Part shown: in pieces, positions 1 to 43,713 of the stretch
How positions within the stretch are numbered: position 1 is the first letter of the stretch
Layout: every line of letters starts with the position of its first letter
Origin: Desulforhopalus sp.
GTDB taxonomy: Bacteria > Desulfobacterota > Desulfobulbia > Desulfobulbales > Desulfocapsaceae
Assembly: GCA_024710585.1 (NCBI GenBank)
Contig: JANJUM010000102.1
Coordinates: 1 to 43,713 of the forward strand
DNA length: 43,713 nucleotides
Direction of reading: 5' to 3'
Position numbers and translations under genes: made by a program
The notes under the pieces: model-generated
Databases searched by the model: none
What the model saw: the letters and a program-made list of their open reading frames with translations, nothing else
What the model was told of the DNA's origin: nothing

Positions 1-3000
1 GATCTGGTGCAGATGGGTGGGGTCGGCGAGGACCGGGCCGCAGTCATGTTCGATATCCTCGACGATGACGATAGTCGCCGGCAGGGAGGCGCGCAGCAGC
101 TTGACCGCCTCCTCGACGATGGGCCCCGGCTGCAAGGCCACCTTCTCGAAAGCCGACTGGCGGCTGAAGGCGAGAATCTGCCGCACCAGCTCCTTGGCGC
201 GCATGCCCGCCTTGAGCACCTGGTCGCTGTCGTTATATGCCGGCGAGTCCGCCGGGCTGTCGTCGCGCAGCATCTCGGCATAGCCGATGATCGCCCCGAG
301 GATGTTGTTGAAGTCGTGGGCGATACCGCCGGCGAGGGTGCCGATGGCTTCGAGTTTCTGCGCCTGGTGCAGCTGCGCCGTCAGCCGCCGCTTTTCCTCC
401 TCGTCACGGCGGTGCTCGGTGATGTCAACCGACACCCCGAGCACCGCCGGGCGGTTATCGGCAAAGGCGGTGAAGGGCACCCGCACCGAGGAGTAGTGGC
501 GCGGCGTCTCCTCCCCGGGGAGGGTGACGACGACCTCGGTCTGGCGCAGCTCGCCGCTGGCAATCACCTCGCGGTCCAGCTCCCGCAGCCGCGCCACCTC
601 CTCCGCGTCGCCGAGGACGTCCCCGTCGAACTGGCCGGTCATCTCCGCCACCGTCAGGCCATAGGCCTCGGCGAGGGTGCGGTTGACGAGGAGATAACGG
701 CCATCGAGGTCCTTGGCGAAGATAAAGTGCGGCACGAGGTCGATGACCTGGCGCAGCTCCTCGCGGCTGGCGGCAGCCGCCGCCTCGGCCCGCTTCTTCT
801 CGGTGACGTCCTCGAAGGCCACCGCGAGACGCTGCTGCGGCAGAGTGAAGGTGCGGATGCGGAAGGCCCCGGAGAGGCGGTGGTCGCGGTACTCGACGCT
901 CTCCGTCTCGTAGGGTTCGCCGCTGACAATGGGCCGCAGCAGCTGCTGCTTGAGGCGGTTATCCTCGGCACCAGGCCAGATCTCGTCGAACTCGCGCCCC
1001 CGCCAGTCATCGATGGCCACGCCGGTCAGGCGGGTGGCCTCGGGGTTGGCGTCACGCAGGTAAAGGCTGTCCGGGGGCTGGAAGTCGTAGACGAAGAGGC
1101 CGGAGGGGATCTGGGCGATGATGTCGGCGGCGGTACGCATCGCCTCGGCGTCGAGGCGCCGCTGGGTGACATCCTCGAGGCAGGCGATGAGCGACAGCGG
1201 CGCGCCATCCCGGCCGCGCTGCAGCGACAGGGTCAGGTTGCCCCAGATGATCGAGCCGTCGCGGTGCAGGTAACGCTTTTCCTGGGAGAAGGTCTCGATC
1301 TCGCCGGAGAGCAGGCGGCGCAGGCCGATCTCGCTGGGGCGGCGGTCGTCGGGGTGGCTGATGTCACGCCACGCCACCTCGGCCAGTTCCTCGGCGCTGT
1401 AGCCGAGGATCTCGCAGAAGCGCGGGTTGACATGGTAGCCGGAGCCGTCGAGATAGCGCTGGCTGATGCCGATGGCGGCGTGCTCGAAGATGGCGCGGAA
1501 GCGGTCCTCGCTCTCCACCAGGGCCGCCTCGACGCGGCGCAGCTCGCTGATGTCCCAAGCCACCTGCAGCTTGGCCGGGCGCGCGTCCTGCCAGGTGATC
1601 ATGGTGTCGATATTGACGAAGGTCCGGCCGCTCTCCCGGTTGAACTCCTCCCAGGTGGCAGTCTCGCCGAGCGAGCCATCCTGCAGGCCGGGCAGGCGGC
1701 AGAAGGTGCAGGGGCCGGGCTCGTCATGCAGCACCTGCCAGCAGGACTTGCCGATGGTGTCCTCGCCAAGGCGCCGCTGCATGGCCTTGTTCATGAAGAG
1801 GATGGTGTAGGTCTCCGGGTCCATGACATAGATGTCGGCGGGGATGGCGTCCATCACCGTGCCAAGCAGGCCGATGGAAGCTTCGAGCCGCTGCTGTATC
1901 CGCTTGAGCTCGGTGATCTCCGAAGTCATGGTGCCGGAGCCGAGCAGGCGGCCGTCCTCGCTGTATACCGGGAATTTCTTGGTGAGAAAGGTCAGGGTCG
2001 AGCCATCCGCCGCCTGGGTGCCCTCCTCGACGGTGAGGCTCTGCCCGGGAGGCAGGTCGAGGGCACGGCGGTCGGCGTCCATATAGGCGGCGATCTGCTG
2101 TGGCGTCGACAGGCCGGCGAAAGCCTCGGCGTCGGTATTGCCGAGCACGTCGCCGGTGGTCTTGCCGGTCAGGGCGGTATAGGCGCGATTGACCAGCACA
2201 TAGCGCAAGGCGGTGTCCTTGAAGACGACGATATGCTCGGCATTGTCGAGCAGCTGGCGGAAGATGGCGCGGCCCTCCTCACCCTGGCGGCGCTCGGTGA
2301 CATCGAGCGTGTGGGCGAGAAAGGTGCCGTCGGGCAGGGCGGTGGCGATCACCGACCACCAGCGCATCGCACCGTCCTTGCGCCTGAAGGGCAGCTCGCC
2401 GGTGGCCGTGCCGAGGGCCTTGACCCTGGCGAAGTGGGCCAGCCCTTCCGCCACCGCCTCGGGCGGCAAGAGCTCGTCTACATGCATGGCGAGGAGCTCG
2501 TCACGGCTGTAACCGGTGATGTGGCAGGCCTCGGGGTTGACGTCGAGGTAGCGACCATCGCCGTCGACGATGAAGATCCCCGACGGCGCCTCGTCGGTAT
2601 AGGTGCGATAGCGCGCCTCGCTGGCGCGCAGGGCCCGCTCGGCCCGGCGCCTGGCGATCAGCGCCGAGGAGAGCAGCAGCAGGCCGAGGCCCATGACGAG
2701 AAAGAGGCCCAACGCGCCCCAGATGACGAGGCGGTAGCGGTCGTAGAGGGTCTGTGGCTTGCTGACCACTGTAGCATCTGCGGGGATCAGCGCTTCGTCG
2801 ACATGGAAGCGGCGCAGCTGCTGGAAGTCGACGAAGACCTCGTTGGGGCTGTCCATTTCCACCGGCAGATGGGCCGGGTCGACACCTTGCAGGATGCGCC
2901 GTGCCAGCCTGCCGGCCGCCCTCCCCTGGGCCTCGCTGCTCACCACCCGCCCGCCGAGGGCGCCATGGCCGATATCGAAGTCCCAGCAGGTGAGCACCGG

Positions 3001-3747
3001 CACCGGCACGATGCTCGTCAAAAGCCGCATGCTCTCCTCGAGAGGGATGGCCGAGCCATCGTCCTCGCGCAGGTTGTCGAGGCGCAGCAGCATGGTGTCG
3101 CGGGAGAGGCCGGCGAGTTGCTGGATATCGGACCGCTGCAGATCGAGCAACTCGCTAACGACCACCGGCCGGGTAAAGTTGCCGACGCTGGCACGCAAGG
3201 TCGCCAGGTTGATGCGCCCCACCCCGGACGCCGAGGCAACGACCACCAGGCGTTTCACCTCGGGAAAGAGCCGCAAGCCGAGGTTGACCGTGCCGGGGAT
3301 ATCCACAGCCTCGTTGACCCCGGTGACCCGCTCCTGCCCGGCGAGACGCTCGGCGGTGAAGTTATTGACACCGCAGAATACCAGTGGCAGACGCTCGTCG
3401 AGATGGCTTCGGTGCTCCAGGAGAAAGGTGAAGGCGGCATCGTCGCCGGCGACGAGAAGGCTCGGCGGGTAGGTGGTGTATTTCTTTTCGAGGAGATGGT
3501 GCTGCAGGATGAAATACTCCTCGCCATGATAGTGGCGGCTGTCGAGGAATTCGACGTGGCGGAAGTGAGGCACCCCGTCGAGGGCCGCGGCCAGACCCCG
3601 CAGCATCTTCTGCGACCAGGTGTCCTCGGCGTCGTAGGACATGAGGACGAGAATCCTCGCCTCCTCGGCGCCTTCCTCGGCGCTGACGAGCGGAACGTTG
3701 AGGAACAGCATGACCACCACCAGCACCCTGCCAAGACAGGCTCTCAT
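1..3747 (-). CDS. Multi-PAS sensor histidine kinase with periplasmic binding-protein-like sensor domain (3' end outside window)
   Basis: Reading leftward from ATG 3747, the frame stays open for 1249 codons to the window edge, so the C-terminus is missing. A signal-like hydrophobic N-terminus (about residues 5-23) is followed by an ABC-substrate-binding-like domain (about 30-330), one membrane helix (about 338-362) and six consecutive PAS segments. The PAS segments end in typical signatures such as DVTERR, EITELK, DISELR, DVTQRR, DVTEKK and DITEHR. The H-box reads GGIAHDFNN with the predicted phospho-acceptor at His1144. The ATPase domain begins but is cut off, and a C-terminal receiver may follow, as in the related kinase at 34926-37751. 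The third PAS has several Cys and could bind a cofactor, which is only a guess. The gene diverges from the ferritin-like gene and the redox operon, so it may sense a signal for them; that link is inference. Confidence 0.9.
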   Translation of the reverse strand, partial: MRACLGRVLVVVMLFLNVPLVSAEEGAEEARILVLMSYDAEDTWSQKMLRGLAAALDGVPHFRHVEFLDSRHYHGEEYFILQHHLLEKKYTTYPPSLLVAGDDAAFTFLLEHRSHLDERLPLVFCGVNNFTAERLAGQERVTGVNEAVDIPGTVNLGLRLFPEVKRLVVVASASGVGRINLATLRASVGNFTRPVVVSELLDLQRSDIQQLAGLSRDTMLLRLDNLREDDGSAIPLEESMRLLTSIVPVPVLTCWDFDIGHGALGGRVVSSEAQGRAAGRLARRILQGVDPAHLPVEMDSPNEVFVDFQQLRRFHVDEALIPADATVVSKPQTLYDRYRLVIWGALGLFLVMGLGLLLLSSALIARRRAERALRASEARYRTYTDEAPSGIFIVDGDGRYLDVNPEACHITGYSRDELLAMHVDELLPPEAVAEGLAHFARVKALGTATGELPFRRKDGAMRWWSVIATALPDGTFLAHTLDVTERRQGEEGRAIFRQLLDNAEHIVVFKDTALRYVLVNRAYTALTGKTTGDVLGNTDAEAFAGLSTPQQIAAYMDADRRALDLPPGQSLTVEEGTQAADGSTLTFLTKKFPVYSEDGRLLGSGTMTSEITELKRIQQRLEASIGLLGTVMDAIPADIYVMDPETYTILFMNKAMQRRLGEDTIGKSCWQVLHDEPGPCTFCRLPGLQDGSLGETATWEEFNRESGRTFVNIDTMITWQDARPAKLQVAWDISELRRVEAALVESEDRFRAIFEHAAIGISQRYLDGSGYHVNPRFCEILGYSAEELAEVAWRDISHPDDRRPSEIGLRRLLSGEIETFSQEKRYLHRDGSIIWGNLTLSLQRGRDGAPLSLIACLEDVTQRRLDAEAMRTAADIIAQIPSGLFVYDFQPPDSLYLRDANPEATRLTGVAIDDWRGREFDEIWPGAEDNRLKQQLLRPIVSGEPYETESVEYRDHRLSGAFRIRTFTLPQQRLAVAFEDVTEKKRAEAAAAASREELRQVIDLVPHFIFAKDLDGRYLLVNRTLAEAYGLTVAEMTGQFDGDVLGDAEEVARLRELDREVIASGELRQTEVVVTLPGEETPRHYSSVRVPFTAFADNRPAVLGVSVDITEHRRDEEEKRRLTAQLHQAQKLEAIGTLAGGIAHDFNNILGAIIGYAEMLRDDSPADSPAYNDSDQVLKAGMRAKELVRQILAFSRQSAFEKVALQPGPIVEEAVKLLRASLPATIVIVEDIEHDCGPVLADPTHLHQI

Positions 3748-3813
3748 CCCCTTCCTCCGCGTCCGCGCCGCACCCCCTGCACTCTCGCCGCCGGGGGCAG
3801 TTTCTGCTGCTGG

Positions 3814-3835
3814 GGGCAATTCTAGCAGATTGCCC
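3814..3835. promoter_or_regulatory. Inverted repeat, candidate upstream activator site
   Basis: GGGCAAT and ATTGCCC form a perfect 7-bp inverted repeat separated by 8 bases. It lies about 110-130 bp upstream of the sigma-54-like element at 3947 and about 70 bp upstream of the divergent kinase start. That is a usual distance for an enhancer-binding protein site. Function is inferred from position only. Confidence 0.4.
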
Positions 3836-3946
3836 GATGGCATGTCAAAAAAGGCTCTCCATGCCTGTGTGAGGGCTACGTTGTGGTGCCATGCCACCTC
3901 TTTGCCGCCGCCAGCCCTCTCCCGTGGAGGCGATGACCCTGCCATC

Positions 3947-3962
3947 TGGCACTCGATTTGCT
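3947..3962 (+). promoter_or_regulatory. Predicted sigma-54 (-24/-12) promoter for the ferritin-like gene
   Basis: The sequence is TGGCAC, five bases, then TTGCT. The GG (3948-3949) and GC (3960-3961) are separated by exactly ten bases, matching the sigma-54 consensus at every key position. The predicted start site is near 3973, about 50 bases before the ATG at 4025, which excludes a possible upstream start codon at 3971. Confidence 0.7.
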
Positions 3963-4024
3963 AGACATTTTTGACCATACCAACCCTTACCATCCCCCCT
4001 TACGTCAGCAGTGCGAGGACCGCC

Positions 4025-4492
4025 ATGGATTTCACCGATTTCAACGCCATCATCGAGTTCGCCATCGCCCAGGAAGTGGAGGCCGCCGAATTCTACCGCG
4101 GTATCGGCACCAGCGAGGCCCAGTCGGAAAGAAAAGAGCTCTTCTTCCAGTTTGCCGCCGAGGAGGACAAGCACCGCCGCCTGCTCGAGGACCTCAAGAA
4201 AGGTGGGGGGGAACGAGCCATCGAGAAGTACAACTTCGTCTGGATCACCGACATCAAGCGCAGCAATTTTGTGGCGGACCTCAGCTACACCCCGGGGATG
4301 CCCTACCGCGACATCCTCCTCCTCGCCGCCCAGCGCGAGGAAAAGGCCCTGGCCCTCTATAACCTGCTGCTCGCCAAGGCCGAAGGCGACGAGGCGCGCA
4401 GCATCTTCAAAATCCTCTGCCAGGAAGAGGCCAAGCACAAGCTGGCCCTGGAAGGGACCCTCGACGCCTATATGGCCGAACTCGGCGACTGA
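4025..4492 (+). CDS. Ferritin-like / rubrerythrin-type diiron protein
   Basis: A 155-residue all-helical protein of the ferritin-like superfamily. It has the expected spaced acidic and His motifs of a diiron four-helix bundle: an early Glu followed by EAAEFY, then EEDKHRRLLEDL, later a QREEKALALY helix, and finally CQEEAKHKLALE. No C-terminal rubredoxin domain (CxxC pairs) is present, so this is the short form rather than full rubrerythrin. Such proteins handle peroxide or iron in anaerobes. I chose ATG 4025 over an in-frame ATG at 3971 because the predicted sigma-54 start site (about 3973) would not include the earlier codon. The gene sits between the divergent six-PAS kinase and the redox operon and appears to form its own transcription unit. 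The exact activity cannot be told from sequence. Confidence 0.85.
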   Translation: MDFTDFNAIIEFAIAQEVEAAEFYRGIGTSEAQSERKELFFQFAAEEDKHRRLLEDLKKGGGERAIEKYNFVWITDIKRSNFVADLSYTPGMPYRDILLLAAQREEKALALYNLLLAKAEGDEARSIFKILCQEEAKHKLALEGTLDAYMAELGD

Positions 4493-4561
4493 TGGCTGCA
4501 TCAACTTGATGGCACCGCGCCGACTATACGCTTTTCATCAGTATTTCCAAGTCTCTGACCA

Positions 4562-4579
4562 TGCAAAATAATTATTGCA
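4562..4579. promoter_or_regulatory. AT-rich inverted repeat upstream of redox operon, candidate activator site
   Basis: TGCAA and TTGCA face each other across eight AT-only bases, in an otherwise GC-rich stretch. The site is about 120-140 bp upstream of the sigma-54-like element at 4701. Its GCAA/TTGC half-sites resemble those of the repeat at 3814-3835, although the spacing differs by two bases. The rest of the gap 4493-4787 has no gene that I can support. Confidence 0.35.
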
Positions 4580-4700
4580 GGCGAAACACCCCGGTTGCGA
4601 AACCTCGCCGCACCCCCGCTGGAGCACACCGCCATCGCGCCGCGCGGGCCGTTTTTGTCGCCTGCACCGGCAACCTGGCCATCGCTGCGGCTCATTTGCA

Positions 4701-4716
4701 TGGTATATATCTTGCT
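4701..4716 (+). promoter_or_regulatory. Predicted sigma-54 (-24/-12) promoter for the redox operon
   Basis: TGG at 4701-4703 and TTGC at 4712-4715 place GG and GC exactly ten bases apart. The intervening bases (TATA then TATC) fit the degenerate TGGYRYR-N4-TTGCW pattern. The predicted start site is near 4727, where the transcript would begin with a small GAGCC/GGCTC stem-loop (4729-4745). The leader to the ATG at 4788 is about 60 bases. Confidence 0.6.
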
Positions 4717-4787
4717 AAACGAAATTCCGAGCCCCATAGAGGCTCATCCCCCGTACTTTCGAACTCTTGCCCAAAAGGAGAATTTTC

Positions 4788-5303
4788 ATGAGCCGGTACC
4801 ATCTCGCCCAGGATACCCGCAAATGCATCGGTTGCCATGCCTGCGAAGTGCAGTGCAAGTCCAATAAGAGCCTGCCGCCGGGTCCCCGGCTGTGCCAGAT
4901 CGTCGAGGTCGGCCCGAAGATGATCGGTGGCCTGCCGCGCACCTCGTTCATCTTCATGCTCTGCTTCCACTGCGAGAACCCGTGGTGCGTCGCCGCCTGC
5001 CCCACCGGCGCCATGCAGCAGCGCTCCTCGGACGGCATCGTCTTCGTCGACCACGACCTCTGCGTCGGCTGCAAGACCTGTATCGCCGCCTGCCCCTGGG
5101 GGGCGCCGCAGTGGAATGCGGAAATCGGCAAGGTGGTCAAATGCGATTACTGCAAGGACCGCCTCGACCAGGGCCTGAAGCCGGCCTGCGTCACCGCCTG
5201 CACCACCCAGTGCCTGGAATTCGGCGAGGGCCAGACCATGACCGAAAAGAAGCGCCAGCGCCATGCCGAAGCGGTGACCTCCTTCGAGCACAGCTCCTTC
5301 TAG
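4788..5303 (+). CDS. Four-cluster [4Fe-4S] ferredoxin subunit (DmsB/PsrB/HycB-like)
   Basis: A 171-residue electron-transfer subunit with four ferredoxin-type cluster motifs: Cys13/16/19/23, Cys59/62/67/71, Cys92/95/98/102 and Cys119/122/134/138. This is the arrangement of the iron-sulfur subunits of DMSO reductase-family enzymes. It has no signal peptide and so should be cytoplasmic. ATG 4788 is chosen because AAAAGGAG lies at good spacing before it; the in-frame ATG at 4767 has no ribosome-binding site. It is the first gene of the redox operon and probably wires the catalytic molybdopterin subunit (9111-11195) to the FAD subunit or to ferredoxin. The gap to the next gene is the longest in the operon (126 bases) and holds a hairpin. 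Confidence 0.9.
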   Translation: MSRYHLAQDTRKCIGCHACEVQCKSNKSLPPGPRLCQIVEVGPKMIGGLPRTSFIFMLCFHCENPWCVAACPTGAMQQRSSDGIVFVDHDLCVGCKTCIAACPWGAPQWNAEIGKVVKCDYCKDRLDQGLKPACVTACTTQCLEFGEGQTMTEKKRQRHAEAVTSFEHSSF

Positions 5304-5323
5304 AACGTCGGTAGCGGTGTTAA

Positions 5324-5353
5324 GGTTCCCGCCCTTCGCCCGGCGCGGGAACC
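5324..5353 (+). terminator. Intercistronic hairpin within the redox operon
   Basis: GGTTCCCGC and GCGGGAACC form a perfect 9-bp stem with a 12-base loop, 20 bases after the ferredoxin stop. There is no T-run, so it is more likely a processing or mRNA-stability element, or a leaky attenuator, than a strong intrinsic terminator. Confidence 0.4.
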
Positions 5354-5429
5354 ATGGTCAGTTATTCCGGCGGGGCCTGGGGCCGAACACGTCCACCCTC
5401 GCCACTTCCGTTCGCCACGAGAGCCTGCA

Positions 5430-7592
5430 ATGAGCGAAAATACCTGCCCGGTCCACCAGACCTTGCTGGAGTTGAAAGCCTTTCCCAGCACCCATCGCAT
5501 CGTCCACCCCCGCAGCCGCAGGCTGGTGGAGGAGATCGCCACCCTCATCGAGGATATCGTCACCTCGCGGGCCGGCGGCGATCACCTGCCGAGCATTGCC
5601 GCGCGGGCCGACGAACTGGCCGGCTTCGCTGGCGACAGCGGCGGCATGGCGGCCGGGGCATGGCTCCGCGAGCGGCTGGCCGAACATGCCGAGGTCTTCC
5701 GCAGCCATGTCGAGCATCGCAACTGCGCCGCTTCGGTGTGCGACCACCTCACCCCCGCCCCCTGCCAGATGGCCTGCCCGGCCGGCATCGACGTGCCCAC
5801 CTATGTCTCGCTCATCGCCCTCGGTCATGACGACGAGGCCATCGAGGTCATCCGCCGCGACAATCCCCTGCCCTGGGTATGCGGCCTGGTGTGCACCCGC
5901 CCCTGCGAGCTGATGTGCGTGCGCAAGCGCCTCGACACCCCGGTGTCGATCAAGTTTCTCAAGGCCTTCGCCTCCGAGCGGGCCATGTCCTGGGGTTGCT
6001 ACGAAAACCCGCCGCAGGCCCCGGCCAGCGGCCGCAGGGTGTGCGTCATCGGCGCCGGCCCCGGCGGGCTCAGCGCCGCCTACTACCTGGCCCAGCACGG
6101 CCATACGGTGCGGGTCATCGAGGCCCTGCCCCGCGCCGGCGGCATGATCCTCGTCGGCATCCCCCGCTACCGCCTGCCCTCCGACATCATCGACCGCGAA
6201 GTCGCCAAGATCGAGGAACTGGGCGTCGAGTTCCGCTACAACACCCGTTTCGGCAAGGACGTCGACCTCGACTCCCTGCGCGCCGAAGGCTTCGAGGCCT
6301 TCTTCTTCGCCATCGGCGCCCATGCTTCCTATACCCTGGGCATCGAGGGCGAGAACGACTTTCCCCAGGTCCATGGCGCCGTCGACTTCCTGCAGCGCGT
6401 CGCCCTCGGCGAACGGCGCTGCCCCGGCAAGCACGTGGTGGTCATCGGCGGCGGCAATGTCGCCATCGACGCCGCGCGCACCTGCCTGCGCCTCGGCAGC
6501 CAGCAGGTGACCATCGCCTATCGCCGCACCCGCCGCGAGATGCCGGCCGACCACGAGGAGGTCGAGCAGGCCGAGGAAGAGGGCATCCACTTTGAGCTGC
6601 TCACCGTGCCCATGGCAGTGGTCGGCGAGGAGGGCCGGGTCAGGGGCCTGCGCTGCCTCAAGGCCAAGCTGGTCACCGTGCCGGGCTCGAACCGCCAGTC
6701 GCCCAAGCCGATCGAGGGCAGCGACTACGAGATCCCCGCCGACGCCATCATCAGCGCCATCGGCCAGCGCATCGAGCGCCAGTGGTTCGACAAGATTCCC
6801 GAGCTGGCCTGGACCCATCGCGACACCATCCGCGTCAACACCATCACCATGGAGACCAGCGTCCCCGGCATCTTCGCCGCCGGCGACGCGGTCACCGGCC
6901 CGGCGACGGTCATCGAGGCCATCGGCGGCGGCAAGCGCGCCGCCATGGCCATCGACCGCTACCTCGGCGCCATCCCGCAGCCGAAACTGCCGCCGGTGCC
7001 GGTGCGGCAGCAGCGGGTGGCCTGCTTCGACGTCCCCGCCAACACCAAGATGGCCCTGAAGCGCCCGGAGATGCCCCTGCTCGGCATCGACCGCCGCCGC
7101 ACCACCTTCCAGCAGGTGGAACTGGGCTATACGGAAAACCAGACCCGCGAGGAGGCACGCCGCTGCCTGCGCTGCGACATCTGCCGGCGCTGCGGCAAAT
7201 GCGTCACCATCTGCAAGGAAAAGATGGGCGTCGATGCCCTGGCCCTCGGCTACCTCTCCTTCGACCACCCCGAGGAGAGCGATTTCCGTCGCACCGAGCA
7301 GCGCTGCATCAGCTGCGGCGCCTGCGCCGCCAACTGCCCGACCGGGGCCATGCGCATCGAGGACCGTGGCAACGAGCGCATCCTCTCGCTGTGCGGTACG
7401 GTGCTCAACCGTCAGCCGCTCATCGCCTGCAGTTCCTGCGGCACGGTAATCGGCACCGAGCGTTATCTCGCCTACATCCGCGGTCGGCTGGGCAAGCTGG
7501 CGGCCAAGATCGATCCGGCCGGACAGCTCTGCGACGCCTGCGCCCGCAGCAAGGGGCACCATCGCCCCGACACGGTGATGGTCACCGGCTGA
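5430..7592 (+). CDS. GltD-like FAD/NAD(P)H oxidoreductase with C-terminal ferredoxin and CxxC module
   Basis: A 720-residue fusion. The N-terminal part (about 100-180) is the Cys-rich fold found in the glutamate synthase small subunit and NfnB-type proteins, with CDHLTPAPCQMACPAGI and CGLVCTRPCELMC. Next come an FAD Rossmann motif (VIGAGPGGLSAA, about residue 205) and an NAD(P)H Rossmann motif (VIGGGNVAIDAA, about 335), and the AAGDAVTGPATV FAD signature. The C-terminus has two [4Fe-4S] motifs (CLRCDICRRCGKCVTIC and CISCGACAANC), then a pair of CxxC knuckles. The likely role is exchange of electrons between NAD(P)H and the molybdopterin and ferredoxin subunits. The architecture resembles SfrB, the NADPH-oxidising subunit described for the Geobacter soluble Fe(III) reductase, though orthology is not shown. 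The ATG at 5430 has only a weak GAGAG ribosome-binding site. Whether NADH or NADPH is used cannot be decided. Confidence 0.88.
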   Translation: MSENTCPVHQTLLELKAFPSTHRIVHPRSRRLVEEIATLIEDIVTSRAGGDHLPSIAARADELAGFAGDSGGMAAGAWLRERLAEHAEVFRSHVEHRNCAASVCDHLTPAPCQMACPAGIDVPTYVSLIALGHDDEAIEVIRRDNPLPWVCGLVCTRPCELMCVRKRLDTPVSIKFLKAFASERAMSWGCYENPPQAPASGRRVCVIGAGPGGLSAAYYLAQHGHTVRVIEALPRAGGMILVGIPRYRLPSDIIDREVAKIEELGVEFRYNTRFGKDVDLDSLRAEGFEAFFFAIGAHASYTLGIEGENDFPQVHGAVDFLQRVALGERRCPGKHVVVIGGGNVAIDAARTCLRLGSQQVTIAYRRTRREMPADHEEVEQAEEEGIHFELLTVPMAVVGEEGRVRGLRCLKAKLVTVPGSNRQSPKPIEGSDYEIPADAIISAIGQRIERQWFDKIPELAWTHRDTIRVNTITMETSVPGIFAAGDAVTGPATVIEAIGGGKRAAMAIDRYLGAIPQPKLPPVPVRQQRVACFDVPANTKMALKRPEMPLLGIDRRRTTFQQVELGYTENQTREEARRCLRCDICRRCGKCVTICKEKMGVDALALGYLSFDHPEESDFRRTEQRCISCGACAANCPTGAMRIEDRGNERILSLCGTVLNRQPLIACSSCGTVIGTERYLAYIRGRLGKLAAKIDPAGQLCDACARSKGHHRPDTVMVTG

Positions 7593-7613
7593 GACTCAAG
7601 GAGGGAGGAAATC

Positions 7614-7823
7614 ATGGTATTTCACAGAGGGCAACTGATACGGGTCAAGGGCCGCAGCAGCGATGAAAGCTGGGAATCGTACATGGACAGTCTCGTCGGC
7701 AGTCGCGGCATGGTCACCGACCCGGACACGCAGATCAACGACCCGGACTCCCTCATCGAGGTCAGCCTCGAAGACAAGGGCACCTTCCGGCTACCCCAGG
7801 ACTGTCTGGAGATCCTCGAATAG
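7614..7823 (+). CDS. Small 69-residue protein in redox operon, function unknown
   Basis: I do not recognise this family. The protein is 69 residues, acidic, with no Cys, no signal and no membrane segment. The pattern of short beta-strands (GQLIRVKGR, GSRGMVTDP, SLIEVSLED, TFRLPQDCLEIL) suggests a small SH3-like or KOW-like barrel. It is certainly translated, because AAGGAGGGAGG lies just before the ATG, the strongest ribosome-binding site in the operon. It starts 21 bases after the FAD subunit and ends 8 bases before the CBS-like gene. A role as an assembly factor or small structural subunit of the complex is a guess from position. Confidence 0.75.
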   Translation: MVFHRGQLIRVKGRSSDESWESYMDSLVGSRGMVTDPDTQINDPDSLIEVSLEDKGTFRLPQDCLEILE

Positions 7824-7831
7824 CGCAGGCC

Positions 7832-8281
7832 ATGTTCGTCGCCTCAGCCCTCGAGCATATCACCGTCCCGGCAGTGCGGGTCACCTCCAGCACCAGCCTG
7901 GCGGAGACGGCCATGATGATGACCGCCGCCGACACAGACACCGCTCTGGTTATCGACGACGACCGCTGCCATGGACTGGTCACTGCCGCCGATCTGCTGC
8001 GCACCCTGGCGACGGCGCCAACCCTGGAACAGGGCTGGCGCAGCGAAGTGACCCGGGCCTTGACGAGCGGTACCCCCCAGGCCAGCGGGGCGGAACGGCT
8101 GTCGAAAGTCGTCGAGCTGATGGGCGCGACGAATTGCGACTATCTGCTTCTCGTAACCGAGCAGGGCCCGGCAGTGCTCTCCTTCGTCAAGATGCTCAAA
8201 CTCGACAACGGCCTGCTGCGCCGCGAGCTCGACCATCTGCAAACCTATATCGAGGCGCTGCATGATGCGCCCAACGACTGA
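7832..8281 (+). CDS. CBS-domain-like protein in redox operon
   Basis: A 149-residue protein that looks like a pair of degenerate CBS repeats. The first is about residues 1-60, with TSLAETAMMMTAADTDTALVIDDD followed by GLVTAADLLR. The second is about 65-130, with ERLSKVVELMGATNCDYLLLVTE. A helical tail follows. CBS pairs usually bind adenine nucleotides and adjust the activity of partner proteins, so this may tune the redox complex to energy charge or NAD(P) state; that is inference. The gene lies 8 bases after the 69-residue gene and 9 bases before the NuoG-like gene, so it is co-transcribed. Its ribosome-binding site is weak, which suggests coupling to upstream translation. The second repeat departs most from the family, so the domain call is moderate. 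Confidence 0.7.
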   Translation: MFVASALEHITVPAVRVTSSTSLAETAMMMTAADTDTALVIDDDRCHGLVTAADLLRTLATAPTLEQGWRSEVTRALTSGTPQASGAERLSKVVELMGATNCDYLLLVTEQGPAVLSFVKMLKLDNGLLRRELDHLQTYIEALHDAPND

Positions 8282-8290
8282 GGACAGGTC

Positions 8291-9076
8291 ATGATCACCT
8301 TTTACCTGAACGACCGCGAGGTCCAGGCCGAACCGGACAGCACCGTGCTGCAGGTGGCGAGGGCCGCCGGCATCGACATCCCCACCCTCTGCCACCACCC
8401 GGCACTCAAGCCTGCCGGCTCGTGCAAGGTGTGCGCCGTGGCGGTGGAAAAGCTCACCGGGGAGAAAACCATCATGCTCAGCTGCCTGCTGCGGGTCAAG
8501 GAGGGCATGCGCGTCTTCACCAGCGGCGAGGAAGTGCACCAGGCGCGGAGCAGGGCCCTGAACAAGCTCATCGCCCTGGCACCGACCTCGGAGCGCATCC
8601 GCCACATCGCCGCCAAGGAGGGCATCGAATTGCCCCCCGCCCCCGATGGCTGCATCCGCTGCCGCCTGTGTATCCGCGTCTGCAAGGAGGTCATCGGCAA
8701 GGAAGCGCTGCGCATGGAGAAACAGGACGGACTGCAGATGGTGATCGCCGATCCCGAGCGCTGCATCGGCTGCGGCACCTGCGCCAACATCTGCCCGACC
8801 CATGCCATCACCATCCAGGAAGACGGGGGCACCCGCACCGTCAGCATCCGTGGCGAGGTTTTCGGGCGCCACGAGCTGCTGCGCTGTCAGGGCTGTGGCA
8901 AGTATTACGCCACGGAGAGACAGATCCAGCTGATGGAGAGGCGTACCGCCCCCCATCCCCAGGTCAAGGAGCATCACCACTACTGCGCCAATTGCGCCAA
9001 GCTTTTTTCCGACCGTTTGACGGTCCTCGAAAAGCAGCCGCCACGACAGCAAACCACCAACAAGCGGCAGCGCTAG
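8291..9076 (+). CDS. NuoG/HoxU-like [2Fe-2S] and 2x[4Fe-4S] electron-transfer protein
   Basis: A 261-residue protein with an N-terminal plant-type [2Fe-2S] domain (Cys34, Cys45, Cys48, Cys65), two ferredoxin motifs (CIRCRLCIRVC near residue 120 and CIGCGTCANIC near 158) and a C-terminal pair of CxxC knuckles (CQGC and CANC). This matches the electron-transfer part of complex I NuoG and hydrogenase HoxU. However, the His-Cys [4Fe-4S] motif that normally follows the 2Fe-2S domain is not visible. It has AGGACAGG before the ATG and is followed after 34 bases by the molybdopterin subunit. In many NuoG-like or formate dehydrogenase enzymes this module is fused to the catalytic subunit; here it is a separate polypeptide. 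Its C-terminal module closely resembles that of the FAD subunit. Confidence 0.88.
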   Translation: MITFYLNDREVQAEPDSTVLQVARAAGIDIPTLCHHPALKPAGSCKVCAVAVEKLTGEKTIMLSCLLRVKEGMRVFTSGEEVHQARSRALNKLIALAPTSERIRHIAAKEGIELPPAPDGCIRCRLCIRVCKEVIGKEALRMEKQDGLQMVIADPERCIGCGTCANICPTHAITIQEDGGTRTVSIRGEVFGRHELLRCQGCGKYYATERQIQLMERRTAPHPQVKEHHHYCANCAKLFSDRLTVLEKQPPRQQTTNKRQR

Positions 9077-9110
9077 GCTGCCGGCAGAGCTCTTAGAGAG
9101 GAGAACATCG

Positions 9111-11195
9111 ATGACTGCCAAATCAGTTTACAGTGTCTGCGGAATGTGTACCGTCAGGTGTCCGATCAAGGTAACCGTCGAAGACGGCCAGGTGACCTTT
9201 CTCCAGGGCAACCCCCATGTCCCGGCGATGAAAGGGGCGGTGTGCCCGCGCGGCGCCGCCGGCAACGCCCTGATCACCGACCATGAGCGGCCCCAGGCGC
9301 CGATGATCCGCTGCGGCGCCCGTGGCGAGGGCAAGTGGCGCACGGTCAGCTGGGACGAAGCCTTCGACTATGTCGCCGACAAGCTCAAGGCGATCAAGGA
9401 TCAGCACGGCGCCAGGGCCATCTCCCTCACCGACCGCGGCGGCCCCTTCCGCGACATGCACCGCGCCCTGCTGCGCGGCCTCGGCAGCCCCAACTACTGC
9501 AACCACGACTCCTCCTGCGCCCGCAACGTCCAGCACGCCTCCATGTCGGTGACCGGCATGGGCCGCAAAGGCTACGCCTACGACCTCAAGAACGCCAAGC
9601 ACGTGGTGCTGCAGCTGCGCAACATCTTCGAGGCGATCAACGTCCAGGAGGTCAACAACCTCATGGACGCCATGGAAAACGGCTGCAAGCTGACGGTCAT
9701 CGACATCCGCGCCACCGTCACCGCCTCCAAGGCCACCCGCTACTTCCAGGTGCGCCCCGGCTCCGACTACGCCTTCAACCTGGCGGTGATCCACGAGCTG
9801 CTCAAGAAGCGCCTCTACGACGAGAAGTACGCCGCCCGCTATATCGAGGGGCTGCGCGAGCTGGAGCAGTTCATCGAGCCCTACAGCCCGGAGTGGGCCG
9901 AGGGCGAGACCGGCGTGGACCCCAGCGAGCTGCGCCAGTTCGCCCGCGAGCTCGCCGCCGCCAAGGGCGCGGTGATCTGGCATCCCGGCTGGATGGCGGC
10001 GCGCTATCGCGACTCTTTCTACGTCTGCCGCACCGCCTATATCATCAACGCCCTGCTCGGCTCCTTCGGCGCCAAAGGCGGCATGCCCTTCGTCAGCAAG
10101 CCGGCCGACGTCGGCCGCAATGACCTCAAGGCCTTCGTCGACCTCTACCCGAAACCGGCCGACAAGCGCGCCGACGGCCTCGGCTGGCGCTATACCCACT
10201 TCGAGGAAGGCCCGGGCCTCGCCCACCTCATGTACGAGGCCATGGAGAGCAACGACCCCTATCCGGTCAAGGCCTACATCGCCTACCGCCACGATCCGCT
10301 GATGGGCTTCCCCGATCCCGAGCGGCTCAAGCAGATCTTCAGCAACCTCGACCTGCTGGTGGCGGTGACCTTCAGCTGGAGCGACACCGCCTGGTTCTCC
10401 GACGTGGTCCTGCCGCTGTCCCCCTATCTCGAGCGGGAGAGCATCATCGCCACCAAGAACGCCCTGAAGCCCCAGTTCTTCGTACGCCACCGCGCCATCG
10501 AGCCGCGCTACGACACCAGGGCCGACTGGGAGATCGTCGGCGGCCTGGCCAAGCGCCTCGGCCTGCCGGAGCTCGTGTTCGACCGCGTCGAGGACATCTG
10601 GCGCTTCCAGCTGGAAGGCACCGGCGTCGGCATGGAGGAGTTCGACAAGAGCGGCATGGTCAACCTCAGCGACAAACCGATCTACAAGGATATCAACAAC
10701 CTCAAGTTCAAGACGGGGAGCGGTAAGATCGAGATCATCTCGCCCAAGCTGACCAAGGCCGGCCTGCCCTCGCTGAAGGTCTACGAACCGCCGCAGACCC
10801 CGCCAGAGGGCACCTTCCGCCTCACCTTCGGGCGCTGCGCCCTGCACACCCAGGGCCATACCGTCAACAACCCCCTGCTCTTCGAGCAGGCGCCGATCAA
10901 CCCCTTGTGGATCAACGCCAAGGCCGCCGCCAAGCTGGGCATCGCCAACGGTGACACGGTGGTGGTCTCCCAGGGGGATCTCGAGCAGACGACGGTGGCC
11001 AAGGTCACCGAGTTCATCCATCCCGAGGCGGTGTTCCTCATCCACGGCTTCGGCCACCGCCTGCCGGTGGAGAGCCGCGCCTTCGGCAAGGGCATCGCCG
11101 ACCAGGACTTCATGCGCGGCGCGCTCACCAACTGGGATCCTGCCGGTGGCGCCATCGCCTATCAGGAGTATTTCGTCGCGGTGCGCAAGGCCTGA
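9111..11195 (+). CDS. Cytoplasmic molybdopterin (bis-MGD) oxidoreductase, catalytic subunit
   Basis: A 694-residue DMSO reductase-family enzyme. The N-terminus carries a [4Fe-4S] motif, Cys10/13/17 and Cys45 (VCPRG). The region NYCNHDSSCARN (about 128-139) is where the metal ligand sits, and Cys136 is the best candidate Mo/W ligand. This favours the thiosulfate/polysulfide/arsenate reductase branch over enzymes with Ser or Asp ligands. Further family signatures include SWDEAFDYVA, WFSDVVLPLSPYLERE and the C-terminal cofactor-binding domain (about 575-690). It lacks a Tat signal, so the enzyme is cytoplasmic, unlike periplasmic Psr/Phs enzymes. GAGGAGA precedes the ATG. With the NAD(P)H-FAD and ferredoxin subunits upstream, it probably forms a soluble NAD(P)H-linked reductase, or works in reverse as a dehydrogenase. 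The substrate is unknown; sulfur compounds and metals are reasonable possibilities. Confidence 0.88.
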   Translation: MTAKSVYSVCGMCTVRCPIKVTVEDGQVTFLQGNPHVPAMKGAVCPRGAAGNALITDHERPQAPMIRCGARGEGKWRTVSWDEAFDYVADKLKAIKDQHGARAISLTDRGGPFRDMHRALLRGLGSPNYCNHDSSCARNVQHASMSVTGMGRKGYAYDLKNAKHVVLQLRNIFEAINVQEVNNLMDAMENGCKLTVIDIRATVTASKATRYFQVRPGSDYAFNLAVIHELLKKRLYDEKYAARYIEGLRELEQFIEPYSPEWAEGETGVDPSELRQFARELAAAKGAVIWHPGWMAARYRDSFYVCRTAYIINALLGSFGAKGGMPFVSKPADVGRNDLKAFVDLYPKPADKRADGLGWRYTHFEEGPGLAHLMYEAMESNDPYPVKAYIAYRHDPLMGFPDPERLKQIFSNLDLLVAVTFSWSDTAWFSDVVLPLSPYLERESIIATKNALKPQFFVRHRAIEPRYDTRADWEIVGGLAKRLGLPELVFDRVEDIWRFQLEGTGVGMEEFDKSGMVNLSDKPIYKDINNLKFKTGSGKIEIISPKLTKAGLPSLKVYEPPQTPPEGTFRLTFGRCALHTQGHTVNNPLLFEQAPINPLWINAKAAAKLGIANGDTVVVSQGDLEQTTVAKVTEFIHPEAVFLIHGFGHRLPVESRAFGKGIADQDFMRGALTNWDPAGGAIAYQEYFVAVRKA

Positions 11196-11214
11196 TCCTT
11201 CTGTAGCGGAGACA

Positions 11215-11241
11215 CCCGGGGCGCCGGCTGGCCGCCCCGGG
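11215..11241 (+). terminator. GC-rich hairpin after the redox operon
   Basis: CCCGGGGCG and CGCCCCGGG form a 9-bp stem with a 9-base loop, 20 bases after the stop of the molybdopterin gene. No T-run follows, so it may serve as a 3' stability element or a weak terminator. Confidence 0.4.
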
Positions 11242-11406
11242 GAGCCCTCCGCCCTTTCCCCCAGCAAGGCTTCACCCTTGTCAAAAGTTTGAGCGGCACC
11301 AGGCTTGCCGTGGCGAGAGTTGTCACCATGGGAGGCCGGTCGTGCGGCAGCCACTACATCGCGCCTGGCTGACGGCGACAAGAGCGCGCGATCATCGCTC
11401 GACCGG

Positions 11407-11440
11407 GCCTTGCGGAGATGCTCCTCACTTCCCGCAAGGC
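11407..11440. terminator. Hairpin between convergent genes
   Basis: GCCTTGCGG and CCGCAAGGC form a 9-bp stem with a 16-base loop, 20 bases beyond the stop of the LOG gene on the minus strand. It lies between two convergent units and lacks a T-run on either side. The remainder of 11196-11459 shows nothing else that I can support. Confidence 0.35.
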
Positions 11441-11459
11441 TCTCGGCGACACAAACCGG

Positions 11460-12059
11460 CTACAGCTCCTTGAGCTCCTTGATCCACTTCTCGACCAGCA
11501 CCGGACGGTGTTCGGCCATGGCGTCGAACACCGCCTGCGGTTCGGCGCCGTCCTGGAGCAGACGGCGGTGATCGAGGCGCATGAAGCCCTCCTCCACCGC
11601 CCGGTCGCACATGGCGATCAGCGGCGCGAAATAGTCGCCGACGTTGACCAGCCCGATGGGCTTGGCATGAAAGCCGAGCTGCGCCCAGGTGAGCACCTCG
11701 AACAACTCCTCGAAGGTGCCGAAGCCGCCCGGCAGGGCGATGAAGCCGTCGGAGAGCTCGGCCATGCGCCGCTTGCGGGTATGCATGGAGTCGACGACCT
11801 CGATGCGCGTCAGGGAAAGGTGGCCGACCTCCTTGACCATCAGCGCCTCGGGGATGATGCCGGTGACACTGCCGCCGTCAGCGAGACAGGCATCGGCAAC
11901 GAGGCCCATCAGACCGACATTGCCGCCGCCATAGACCAGGCCGATGCCCCGCCTCGCCAGCAGTTTGCCAAGGGCCACGGCGGCTGCGCCGTACTCGAGG
12001 CGACGGCCCTTGCTCGATCCACAAAAAACACAGATATTTATGGGTTTCCAGGTTGACAT
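11460..12059 (-). CDS. LOG-family nucleoside monophosphate phosphoribohydrolase
   Basis: A 199-residue protein with the family hallmarks: ICVFCGSS near the start, the GLVYGGGNVGLMG nucleotide-binding loop, and PGGFGTFEELFE, the catalytic PGGxGTxxE motif. Members hydrolyse N-glycosidic bonds of nucleoside 5'-monophosphates; the name comes from plant cytokinin-activating LONELY GUY, and bacterial relatives are often called 'lysine decarboxylase' in error. The start is set at ATG 12059, which gives the usual family N-terminus. A TTG at 12110 would add 17 residues, and the GGAG near 12059 sits unusually close to the ATG, so the exact start is uncertain. The gene is monocistronic and convergent with the redox operon. 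Confidence 0.88.
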   Translation of the reverse strand: MSTWKPINICVFCGSSKGRRLEYGAAAVALGKLLARRGIGLVYGGGNVGLMGLVADACLADGGSVTGIIPEALMVKEVGHLSLTRIEVVDSMHTRKRRMAELSDGFIALPGGFGTFEELFEVLTWAQLGFHAKPIGLVNVGDYFAPLIAMCDRAVEEGFMRLDHRRLLQDGAEPQAVFDAMAEHRPVLVEKWIKELKEL

Positions 12060-12191
12060 CTCCGGTTCCGAAGGGATAGGGAAAGACAAGAGAGATTCTC
12101 GACTCCACAATCTTTTTCAGGTTACGCCGTGCCGGGAAAAGACAACCATTTCCCCGGCGCGGCGGCGTGGTCCGCCACGGCAAAAAAATCC

Positions 12192-12220
12192 TTGCCATAA
12201 AGGCCATCACAGGCTAGTTT
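12192..12220 (+). promoter_or_regulatory. Predicted sigma-70 promoter for tRNA-Ala
   Basis: TTGCCA at 12192-12197 and TAGTTT at 12215-12220 are separated by 17 bases, about 50 bases before the mature tRNA 5' end. This is a moderate match found by eye. Confidence 0.4.
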
Positions 12221-12273
12221 CAGCTCTCGACCGAGGGGCCCAGGCGCCGACGGTCGTCAACGATTGCCAGGAA

Positions 12274-12349
12274 GGGGCTGTAGCTCAGCTGGGAGAGCGA
12301 CGCGTTCGCAATGCGTAGGCCAGGGGTTCGATCCCCCTCAGCTCCACCA
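12274..12349 (+). tRNA. tRNA-Ala (anticodon CGC)
   Basis: A full cloverleaf with encoded CCA. The acceptor arms GGGGCTG and CAGCTCC pair with a G3-U70 wobble, the universal alanine identity element. The D-arm is GCTC/GAGC. The anticodon stem ACGCG/TGCGT encloses loop TTCGCAA, giving anticodon CGC, which reads GCG codons. The T-arm is AGGGG/CCCCT with TTCGATC in the loop. A strong terminator follows 11 bases later, so it is transcribed alone. Confidence 0.97.
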
Positions 12350-12360
12350 TGTACAAAAAA

Positions 12361-12406
12361 TCCCCTGGAGTGGAGAGTGAAAACTCCACTTCAGGGGATT
12401 TTTTTT
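12361..12406 (+). terminator. Strong rho-independent terminator of tRNA-Ala
   Basis: A 15-bp stem (12361-12375 with 12384-12398, one G-U pair) with an 8-base loop is followed by eight T residues at 12399-12406. This is the clearest intrinsic terminator in the window. Confidence 0.95.
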
Positions 12407-12441
12407 GCTCAGGCGGCCAGCAACGGCTGGTTGGACGTGCC

Positions 12442-13419
12442 ATGAAAAAAGACGATACCCCGCGCTTTCCCCCCGTCCTGGTGCTGTTTTTCGGCGTGCT
12501 CGGCATCTCCTCGGGCTCCATCCTGGTGCGCTTCGCCCAGGGGGAGGACATGCCTTCCCTGGTCATCGCCGCCTGGCGGCTGACCCTTGCCGCGGCGGTG
12601 CTGCTGCCGCTGGCGCTCGCCCGGCGGCGCGAGGAGCTGCGCCGCCTCCCTCTCTCCGCCTGGGGCCTGGCGGCGATGTCGGGATTCATGCTCTCCCTGC
12701 ACTTCGCCAGCTGGATCAGCTCGCTGGCCTACACCTCGGTGGCCAGTTCCACCGTGCTGGTGACCACCTCGCCGCTCTGGGTGGGGCTGGCGGCGCCCTT
12801 TCTCCTCAAGGAGCACCTGTCGCGGCCGCTGCAGATCGGCATCTTCCTGGCCATGCTCGGCAGTGTGCTCATCGCCCTCGCCGAGGTCGTCGCCCTGGTG
12901 AATGGCCGCCCGCAATTCAGCCTGACCCAGTTCTCCGACCAGCCCAACCCCCTGCTCGGCAACGGCCTGGCCCTGCTCGGCGCCATCGCCGCCTCGGCCT
13001 ACCTCATCCTCGGGCGACGGCTGCGCTTCTCCATGTCGCTGCTCAGCTATATCGCCCTGGTCTACTCAAGCGCCGCCGTCTTCCTCGTCGTCATGGCGCT
13101 GGCCAGCGGCCACAGCCTCTTCGGTTACGGGCCCACCGCCTACGGGGTGATGGTCCTCATGGCCCTCTTTCCCCAGCTGCTCGGCCACTCCTCCTACAAC
13201 TGGGCGCTCGGCTATCTCTCGGCGGCCTCGGTTTCGCTGGCGGTCATCGCCGAGCCCATCGGCGCCACCCTGCTCGCCCTGCTCATCTTCGCCGAGGTGC
13301 CCAAGCCGCTGACCATCGCCGGCTCGGCGCTGCTCCTCTTCGGTATCGTCTACGCCGGGCGGCGCACCGCCAGCCCGCCCCCGGCCGATGAGGGCGACCG
13401 TCAGCCCTCGGCGAAATAG
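12442..13419 (+). CDS. EamA/DMT-family membrane transporter
   Basis: A 325-residue inner-membrane protein with about ten hydrophobic helices arranged as two EamA repeats. The first has the typical VIAAWRLTLAAAVLLPLAL and TSVASSTVLVTTSPLWVGL segments; the second ends in SVSLAVIAEPIGATLLALLIFAEVP, the usual EamA C-terminal signature. Family members export amino acids or metabolites; the substrate cannot be assigned. The frame is open further upstream, but that part runs through the tRNA terminator, so ATG 12442 is chosen although its ribosome-binding site is poor. The stop lies 9 bases from the end of the convergent GAF-PAS gene. No partner gene is adjacent. Confidence 0.88.
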   Translation: MKKDDTPRFPPVLVLFFGVLGISSGSILVRFAQGEDMPSLVIAAWRLTLAAAVLLPLALARRREELRRLPLSAWGLAAMSGFMLSLHFASWISSLAYTSVASSTVLVTTSPLWVGLAAPFLLKEHLSRPLQIGIFLAMLGSVLIALAEVVALVNGRPQFSLTQFSDQPNPLLGNGLALLGAIAASAYLILGRRLRFSMSLLSYIALVYSSAAVFLVVMALASGHSLFGYGPTAYGVMVLMALFPQLLGHSSYNWALGYLSAASVSLAVIAEPIGATLLALLIFAEVPKPLTIAGSALLLFGIVYAGRRTASPPPADEGDRQPSAK

Positions 13420-13428
13420 CCCGTCCGT

Positions 13429-15099
13429 TCAGCCGAGATCAACGATACGCGTCTCGCCGACATAGTCCTTGCCGCGGTAGCCGGTCATCGTCGCCATCTT
13501 GCGGGTCAGGTCGCCGATGGCCTGCAGGTTGCGGATGATGGTGCGCAGGTCGTCGCCCAGTTCCCCCTCCTCGAAGTCAGACTCGAGCAGCTGCGCCGTG
13601 CCCAGGGCGGCAAAAAGCGGCGTGTTGATCTCATGGGCGACGGTGCCGGCCATCTCGATGACCCCCTGCAGCTTGTGGCGCTCGGCCTGCTCCTCCTCGA
13701 GGCGCCGCTGCGCGGTGAGGTCGCGGATGACTTCGATGACGTACTCCACCTCGCCGGCATGGTTGCGCATCGGCGTCGCCGAGCGCTCGTACCAGTGCCG
13801 GCCGTCGGCCTCCAGCTGGGACTGGATGACGCTGACCATCTCGCCGGTGGCGAGCACCCGCGGCACAGGGCAGCCGTGTTCGCCATCCTCGGGTCGGCAC
13901 ACCTGGCCGTAGGCCATGCCGAGGATCTCGTGCTCCCTCTTGCCGCTGGCCTCAATGAAGGCGCGGTTGGCCATGACCACATGGCCCTTCTTGTCGATGA
14001 CCAGCAGTTGCGGACGGATGCAGTCGATGATGTTGCCGAGGAACTGCTCGTGCTCCTCGATCTGGTTGAAGAGCAGGGTGATCTTGCGGTAGGTGGCGGC
14101 GTTCTTGATCGCCGCCCCGCCGACCTCGGCCACCGCCCTGGCGAAGTTGATCTCGGCCTGAGAGAAGACCCGCTTTTCGGTGGCGAGGATCCTGATGACG
14201 CCGAGGATCTCGCCGTCCACCTTGATCGGCACCGCCAACAGCGAGTGGATGCCCTCGCGGCGCATATGCTCGTGGTAGAGGACGCGGTCGTCGCTGGCGA
14301 CGTTGACGATGGCCACCGGCTCGCCGCGCAGGGCCCTGATGGTGTTCTCCTCTTCCTCGACCTCGCCGCGTTCGAGGTATTGCCGCGACAGCCCGAAGGA
14401 GGCGGCCAGCTCGAGGCGGTGACTGTGCGGCTTGAGCAGCCTGATGGTGCAGCCCTGGGCGCGCAGGCTGCGCGGCAGCATGGCGACGATGGTCTGCAGC
14501 ACCGAATCGAGATCGAGCGTCGAGTTGACCATCTTGGAGATGGCCTGCACCTCGCGGAGGAAGTTGACCTGCTGCTCGAGCTGGCCGAACATGGCCGCAT
14601 TGGAGAGGGCGATGCCCACCTGCTCCGCCAGGGCGAGGACGAAATCGATCTCCTCGCCGCCAAAGACGCGCCTGCTTCGCGACAAGAGGCGCATGATGCC
14701 GATGACCCGGCCCTGGTAGGAGATGGGCAGGGTCAGCACCGAGACGATGCCCTCGCGCCGGGCCGCCTCGCGGAAGGGGCGGTGCGGGCTGGCGGCGACA
14801 TCCTCCATGGCCACCGGTTGCCCGGCGGAGACCATGCTCATGGTCTCCGCCGAGTCGACGCCGTGGCGGGAAAGATATTCCGCCGACACCCCCGACGCCG
14901 CGCCGAGCACGAAGCTGTCGCCGTCGTCGCTGACCAGCCTGATGGTGCAGGCGTCGCTGCCGAGCAGCTCCGGCAGGGCCAGGACGATGGTCTCCATGAC
15001 CTGGCGCGGCTCGTGGGCCATGGCGATCATCTTGGTGACCTGCTGGAAGACCAGCAAGTAGCGACGATCGCGATGTTGCGTTGCACTGTTCACCTGCAT
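13429..15099 (-). CDS. GAF-GAF-PAS protein with HisKA phospho-acceptor helix but no ATPase domain
   Basis: A 556-residue cytoplasmic protein. Two GAF domains (about 25-160 and 190-335) are followed by a PAS domain (about 350-470, with CRPEDGEHGCPVPRV) and the dimerisation/phospho-acceptor helix, whose H-box AHEINTPLF puts the phospho-acceptor at His489. The protein then stops 67 residues later, with no N, G1, F or G2 boxes, so it cannot bind ATP itself. The HisKA helices look intact and the stop is clean. It may be phosphorylated in trans by the kinase at 15748-17334, or act as a phosphorelay or dimerisation partner; both are inference. ATG 15099 is chosen because upstream frame sequence is low-complexity and Arg/Ser-rich. 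The gap 15100-15322 shows nothing else. Confidence 0.85.
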   Translation of the reverse strand: MQVNSATQHRDRRYLLVFQQVTKMIAMAHEPRQVMETIVLALPELLGSDACTIRLVSDDGDSFVLGAASGVSAEYLSRHGVDSAETMSMVSAGQPVAMEDVAASPHRPFREAARREGIVSVLTLPISYQGRVIGIMRLLSRSRRVFGGEEIDFVLALAEQVGIALSNAAMFGQLEQQVNFLREVQAISKMVNSTLDLDSVLQTIVAMLPRSLRAQGCTIRLLKPHSHRLELAASFGLSRQYLERGEVEEEENTIRALRGEPVAIVNVASDDRVLYHEHMRREGIHSLLAVPIKVDGEILGVIRILATEKRVFSQAEINFARAVAEVGGAAIKNAATYRKITLLFNQIEEHEQFLGNIIDCIRPQLLVIDKKGHVVMANRAFIEASGKREHEILGMAYGQVCRPEDGEHGCPVPRVLATGEMVSVIQSQLEADGRHWYERSATPMRNHAGEVEYVIEVIRDLTAQRRLEEEQAERHKLQGVIEMAGTVAHEINTPLFAALGTAQLLESDFEEGELGDDLRTIIRNLQAIGDLTRKMATMTGYRGKDYVGETRIVDLG

Positions 15100-15322
15100 C
15101 CCCCATGTGCTCTGCGGGCGACCGCCGTCACGCCCTGGCGAGCCTCTTGTTGTTGGCGAAGGGCTGCGGCCGGCATGACACTCGGCCCCCTGGCCGCAGC
15201 GATCGACAGCCCCGCTCCGCCAGCGGCGGCCGGTCCTGGCCGGGCTTTTACCGGAGGCAGACCGCAGACCTCGCGGCGAGCCGGAACGAAAGGACGACGA
15301 ATCACGGGAAGGCCTCTCCCGC

Positions 15323-15709
15323 CTACCCGGCCGCCTGGTCCTGAGCGGGCCGGCTCCGCAACACCTTGTCGACCTTCTCCTCGAGTTCCTGACGATCAAT
15401 GGGCTTGACGCAGTATTCGTTGGCGCCGAGATTGATCGCCTCGCGCGCCGTCTCCACCGTCGGGTAACCGGTGAGCATGATCGCCTGCATCGCCTGATTC
15501 TTTTTCTTCAACTCGGCCAGCACCTCGATGCCGCTCATCTTCTTGAGCTTGATATCGAGGATGGCGAGATCGACCCTGTTGGTCTCGGCATAGCTCAAGG
15601 CCTCCTCTTCCTCGGTGAAGGTGTGCACCGTGTGCCCCTTCTTGGCGAGGATCTTGCCGACCAGGACGGTTGCGTCGAGGACGTCGTCCAATACCAGTAT
15701 CTCTGCCAT
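15323..15709 (-). CDS. Stand-alone response regulator receiver (CheY-like)
   Basis: A 128-residue single receiver domain with the full catalytic set: acidic pair Asp8/Asp9 (LVLDDV), phospho-acceptor Asp52 (AILDIKL), switch Thr80 (MLTGYP) and Lys102 (CVKPID). It has no output domain, so it must signal through protein contacts or phosphotransfer. AAGGAGCT lies at good spacing before ATG 15709. The gene starts 38 bases after the upstream kinase gene ends and is followed by the ATPase-less GAF-PAS protein. A three-part relay of kinase, receiver and HisKA acceptor is an attractive reading of this order but is not proven by sequence. Confidence 0.92.
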   Translation of the reverse strand: MAEILVLDDVLDATVLVGKILAKKGHTVHTFTEEEEALSYAETNRVDLAILDIKLKKMSGIEVLAELKKKNQAMQAIMLTGYPTVETAREAINLGANEYCVKPIDRQELEEKVDKVLRSRPAQDQAAG

Positions 15710-15747
15710 ATGTAGCTCCTTTTTGTGGTGTGCGTGAGTCATCGCCT

Positions 15748-17330
<1,583 letters not shown>

Positions 17331-17334
<4 letters not shown>

Positions 17335-17801
17335 CGCCCTCCCTTTGCGGCGACTTCCTGGGAACGGTAAAAATGACGCATGGCCAGGAAGAGGAAGAAC
17401 AGGGCCGGGGTGATCAGCACATGGTCGAGGGCGGTGAGGAAATAGAGCAGCCGTCCCATGGTCAGCGGCTCGGCCAGCCGGGAGGAGAGATACCCGTTGC
17501 CGGTGACGATGGCATCCTGCGGCAAGGCCATCTGGGCGAAGTGGCCGATCAGGGCAATGGCGTTCCAGGCGATCATCAGCCGACAGAACCACTGCAGGAG
17601 CAGCCAGCCACGGCCGTTGAAGCCGCTGCGACGGATATCCCAGATGAGGTACCACAGGGCGCCGAGATACTGCACATGGGCCAGCTGATGCACGACGACG
17701 CCTTCGCTGCCGCCATGGGTCTGCAGCGCGGCGGCGTCGCCGACGCCGAAGACCAGCAGCCAGCAGCTGGCGGCGATGACGGTGGTGAAGAGTTTTTTCA
17801 T
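17331..17801 (-). CDS. Small membrane protein, predicted sensor partner of the downstream kinase
   Basis: I do not recognise a named family. The protein has 156 residues: a signal-like N-terminus (MKKLFTTVIAAS onward), then three or four hydrophobic segments separated by short loops rich in His and Trp (VVVHQLAHVQYLGALWYLIWD, CRLMIAWNAIALIGHFAQMAL, LLYFLTALDHVLITPALFFLFLAMRHFYR). Several His lie at helix ends, so haem or metal binding is conceivable. The stop overlaps the kinase ATG by four bases. Two starts are possible: ATG 17801, giving a clean signal peptide, or ATG 17855, which has a stronger GGAGG ribosome-binding site but would put 18 hydrophilic residues before the hydrophobic segment. 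I prefer 17801. Confidence 0.75.
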
Positions 17802-17870
17802 GTTCGCCTTCCCCTTCTCTCCCCCCGGGACGACGGTTCCGGGGGTGGTGGCCATGGGTGACCTCCGGAA

Positions 17871-17948
17871 AATTATTGCAATTTTTGTGCCGCACAAACA
17901 AGCGCGCGAGCGAGACAGTATCAGAGAGAATTCCGTTTCATATGAAAC
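17871..17948. promoter_or_regulatory. Palindrome cluster upstream of the membrane sensor operon
   Basis: Three inverted repeats lie within 80 bases. The first is AAAATT-N5-AATTTT, overlapping ATTGCAAT (around 17871-17885). The second is TTTGTG-N3-CACAAA (17884-17898). The third is the perfect 14-mer GTTTCATATGAAAC (17935-17948). On the minus strand, TTGTTT and AATAAT 18 bases apart could be a sigma-70 promoter. Operator function is inferred. The rest of 17949-18210 holds two more short palindromes, at 18007-18018 and 18029-18040, but no gene that I can support. Confidence 0.4.
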
Positions 17949-18210
17949 TGTTACGAGAGCGGCGACTCTCCCCTGTGCAGCCCATGCCATGACGACGCCA
18001 CACAAGTGTCGCACGACATGCCGTCCGGTTGCTGCAGCAAGCGGCAGAAGCGACGGTCATCGACTCAGCCCCTGCGACGAGTCGCTGGCGGATGAAACCG
18101 AGGAGCTGCATCCTTTCGACCACCTGAGGCAACGGCCGGACCTTGCCCCGCACCATCTGAAGCTTCAGGCCTGTCGCAAACACCGGGCGCAAGGCCGGAC
18201 ACGCGAACCC

Positions 18211-19482
18211 TTAGCGCGCCTCCACTCCCTGCGCCCGGCTGAAGTCGGTCTTCACCGTAAAATAAAGGGTGGCGAGAACGAAGAGCATGGCGAGGCCAAA
18301 AAGCAGGCGATAGGCGTCGGCGCCGCGGTTGGCGAGAAGGTCCAAGGCCTGCCCGAAGGCGAGGGGCAAGCCGACCCCCACCGGCAGGGTCAGCAGCGAA
18401 GCCAGCGAGTAGTAGGCGGTGGCATCGCCCGGACCGGCGAAGATCTTCACCGAGGGAGGATAGACCATGTTGCGGATGGCCCGCCCGAAGCCGAGCAGAT
18501 AGCTTATGACGAAGAAGCTGGCGTAGCCCGGAAAAAAGGTCAAAAGGAGCAGCACGGCCAGGGTGATGCCCTTGGAGAGATAGAGTTTTGCCTTCAACGA
18601 CAGCAGGTTCATGGTGCCGAGGAGGATATTGACGGTGATCGAGCCGGCATAGATGAAGGCGATGAAGGCCCCTGCGGCGAGATGCGCCGGGACGGCGAAA
18701 TAGCCGGTGGCGTAGTTGGCGTAGAACGACAGGGCGGTGAGGATGACGACGTTGTCGAGGTCGCCGGCGAGGTAGACGAGAAAGGGGCGGTTGGCGACCA
18801 CGGTGGAGAACATACCCCGCAGATGGGTGAAAAAGGGCGGCCGGGCGGCGGCTGTCGCCGGCCCCTCGTCGAATTCCCTGGTGGCGTAGAAGAACAGCGA
18901 GCCAAGGATGAACACCCCGCCGGTGGCCATGAACACCCAGGCCGAGGACTTGAGGGAAAAGGCAAAGGTCTCGACCACCTCGAGAATGAAGAAGCTGGAG
19001 ACGATCTTGCCGACGTTCTGGGCGAGCATCATATAGCCAAAACCCGGCACGATGCGCCGCTCGCTGAGGATGCGCGTCACATAGTCGAGCCATACCGGGA
19101 TGGCCAGGCCGAGGCAGAGGGAGAAGAGGAGATAGGAGGCGAAAAACAGCGGCAGGACCAGCTGCGGGTCGCCTACCGCGTGGAGCAGCAGGCCAAAGAG
19201 AAGCACGGCCAGGCCGGAGAGGATATGGAGGACGGTCACCAGGTGCTTTTTTCGCTGATAGCGACAGCTGATATAGGTGGCGAAGAGCGGCGCCACCGAA
19301 ATGCCCATGATGAACAGCGAGGGGACGATGCCTATGGCCAGGCTCGACGCGCCGAGACTGCTGAGAAAAAGTTGCAGAAAGGTCGACTCCATGACCACCG
19401 GAAAGCCGAGGCCCCAGAAAAATTCCACCGCGGCCACACCGCCGACATTCCTGGAATAATACGTATCCTTGCTGCTGACCAT
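18211..19482 (-). CDS. MFS transporter
   Basis: A 423-residue inner-membrane protein with about twelve hydrophobic helices in two halves, split by a hydrophilic loop near residues 205-225 (REFDEGPATAAARPPFFTHLRGMF). It fits the major facilitator superfamily with a short cytoplasmic N-terminus. The usual loop between helices 2 and 3 is represented by ISCRYQRKKHLVT. The substrate cannot be inferred. It is transcribed alone, with a predicted promoter at 19536-19565 and a long non-coding gap before the next minus-strand gene. It diverges from the sigma-54 activator, so the two might be co-regulated; no shared operator is obvious. Confidence 0.85.
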   Translation of the reverse strand: MVSSKDTYYSRNVGGVAAVEFFWGLGFPVVMESTFLQLFLSSLGASSLAIGIVPSLFIMGISVAPLFATYISCRYQRKKHLVTVLHILSGLAVLLFGLLLHAVGDPQLVLPLFFASYLLFSLCLGLAIPVWLDYVTRILSERRIVPGFGYMMLAQNVGKIVSSFFILEVVETFAFSLKSSAWVFMATGGVFILGSLFFYATREFDEGPATAAARPPFFTHLRGMFSTVVANRPFLVYLAGDLDNVVILTALSFYANYATGYFAVPAHLAAGAFIAFIYAGSITVNILLGTMNLLSLKAKLYLSKGITLAVLLLLTFFPGYASFFVISYLLGFGRAIRNMVYPPSVKIFAGPGDATAYYSLASLLTLPVGVGLPLAFGQALDLLANRGADAYRLLFGLAMLFVLATLYFTVKTDFSRAQGVEAR

Positions 19483-19535
19483 GGCCTGTCCACCCTCCCC
19501 CCGCGGCTCGACCGCATGACTCCGTGGAGTTCCCG

Positions 19536-19565
19536 AATATACTCAAAAGCGGTCGCTTCCCGCAA
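19536..19565 (-). promoter_or_regulatory. Predicted sigma-70 promoter for the MFS gene
   Basis: On the minus strand, TTGCGG (19565-19560) and TATATT (19541-19536) are 18 bases apart. This gives a start site near 19529 and a leader of about 47 bases. Apart from this site and the opposing promoter at 19808, the 415-base gap 19483-19897 shows nothing recognisable. Confidence 0.4.
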
Positions 19566-19807
19566 ACCATTCGCAGCCTGGCCCGGAACGCTGCCGCCAC
19601 AGCGGCCGGAAGGGCGGCGGGGTAAGGGTCGCTGGCGCCGCTTTCCGCCGGCGCGGTCGGCAGGAGGCGGGTGCCCCCACCACGACCTGGAAAGAGGGGC
19701 GACTGGTTCGGCCAGGCTCTGCCGGACCGGCCTGCGGCGGCACAACGGGCAGAAGAGCCCTCGGGCGCGAGTCGGCACGGCGAACACGGCGAAAGTACAG
19801 CGAAGTC

Positions 19808-19836
19808 TTGCCGAAAGCGGGCAGGAGCGGTATGGT
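19808..19836 (+). promoter_or_regulatory. Predicted sigma-70 promoter for the sigma-54 activator gene
   Basis: TTGCCG (19808-19813) and TATGGT (19831-19836) are 17 bases apart, with a predicted start near 19843, about 55 bases before the ATG. Confidence 0.4.
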
Positions 19837-19897
19837 GCGAGTCGCCTTTGACTGCCCCCCGGGTGCCCCGCTTTCAACCCGTTCGCAAGGACCGCCC

Positions 19898-21331
19898 ATG
19901 ACGGAACTCACCGCACACGCCGCGGAAGACAAAAAACTGGTGATGATCGTCGACGACGAGCCGGACATGCTGGCCATGCTCCGCCTCACCCTGGAAAAAA
20001 AGTGCGGCTGCCTCGTCGTCACCGCCCCCTCCGGCCTCAAGGCCCTGGAACTGCTTGGCGAATGCTCGCCTGACGCGGTGATCACCGACATCAAGATGCC
20101 CGACCTTGACGGGCTGCAGCTGCTGCAGAGGATCCAGGCCTACGACCACACCATGTCGGTCATCGTCATGACCGGCTACGGCACCATCGACATGGCCGTG
20201 CAGGCCATCAAGGACGGGGCCTACGATTTCCTGCAGAAGCCCTTCGACAAGGACCATATCGTCCGCGTGGTGCGCAACTGCCTGGAGCGCACCACCCTGC
20301 TGCGCGCCAACCGCAACCTCAAGGACAAACTGGAACGGCTGGCGCCGCCGGCCGGCTTCGTCGGGCAGAGCAAGGCGCAGAAGCGGGTGCTCGACCTGCT
20401 GGCGCGGGTCGCCGACACCGACGCCACCGTGCTTATCCGTGGCGAGAGCGGCACCGGCAAGGAGTTGGCGGCACGGGCCCTGCACGACCTCAGCAACCGC
20501 CGCGCGCAGCGCATGATAGTCGTCAACTGCCCGGCGCTGCCCGAAAACGTTCTCGAGAGCGAGCTCTTCGGTTACAGCCGCGGCGCCTTTACCGGGGCCG
20601 CCCACGCCAAGAAGGGCCTCTTCCTCGAGGCCCATGGCTCGACCATCCTCCTCGACGAGATCGCCGACATCCCGGTGCAGGTGCAGACCAAGCTGCTGCG
20701 CGTGCTGCAGGAAAAAGAGATCCAGCCCCTCGGGCAGAACCGCACCATCAAGGTCGACGTGCGGGTGGTCGCCTCCACCAACCAGAACCTCGAGGAAAAG
20801 ATCAAGAACGGCGAGTTCCGCGCCGACCTCTTCTACCGCCTCAACGTGGTCAGCGTGGTCATGCCCAACCTGCGCGAGATGGTCGAGGACGTACCGCTCC
20901 TCGTCCATCACTTCCTCGCCCTGTTCAAGCGGGAGTACGAGCGGCCGGAGCTGGAGATCGCCCCGGAGGCCTTGCGCCTTCTCTACCGCCGCCCCTGGCC
21001 GGGTAACGTCCGCGAACTGGAGAACACCATCAAGCGGCTCGTGCTGTCGGCGGCCGGGGGGCGCATCGAGGCTGAGGATCTCGAGCCGGCCGCAGCCGCC
21101 GGGCCGTCGCTGCCGGGGGACGAGCTGTTCACCGACCTCGACGCCCTCTCCTACAACGAGGCCAAGGCAGAAGTGCTGCGGCGCTTCTCCGAGGAGTACC
21201 TCAGCAACCTCCTCGCCCGCCACCAGGGCAACGTGACCAGCGCCGCCGCGCACTGCGGCCTGGAACGCCAGGCCCTGCAGCGCATCATGCGCCGCTACGG
21301 CATCATCTCGGTGGACTTCAAGCAGCGCTGA
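19898..21331 (+). CDS. NtrC-family sigma-54-dependent response regulator
   Basis: A 477-residue enhancer-binding protein. The receiver (about 13-130) has an acidic pair in IVDDEPD, phospho-acceptor Asp64 (VITDIKMPD) and Lys in FLQKPFD. The AAA+ domain (about 150-390) has Walker A GESGTGKE (182-189), the intact sigma-54-contacting GAFTGA loop (229-234) and the arginine-rich RADLFYRLNV sensor segment. A Fis-type helix-turn-helix closes the protein (GNVTSAAAHCGLERQALQRIMRRYGI). AAGG precedes ATG 19898. No kinase is adjacent, so its partner is unknown; the kinases at 1-3747, 15748-17334 and 34926-37751 are candidates. Its family role makes it a possible activator of the two sigma-54-like promoters at 3947 and 4701, but this is inference only. 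Confidence 0.95.
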   Translation: MTELTAHAAEDKKLVMIVDDEPDMLAMLRLTLEKKCGCLVVTAPSGLKALELLGECSPDAVITDIKMPDLDGLQLLQRIQAYDHTMSVIVMTGYGTIDMAVQAIKDGAYDFLQKPFDKDHIVRVVRNCLERTTLLRANRNLKDKLERLAPPAGFVGQSKAQKRVLDLLARVADTDATVLIRGESGTGKELAARALHDLSNRRAQRMIVVNCPALPENVLESELFGYSRGAFTGAAHAKKGLFLEAHGSTILLDEIADIPVQVQTKLLRVLQEKEIQPLGQNRTIKVDVRVVASTNQNLEEKIKNGEFRADLFYRLNVVSVVMPNLREMVEDVPLLVHHFLALFKREYERPELEIAPEALRLLYRRPWPGNVRELENTIKRLVLSAAGGRIEAEDLEPAAAAGPSLPGDELFTDLDALSYNEAKAEVLRRFSEEYLSNLLARHQGNVTSAAAHCGLERQALQRIMRRYGIISVDFKQR

Positions 21332-21340
21332 GGCGCCTTA

Positions 21341-22561
21341 TCACGATAGCGACGGACGCCGCCAGCGGTGCAGTCCCCAGAGCAGGGCGAGCAGGCCGCA
21401 GCCGGTGAGCACGGCGGCGCTGCCGGCCACCGCGGCGATGCCGCCCATCTGCCACAATCCTCCGCCAAGCAGCACCCCGACCATGCGCCCCACCCCGGCT
21501 ATGGCGTAAAAGCCGGCCATCATCGTCGCCCGCGCCTCGGGGAGCAGCTCGGTGCTGAGCGCGAAGCTGGCGACGATGGTGAACTCGAAGCAGAAAAACA
21601 CCAGGAAGAGCCCGGCCATGGCCAGGGGCAGGGAGCGGCCGATGAGCGGCAGGAGCAGGTAGGCGCCCATGGCCAGGCAGAGGCCGAGCACCATGGCCCG
21701 CTTGGCCCCGAGGCGGTCGACGAGCAGGATAGTGGCCGCCTCGCCGAGGAGCTCGGCAGTGCCGATGGCCATGGCCGAGAAGCCGAGGGTGGCGACGCCG
21801 GTGTTGAAGGCCTGCTCGAACCAGGCGCCGTAGACGACGAAGAGCCCGTCGTTGGCGAGGCTGACGAAAAAGCCGAAGAGGAGCATGCCGAGGGCCGGGC
21901 GGTGAGCGACCAGCCGCGGCAGGGCGGCGAACAGCGCCGGTCGCCGCCCTGCCTCCCCGCCGCCGTCGTCCCGGGCGAAGACCCGCCCCACCAGCAACCA
22001 GCCGACGAAGCCGAGCAGGGCGAGGAGCCAGAAGGCGCTGGTCATGCCGAAGCGCTCGATGACCACCCCCAGGGCGGGGATGGCGACCAGCGTTGAGCCC
22101 GCCCAGGCGGTCTCCACCAGGCCGATGACCCGGCCACGACGCTCGAAAGGCACGTGCTTGCCGATAAAGGCCTGGATGGCCGGGTCGAAGACGATCTTGC
22201 CAAGGCTGGCCACCACCAGGCCGACGGCCAGCCACCAGAAGCCGGTGGCGATGGCGCAGAGCAGCATGCCGCCGGCGAGCAGTCCCAGCCCGCCGCGCAT
22301 CATGGTGCGGTAGCCGAAGCGGTCGGCGAGCGGCCCGCTGAACAGGCCGAGCAGGGAGACGGTCTGGCAGGTGGCGAGGATCGAGGTGATGGCGGTCAGC
22401 TCCACCGCGAAGCTGCGACTGAGGGCCGGGGCGAAGGGATAGACGAAACGCCTGCCGGTATTGAGCAGCAGGCGGAAGAAGAGCACCGCGACAATCTGCG
22501 CCACCAGGGTTCCGCGACCGCCGCCTTGTTCTTGCTTCGCTTCTTCCGTCACCGTGCCCAT
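21341..22561 (-). CDS. MFS transporter
   Basis: A protein of about 406 residues with twelve hydrophobic helices. The first-half loop GPLADRFGYRTMMRGG matches the MFS motif G-x-L-a-D-r-x-G-x-k between helices 2 and 3, and a related loop VDRLGAKRAMVLG occurs in the second half. A hydrophilic linker near residues 185-200 splits the halves. The substrate is unknown. ATG 22561 has GGGGAGG directly against it, which is too close; a GTG three codons downstream at 22552 is better spaced, so the true start may be there. An upstream in-frame start would add an Arg-rich leader and is unlikely. The 3' end lies 9 bases from the convergent sigma-54 activator. The gap before the large upstream gene contains a terminator. 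Confidence 0.87.
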   Translation of the reverse strand: MGTVTEEAKQEQGGGRGTLVAQIVAVLFFRLLLNTGRRFVYPFAPALSRSFAVELTAITSILATCQTVSLLGLFSGPLADRFGYRTMMRGGLGLLAGGMLLCAIATGFWWLAVGLVVASLGKIVFDPAIQAFIGKHVPFERRGRVIGLVETAWAGSTLVAIPALGVVIERFGMTSAFWLLALLGFVGWLLVGRVFARDDGGGEAGRRPALFAALPRLVAHRPALGMLLFGFFVSLANDGLFVVYGAWFEQAFNTGVATLGFSAMAIGTAELLGEAATILLVDRLGAKRAMVLGLCLAMGAYLLLPLIGRSLPLAMAGLFLVFFCFEFTIVASFALSTELLPEARATMMAGFYAIAGVGRMVGVLLGGGLWQMGGIAAVAGSAAVLTGCGLLALLWGLHRWRRPSLS

Positions 22562-22767
22562 CCTCCCCGTGCTTTGCCACCGCCGCGCCCGACCACGATC
22601 TGCCGACCGCCGCCCTGGGGCTGACATCCCTTCACGGCGCTGTCCACGCCGCCGCCCCCTGCGCCATGGCTCGGCGCCATAATCTCTGCACCGCTACCCT
22701 TTCCCCCATACCTCCGCAGGCGCGGCGGCAATGTCCCCCGCCACCATGCTGCCGCCCGGTTATACAG

Positions 22768-22790
22768 AAAAAGGGCCTTGCCGGCAAGCC
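22768..22790 (-). terminator. Intrinsic terminator of the 1340-residue protein gene
   Basis: Reading the minus strand just after the stop, the palindrome CTTGCCGGCAAG (with GGCC beyond it) is followed by five T residues. It separates the large gene from the MFS gene downstream. The stem is short, so strength is uncertain. Confidence 0.5.
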
Positions 22791-22793
22791 TCC

Positions 22794-25700
22794 TCAGCCC
22801 CCCTGGTACTTGGCGGTGCGAACGATGTCGCCTGTGGCGGTGATCTCCAGGTAGCCGAGGCGCAAGAGGAGCAGGGTGCCGGGGAAGATATCCTCGCCAA
22901 AGGGCTTGCGGATCTCCCACTTGGCGCGGAAGAGGCCCTGCGGCAGTTCGCGGCTGTCGCTGTCGCACTCGAGGATCATCGGCAGAAAGGTCTGCTGCTC
23001 GAACTTCTTGATGATCGTAAGTTCCCACTCGCTCCTCTGCCATGCCGCCCGCTCCAGCCACTCCGGCAGGCGCTGGGGCAGATGACGGAAGTGCAGATAG
23101 CTGCTGAGCAGGATATCGTTGCGGCCGCCCCAGCGGTCGGCGTTGTGCAGGTCGGCCACCGTCTCCGGGGAGAAGAAGAAGCCGGCGTCGTTGTCGACCA
23201 GATAAGGGTAATGGGGGGCGAAGAGATAGCGGCGCAGGCCGGGATCGAGGGGAGTCAGCCCCTGGTGCCGGCCGATCACCCGCAGGGTCTCCTCCCAGGA
23301 GCGGCTCAAGGCCGCCGGGCTGTTGCCGGGGTTCAAGGCCAGGGTGAGCAGCGACATGTCCTGGCGGGTGATGCGCCGTTCCCCCTCGATGACCTTGAGG
23401 CTGCCGGGATCCTTGATCGTCGAGAGATCCTGGGAGCGGCGAAAGCGGGGCTCGACACCACCCTCCTGGAAATAGGCGAGCAGGGCGAAGGACTCGCGCA
23501 CCCGATCGTCGCGGTAGAAGTCGAGCAGCGGGTCGGCGGCGGTGTAACGGTGGCCGTCGGCCGCGCCATGGGCGATGAGGATGGGGGCGACGCGGCGATG
23601 CAGCCGCTCGAGGTACCAGGCGTCATACCGCGAGTCGCCGCCAAGGCCGGAGGCGAGCCGCTGGCGACGCGAGGGCTCGAGCAGGGGCAGCAGGCGGGCG
23701 ACGACATTGCCGATGCCAAGCACCGCTCCGGCCTCCTTGAGGCTCTCGGCGCGCTGCCCGCCGGGGACGCGCAGGCGGTCGAGGGCCGCGGTCTGCGCGG
23801 CGATGGTCGTGGCGAGCACTTCCTCCACTTCCGCTTCGCCGGCAATATCACGCATCGGGGCAAGCATCAGCTTGCCCACCGGGCGCTCGGCGGCAAAGAG
23901 GAGGGCGACGCGCCACAGGTCCTCCCCCAGGGGGCTCGGCCGCCCCTCGCCAAGGCGCTGGCCCATCATGAGGAGCAGCGACAGCTTGTTGAAGACGAGG
24001 CCGTAATCGGCCCCGGCCGCCGAGAGGTTACGGCCGGTGGCGAAGTCACGGGAGAGCTCGCCCTGCAGCCGGCGGCGCAGGCTCTCCTCCACCACCCGAT
24101 CGGGGAGGATGGCCAGAGCCTTGACCACCTCGGCGAGGTCGACGAAGAGCGGGGGGTGGCTGGCGCCGGCGGCCGGCACGGCGGCGAGAGGCGGCAGAGC
24201 CTGGAGCAGTTTTTCCAGGCGCGCCGCCACCACCCGGCGAGCGTCGTCTTCCAGCAAACCGTAGCGCAGCAGCGCCGCCAAGGCGCGGGCGCGCAAGTCC
24301 TTCCGCCCCTCGAGATCCAGGTGGGCAAGCCGCGAGACGGCCTCCGGACTCTCCCCGGCGAGCTGCGCCAGACGCATGGCGGCGGCAAGGCGCAGCTCCG
24401 GCGATGCGGCTCGCTCGCGCCAGCCGGCGAGCAGCGTCGCCCCCTGCTCGCCGCCCATGGCGGCGGCAACGGTCGACGCCAGCTCCTGGGCCCGCTCGGT
24501 GGACAGCGCCAGGTCGCCGCGACTGCCATAGGCGGCAAGCAGGGTTGCAAATTCAGCCGGCCCGAGAAAGTCGACCCCGTCCCAGAGCAGGCCGCCGTTG
24601 AGGCCGCCCCGCCCGACCCGGGCCAGGGTTTCGGCAACGCTCGGCTCCGTCGCCACGCTCGGCGAAGACTGCCGCCCGGCGAGCAGGGCGAAGTCGTCTC
24701 CCGCCCCGCTGCCCTCGAAGAGCCGCCGCAGGGCCAGACGATAAGCGGGTTCGTCGTCGTCGCTGCGCGGCCCCAGCCCCCGTGCGCGCACCTGGCCATG
24801 GAGCTCGCGGCGCAGGGAGCTGCCGCCGGCCACCGCCTCGGCCTCGAGGGCCGCCAGCAGGTCGCGGACCTCATCGGCGCGGGACACCGCCAGGCAATCC
24901 TGGCGCAGTCTGTCCACCACTCTGAGCCAGTCAACCTCCTCGCCCGGTTGCGGCAGAAAAAAGACCCCCGGCTGGCTCGGCGAGCGGAAGAGATAGCCGA
25001 GCAGCTTCTCGTCGAGGACCGTGCGCTCCCGGCACTCGTTGCCGCCAGTCCCGTAGTGGGGGGCGTCGTCATCCCGTTCCGCCCTTGCCAGCAGGGTGAG
25101 GAAATCGCCATGGCTCTCGAGGAGGGCGACGGGCACGGTGTTGTCGCCATCGACCTGAACATGGCCGCCCTTGCCGCCTCCGGCCGCCACCAGGCTGCCG
25201 ACGAGGTCGTCGTAGGTGGCCAAAAACGGCGGCTGGCGCCATTGCGGCATGATCTCGTTCTCCCAGTACTGCAAATCTGCGAGGTAGTGGTCGATGAGCA
25301 CCTTGCGCAACTTGCGGTCGATGGTGACGAAATTGCTGAAGAGGTTGGTGCGGTCGATCTTGCCGGGGTCGATGCCGGGGTTGCAGCTCGGCACCTTGCT
25401 GCGCTGGAATTCGTTGGCAATGCGCTGCGTCCTGATGGCGTCGAGGTCATAGAGCTGGTCGGCAAGGAGGGCGGAGCTGCCGCCGTAGCTCATTTTCAGG
25501 GGATGGTCGCTGGTGCCGACGATGCGCCCCGCCGCTGCCCCTCCCGGGCCGGCAGTGCCGGCGGCAAGCAGACCCTCGAGCGGTGTGCCGCCTACCAGCT
25601 CCGGGTAATAGCGGGCGACGAAGTCCTCGAGGGGGAAGATCTCCCCCGACTGGTAGGGCACCACCGAGTCCGGGCCGATGCGGGTGGTCTCGATGATCAA

Positions 25701-26816
25701 CCCCTGGCGGTTGTCGAGGATTTTCGCGCTTGGCGCGCCTGGCCCGATATAGCCCTGCATGTGGCCGATGAAGTCGCCCCTGGTGGTCTGCAGCATGCCG
25801 CGGTTGGTGCCGAGCGGCAATTCCGGATAGAGCGATTGCAGGTAGGATAGCACCTCCTTGGTGCCGCCCTCACAGTCGTTCTGCCGGTGGAAGAGGCCGT
25901 CGAGGAGCATGCCGCTGCCGTTTTCCGGGTAATACTTGTTGTCCGAATAGCGCTGCAGCAGCATCACCAGCCAGTAGGCGTCGAGCTGCGCCGGCATGCC
26001 CTGGGCCACTTCCGCCAGGCGCTGGCGATAGCGGGTCATGGCCTCGTCGAGGGTGAAAGCGGGACGCTGCCCGAGCGGCAGCAGCGAGCGCACCAGATGA
26101 TAATATTCGGCGGAGAGGATGAACTCGGCGAAGCCCATGTCGAGGCGACCGTCCATGATATCGGCGCGCAGGCGACCAAGGAACGCATCCTCCCCGGCCA
26201 GCGGTGACGGCGCGCCGGGCTCGAGGGGCACGGCGTCCTGGAAGACGTTGCTCAGCAGCACCTCCTCGGCGTCGTCGGCCACCTCCTGCAGCAGGCTCCT
26301 GTCCGGCTTGGCGGGGATGGTCGAACCGGACAGGGCTGGCGGCAGGAGGCGCGGCGTCGGGCCATCCTGGAGCAGCGAGCGGTACCCGGCCTTGACCGTC
26401 AGCAGCGGGGGCGCCACCTCGCCCTGGTCCGCCCGCGACCCGGCGCCGACAGCGGCGGCGAGAGCGCGGCGACCGGCGAGGCGATAGGGGTCGGCGTCTA
26501 CCGCCGCTGGCGGGACGACACCGCGCGATGACGCCGGGGCGGCCTCTGCCACTTCCTCGGTGCCCGGGCGGGGTCCCGACCCGTCCGCCAGCGGACCTTC
26601 CGCCCTCTGCCAGACCTCGCCGACGAAGGGGAAGAAATAGTTGCCGGGCGGCAGCAGGGCGGTGATGACGATAAGGAGATGGAGGACCGCGGTGAGCGTC
26701 ACCGCGGCGACCCAGTCGCGCAGGCTGAGAAGCGATGTATGCAGGGGGCGGCGATCGATATCCATGGCGACGGTGTCGGTAGGCGGCGAACAGTTTGACG
26801 ACATTCCCCTGACCAT
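22794..26816 (-). CDS. Large membrane-anchored protein with possible transglutaminase-like core, function unknown
   Basis: A 1340-residue protein that I do not recognise. One membrane helix (about 35-55, WVAAVTLTAVLHLLIVITALL) follows a short basic N-terminus, which would leave nearly all of the protein in the periplasm. A Pro/Ala-rich linker (about 75-200) leads to a segment with a possible papain/transglutaminase-type triad: Cys315 in NDCEGGTKEV, His352 in IGHMQGY, and Asp368 or Glu376 in the strand that follows. The middle (about 600-1000) is Leu/Ala/Arg-rich and helical, possibly HEAT-like. The C-terminus (about 1100-1340) has mixed strands and many aromatic residues. ATG 26816 has GGGAG five bases upstream; earlier and later ATGs are less well placed. 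It is monocistronic with its own terminator. Protein cross-linking, peptidase activity or envelope processing are only possibilities. Confidence 0.75.
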   Translation of the reverse strand: MVRGMSSNCSPPTDTVAMDIDRRPLHTSLLSLRDWVAAVTLTAVLHLLIVITALLPPGNYFFPFVGEVWQRAEGPLADGSGPRPGTEEVAEAAPASSRGVVPPAAVDADPYRLAGRRALAAAVGAGSRADQGEVAPPLLTVKAGYRSLLQDGPTPRLLPPALSGSTIPAKPDRSLLQEVADDAEEVLLSNVFQDAVPLEPGAPSPLAGEDAFLGRLRADIMDGRLDMGFAEFILSAEYYHLVRSLLPLGQRPAFTLDEAMTRYRQRLAEVAQGMPAQLDAYWLVMLLQRYSDNKYYPENGSGMLLDGLFHRQNDCEGGTKEVLSYLQSLYPELPLGTNRGMLQTTRGDFIGHMQGYIGPGAPSAKILDNRQGLIIETTRIGPDSVVPYQSGEIFPLEDFVARYYPELVGGTPLEGLLAAGTAGPGGAAAGRIVGTSDHPLKMSYGGSSALLADQLYDLDAIRTQRIANEFQRSKVPSCNPGIDPGKIDRTNLFSNFVTIDRKLRKVLIDHYLADLQYWENEIMPQWRQPPFLATYDDLVGSLVAAGGGKGGHVQVDGDNTVPVALLESHGDFLTLLARAERDDDAPHYGTGGNECRERTVLDEKLLGYLFRSPSQPGVFFLPQPGEEVDWLRVVDRLRQDCLAVSRADEVRDLLAALEAEAVAGGSSLRRELHGQVRARGLGPRSDDDEPAYRLALRRLFEGSGAGDDFALLAGRQSSPSVATEPSVAETLARVGRGGLNGGLLWDGVDFLGPAEFATLLAAYGSRGDLALSTERAQELASTVAAAMGGEQGATLLAGWRERAASPELRLAAAMRLAQLAGESPEAVSRLAHLDLEGRKDLRARALAALLRYGLLEDDARRVVAARLEKLLQALPPLAAVPAAGASHPPLFVDLAEVVKALAILPDRVVEESLRRRLQGELSRDFATGRNLSAAGADYGLVFNKLSLLLMMGQRLGEGRPSPLGEDLWRVALLFAAERPVGKLMLAPMRDIAGEAEVEEVLATTIAAQTAALDRLRVPGGQRAESLKEAGAVLGIGNVVARLLPLLEPSRRQRLASGLGGDSRYDAWYLERLHRRVAPILIAHGAADGHRYTAADPLLDFYRDDRVRESFALLAYFQEGGVEPRFRRSQDLSTIKDPGSLKVIEGERRITRQDMSLLTLALNPGNSPAALSRSWEETLRVIGRHQGLTPLDPGLRRYLFAPHYPYLVDNDAGFFFSPETVADLHNADRWGGRNDILLSSYLHFRHLPQRLPEWLERAAWQRSEWELTIIKKFEQQTFLPMILECDSDSRELPQGLFRAKWEIRKPFGEDIFPGTLLLLRLGYLEITATGDIVRTAKYQGG

Positions 26817-27249
26817 AACCACTCCCGGGTCATTTTGCAGGGGGAGAGCAAGCCTTGCCAGGGAAAAGCCGGCCAGCGTCATGGCCCGGCACGAAGCGCT
26901 CTTTCCTATCCCATTTCTGCACCACGACGTCCCGAGGTGTCGCCAGCGATGCCGGCCCAGCTGCGGACGACGTTCACCGCCGCGACCACCCCCCGAGAGC
27001 GGGGCATGCCACCCGCCAGAAGAGGGAACGAGCGGCCATCGAGGGGAAAAACCGTCCCCGGCAAGGCCATATTCATACTATCTAGCTGTTTTTACGTCAT
27101 TATAATTATTTTGCCTTCTTCCCGCCGCCAACGCAAAAAGCTGTTGCTTCAACCCCGGGAAAGTTGTATTCATCGCGAAAATTCACACCCTACCTGCGGC
27201 GTTCTGCCAACCCTCTCCCCCCACTCCCCTTACCTGACAGGAACAAGCC
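26817..27249. other. 433-base divergent intergenic region
   Basis: This gap lies between the large membrane protein (minus) and the SET-domain gene (plus). An AT-rich island at about 27068-27112 contains TATAAT (27101-27106), the best -10 match for the plus strand, but no convincing -35 lies 16-18 bases upstream. I see no gene, tRNA or clear repeat. Confidence 0.5.
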
Positions 27250-27741
27250 ATGTATCCAGACCGTTTTGGTAGCAATCCGCTCTTTCCAAGCAAAAGCGAC
27301 TTCGGCATCGTCGAGAAGAATCATGCCACCGGACTCGGCGTCATGAGCTACAAGTTTTTCGCCAAGGGGAGTCTGGTGTGCGCCATCACCGGCGACATCA
27401 TCGACGAGATCCGCCAGCACACCCTGCAGATCGAGCCCGACAAGCACCTCCATGACCTCTACTTTTCAGGCTATTTCCTCCATTCCTGCTCGCCCAACAT
27501 CGAGCTCGACATGGAGAAGCTGCTGGTCTACGCGGTGCGCGACATCCACCCCATGGAATACCTCACCATGGACTACGCCCAGACCGAGGATGTGCTCTTC
27601 AAGCAGTTCCCCTGCAGCTGCGGCGCCGACAATTGCCGGGGCTGGATCACCGGCCGCAAGGAGCTGCCCGTTGCCGACGCGGTGCCGCCGAGCGCCCTGA
27701 ACCTCGCCGACACCCCCTTCGAGGAGCCGCGGATCTCGTGA
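27250..27741 (+). CDS. SET-domain protein (putative lysine methyltransferase) with post-SET zinc motif
   Basis: A 163-residue stand-alone SET domain. The key motif LHSCSPN (77-83) corresponds to the canonical NHSCxPN that binds S-adenosylmethionine. The catalytic-region motif YLTMDYAQ contains Tyr109. The post-SET signature Cys122-x-Cys124-x4-Cys129 can bind zinc together with Cys80. The first Asn of the canonical motif is replaced by Leu. SET enzymes methylate protein lysines (histones or ribosomal and other proteins); short bacterial versions are mostly uncharacterised. CAGGAAC lies before the ATG. The stop overlaps the ATG of the PLP decarboxylase as TGATG, so the two proteins are translationally coupled and probably act together. 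The target might be the decarboxylase itself or its product; this is speculation. Confidence 0.88.
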   Translation: MYPDRFGSNPLFPSKSDFGIVEKNHATGLGVMSYKFFAKGSLVCAITGDIIDEIRQHTLQIEPDKHLHDLYFSGYFLHSCSPNIELDMEKLLVYAVRDIHPMEYLTMDYAQTEDVLFKQFPCSCGADNCRGWITGRKELPVADAVPPSALNLADTPFEEPRIS

Positions 27742-28937
27742 TGGAGTGGTGGGAAAGGGAAGACCTGCGCTATGGCGACGGCGAACTCGAGTTCGCCGGC
27801 CGCAGGGTCGAGGACCTGGCGGAGCAGTTCGGCACGCCCTCCTTCTACTATAATGGCCGGCGTATCGTCGCCAACGTGCAGCGCCTGCACGATGCGCTGA
27901 CGGGAGCCGGCCTGGAGGGGCGTTTCGCCGTCAAGTATGCCATGAAGGCCAACCGCTTTGCGCCGCTGCTCAGCCATCTGCGCGCCAGCGGCCTGGTGGG
28001 CATCGACGCCTGCTCGCCCAACGAGGTGGAGCACGCCATCGCCTGCGGCTTTGCCGCCGAGGACATCTCCTTCACCGCCGGCAGCCTCTCGGACCACGAC
28101 CTGCAGCGGCTGTCGCGAATCAGGGGCCTGGCGATGACCTGCGACTCGATGAGCGTCATCCGCCGCTGGGGCGCCCTCGGCCCGGGCCGGGAGATCGGCA
28201 TCCGCGTCAACCCGGCGCTCGGCATCAGCCGCGCCCAGAACGACAAGCTGCGCTACAGCGGCACCAACACCACCAAGTTCGGCATCTACCGCGAGCAGTT
28301 CGCCGAAGCGGTGGCGCTGGCCAGGCAATACAGCCTGCGCATCAAGAAGATCCACTTCCACACCGGCTGCGGCTACCTCACCCCGCAGCTGGACCTGTGG
28401 GACGCCATCATCGACAGCTGCCTGTGGTTCGTCGATCAGCTCGATACGGTGGAGATCGTCAACGTCGGCGGCGGCCTCGGCGTGCCGCACGTCGCCGAGG
28501 ACGCCCCCCTCGACCTGAACCGCTGGGCGGCCATCCTCGCCCGCCATTTCCGCGGGCGGGGGCAGCGGGTGGAGATCGAGCCCGGGGACTATATCGCCAA
28601 GGACTGCGGCATCCTGCTGCTCACCATCAACACGGTGGAGAAGAAGCTGGAAACGGTTTTCGTCGGCGTCGACGCCGGCTTCAACCTGGCGGTCGAGCCG
28701 GCGGTCTACGGCCTGCCCTTCCAGCCCCTGCCGGCGCGGCTGCTGCCGGGGGAGAAGCAGACGGTGAGCATCGTCGGTAACATCAACGAGGCCCTCGACG
28801 TGTGGTACGCCGGCATAGCCATGCCGCCGCTGACCGAAGGCATGACCCTCGCCCTGATCAACGCCGGCGCCTACTCCTCGGCTATGGCCTCCAACCACTG
28901 CATGCGCGGCGACTTCAAGGAGTTTCTGCTCGTCTGA
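27741..28937 (+). CDS. Type III PLP-dependent decarboxylase, LysA-like, substrate unknown
   Basis: A 398-residue alanine-racemase-fold decarboxylase. The PLP lysine is Lys69 in KYAMKANRFAPLL. Other signatures are KIHFHTGCGYLTP, the glycine-rich phosphate-binding VNVGGGLGVPH, EPGDYIAKD, and the C-terminal GAYSSAMASNHCMRG typical of diaminopimelate decarboxylases. However, the segment that normally reads GPxCESxD in LysA or GPTCDGLD in ornithine decarboxylase is here VGNINEALD, so the usual active-site Cys is replaced. Basic housekeeping LysA function is therefore doubtful, and the substrate is probably a different amino acid or amine. ATG 27741 is chosen because it overlaps the SET-gene stop; the frame is open upstream but inside the SET gene. 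A strong hairpin follows the stop. Confidence 0.88.
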   Translation: MEWWEREDLRYGDGELEFAGRRVEDLAEQFGTPSFYYNGRRIVANVQRLHDALTGAGLEGRFAVKYAMKANRFAPLLSHLRASGLVGIDACSPNEVEHAIACGFAAEDISFTAGSLSDHDLQRLSRIRGLAMTCDSMSVIRRWGALGPGREIGIRVNPALGISRAQNDKLRYSGTNTTKFGIYREQFAEAVALARQYSLRIKKIHFHTGCGYLTPQLDLWDAIIDSCLWFVDQLDTVEIVNVGGGLGVPHVAEDAPLDLNRWAAILARHFRGRGQRVEIEPGDYIAKDCGILLLTINTVEKKLETVFVGVDAGFNLAVEPAVYGLPFQPLPARLLPGEKQTVSIVGNINEALDVWYAGIAMPPLTEGMTLALINAGAYSSAMASNHCMRGDFKEFLLV

Positions 28938-28963
28938 AAACACGCCCAGAGCCTGAAAAAGAT

Positions 28964-29003
28964 AAAGCGGGTGCGCACCTCCCTCGGGGCGCGCACCCGC
29001 TTT
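28964..29003. terminator. Bidirectional terminator between decarboxylase and polyamine operon
   Basis: AAAGCGGGTGCGC and GCGCACCCGCTTT form a perfect 13-bp stem with a 14-base loop. It is 26 bases after the decarboxylase stop and 52 bases after the agmatinase stop on the other strand. The minus-strand side continues TTTATCTTTTTC, so it works best for the polyamine operon; the plus-strand side has only a short T tract. Confidence 0.85.
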
Positions 29004-29055
29004 GTCGTTTCATGGCAGAAACTCGGTCCAAAGGCCCCGCCCCCGCGGGCGAAGC

Positions 29056-29928
29056 TCACCTCCCCATCGCCCTGCCGATCATGCCCATGACCGAATAGAC
29101 CAGCTGCGCCGCGGCGAAGTCGGAGGCGTGGTCGCCCTGCTGCGGTGCCAGCTCGACCACGTCGAAGCCGAGGATGCGCCGGCCGCGCAGGGCGCGCTCG
29201 ATGAAGGTCAGCGTCTGATGCCAGAGGGGACCACCGGGCACCGGCGTGCCGGTGGCGCGGATCACCGAGGGGTCGAGGCCGTCGACGTCGATGGACAGGT
29301 AGATATTCTGCGGGAAATTGCCGGGCAGGGAAAAATCGTCGATCCGTATTCCGGGCAGCTGGCGCGCGTCGAGGTGCTGCACCCCACGTTCCTGGCGATA
29401 GGCAACCTCCTCCAGGCAGAGGGCGCGAACCCCGAACTGCATCAAGGCGCAGCCGCACTCCTCGATGGCGCGGCGCATGACGCAGGCATGGCTGTACGGC
29501 GAGCCTTCGAAACGTGACCGCAGGTCGGCATGGGCGTCGATCTGCACTATGCCGACCTGTTCTCCACGCCCCCTGGCCAGGGCGCGCAGCGGGGCGAGGC
29601 TGACCGTGTGCTCGCCGCCCAGCACCACCGGGATCGAGCCCCGCGCCGCCACCTCCCCGACAACCGCCTCGATACGGGCCAGAACCTCTTCCACCCCACC
29701 TTGGCAATGAACCGGCGCAGCGGTGGCGATGCCCCAGAGCAGGGGCTCGCACAGCCCGTCCCAGGTCTCCAGCTGCTGCGAGGCGGCGAGGATCGCCTCA
29801 GGCCCCCGCCTCGTCCCCCCTCCGTAGGAGACGGATGCCTCAAAGGGCGCCGGGATGACGGTGAACAGCGGGTTTTCGAGCTCTTGCCGGCCCGCCATCT
29901 CCGACTGCAAAAAACCAGGACTCTCCAT
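29056..29928 (-). CDS. speB: Agmatinase / arginase-family ureohydrolase
   Basis: A 290-residue member of the arginase superfamily with a complete binuclear manganese site: His107 (GGEHT), Asp131, His133 and Asp135 (DAHADL), and Asp214 and Asp216 (SIDVDGLDP). As last gene of the polyamine operon it would hydrolyse agmatine to putrescine and urea. An equally consistent role is hydrolysis of N1-aminopropylagmatine to spermidine if the carboxyaminopropylagmatine route is used. It starts 18 bases after the carboxy(nor)spermidine decarboxylase stop, with GAAGAGA before the ATG. The length is normal for bacterial agmatinases. Sequence alone does not separate agmatinase from related ureohydrolases. 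Confidence 0.9.
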   Translation of the reverse strand: MESPGFLQSEMAGRQELENPLFTVIPAPFEASVSYGGGTRRGPEAILAASQQLETWDGLCEPLLWGIATAAPVHCQGGVEEVLARIEAVVGEVAARGSIPVVLGGEHTVSLAPLRALARGRGEQVGIVQIDAHADLRSRFEGSPYSHACVMRRAIEECGCALMQFGVRALCLEEVAYRQERGVQHLDARQLPGIRIDDFSLPGNFPQNIYLSIDVDGLDPSVIRATGTPVPGGPLWHQTLTFIERALRGRRILGFDVVELAPQQGDHASDFAAAQLVYSVMGMIGRAMGR

Positions 29929-29946
29929 GATCTCTTCTTTGCCCGC

Positions 29947-31112
29947 CTAGGACAGGCGCATTTTGAAGTCTTCGTAGCCGAAGGCGCGCACGCACTCGTA
30001 GCCCTCCCCCTGCGGCTCGTAGACATAGATGGACGGCAGGCGCACGCCATTGAAGGTGGTGTTCTTGACCATGGTGTAGATGGCCATGTCGCTGAAGACG
30101 ACTCGGTCGCCGACGGCCAGCGGCCGGTCGAAGGAGTAGACGCCGACCACGTCCCCGGCGAGGCAGGAGAGACCGCCGAGGCGGTAGGCGCAGGGCTTGT
30201 CGCCTTCCTCGCCGGCGCCGATGAGCTCCGGCCGGTAGGGCATCTCGAGGACATCGGGCATATGGGCCGGCACCGAGCAGTCAAGGATGGCGGTGTCCAT
30301 ATCGGCCGGGGCGATATCGAGCACCGTGCTCACCAGGTAGCCGCAATTGAGTGCCACCGCCTCGCCAGGCTCGAGATAGACGACGACGCCCCACTTCTCC
30401 TGGAAGCGGTTGACCACGGCGACCAGCCGCTCGAGGTCGTAACCGGGGCGGGTGATATGGTGGCCGCCGCCGAAGTTGACATAGCGCATCCGCGGGATGA
30501 TGTCGGCGAAGCCGGCCTCCACCGCCGCCACGGTGCGCTCGAGGCAGTCGGCATCCTGCTCGCAGAGGTTGTGCCAGTGCAGGCCGCTGACCCCTTCGAG
30601 CAGCTCCGGCCGCAGGTGACGGCGGCGGATGCCGAGGCGCGAGCCGGGGGCGCAGGGGTCGTAGACCGGAACCGCCCCCTCGCTGTGCTCGGGGTTGATG
30701 CGGATGCCGAGCTCGATGGGCCCGCCGCCGGCGGCGAGATGACGGGCGATGGCCGGGCGATAGCGCTCCAGCTGGCCCATGGAGTTGAAGAGGATATGGT
30801 CCGAGGTGGTGCACAGCTCCTCGATATCCCTGTCGCTGTAGGCGGCGGCGAAGGTGTGCACCTCGCCGCCGAACTCCTCGCGGCCCAGCCGCGCCTCGTG
30901 CGGCGAGCTGGCGCAGACCCCGTCGAGGGTCGTCGCCAGCAGGGGGAAGACGCGAAACATCGAGAAGCACTTCAGGGCGAGGAGGATTTTGCAGCCGGTG
31001 CGCCGCTTGACCTCGGCGAGAGTGGCGAGGTTCTGCCGCAAAAGGCCGAGGTCGACGAGGTAGCAGGGCGTCTCCACCCGCCGCGGATCGAAGCGGTACT
31101 GGTGGCGGCCGT

Positions 31113-31116
<4 letters not shown>
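29947..31116 (-). CDS. nspC: Carboxynorspermidine/carboxyspermidine decarboxylase
   Basis: A 389-residue type III PLP decarboxylase. The PLP lysine is Lys49 (LLALKCFS). Family markers include HWHNLCEQD, the glycine-rich VNFGGGHHIT, EPGEAVALNCGYL and DCSVPAHMPDVLEMPYRP, which are diagnostic for the carboxy(nor)spermidine decarboxylase group rather than LysA. It removes CO2 from carboxyspermidine (or carboxynorspermidine) to give the polyamine. ATG 31116 overlaps the stop of the dehydrogenase gene as ATGA, so I prefer it to an in-frame ATG at 31137. Coupling to the dehydrogenase fits consecutive steps. Putrescine as the only diamine made nearby points to spermidine rather than norspermidine as product. 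Confidence 0.93.
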
Positions 31117-32306
<1,190 letters not shown>

Positions 32307-32351
32307 GGAATCCTCCCTTTGCTGTGGTTCCCCGCCGACCGCTCGTGGCGA

Positions 32352-34265
32352 TCAGCGTTCGAAATAGGTGTAGCCGCGCAGCCCGGCCTCGTAGACCTGC
32401 ATCACCGCCTTGCGCTCGAGGGGCGAGATCAGCCCCTCCTTGACCGCCGTCTCGGCGGTCTTGCGAAACTTCATCAGCAACCGCTTGGGGTCGTACTCGA
32501 CGTAGCTGAGGATGTCGGCGACGGTGTCGCCCTCGAGCTCGCCGGCAAAGTCGAACTTGCCGTTGTCGAGCAGGGTGACGGTGACCACGTTGGTGTCGCC
32601 GAGCAGGTTGTGCAGATCGCCCAGGGTCTCCTGATAGGCGCCGACCAGGAACACCCCGAGATAGTATTCCTCCGACTCCTTGAGCTCATGCAGCGGCAGA
32701 AAGCGCTTGGAGCCGAAGCGGTCGACGAAGCGGTCGATCTTGCCGTCACAGTCGCAGGTGATGTCGGCGAGGATGGCATTGCGTCCGGGCTTCTCGTTGA
32801 GGCGGTGGATGGGCATCACCGGGAACAGCTGGTCGATGGCCCAGCTGTCCGGCAGCGACTGAAAGAGGCTGAAGTTGCAATAATAGATATCCGACAAGAG
32901 GCGCTCGATCTCGCCGATCTCGGCCGGGGCGTTTTTCAGCTGCCGGGCGGTGTTGAGGATGCCGTTCAGGGTGGTCCAGAAAATGTTCTCGGCCAGCGAG
33001 CGCTCGCGCAGGGTGATCTTGCCGTGGTTGAACAGCTGGCGCACCTCGTCACGGTAGTAAATGGCGTCGTTGAGGGTCTCCTGGATATTGCGGATGGAGA
33101 GCCCGTTGAGCGACTCGAACATGTTGGCCAGCAGCGGGTGGCAGCCCGCCGGCAGGGCGTCCGGCAGGGGGTCGGGCTCGAACACCGTCTTGTCGAGGAC
33201 GTTGAAGAGCAGCACCGAATAGTAGGCCACCAGGGCCCGCCCGGTTTCGGTGATGATGATCGGGTGGTCGATGTTCTGCTCATCAAGGGTGGTCATCACC
33301 GCCTCGATGATGTCGGTGCAGTACTCGTTGAGCGAGTAGTTGCGGCTGCTGAGGAAGTTGGACTGCGAGCCGTCGTAGTCCACCGCCAGCCCGCCGCCGA
33401 GGTCGAGGTATTTCATCGCCGCACCCTCCTTGACCAGGCCGGCGTAGACGCGGCAGGCCTCGCCCACGGCGGTGCGGATCTCGCGGATGTTGGAGATCTG
33501 CGAACCGAGATGGTAGTGCACCATCTGCAGGCAGTCGAGCATCCCCTCGCGCACGAGGAGATCGACGGCGTCGATGAGCTGGGTGGTGTTGAGGCCGAAG
33601 ATGGAGCGCTCTCCGCCTGACTCGGCCCAGTGGCCGCCGGCCTGGCTGGCCAGCTTGATGCGCACCCCCAGCACCGGCGTGGCCCCGAGGATGCGCGAAC
33701 GCTCGATGATCAGCGGCAGCTCGCTGGGCATCTCGACGACGATGATGCAGCGGAAGCCGAGCTTGACCGCGGTCAGCGCCAGGTCGACGAACTCCTCGTC
33801 CTTGTAGCCGTTGCAGACCAGGGGCGCCTCGCGGTCGACCATCATGCCCATGGCGGCGATGAGTTCCGCCTTGCTGCCCGCCTCGAGGCCGTGGTGATAG
33901 GGCGCCCCGTAGTGGACCATGGCGTCGATGACCTGCTTCTGCTGGTTGACCTTGATGGGGTAGGCGCCCATGAAGCTGCCGCGGTAGCCGAGGCTCTGCA
34001 TGGCGGCGATGAAGGTCTCGTTGAGCTGGGAAATCTGGGCGTCGAGGATGTTCTCGATGCGCAGCAGCACCGGCATGTCGAGGCCGCGCTCCTTGAGCCC
34101 CTCGACGATCTCGGGGATCGATACCGCCCGCTCGACGGCGTTGGGCGAGGGCAGCACCAGCATGTCGCCCTTCTCGGAGACGCGGAAATAGCCGCCGCCC
34201 CACTCCGCCACCCGGTACAGCTCCGACGAGTGTTCCACATTCCAGCGTTCCAGCAGCTCGGACAT
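32352..34265 (-). CDS. speA: Biosynthetic arginine decarboxylase
   Basis: A 637-residue protein of normal SpeA length. The PLP lysine is Lys105 in GAYPIKVNQQKQVIDA. The barrel motifs LGGGLAVDYDGS and HYHLGSQISNIREI, and the active-site segment NMFESLNG, identify the family. The large insertion and C-terminal helical region after the barrel, present in SpeA but not LysA, are complete. It converts arginine to agmatine and CO2 in the cytoplasm. AAGGAGGAGG precedes ATG 34265; in-frame ATGs further upstream lack a site. It is the first gene of the polyamine operon, with a good sigma-70 promoter 100 bases upstream. Confidence 0.96.
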   Translation of the reverse strand: MSELLERWNVEHSSELYRVAEWGGGYFRVSEKGDMLVLPSPNAVERAVSIPEIVEGLKERGLDMPVLLRIENILDAQISQLNETFIAAMQSLGYRGSFMGAYPIKVNQQKQVIDAMVHYGAPYHHGLEAGSKAELIAAMGMMVDREAPLVCNGYKDEEFVDLALTAVKLGFRCIIVVEMPSELPLIIERSRILGATPVLGVRIKLASQAGGHWAESGGERSIFGLNTTQLIDAVDLLVREGMLDCLQMVHYHLGSQISNIREIRTAVGEACRVYAGLVKEGAAMKYLDLGGGLAVDYDGSQSNFLSSRNYSLNEYCTDIIEAVMTTLDEQNIDHPIIITETGRALVAYYSVLLFNVLDKTVFEPDPLPDALPAGCHPLLANMFESLNGLSIRNIQETLNDAIYYRDEVRQLFNHGKITLRERSLAENIFWTTLNGILNTARQLKNAPAEIGEIERLLSDIYYCNFSLFQSLPDSWAIDQLFPVMPIHRLNEKPGRNAILADITCDCDGKIDRFVDRFGSKRFLPLHELKESEEYYLGVFLVGAYQETLGDLHNLLGDTNVVTVTLLDNGKFDFAGELEGDTVADILSYVEYDPKRLLMKFRKTAETAVKEGLISPLERKAVMQVYEAGLRGYTYFER

Positions 34266-34332
34266 CGCCCTCCTCCTTGGCACCTTGTCCCATGGTGGCC
34301 GGCCACGCATTTTTGCGTGCAGCCGACGCCAG

Positions 34333-34352
34333 CCCCTCATCATGGCGAGGGG
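34333..34352. promoter_or_regulatory. Leader hairpin of the polyamine operon
   Basis: CCCCTC and GAGGGG form a 6-bp stem with an 8-base loop near the predicted 5' end of the speA transcript. It may stabilise the leader. No riboswitch fold that I recognise is present. Confidence 0.25.
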
Positions 34353-34368
34353 AGATGAAAAATTGATG

Positions 34369-34398
34369 AGGATACTGTAAAGAATTCGTCTTCGTCAA
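34369..34398 (-). promoter_or_regulatory. speA: Predicted sigma-70 promoter of the polyamine operon
   Basis: On the minus strand TTGACG (34398-34393) and TATCCT (34374-34369) are 18 bases apart, inside an AT-rich island. The predicted start is near 34362, giving a leader of about 97 bases before the speA ATG. Confidence 0.5.
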
Positions 34399-34474
34399 GG
34401 CTTCTCGGTACGGCCGGTGCCATTGCCGCCCCTCCGCCAGCCCCGGAGGTTCCGCAACCCGCCCTCGTTTGCCC

Positions 34475-34502
34475 TTTACTTTGCCGCCTCGCCGGGTATG
34501 AT
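34475..34502 (+). promoter_or_regulatory. Predicted sigma-70 promoter for the 127-residue protein
   Basis: TTTACT (34475-34480) and TATGAT (34497-34502) are 16 bases apart, about 50 bases before the ATG at 34553. Confidence 0.35.
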
Positions 34503-34552
34503 GTCGCCGTCCGTTCCTCCCCCATCCCCGCCCCCAACCCCGCGGAGCAGCC

Positions 34553-34936
34553 ATGACCAAGAAGAAACGCCTGGCCGGCTCGGCCAGAACCGCCGCCGCC
34601 ATCAAGGCGAAGCAGCAGACCCCCAAGCAGACCCCCGAACAGCCCGCCCACCAGCCGAGCCTGCAGGCCATGGTCTGGTACCGCGAAGAACACTATGCGG
34701 CCCTGCTCGAGCTCTTCGACGACAGCGACCTGTTGCCGCCCACGTATGGCGACTGGCTAGCCCGTGCCGAGGAGAAGAAGGCCGAGGTCGAGGCCCGCGG
34801 CGACCAAGTCATCAAGGTGTTCATCGACCCCGAGACCTTCCCCGAGTGGTGCGCCAAGAAAAACCTTGCCAAAGATGCCAACGCCCGCGCCGAGCTGGCC
34901 CTCGAGGTCGCCCAGGCGCGTTCGTTCAGCCTCTAG
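34553..34936 (+). CDS. Hypothetical protein, 127 residues
   Basis: I do not recognise the family. The N-terminal 35 residues are basic and low-complexity (Lys, Ala, Gln, Pro). The rest looks like a compact alpha/beta domain: WYREEHYAALLELFDDSDLLPPTYGDWLARAEEKK, then KVFIDPETFPEWCAKKNLAKDANARAELAL. There is no signal or membrane segment. The codon use matches its neighbours and it has its own likely promoter, so it is probably a real gene. Its last 11 bases overlap the end of the convergent hybrid kinase. It diverges from speA; a functional link is not evident. Confidence 0.72.
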   Translation: MTKKKRLAGSARTAAAIKAKQQTPKQTPEQPAHQPSLQAMVWYREEHYAALLELFDDSDLLPPTYGDWLARAEEKKAEVEARGDQVIKVFIDPETFPEWCAKKNLAKDANARAELALEVAQARSFSL

Positions 34937-37751
34937 CCGGCTCGTCGAGGATGCGGCGCACCAGTTGGGCGATGTCGTGCCTGGCCAGCGGCTTCATGAC
35001 AAAGGCGCGGATGCCCGCCGCCTCCGCCGACTCCTGTGACACCAGGGTGCTGTAACCGGAGCAGAGGATGATCGGCAGCCCTGGCCGCAGCTCAAGGAGG
35101 CGCCGCGCCAAGTCGAGGCCGGTCATGCCGGGCATGGTCTGATCGGTGAGAACGAGGTCGAAGGCCGCCGGGTCCTGCGCGAAGAGGGCGATGGCCTCCG
35201 CCCCCGAGAGGGCGCTGGTCACCCGATAGCCGAGGCGGGAGAGCAGCACTTCGCCCATCTCGGTGAGAATCTTCTCGTCATCGACGAAGAGGATACGCTC
35301 GCTGCCGATCGGCACCGGGCCCTGCGGGTCGTCGTCGACCGCTTCCTCGGCCGCGAACACCGGCAGATAGACCTCCACCACCGTGCCCTCGCCCGGCCGG
35401 CTGCGGCAGATGACGAAGCCGTCGTAGCTGGTGACGATGCCGTGGACGATGGCCAACCCCATGCCGGTGCCCTTGCCGACCTCCTTGGTGGTGAAATACG
35501 GCTCGAAAATGCGCTGGCGGACTTCCTCGCTCATCCCCGGGCCGTTGTCGGCGACCGACAGCAGGGCGTACTCGCCCAGGGCCGGGGCCTCGCCGGGGAG
35601 ATTGTCCGGGCCGACGTTCTGCAGCGAAATGGTCAGCACGCCGCCCCGCTCCTCCATGGCATGGAAAGCGTTGGTGCAGAGGTTGACGAGGATCTGCTGC
35701 AGTTGGGTCGGGTCGGCAAGGATCGGCCCGGCCTGGAGGTCGATATCCTGGACGATGGCGATGGTCGACGGCAGCGACGGCCGCAGCAGTTTGATTGCCT
35801 CCCTGACCCCTTCAGCCGGCCGCAGGCAGATACGCTCCGCTCCGGCCTGACGGCTGAAGGCAAGGATCTGCCTGACCAGCTCCTTGGCACGGTTGGCGGC
35901 AACCAGCACCTCGGCGAGGTCGCCTGCCGTCGCCCCTCCGTCGGGCACGCCGGCCCTGGCCATCTCGGCATAGCCGATGATGGCGCCGAGGAGGTTGTTG
36001 AAGTCGTGGGCGATGCCCCCGGCGAGGGTGCCGATGGCCTCGAGCCGCTGCACCTGCTGCAGCTGGGCGAGGAGGCGGGCCCGCTCCTCCTCCGCCTCGC
36101 GGCGCCTGGTGATGTCGGACATGGTGACCACCACCTGGAAGGGTTTCCCCCCCTCCTCGCCGCACTCGGGGATGGCGTTGACGGTCACCCAGACATAGCG
36201 GTCGGTGCGGACGTTATAGATGCCGACCACCCGGCTGAGTACCGGGTTAGCGCTTCGCAAAGCGACCATGGCCGGCTGGTCGCGGGCGGCGACTTCGTCC
36301 CCCTTCTCGTCTATCATGCGCCACGGCGGCCGCTGGCCAGCGCCGAGGAATTCCTGCCGCGTCAGCCCGCAAATCTCCAAGGCGGCGTGGTTGACGTCGG
36401 CGAGACTGCCGTCGGCCATCTGGTAGTAGACCCCATGCACCATGTTTTCGAAGAGGTCTCGATATTTCTTCTCGCTGCGCGCCAGCTCTTCGGTGGCCCG
36501 GCGCTGATCGCGCAGCATGTCGTTGGTGGCCAGGGCGATGTCCTGCAACTCGGAAAAGCGCAGCGCCGCCGGGTCGATGAGCACCCGCTCCGCCGCCGCC
36601 CGCCGGCAGAAGTGGATGAAGGTGTCGAGGCCGGAGCGGATGCGACCGGCGAGCTTCCAGCCGACCAGGGAGGCAGACAGCAGCAGCATCAGCAGCAGGG
36701 TACAGGCGACCACCGCCCTCTTGACGAAACGCCCGAGGAGCAGTTCCTTTTTGGCGGCGATCTCCCGCTCGACGGTATCGAGGTAGACGCCGGCGCCGAT
36801 GATCCACGGCCAGTCTTTGATGGCCACCACATAGGAGATCTTCGGCGCCGCTTTGCCCCCGGCGAGTTTCTCCCAGGAATAATGCACATAGCCGCCCTCG
36901 GGCTGAGCCACAGCTTTTTCGTATTCCTGGAAGATCTTCACCCCGTGGGGATCGGTAACCTCCCACAGGGTGGGACCGCCGCGGGTGACGCGCCCGCTGG
37001 TGAACAGCGGCAGGCCGCCGCGAGTGGCGCCAAAAAAATATCCCTCGTCGCCGAAACGCAGCGTCACCAGCCGCTCGAGCACTTGACGCTGCAGGTCGTC
37101 GCGAACGTCTGCAAGATACTCGCCGGTGCCGATCACCCAGTCGTAGGGCGCAAAGCGCTTGACGAAGGCCGTCTTTTCGAAGGTGTTGGCCGCCTCCCCC
37201 GGCTTGGTCCAGGTGTATCCGTAGAAGCCTTCCTCGCGCTCTTTCACCAGGGCGAGCATGTCACGCACCACCATCTCGCCGCGGGCGCCCTGCATATCGA
37301 GCATATTGCGTCCTTCCAGCTCCGGGCGGTCGGCGAAGAGCACCTCTACGCCGTGGCGGTCGAAGATGAAATAGTAGCCGCGCCCCTCGTTGAAGCGCAG
37401 GCTGCGCAGGCTTTCGCGGATGAGCCCCTGCACCTCGGTGGCCGGGAGCCGCTCATGATAGAGGCCGTGCAGGTGGGTGGCGAGGCGGTGCGCCTCGTAG
37501 ACGCGATCGCGCACCTGGCGGTGCAGCACCGCCTCGGTGCGCCCCTTGGTGTAGTCGATGAAGTCAACCACCTTGCCGACCTCCTCGCGCAGCAGCTCTT
37601 TCTGCTGCGCCTCGAAGGCCTGACGGGTGGCGGCGGCGTCGAGATTGAACTCGCGGTACTCGCTCTGTATCCACACGAAGAAAAGAAGGACGACGGAAAC
37701 GAGGGTGACGAGCATCATGTTTTTCAAAAACGCCGAACGAATGCTCTGCAT
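34926..37751 (-). CDS. Cache-PAS hybrid sensor histidine kinase/response regulator
   Basis: A 941-residue hybrid kinase. A membrane helix near the N-terminus and another near residues 345-365 flank a periplasmic double-Cache domain whose two repeats share the [10 protein letters not shown] and [10 protein letters not shown] motifs. A short linker, one PAS domain (about 430-550), an H-box [13 protein letters not shown] with His582, and a complete ATPase domain ([27 protein letters not shown]) follow. The C-terminal receiver has Asp870 ([10 protein letters not shown]). Double-Cache domains usually bind small organic ligands. The kinase core resembles the six-PAS kinase at 1-3747. ATG 37751 has GCGGAG at good spacing; an in-frame ATG at 37778 would add nine residues. 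No response regulator is adjacent. Confidence 0.93.
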
Positions 37752-37900
37752 GCCATGGCTCCGCTGGGGATCAACCATCTCTGAAAGACGTTGTTTCGCG
37801 AATTGCCGAGAAGGCGATGTCGTCGTGGCTCATCCGTCAAGTATAGCATAGCCGGGGCCGCCGGGGAAAAGGCCGAACGAAAAAAATGGCCGCGGCAAGG

Positions 37901-37929
37901 TTTGCAAATGAGGGCGCATCCGGTACAGT
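37901..37929 (+). promoter_or_regulatory. Possible sigma-70 promoter for the MscS-family gene
   Basis: TTTGCA (37901-37906) and TACAGT (37924-37929) are 17 bases apart, about 58 bases before the ATG. Both hexamers are moderate matches. Confidence 0.3.
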
Positions 37930-37986
37930 TGCCCCAGGCTGCGGCCCCAAGGCCGCCACACCCTCCTCCGCCCCCAAGGATCCGCC

Positions 37987-40287
37987 ATGCCTCGACGCTT
38001 TTCCCTTTTCCCGCTTCTCCCGACGCTGCCGCTGCTCCTCTTCTGGCCACTGCTGGCCCTCTGTGCCGACAGCGCCCCGTCCTTTGACTTCGACAAGGCT
38101 CAGGCCACCCTCAAGGAGGTCTCGCGGCAGATCAAGGCAAAGAAGATGTCCGCGCAGCACACGGCGGAGGCCGTGCGCGAGCTCGAGCAACTGCGCGGCG
38201 GGGCGCAGACCTGCATCGAAGACACCGGCGCCCTCATCACCCGCCTCGAGGAAGAAACGGCCTCCCTGGGCAGCCCCGGCCCCCACGACTCCCCGGAGAC
38301 GGTCAAGGAGCGTCGCAGCCTGGAGAAGCGCAAGCAGGCGCAGCAGGTGACGCTGTCGGAATGTCGCCTGGCGCTGACCCTGGCCACCCGTGTCGGCAAC
38401 GAGCTCGACGAGTATGGCCGGCAACTGCAGAAAGAGGGTGTGCTGTCCCGCACTGGCAGCCTCGACCGACGCTTCACCGCGAGCCTCTCCTCCGCCGGGG
38501 ACGTCGTCAGGCAATGGGCCACCTACCTGCGCGAGCGCTCCGGCCTCGGCGATCTCGGCTTGGCGCAGCTGCTGCCGCTGGCGCTGCTCGTGCTCGGCGG
38601 CGGAGTGGCCGCGGCAAGGATATCGCGGCCTCTCTTCGCCCACAGGGCGGCACCGGCGAGCCGGGCCTCGTTCACCCTGGCCGGCGGCCTCCTCGTCGGC
38701 GCCGCCTTCCTTGGCTACATCTTCCATGAAGAGGCGGCCATGCCTTATACGCCGTGGCTGCTGCTCGCCCTGGCCACCGCGCTCTTGGCCCTGGCCACGC
38801 TGCGGCTGCGGACCCTGCGCTGGTCGATGGCCCCTGCCCTGTCGTCAGGCTCCCTCCTCGCCACCGCCACCCTGGCCATCGTGCTGCTCTTCTCCTCCCG
38901 CCTGCAGCTCGACTCCTACCCGGCAGCGCAGGAGAGCCTCTACCTTGGCCAGTCGCTCCTTCTCTGCCTCCTCGCGCTGACCATCTGCCGCCTTTTCTGG
39001 CCGCTGACGCTGCACGGGAATCTTGCCCGACTGGAGGCCTGGCGCAGGCCGACCCTGATCGCCGCCACCCTGGCCCTCCTCGCCGCCGAGTTCGCCGGCT
39101 TCCGCAACCTGACCGTCGTCGTGCTCCTCGGCCTGCTCGGCACGGCCCTGGTGGCGTCCATGCTTCGCTTCGCGCTGCTCTTCATCGAACGCGCCATCGG
39201 CGGCCTGTTGCCGGGCCGCTACCGCTGGCAGCGCCGCCTGCGCGACAGGCTGGGGCTGCTCCCCGACGACAGCCTGCCCTCGATCACCTGGTTGCTGGTG
39301 CTGGGCAGAATCCTCGCCTGGGCCCTGGCCCTGCGGCTATTCCTCGATTTCTGGGGAGTTCCGGAAGCGACGCTGAAGAAGGTGCACCTCGTCCTCCTCG
39401 ACGGTTTCACCCTCGGCGACCTGCGCGTGGTGCCGGCGCGGCTGGTGCTCGGCGTGCTCATTTTCGCGGTCGGCTGGACGGTCTTCGCCTGGCTGCGCAT
39501 GCGCATGGAGCGGCAATGGCTCGACCGCGCCGGGTTCTCGCAGAGCGCCCAGGATACCCTGGTCACCATGACCGGCTACTGCGGTTTCGCCCTGGCCCTC
39601 CTCTTCGGCCTGGCCACGGCCGGCTTCAGCTTCTCCAACCTGGCGGTCATCGCCGGGGCGCTGTCGGTGGGCATCGGCTTCGGCATGCAGAACATCGTCA
39701 ACAACTTCGTCTCCGGCCTTATCATCCTCTTCGAGAGGCCGATCAAACGGGGCGACTGGATCAGGATCGGCACCACCGAGGGCCATGTGCAGAAGATCAG
39801 CGTACGCTCGACCCTCATCAAGACCTTCGACCGCGCCGACGTCATCGTCCCCAACTCGGAGCTCATCTCCGGCCAGGTGACCAATATGACGCTCAACGAC
39901 AGCCTCGGCCGCCTCATCGTCCCGGTTGGCGTCGCCTACGGCACCGATATCGAGCTGGTACGGCGGCTTCTGCTGGAAATCGCCGCCTCAATGGAAGAAG
40001 TGATCAACGACGGTTCGGCACCCCAGCCGGCGGTGTTCTTCCTCACCTTCGGGCCAAGCTCCCTTGACTTCGAGCTGCGCTGCCACCTCCACCACATCGA
40101 CACCCGGCTCGCCGTGAAGAGCGCCATCAATTTCGAGATCGACAGGCTCTTCCGCCAGCACGGCATCGCCATCCCCTTCCCGCAGCAGGAAGTCTATATC
40201 AAGGAGTTCCCCTTCCCCGGCGGGGCTAGCGCTTCTTCTCCACCCGCCGCGCCCACTCCTCGAGAAGGCGGCGACGCTCGCGGCTGA
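37987..40287 (+). CDS. MscS-family mechanosensitive channel (large, multi-helix form)
   Basis: A 766-residue inner-membrane protein. A signal-like N-terminus (about 4-27) is followed by a periplasmic helical or coiled-coil region (about 30-185), then about ten membrane helices (190-560), the last of which is the pore-lining MscS helix (AVIAGALSVGIGFGMQNIVNNFVSGLIILFERP). The beta domain (KRGDWIRIGTTEGHVQKISVRSTLIKTFDRADVIVPNSEL) and C-terminal vestibule domain follow. It opens under membrane tension to release solutes during hypo-osmotic shock. AAGGAT precedes the ATG. The last 20 residues are low-complexity (ASASSPPAAPTPREGG) and lie over the 3' end of the convergent binding-protein gene, an overlap of 62 bases. 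Confidence 0.93.
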   Translation: MPRRFSLFPLLPTLPLLLFWPLLALCADSAPSFDFDKAQATLKEVSRQIKAKKMSAQHTAEAVRELEQLRGGAQTCIEDTGALITRLEEETASLGSPGPHDSPETVKERRSLEKRKQAQQVTLSECRLALTLATRVGNELDEYGRQLQKEGVLSRTGSLDRRFTASLSSAGDVVRQWATYLRERSGLGDLGLAQLLPLALLVLGGGVAAARISRPLFAHRAAPASRASFTLAGGLLVGAAFLGYIFHEEAAMPYTPWLLLALATALLALATLRLRTLRWSMAPALSSGSLLATATLAIVLLFSSRLQLDSYPAAQESLYLGQSLLLCLLALTICRLFWPLTLHGNLARLEAWRRPTLIAATLALLAAEFAGFRNLTVVVLLGLLGTALVASMLRFALLFIERAIGGLLPGRYRWQRRLRDRLGLLPDDSLPSITWLLVLGRILAWALALRLFLDFWGVPEATLKKVHLVLLDGFTLGDLRVVPARLVLGVLIFAVGWTVFAWLRMRMERQWLDRAGFSQSAQDTLVTMTGYCGFALALLFGLATAGFSFSNLAVIAGALSVGIGFGMQNIVNNFVSGLIILFERPIKRGDWIRIGTTEGHVQKISVRSTLIKTFDRADVIVPNSELISGQVTNMTLNDSLGRLIVPVGVAYGTDIELVRRLLLEIAASMEEVINDGSAPQPAVFFLTFGPSSLDFELRCHLHHIDTRLAVKSAINFEIDRLFRQHGIAIPFPQQEVYIKEFPFPGGASASSPPAAPTPREGGDARG

Positions 40288-41239
40288 TGGCGACGACGTC
40301 GACGTCGATGAGCTCGGCACCCTCCTCCAGAGTCCCGGGCAAGGGGAGGTTGGGACGCACCATGATGCGCGGGTCCTTGGCCTGGATGATCCGCTGCCCC
40401 TCGAGGCTGAGCGCCCAGTCGACGAAGGCGCGGGCGCCTTCCGGGTTGCGGGCGTCCTTGAAGACCGCCACCCCCACCGCCATGTAGGGGATGCCGTCGC
40501 CGGGGAGCAAGGCCTGTACCGGCGATTTGCCGCGGCGACCGAGCATCTCCCCGGACAGCGGCACCAGGGCCACCGGCACCTGCCCCGACTGGACCTTCTT
40601 CTGCGGGTCGCTGGCGCTCTTGGTGATATAGGCGGCATTGGCGGCCAGGGCCTCGAGATAGTTCCAGCCCTCGGCCTCGCCCATCTTCTTCAGCAGGCCG
40701 CCGATGGTGGCGAAGGTCGCTGAGGAAACCGCCGGGTCGGCGAACAGCAGCTGCCCCCGATACTCGGGCCGCACCAGATCCGCCCACAGCCTGGGCGGCG
40801 CCAGATTGCGCTCGGCCAGCAGGTCGGTGTTGACCAGGAGCCCGCTCAATACCAGCGACACCCCGGTCCAGTAGCCCTCCGCATCCTTGTAGGCCGCGGG
40901 GATCGCATCGGCTTCCGGGGAGCGATAGACCTCCAGCAGCCCCAGGTCGCGAGCCTTGAGAAAGCTGTCGATGCCGGCGCCGAACCACAGGTCGGCCAGG
41001 GGCCTGCCGCCTTCGGCGGCGGTGCGCGCCAGGATCTCGCCGGGGGGCATGTCGAGGAAATGGATGAGGATCCCGGTCTTTTTGTGAAACTCGGTGAAGA
41101 TCTCGCCCTTGTTGTCGTAGGTGGCAACCACCGTCAGGGTCGGCTGCTCGGCCGCTCCCGCATGAGGCAGTGCGGCGCAGAGCAGCAGGGCGAGAACGGC
41201 GCACAGCACGCCGCGGGGAGTACGGGCAACCATGAACAT
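40226..41239 (-). CDS. Periplasmic substrate-binding protein (Fe3+/AfuA-like ABC type), orphan
   Basis: A 337-residue secreted protein with a signal peptide (about 1-29, cleavage near HAGAAEQ). The mature part has the extracellular-binding-protein fold: LTVVATYDNKGEIFTEFHKKTGI, ADLWFGAGIDSFLKARDLGLLE, a hinge around PAAYKDAEGYWTGVSLVLSGLLVN, and VAVFKDARNPEGARAFVDWALSLEGQRII. This is the AfuA/FbpA-like family, often Fe(III) or related ligands, but the ligand cannot be told. No ABC permease or ATPase gene is next to it, so it either shares a transporter encoded elsewhere or serves a sensor. AAAGGAGA lies before the ATG and a near-consensus sigma-70 promoter upstream. Its 3' end overlaps the MscS gene by 62 bases on the opposite strand. 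Confidence 0.88.
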   Translation of the reverse strand: MFMVARTPRGVLCAVLALLLCAALPHAGAAEQPTLTVVATYDNKGEIFTEFHKKTGILIHFLDMPPGEILARTAAEGGRPLADLWFGAGIDSFLKARDLGLLEVYRSPEADAIPAAYKDAEGYWTGVSLVLSGLLVNTDLLAERNLAPPRLWADLVRPEYRGQLLFADPAVSSATFATIGGLLKKMGEAEGWNYLEALAANAAYITKSASDPQKKVQSGQVPVALVPLSGEMLGRRGKSPVQALLPGDGIPYMAVGVAVFKDARNPEGARAFVDWALSLEGQRIIQAKDPRIMVRPNLPLPGTLEEGAELIDVDVVAISRERRRLLEEWARRVEKKR

Positions 41240-41271
41240 CGTCGATCTCCTTTCATGAAAGGGCGGCGGGC

Positions 41272-41290
41272 GGGCGGTGCCTCACCGCCC
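41272..41290 (-). promoter_or_regulatory. Leader hairpin of the binding-protein gene
   Basis: GGGCGGTG and CACCGCCC form a perfect 8-bp stem with a 3-base loop, a few bases after the predicted start site. The palindrome TTTCATGAAA (41251-41260) follows just before the ribosome-binding site. These may control stability or translation. Confidence 0.4.
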
Positions 41291-41302
41291 GAAGCTGCAA
41301 AA

Positions 41303-41331
41303 GCTATAGCAGCCACCTGCGGCGCTGTCAA
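41303..41331 (-). promoter_or_regulatory. Predicted sigma-70 promoter of the binding-protein gene
   Basis: On the minus strand a perfect TTGACA (41331-41326) and TATAGC (41308-41303) are 17 bases apart. The predicted start is near 41296. Confidence 0.6.
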
Positions 41332-41341
41332 CAGCCTTGGC

Positions 41342-41370
41342 TTGCCGCCGGCCGGGAGGTCGGCTATAGT
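41342..41370 (+). promoter_or_regulatory. Predicted sigma-70 promoter of the 40-residue protein gene
   Basis: TTGCCG (41342-41347) and TATAGT (41365-41370) are 17 bases apart. It lies back to back with the binding-protein promoter, with only 10 bases between the two -35 hexamers. Confidence 0.5.
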
Positions 41371-41439
41371 GGTGAAGAATGTATTTGCCTTCGCGGCGTT
41401 CGGCCATTTCGGCAAGGTGCACGGCACAAGGAGCGTCCC

Positions 41440-41562
41440 ATGTCCAAAGAGAGAAACAGCAGGAAAGAAGAGAAGAAAAAACCGGCCATGACCCAGAAAG
41501 AGAAGCGGGCGGCGAAAAAAAGCAAGAACGAGGCCAGCGACCTCCTCGACAAGAAGAAATAG
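41440..41562 (+). CDS. Small lysine-rich protein, 40 residues
   Basis: An ATG with AAGGAG seven bases upstream opens a 40-codon frame ending in TAG. Almost half of the product is Lys, Arg or Glu (MSKERNSRKEEKKKPAMT at the N-terminus), with strong helical, probably disordered character and no Cys or aromatic residue. It has a well-placed promoter (41342-41370), so it is likely expressed as a single-gene unit. Similar very short, highly basic proteins occur in many bacteria without assigned function; nucleic-acid or ribosome binding is a natural guess. The gap to the next gene (41563-41732) contains a CCGCCCC/GGGGCGG stem-loop (41674-41697) that may end this transcript. Confidence 0.7.
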   Translation: MSKERNSRKEEKKKPAMTQKEKRAAKKSKNEASDLLDKKK

Positions 41563-41673
41563 CCACCCCGCCGGGGGCACCCTGGAGCCGGCAGAAAGAC
41601 TGGAAAACCGCTCCCCCTCGGGGCTAATCCGCGCCCCGCAAGACGACACCCTGCCGAAGGACCCCTGCGGCCG

Positions 41674-41697
41674 CCGCCCCCTGGCCTGACGGGGCGG
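41674..41697 (+). terminator. Hairpin between the 40-residue protein and pseudouridine synthase genes
   Basis: CCGCCCC and GGGGCGG form a 7-bp stem with a 10-base loop, 36 bases before the next ATG. No T-run follows, so terminator activity is uncertain. Confidence 0.3.
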
Positions 41698-41732
41698 AAC
41701 CTGCGGACGGGACAACCAGCGAGGAAGACGCC

Positions 41733-42650
41733 ATGGGCAAAGCCAGGGGCCTTTCGGTAGTCTATCTGCCGCGCAGCGGCCCGCCGTATCCGACGCTGCT
41801 CGAGTTCTTTTGCCGCCGCTTCCCGAGATTGACGGAAGAAATCTGGCGCGAGCGGCTCGAGAGCGGTGGAGTGCACGACGAGGCCGGCATGGCAGTGGGA
41901 ACGGACAGCCCCTACCTTCCCGACAGCCGCCTCTTCTACCGTCGCCAGGTAGCCGAGGAGCCGGTCATCCCCTTTGCCGAGGCAGTCGTTTACGAGGACG
42001 AGCACCTGCTGGTGGCCGACAAGCCGCCTTTTCTGCCGGTGAGCCCGGTGGGGGCCTATGTCGCCGAGACCCTGGTGGAACGCCTCAGACAGCGCACCGG
42101 CAACGACCAGCTCTCGCCCCTGCACCGCATCGACCGCGAAACCTCCGGCCTGGTGCTGCTGGCCAAGAGCCGCGTGGCCCGCGGCCGCTACCAGCCGCTC
42201 TTCGCCGCCGGCCTGGTGCGCAAGACCTACGCGGCCATCAGCACCTGCGCCGGGGTGCCCGAGTGGCGCCACTGCCTGGTGGAAAACCGTATCGAGCAAG
42301 GCCAGCCGTGGTTCCGCATGGAGGTTCGCCCCGGCCCGGTCAACGCCCGCAGCCACATCCATCTCCAGGAGGTGCGCAACGGCCGCGCCCGCCTCCTCCT
42401 TCACCCCGAGACCGGCAAGAAGCACCAGCTGCGCCTGCATCTCAGCAGCCTCGGCCTGCCGCTGGTCGGTGACCGCTTCTACCCCATCCTGCTCCCGGCC
42501 GGAGCGGACGATTTCCAGCACCCCCTGCAGTTGCTGGCCCTTCGCCTCGAGCTGCCCGACCCCTTTGGCAGTGCCGTGCACAGCTTCGAAAGCGGCCGCC
42601 GTCTCTCCCTCGACGACGAGGCCGCCCCCTGCCTCAGAAACGGTACATGA
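41733..42650 (+). CDS. RluA-family pseudouridine synthase
   Basis: A 305-residue enzyme that converts uridine to pseudouridine in RNA. The catalytic motif HRIDRETSGLVLLAKS contains Asp134. Other family motifs are YEDEHLLVADKPPFLPVSP (near 87), RKTYAAI, and the C-terminal LLHPETGKKHQLRLHLSSLGLPLVGDRFYP, the usual RLHTGRTHQIRVH-type segment. The N-terminal 80 residues form a short degenerate S4-like region rather than a clear S4 domain. GAGGAAG precedes the ATG. The target site (23S rRNA or tRNA) cannot be decided from sequence. The last 17 bases overlap the convergent methyltransferase gene. Confidence 0.92.
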   Translation: MGKARGLSVVYLPRSGPPYPTLLEFFCRRFPRLTEEIWRERLESGGVHDEAGMAVGTDSPYLPDSRLFYRRQVAEEPVIPFAEAVVYEDEHLLVADKPPFLPVSPVGAYVAETLVERLRQRTGNDQLSPLHRIDRETSGLVLLAKSRVARGRYQPLFAAGLVRKTYAAISTCAGVPEWRHCLVENRIEQGQPWFRMEVRPGPVNARSHIHLQEVRNGRARLLLHPETGKKHQLRLHLSSLGLPLVGDRFYPILLPAGADDFQHPLQLLALRLELPDPFGSAVHSFESGRRLSLDDEAAPCLRNGT

Positions 42651-43545
42651 GGCCGAGCGCCCTGATGTGCTCCGGCCCGATGCCGCAGCAGCCGCCGATG
42701 ATGCGCGCTCCCATGTCCAGCCAGCGACCCGCCTCGGCGGCATAGTCCCGCGGCGAGATGACATCGTTGAACTGCCAGTGGGGCATGACGAAAACCCCGG
42801 AGTGAGCGTAAACCCCCAGGGTCCCCGGCCACTGGGCGGCGAGCTCGGCGAAGGCCACGGTGGCGTCGGCGACCTCGGTGTGCATGATCAGGGCGGCCTC
42901 GCCGCCAAGGCCGGCCATGGCGCGCACCCCATCGGCCAGGGAATCCTGCAAATCCCAGAGCATCAGGCGGCCCTGCCGGTCTCGCCGGCAGCTGTAGCCG
43001 AGCCACACCGGCAGCCCGGTCTCCCGTGCCGCCCGCACCGCCAGGGTGCCCTGGAGGATATCGCCGATCATCTCGACGATCAGCAGGTCGACCCCGGCCC
43101 GGCAGAGCACCGCCGCCTGCTGGCGGTAAGCGGCCAGCGCCTCTTCCTCGCCGAGGAAGCTCTCGCTGGGATCGCTGCAAAAGGTGGTCGGGGCGATGGA
43201 ACCGGCCACCGCCACCTGCCGCCCCTTTGTCGCCCGGGCCTGCAACGCCAGCCGCACCGCCTTCTCGTTGAGCTCGACGAAACGCTCCTCAAGCCCGGCG
43301 CTGAGCAGCATGTGCCTGGCCAGGGAGAAGGAGTTGACGGTGATCACCTCGGCCCCGGCGTCGATATAGTCGCCATGTACCGCCAGCACCACCTCCGGCC
43401 GCGACAGCACCGCCTCCGCCGTCCACGCCGCGCCGTGCATGGGCACGCCGCGCCGCTCCAACTCGGTGCCAGTGGCGCCGTCGAGGAGGATGTTCCCGCC
43501 GTGGCGCAGTTTTTCTTCAAGAAAGGCATAAGGGGATGTGCTCAC
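42634..43545 (-). CDS. Homocysteine S-methyltransferase-family protein
   Basis: A 303-residue barrel protein of the betaine/S-methylmethionine-homocysteine methyltransferase family. Conserved segments include LLDGATGTELERRG, GAEVITVNSFSLARHMLLSAG, VAGSIAPTTF and the C-terminal zinc motif GGCCGIGPEHIRAL. The third zinc ligand usually comes from a GxNC segment; here the matching region reads GVYAHSG, so His replaces Cys or zinc binding is altered. The methyl donor and acceptor are therefore uncertain. The start is GTG 43545, with AGGAGG ten bases upstream, and it overlaps a TGA stop as GTGA, pointing to an upstream coding partner. Confidence 0.88.
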   Translation of the reverse strand: MSTSPYAFLEEKLRHGGNILLDGATGTELERRGVPMHGAAWTAEAVLSRPEVVLAVHGDYIDAGAEVITVNSFSLARHMLLSAGLEERFVELNEKAVRLALQARATKGRQVAVAGSIAPTTFCSDPSESFLGEEEALAAYRQQAAVLCRAGVDLLIVEMIGDILQGTLAVRAARETGLPVWLGYSCRRDRQGRLMLWDLQDSLADGVRAMAGLGGEAALIMHTEVADATVAFAELAAQWPGTLGVYAHSGVFVMPHWQFNDVISPRDYAAEAGRWLDMGARIIGGCCGIGPEHIRALGLMYRF

Positions 43546-43713
43546 CGCCTATCGTCCTCCTGGCAGAGCCGGCCGGCGCACGACCCGGCCGCGGCCGCGG
43601 CCCTGCGCCGGGCCAGCAGGCGCCCGCCGAGCCGCCCGAGCCTGGCCCCACCCCCCGCCGCCCCGGAATGGTGGACCGACGGGGTGATGGGCCTGTCGAA
43701 AAGGCTTGCGAAA
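43542..43713 (-). CDS. Possible C-terminal end of an upstream gene (runs off window)
   Basis: The minus-strand frame that enters at the right edge stays open for 57 codons and stops at TGA 43544-43542, overlapping the GTG of the methyltransferase gene as GTGA. Such overlap is typical of coupled genes. The visible tail is Ala/Gly/Arg-rich and ends CQEDDRR; no domain can be recognised. It could also be non-coding. Confidence 0.4.
   Translation of the reverse strand, partial: FASLFDRPITPSVHHSGAAGGGARLGRLGGRLLARRRAAAAAGSCAGRLCQEDDRR

Follow-up and report, generated by a model that had tools for sequence, protein, structure and literature searches.

What is reduced, and with electrons from which donor, by the molybdoenzyme encoded between positions 4788 and 11195 of a 43,713-nucleotide contig of Desulforhopalus sp. 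(GCA_024710585.1, JANJUM010000102.1; this whole stretch, contig C9 of the genome, is referred to as the window)? An earlier note on this DNA had described a soluble NAD(P)H-linked molybdopterin reductase of fully open substrate, possibly capable of electron bifurcation or confurcation. According to the analysis reported here, the operon probably encodes a soluble molybdenum enzyme using NADPH in the cytoplasm to cleave S-S bonds. All six open reading frames were found again at their earlier coordinates, and a rubrerythrin-like gene (Rub) was recognized upstream, the seventh operon member in close relatives:

Rub, 4025..4492, plus strand: rubrerythrin/ferritin-like protein of 155 aa, start codon ATG 4025 (Pfam PF02915, 35.7 bits on the longer reading frame from 3971)
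A, 4788..5303, plus strand: multi-cluster 4Fe-4S ferredoxin of 171 aa, start codon ATG 4788
B, 5430..7592, plus strand: GltD-like FAD/NADPH subunit of 720 aa that has an Fe-S domain at the N-terminus, 2x[4Fe-4S] at the C-terminus and a CxxC...CxxC site
C, 7614..7823, plus strand: small protein of 69 aa with no match in Pfam or PHROG
D, 7832..8281, plus strand: CBS-domain protein of 149 aa
E, 8291..9076, plus strand: NuoG-N/BfuA-like Fe-S carrier
F, 9111..11195, plus strand: molybdopterin catalytic subunit of 694 aa with [4Fe-4S] cysteines 10/13/17/45 and the Mo ligand Cys136 in [ND]HDxxC

By Pfam, A is a protein with multiple 4Fe-4S clusters, and B combines a GltD-like FAD domain with Fer4_20 and a ferredoxin domain at its C-terminus. 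D matched CBS, E a 2Fe-2S and two 4Fe-4S domains, and F molybdopterin oxidoreductase. The order Rub-A-B-C-D-E-F is kept in four relatives (G004, G006, G007 and G017; loci L029-L032) and also occurs in Desulfopila aestuarii (L070), Desulfobulbus sp. Tol-SR (L071) and Desulfoprunum benzoelyticum (L102), with overlaps between the locus sets (L102 is the G017 contig, L068 the G006 contig and L072 the G004 contig; L069 ends at a contig edge). In three distant genomes (L172, L178, L181) the order is F-A-B-C-D-E, and there F is 46% and D 27% identical. The six genes are a conserved set and no chance grouping; reading frames, Pfam domains and recurrence agree with the operon described earlier. The same operon was not found in the open-licence papers searched.

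F is a Tat-less molybdenum subunit that is closest, by sequence and by fold, to polysulfide/thiosulfate reductase. In the PDB sequence search PsrA (2vpw) was the best match with 353.7 bits, the next protein reaching 171.7, and the fold comparison likewise placed PsrA (Z 39.3, rmsd 2.4, 670 residues) before ArrA (Z 36.4, rmsd 2.9, 677 residues). Among the NCBIfam models, PhsA scored 485 bits versus 228 for Fdh-alpha; the 485.3 bits on the PhsA equivalog NF012032 lie below its curated cut-off of 694, and the ArrA model reached 159.8 bits versus a cut-off of 1600. For the 15 A1 members the PhsA model gave the best E-value, while other Mo families also matched all 15. Cys136 lines up with the PsrA cysteine and is present in all 103 alignment rows, bearing out the Cys-ligated PsrA/PhsA-like subunit of the earlier note. 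The cluster ligands are similarly constant (Cys10 in 100 of 103 rows with three gaps, Cys13 and Cys17 in 102 each with one gap each, Cys45 in all). The residue after Cys136 is Ala in 86 rows and Gly in 17, where FdhF, whose Sec was written as Cys in the alignment, has His; with the Sec/Cys-His pair absent, formate dehydrogenase was rejected as an identity for F.

The F rows form a separate clade (support 100/100), and no tight grouping of F with an enzyme of known activity having the same six-gene operon was seen. The family-specific invariant residues H132, D133, R170, H291, R298 and R393 differ from PsrA, and therefore the substrate of F may differ as well. The clade is common in sulfate reducers and was detected in 74 of 297 genomes sampled across the phylum, own genome counted. 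No Tat leader was found on the window F, in which the first Fe-S cysteine is residue 10. An RRx[FLVIM] motif ahead of this cysteine occurred in 2 of 61 judgeable family reading frames versus 6 of 10 outgroup frames, with 19 of the 80 family frames called too short to judge and some outgroup starts truncated. The two family frames with the motif (L115, L130) resemble over-long starts. As for a membrane anchor (NrfD/PsrC), no multi-TM gene is present inside the operon.

A contains 18 cysteines, sufficient for four [4Fe-4S] clusters, and is a PsrB/DmsB/HycB-like ferredoxin (Pfam Fer4_11; best PDB match 2vpw_B, E 3.2e-31). Where a named locus has an A of at least 39% identity (36 loci), the gene lies at most 600 bases from F in 17, at 0.6-6 kb in 17 and beyond in two. 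E, with [2Fe-2S], two [4Fe-4S] and a CxxC...CxxC site, keeps 16 cysteines invariant in nine rows; its best PDB match both by sequence and by model was 9mqx_A (Z 14.6, 226 aligned residues), at a large rmsd of 8.8 and with a low pTM of 0.48 for the predicted model. Of 22 B loci, 19 have C close to B, and the rows of a 12-row alignment are 59-84% identical to the window C. D matched CBS (PF00571) with 31.3 bits, its L172 copy with 78.9 bits in two stretches, and is a possible nucleotide-sensing regulator. Rub occupies the same place in L029-L032, L070, L071 and L102.

For the electron donor, residues YRR364-366 of B are unchanged in 13 of 13 rows. In DsrL-2, this motif is given as the mark of NADP(H) use in passages of PMC7596348, and from its invariance we infer that B uses NADP(H). 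The earlier picture of a soluble, NAD(P)H-linked enzyme is upheld, and YRR speaks for NADPH as the donor. B is the usual NADPH partner of F: of 36 B matches above 740 bits, 31 have an F no more than 9 kb away (the own genome was excluded, and scoring covered three candidates in each genome). Of the 80 named loci, half of which are without full flanks, 44 have neither A within 3.5 kb nor B within 6 kb of F (L139 and L141 carry A, or A and B, further away), and F may also take electrons from other donors.

Some B relatives begin with a NuoF-like domain whose FMN/NADH motifs are not intact; the complete motifs are kept in none of seven fused relatives. The window B keeps a stub of the NuoF domain at most, probably residues 1-95. 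Searched alone, its residues 1-107 matched nothing in Pfam significantly, a point against the proposed reading. A NuoF domain (PF01512) was not found on the window contig, four copies being located on other contigs of the genome, and no NuoE domain was found among the operon proteins. With no NuoF domain on the contig and a stub at most in B, bifurcation of the NuoF type is unlikely, and this part of the earlier proposal is not borne out. B appears to be derived from a NuoF-GltD fusion with decayed FMN/NADH motifs; the loss series would lead from a fused NuoF-like domain with broken motifs (~1130 and ~1000 aa) to the stub in the window protein (720 aa).

Several observations bear on the substrate. 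Among fully flanked loci, TauE/SafE genes lie close to F in 13 of the 17 that have A or B versus 3 of the 23 that have neither; in a further set they occur at 13 of 20 loci, one locus there (L174) being, by its length, the L117 contig again. Within the window no TauE-like gene was matched. Related operons also adjoin a two-component/sigma-54 cassette. For D. alaskensis, PMC4215793 lists fitness values of -0.79 and -0.30 for a putative PhsAB (Dde_1076:Dde_1075) on lactate/thiosulfate, a small effect, and in the same passages cites, by personal communication, slower growth of a D. vulgaris phsA mutant on thiosulfate. Dde_1076 is a probable F-type homologue on the basis of the Desulfovibrio sp. 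A2 family (f54), in which 32 of 59 genomes have F-type matches and, for 23 of these 32, no second PhsA-like match at E<=1e-60 was obtained (locus L198 is identical to L146). The TauE/SafE and regulatory genes beside related operons, together with the mild thiosulfate effect, speak for a sulfur compound such as thiosulfate or polysulfide as the likely substrate, which is thus no longer fully open as formerly stated. NADPH-dependent thiosulfate reduction is uphill under standard conditions, so that polysulfide or the other direction is possible.

In the proposed mechanism, NADPH would give electrons to the FAD of B. Fe-S clusters in B, E and A would then relay them to F, with its [4Fe-4S] cluster and Mo-bis-pyranopterin site, at which an S-S sulfur compound (most likely thiosulfate, polysulfide coming second) would be reduced to sulfide. 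A would join the module to F as PsrB does to PsrA, C would be a small subunit associated with B, D would act as a regulator that senses nucleotides, and Rub would be a protective di-iron protein. As a descendant of a NuoF-GltD fusion minus the FMN/NADH site, the complex would have NADPH as sole electron source and no NuoF-type bifurcating site. This soluble NADPH complex with a NuoF-derived module is the best explanation, and the chance that it holds as a whole is about even. Gene content, conservation, motifs, closest relatives and the decay of the NuoF motifs in the fused relatives were observed directly; assembly of the complex, the path and direction of the electrons, the substrate, the parts played by C, D and Rub, the ancestry of the window B and the regulation are deduced from these.

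The same complex could act on a substrate without an S-S bond, either an oxyanion (arsenate, selenate) or an organic sulfur compound entering via the TauE/SafE-family permease. We regard this as rather unlikely: the clade-specific invariant His and Arg residues of F, at positions where PsrA, ArrA and FdhF mostly differ, and the second rank of ArrA by fold would fit it, as would TSUP-family permeases of Desulfovibrio without known substrates (passages of PMC4641369), but PsrA comes first by sequence and by fold, the ArrA score is far below its cut-off, and the lowest energetic-condition fitness of the probable D. alaskensis homologue is that on thiosulfate (data excerpted from PMC4215793). If F were inactive and structural, like the FdhF-like domain of StnC, the complex would work as a transhydrogenase or an NADPH:ferredoxin oxidoreductase. 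Taken together, E, B and F resemble StnC in split form, and the Fdh-like domain of StnC is described as inactive in passages of PMC10482914, but the invariant Mo ligand and the occurrence of F without B nearby leave this reading hardly credible.

Two further readings concern energetics and direction. NADPH and reduced ferredoxin might jointly power uphill thiosulfate reduction, or the reverse, with the FAD of B acting as in NfnL. Coupling would be needed for thiosulfate by the known potentials, the solved proteins closest to B are 9bov_A, from an entry titled electron-bifurcating NfnABC, and 8oh5_C, from what we take to be the Stn complex, and E is closest to a subunit of the electron-bifurcating W-aldehyde oxidoreductase 9mqx. 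Against this, the genome's NuoF domains lie on other contigs, none of the seven fused B relatives has the motifs complete, and the homologous GltD FAD in Stn is non-bifurcating according to passages of PMC10482914, which makes such coupling distinctly unlikely. Oxidative running, with NADP+ reduced by electrons from sulfur disproportionation or sulfide/sulfite condensation, is in our estimate very unlikely. The host order includes disproportionating genera and such enzymes are frequently reversible, but F also occurs in sulfate reducers for which disproportionation is not known to us, and the MOLY disproportionation cluster, as proposed in passages of PMC12998232, includes a MolyAB that is likely extracellular, and a chaperone resembling TorD, neither of which was seen at the operon.

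Rub, the regulators downstream and the sigma-54-like site at 3947-3962 are absent from the earlier note. Regulatory features of the window are:

3947..3962, plus strand: sigma-54-like site TGGCACTCGATTTGCT with one mismatch, 62 bases ahead of the Rub ATG
4701..4716, plus strand: weaker sigma-54-like site with two mismatches, upstream of A
13429..15399, minus strand: GAF-GAF-PAS histidine kinase (Pfam; start uncertain), homologues adjoining the operon in L070, L072 and L102
15323..15751, minus strand: stand-alone receiver-domain response regulator (Pfam; start uncertain), a recurrent neighbour
15748..17334, minus strand: PAS histidine kinase with N-terminal membrane part (Pfam), a recurrent neighbour
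17331..17801, minus strand: m155-like small membrane protein, 42% identical to the L040 copy (which has no Pfam match), with homologues at other loci
17892-17877: sigma-54-like site with one mismatch, upstream of the m155-like gene
19808..21331, plus strand: NtrC-type sigma-54 activator with receiver domain (Pfam), homologues at several loci

Two sites in the window, that at 3947-3962 among them, have at most one mismatch, and nine have at most two, which is chance level (mean 10.97). Comparable sites lie upstream of A or F in some relatives; the NtrC-type activator is not enriched beside F-A/B loci. Expression of the operon is probably switched by a two-component/sigma-54 circuit.

In the usual account, sulfate reducers reduce sulfur species via DsrAB and membrane complexes. 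The operon, if the preferred S-S-cleaving reading is true, would give sulfur intermediates a second route in the cytoplasm and tie the NADPH pool to sulfur metabolism, by a widespread soluble molybdenum enzyme fed by NADPH, or possibly by formate in some Desulfobacterales. We tentatively propose, at somewhat less than an even chance, an undescribed family of NADPH:thiosulfate/polysulfide reductases of sulfate reducers, in which a PsrA-type enzyme was combined with an Stn-like two-flavin module made of NuoF and GltD, the NADH/FMN flavin was lost stepwise and D serves as energy-charge sensor. This would make visible a route from a bifurcating architecture to a single-donor enzyme; the B series suggests how a bifurcation-type module sheds one flavin, and the evolution of bifurcation would become testable within one family.

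Compared with known systems, the operon shares catalytic fold, [4Fe-4S] cluster, Cys Mo ligand and a PsrB-like A with PsrABC/PhsABC (T. thermophilus 2vpw), but has neither Tat leader nor multi-TM anchor gene, and its F, of a clade of its own, is fed by a soluble NADPH module. The cytoplasmic PsrA2B2 of Campylobacterota, compared by its description, is likewise a two-gene molybdenum reductase with no C subunit, whereas a B/C/D/E module is not described in the passages on it in PMC10045233. The MOLY cluster of sulfur disproportionators, with its Tat-exported MolyA/B and TorD-like MolyC (outlined in passages of PMC12998232), was rejected as a counterpart, F having no Tat leader and the operon proteins including no TorD-like gene. 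DsrL-2 resembles B in its Fe-S/FAD/NADPH/C-terminal ferredoxin architecture and YRR, but B is linked to F and not to dsrA, which the genome carries on another contig (C228), and has the extra CxxC...CxxC site and the N-terminal stub. The W-aldehyde oxidoreductase 9mqx has a NuoG-like subunit similar to E and a HycB-like subunit similar to A; the catalytic subunit of the operon is instead of the PsrA type, and a NuoF subunit is not on the contig. The StnABC/NsoABC/NfnABC transhydrogenases are NADPH-linked and combine GltD, NuoG-like and Mo-fold parts; they hold the GltD and NuoG-like parts in a single chain with an inactive Fdh-like domain, but here B, E and F are separate chains, in accordance with the split domains noted earlier, the Mo ligand is retained and, again, NuoF is not encoded on the contig. 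SfrAB of Geobacter, for which identities of SfrA/SfrB to StnC are given in passages of PMC7483475, and to which the likeness noted earlier was judged on the GltD part, joins by description an NADPH subunit of the GltD type to a subunit of a Mo family; by the same description, the operon differs in that a protein of its own carries the NuoG-like part and the molybdenum subunit is PsrA-like.

The window comprises one complete contig (C9, 43.7 kb). All six open reading frames that the earlier note had placed at 4788-11195 were found there, and domain searches bore out its multi-cluster ferredoxin, A, which is of the PsrB/DmsB kind. B combines a GltD-like domain, Fer4_20, an FAD/NADPH domain and a C-terminal ferredoxin domain, while D is a CBS protein, E is NuoG-like and F is a molybdopterin oxidoreductase. 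For the small protein C (69 aa), no match was obtained in Pfam or PHROGs. A rubrerythrin-like gene (Rub) lies 5′ of A, and the order Rub-A-B-C-D-E-F is retained in close relatives. Since the genome also contains dsrA, sulfate reduction is the probable way of life of the host. No description of the operon was found in the open-licence literature searched.

For comparison, the best 80 of 417 relatives from a search with the F alignment were used as named loci, half of them without full flanks; among these, the closest operon relatives belong to Desulfoprunum, Desulfopila and Desulfobulbus. In 36 of the 80 loci, F has A at a distance of up to 3.5 kb or B at up to 6 kb (per gene near F: A 25, B 22, C 19, E 15). 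F matches at E ≤ 1e-150 occurred in 74 of 297 genomes sampled from the phylum, own genome included. Using these F positions and a B profile search with three candidates scored per genome, 36 B places above 740 bits were detected outside the window's genome, 31 of them within 9 kb of an F. The synteny survey of the six-gene block proposed in the earlier note showed the set to be conserved even in three distant loci (L172, L178, and L181, of 20 fetched), which have the order F-A-B-C-D-E although their F is just 46% identical. Judged from this conserved order and from the proximity of B to F across genomes, the six genes are one old functional unit, with B as a usual partner of F.

By sequence, the nearest relative of F is PsrA, the catalytic subunit of polysulfide reductase. 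Across the F family (103 alignment rows), all four [4Fe-4S] cysteines are retained, as is the PsrA-type Mo-ligand cysteine, in agreement with the Cys metal ligand suspected earlier. In the same rows, H132, D133, R170, H291, R298, and R393 are invariant residues specific to the family and absent from PsrA. Among the matches listed, the predicted fold of F (mean pLDDT 82.9) reached Z 39.3 with the PsrA structure 2vpw vs 36.4 with ArrA, and Foldseek again placed PsrA nearest (E 1.4e-54). In a 63-row tree, 49 F rows including that of the window formed one clade (100/100) separate from other PsrA/PhsA-like rows; because the PDB rows used as outgroup are partial and long-branched, only this clade was relied on. 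Assignment of F as formate dehydrogenase, ArrA or acetylene hydratase was rejected due to weaker scores and different active-site residues. F has no Tat leader, as had been claimed. An RRx[FLVIM] stretch ahead of the Fe-S cysteine was present in 2 of 61 judgeable family ORFs (L115 and L130), after 19 of 80 called too short at the start had been left out, and both stretches look like over-long starts. The genome as a whole is rich in Mo/W enzymes: it has 18 molybdopterin-domain places, of which five contain an in-frame TGA, and a Tat-type PsrA/PhsA-like gene on contig C142.

The closest solved structures of B are 9bov_A and 8oh5_C. By its title, 9bov is NfnABC, and the matched chain contains GltD; 8oh5 is an Stn complex, with 8oh5_C as its GltD-containing chain. 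The motif YRR is invariant in 13 of 13 B rows, and a study of DsrL-2 links it with NADP(H) (PMC7596348). B shares architecture and motif with DsrL, yet it is linked to F and not to dsrA, and was therefore not assigned as DsrL. B and E have a C-terminal module in common (about 34-38% identity, tblastn). In E, 16 cysteines are invariant (9 rows). Its best match, 9mqx_A, belongs to an electron-bifurcating W-aldehyde oxidoreductase, and the E model (pTM 0.48) is a rough fold match to this subunit (rmsd 8.8). Electrons would likely pass from NADPH to the FAD of B, through the clusters of B and E to A, and finally to F.

The earlier note had also considered electron bifurcation or confurcation, for which relatives of B with NuoF-like parts are relevant. 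Seven distant B relatives of 996-1133 aa from 20 B loci fetched carry N-terminal extensions, and the fused NuoF-like homologues include L162, L163, L164, L169, L170, and L175. Four fused proteins were scanned against Pfam, with 25 families listed for each. The Nuo51 FMN domain was found in three (31.5 bits at a cut-off of 31.2; 22.5 and 18.6 below it), SLBB in three (two above cut-off) and the NuoF 4Fe-4S domain above cut-off in one, while L164 matched none of these among its 25 families. The NuoF 4Fe-4S domain was also detected in the unfused B of L050 (70.5 bits) and weakly, below cut-off, in that of L142. When aligned with the NuoF-like L182 of the window's genome, none of the seven fused proteins retained a full GRGGAGFP or DESEP-type motif, and GLRGRG was retained in one (L170, 1047 aa). 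The fused form is thus apparently a decayed two-flavin protein. Residues 1-107 of the window's B, without a significant Pfam match, can be aligned with the L142 copy and may therefore be a stub of a NuoF-like domain. Neither NuoE nor NuoF is among the operon's proteins, and PF01512 domains, four in this genome, were found on other contigs only. In Stn, the equivalent FAD is reported to be non-bifurcating (PMC10482914). Together with the incomplete motifs, these points make bifurcation by the complex unlikely. The best-scoring own-genome paralogue of B in tblastn (L158 on contig C54, 1165 aa, 41%) has a second FAD-binding stretch ahead of its GltD domain, HdrA-like by eye, and is preceded by a heterodisulfide-reductase-like gene.

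Downstream of F, at a distance of 2.2 kb, a kinase/regulator cassette is encoded on the opposite strand, and an activator gene follows further on:

13429-17801, minus strand: genes for two histidine kinases, for a stand-alone receiver and for a small membrane protein; the kinase, the receiver and the membrane protein are repeatedly found next to F-A(-B) operons
19808-21331, plus strand: NtrC-type activator

Between operon and regulators lie a LOG/lysine-decarboxylase-like gene (11460-12110, minus strand) and an EamA transporter gene (12349-13419, plus strand). Divergent from Rub, a multi-PAS histidine kinase gene with an ABC-type substrate-binding domain (PF04392) is cut by the contig end (1-3945, minus strand), with a sigma-54-like site between the two. 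Neighbours were counted in fully flanked loci only, 17 with A or B vs 23 without. Near F, response regulators (7 vs 1), PAS kinases (10 vs 2), the small membrane protein m155 (7 vs 1), and TauE/SafE-family genes (13 vs 3) were counted, as was NtrC (4 vs 4), which was not enriched (p 0.70). A TauE-like gene was also present in 13 of 20 further loci, at least one of which duplicates a named locus (L174 = L117); the window has no TauE-like match.

In the window, two sigma-54-like sites have just one mismatch; they lie directly 5′ of Rub and of m155, while sites with up to two mismatches show no excess (9 vs a shuffle mean of 10.97). With up to two mismatches and fixed GG and GC, upstream sites were found in 12 of 59 regions of A- or B-bearing loci, 33 of 599 for all genes with a gap (a set containing these regions), 3 of 74 regions of loci without A or B, and 328 of 16,000 random stretches. 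With up to three mismatches allowed, L068 has no such site ahead of Rub and A, and the sole site of L102 there has three. The sigma-54 evidence is thus supportive, if uneven.

Of the 44 loci that have neither A nor B close to F, 17 carry a gene resembling formate dehydrogenase, interrupted by an in-frame TGA (CART*HAPTV), at most 4.6 kb from F (L078, L079, L082, L090, L097-L101, L106, L114, L115, L120, L127, L129, L130, and L138). The TGA of this NuoG-like enzyme probably encodes selenocysteine. The closeness of the gene to F hints that a different low-potential donor can supply F with electrons.

Regarding the substrate, PhsAB of D. alaskensis is described as a two-gene unit with mild thiosulfate fitness defects (PMC4215793). 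Within the Desulfovibrio sp. A2 family, assigned via the identity of L198 with L146, F matches at E ≤ 1e-60 occurred in 33 of 59 genomes, 32 with the F-type and 10 with a second kind (29-35% identity), the latter without an F-type in one genome. In 20 F loci fetched from this family as 4-kb stretches, an A-like gene was beside F in 10 and B in none. By these counts, Dde_1076, the putative PhsA of D. alaskensis, is probably F-type. A MOLY disproportionation cluster was rejected, as Tat and TorD are missing. Based on the neighbours, the fitness data and the probable type of Dde_1076, thiosulfate or polysulfide is our best guess. The standard potentials are about −400 mV for thiosulfate and −320 mV for NADPH; by these values, NADPH could reduce thiosulfate only if product levels were kept low or extra drive were supplied, and polysulfide therefore stays a candidate.

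Among known systems, the complex is separated from PhsABC by anchor, export and curated score, and from Stn by the bifurcating subunits, which are missing here. As far as its sequences tell, it combines PsrA/PhsA-type catalysis, placed in the cytoplasm, with an NADPH module whose descent is Stn/DsrL-like.
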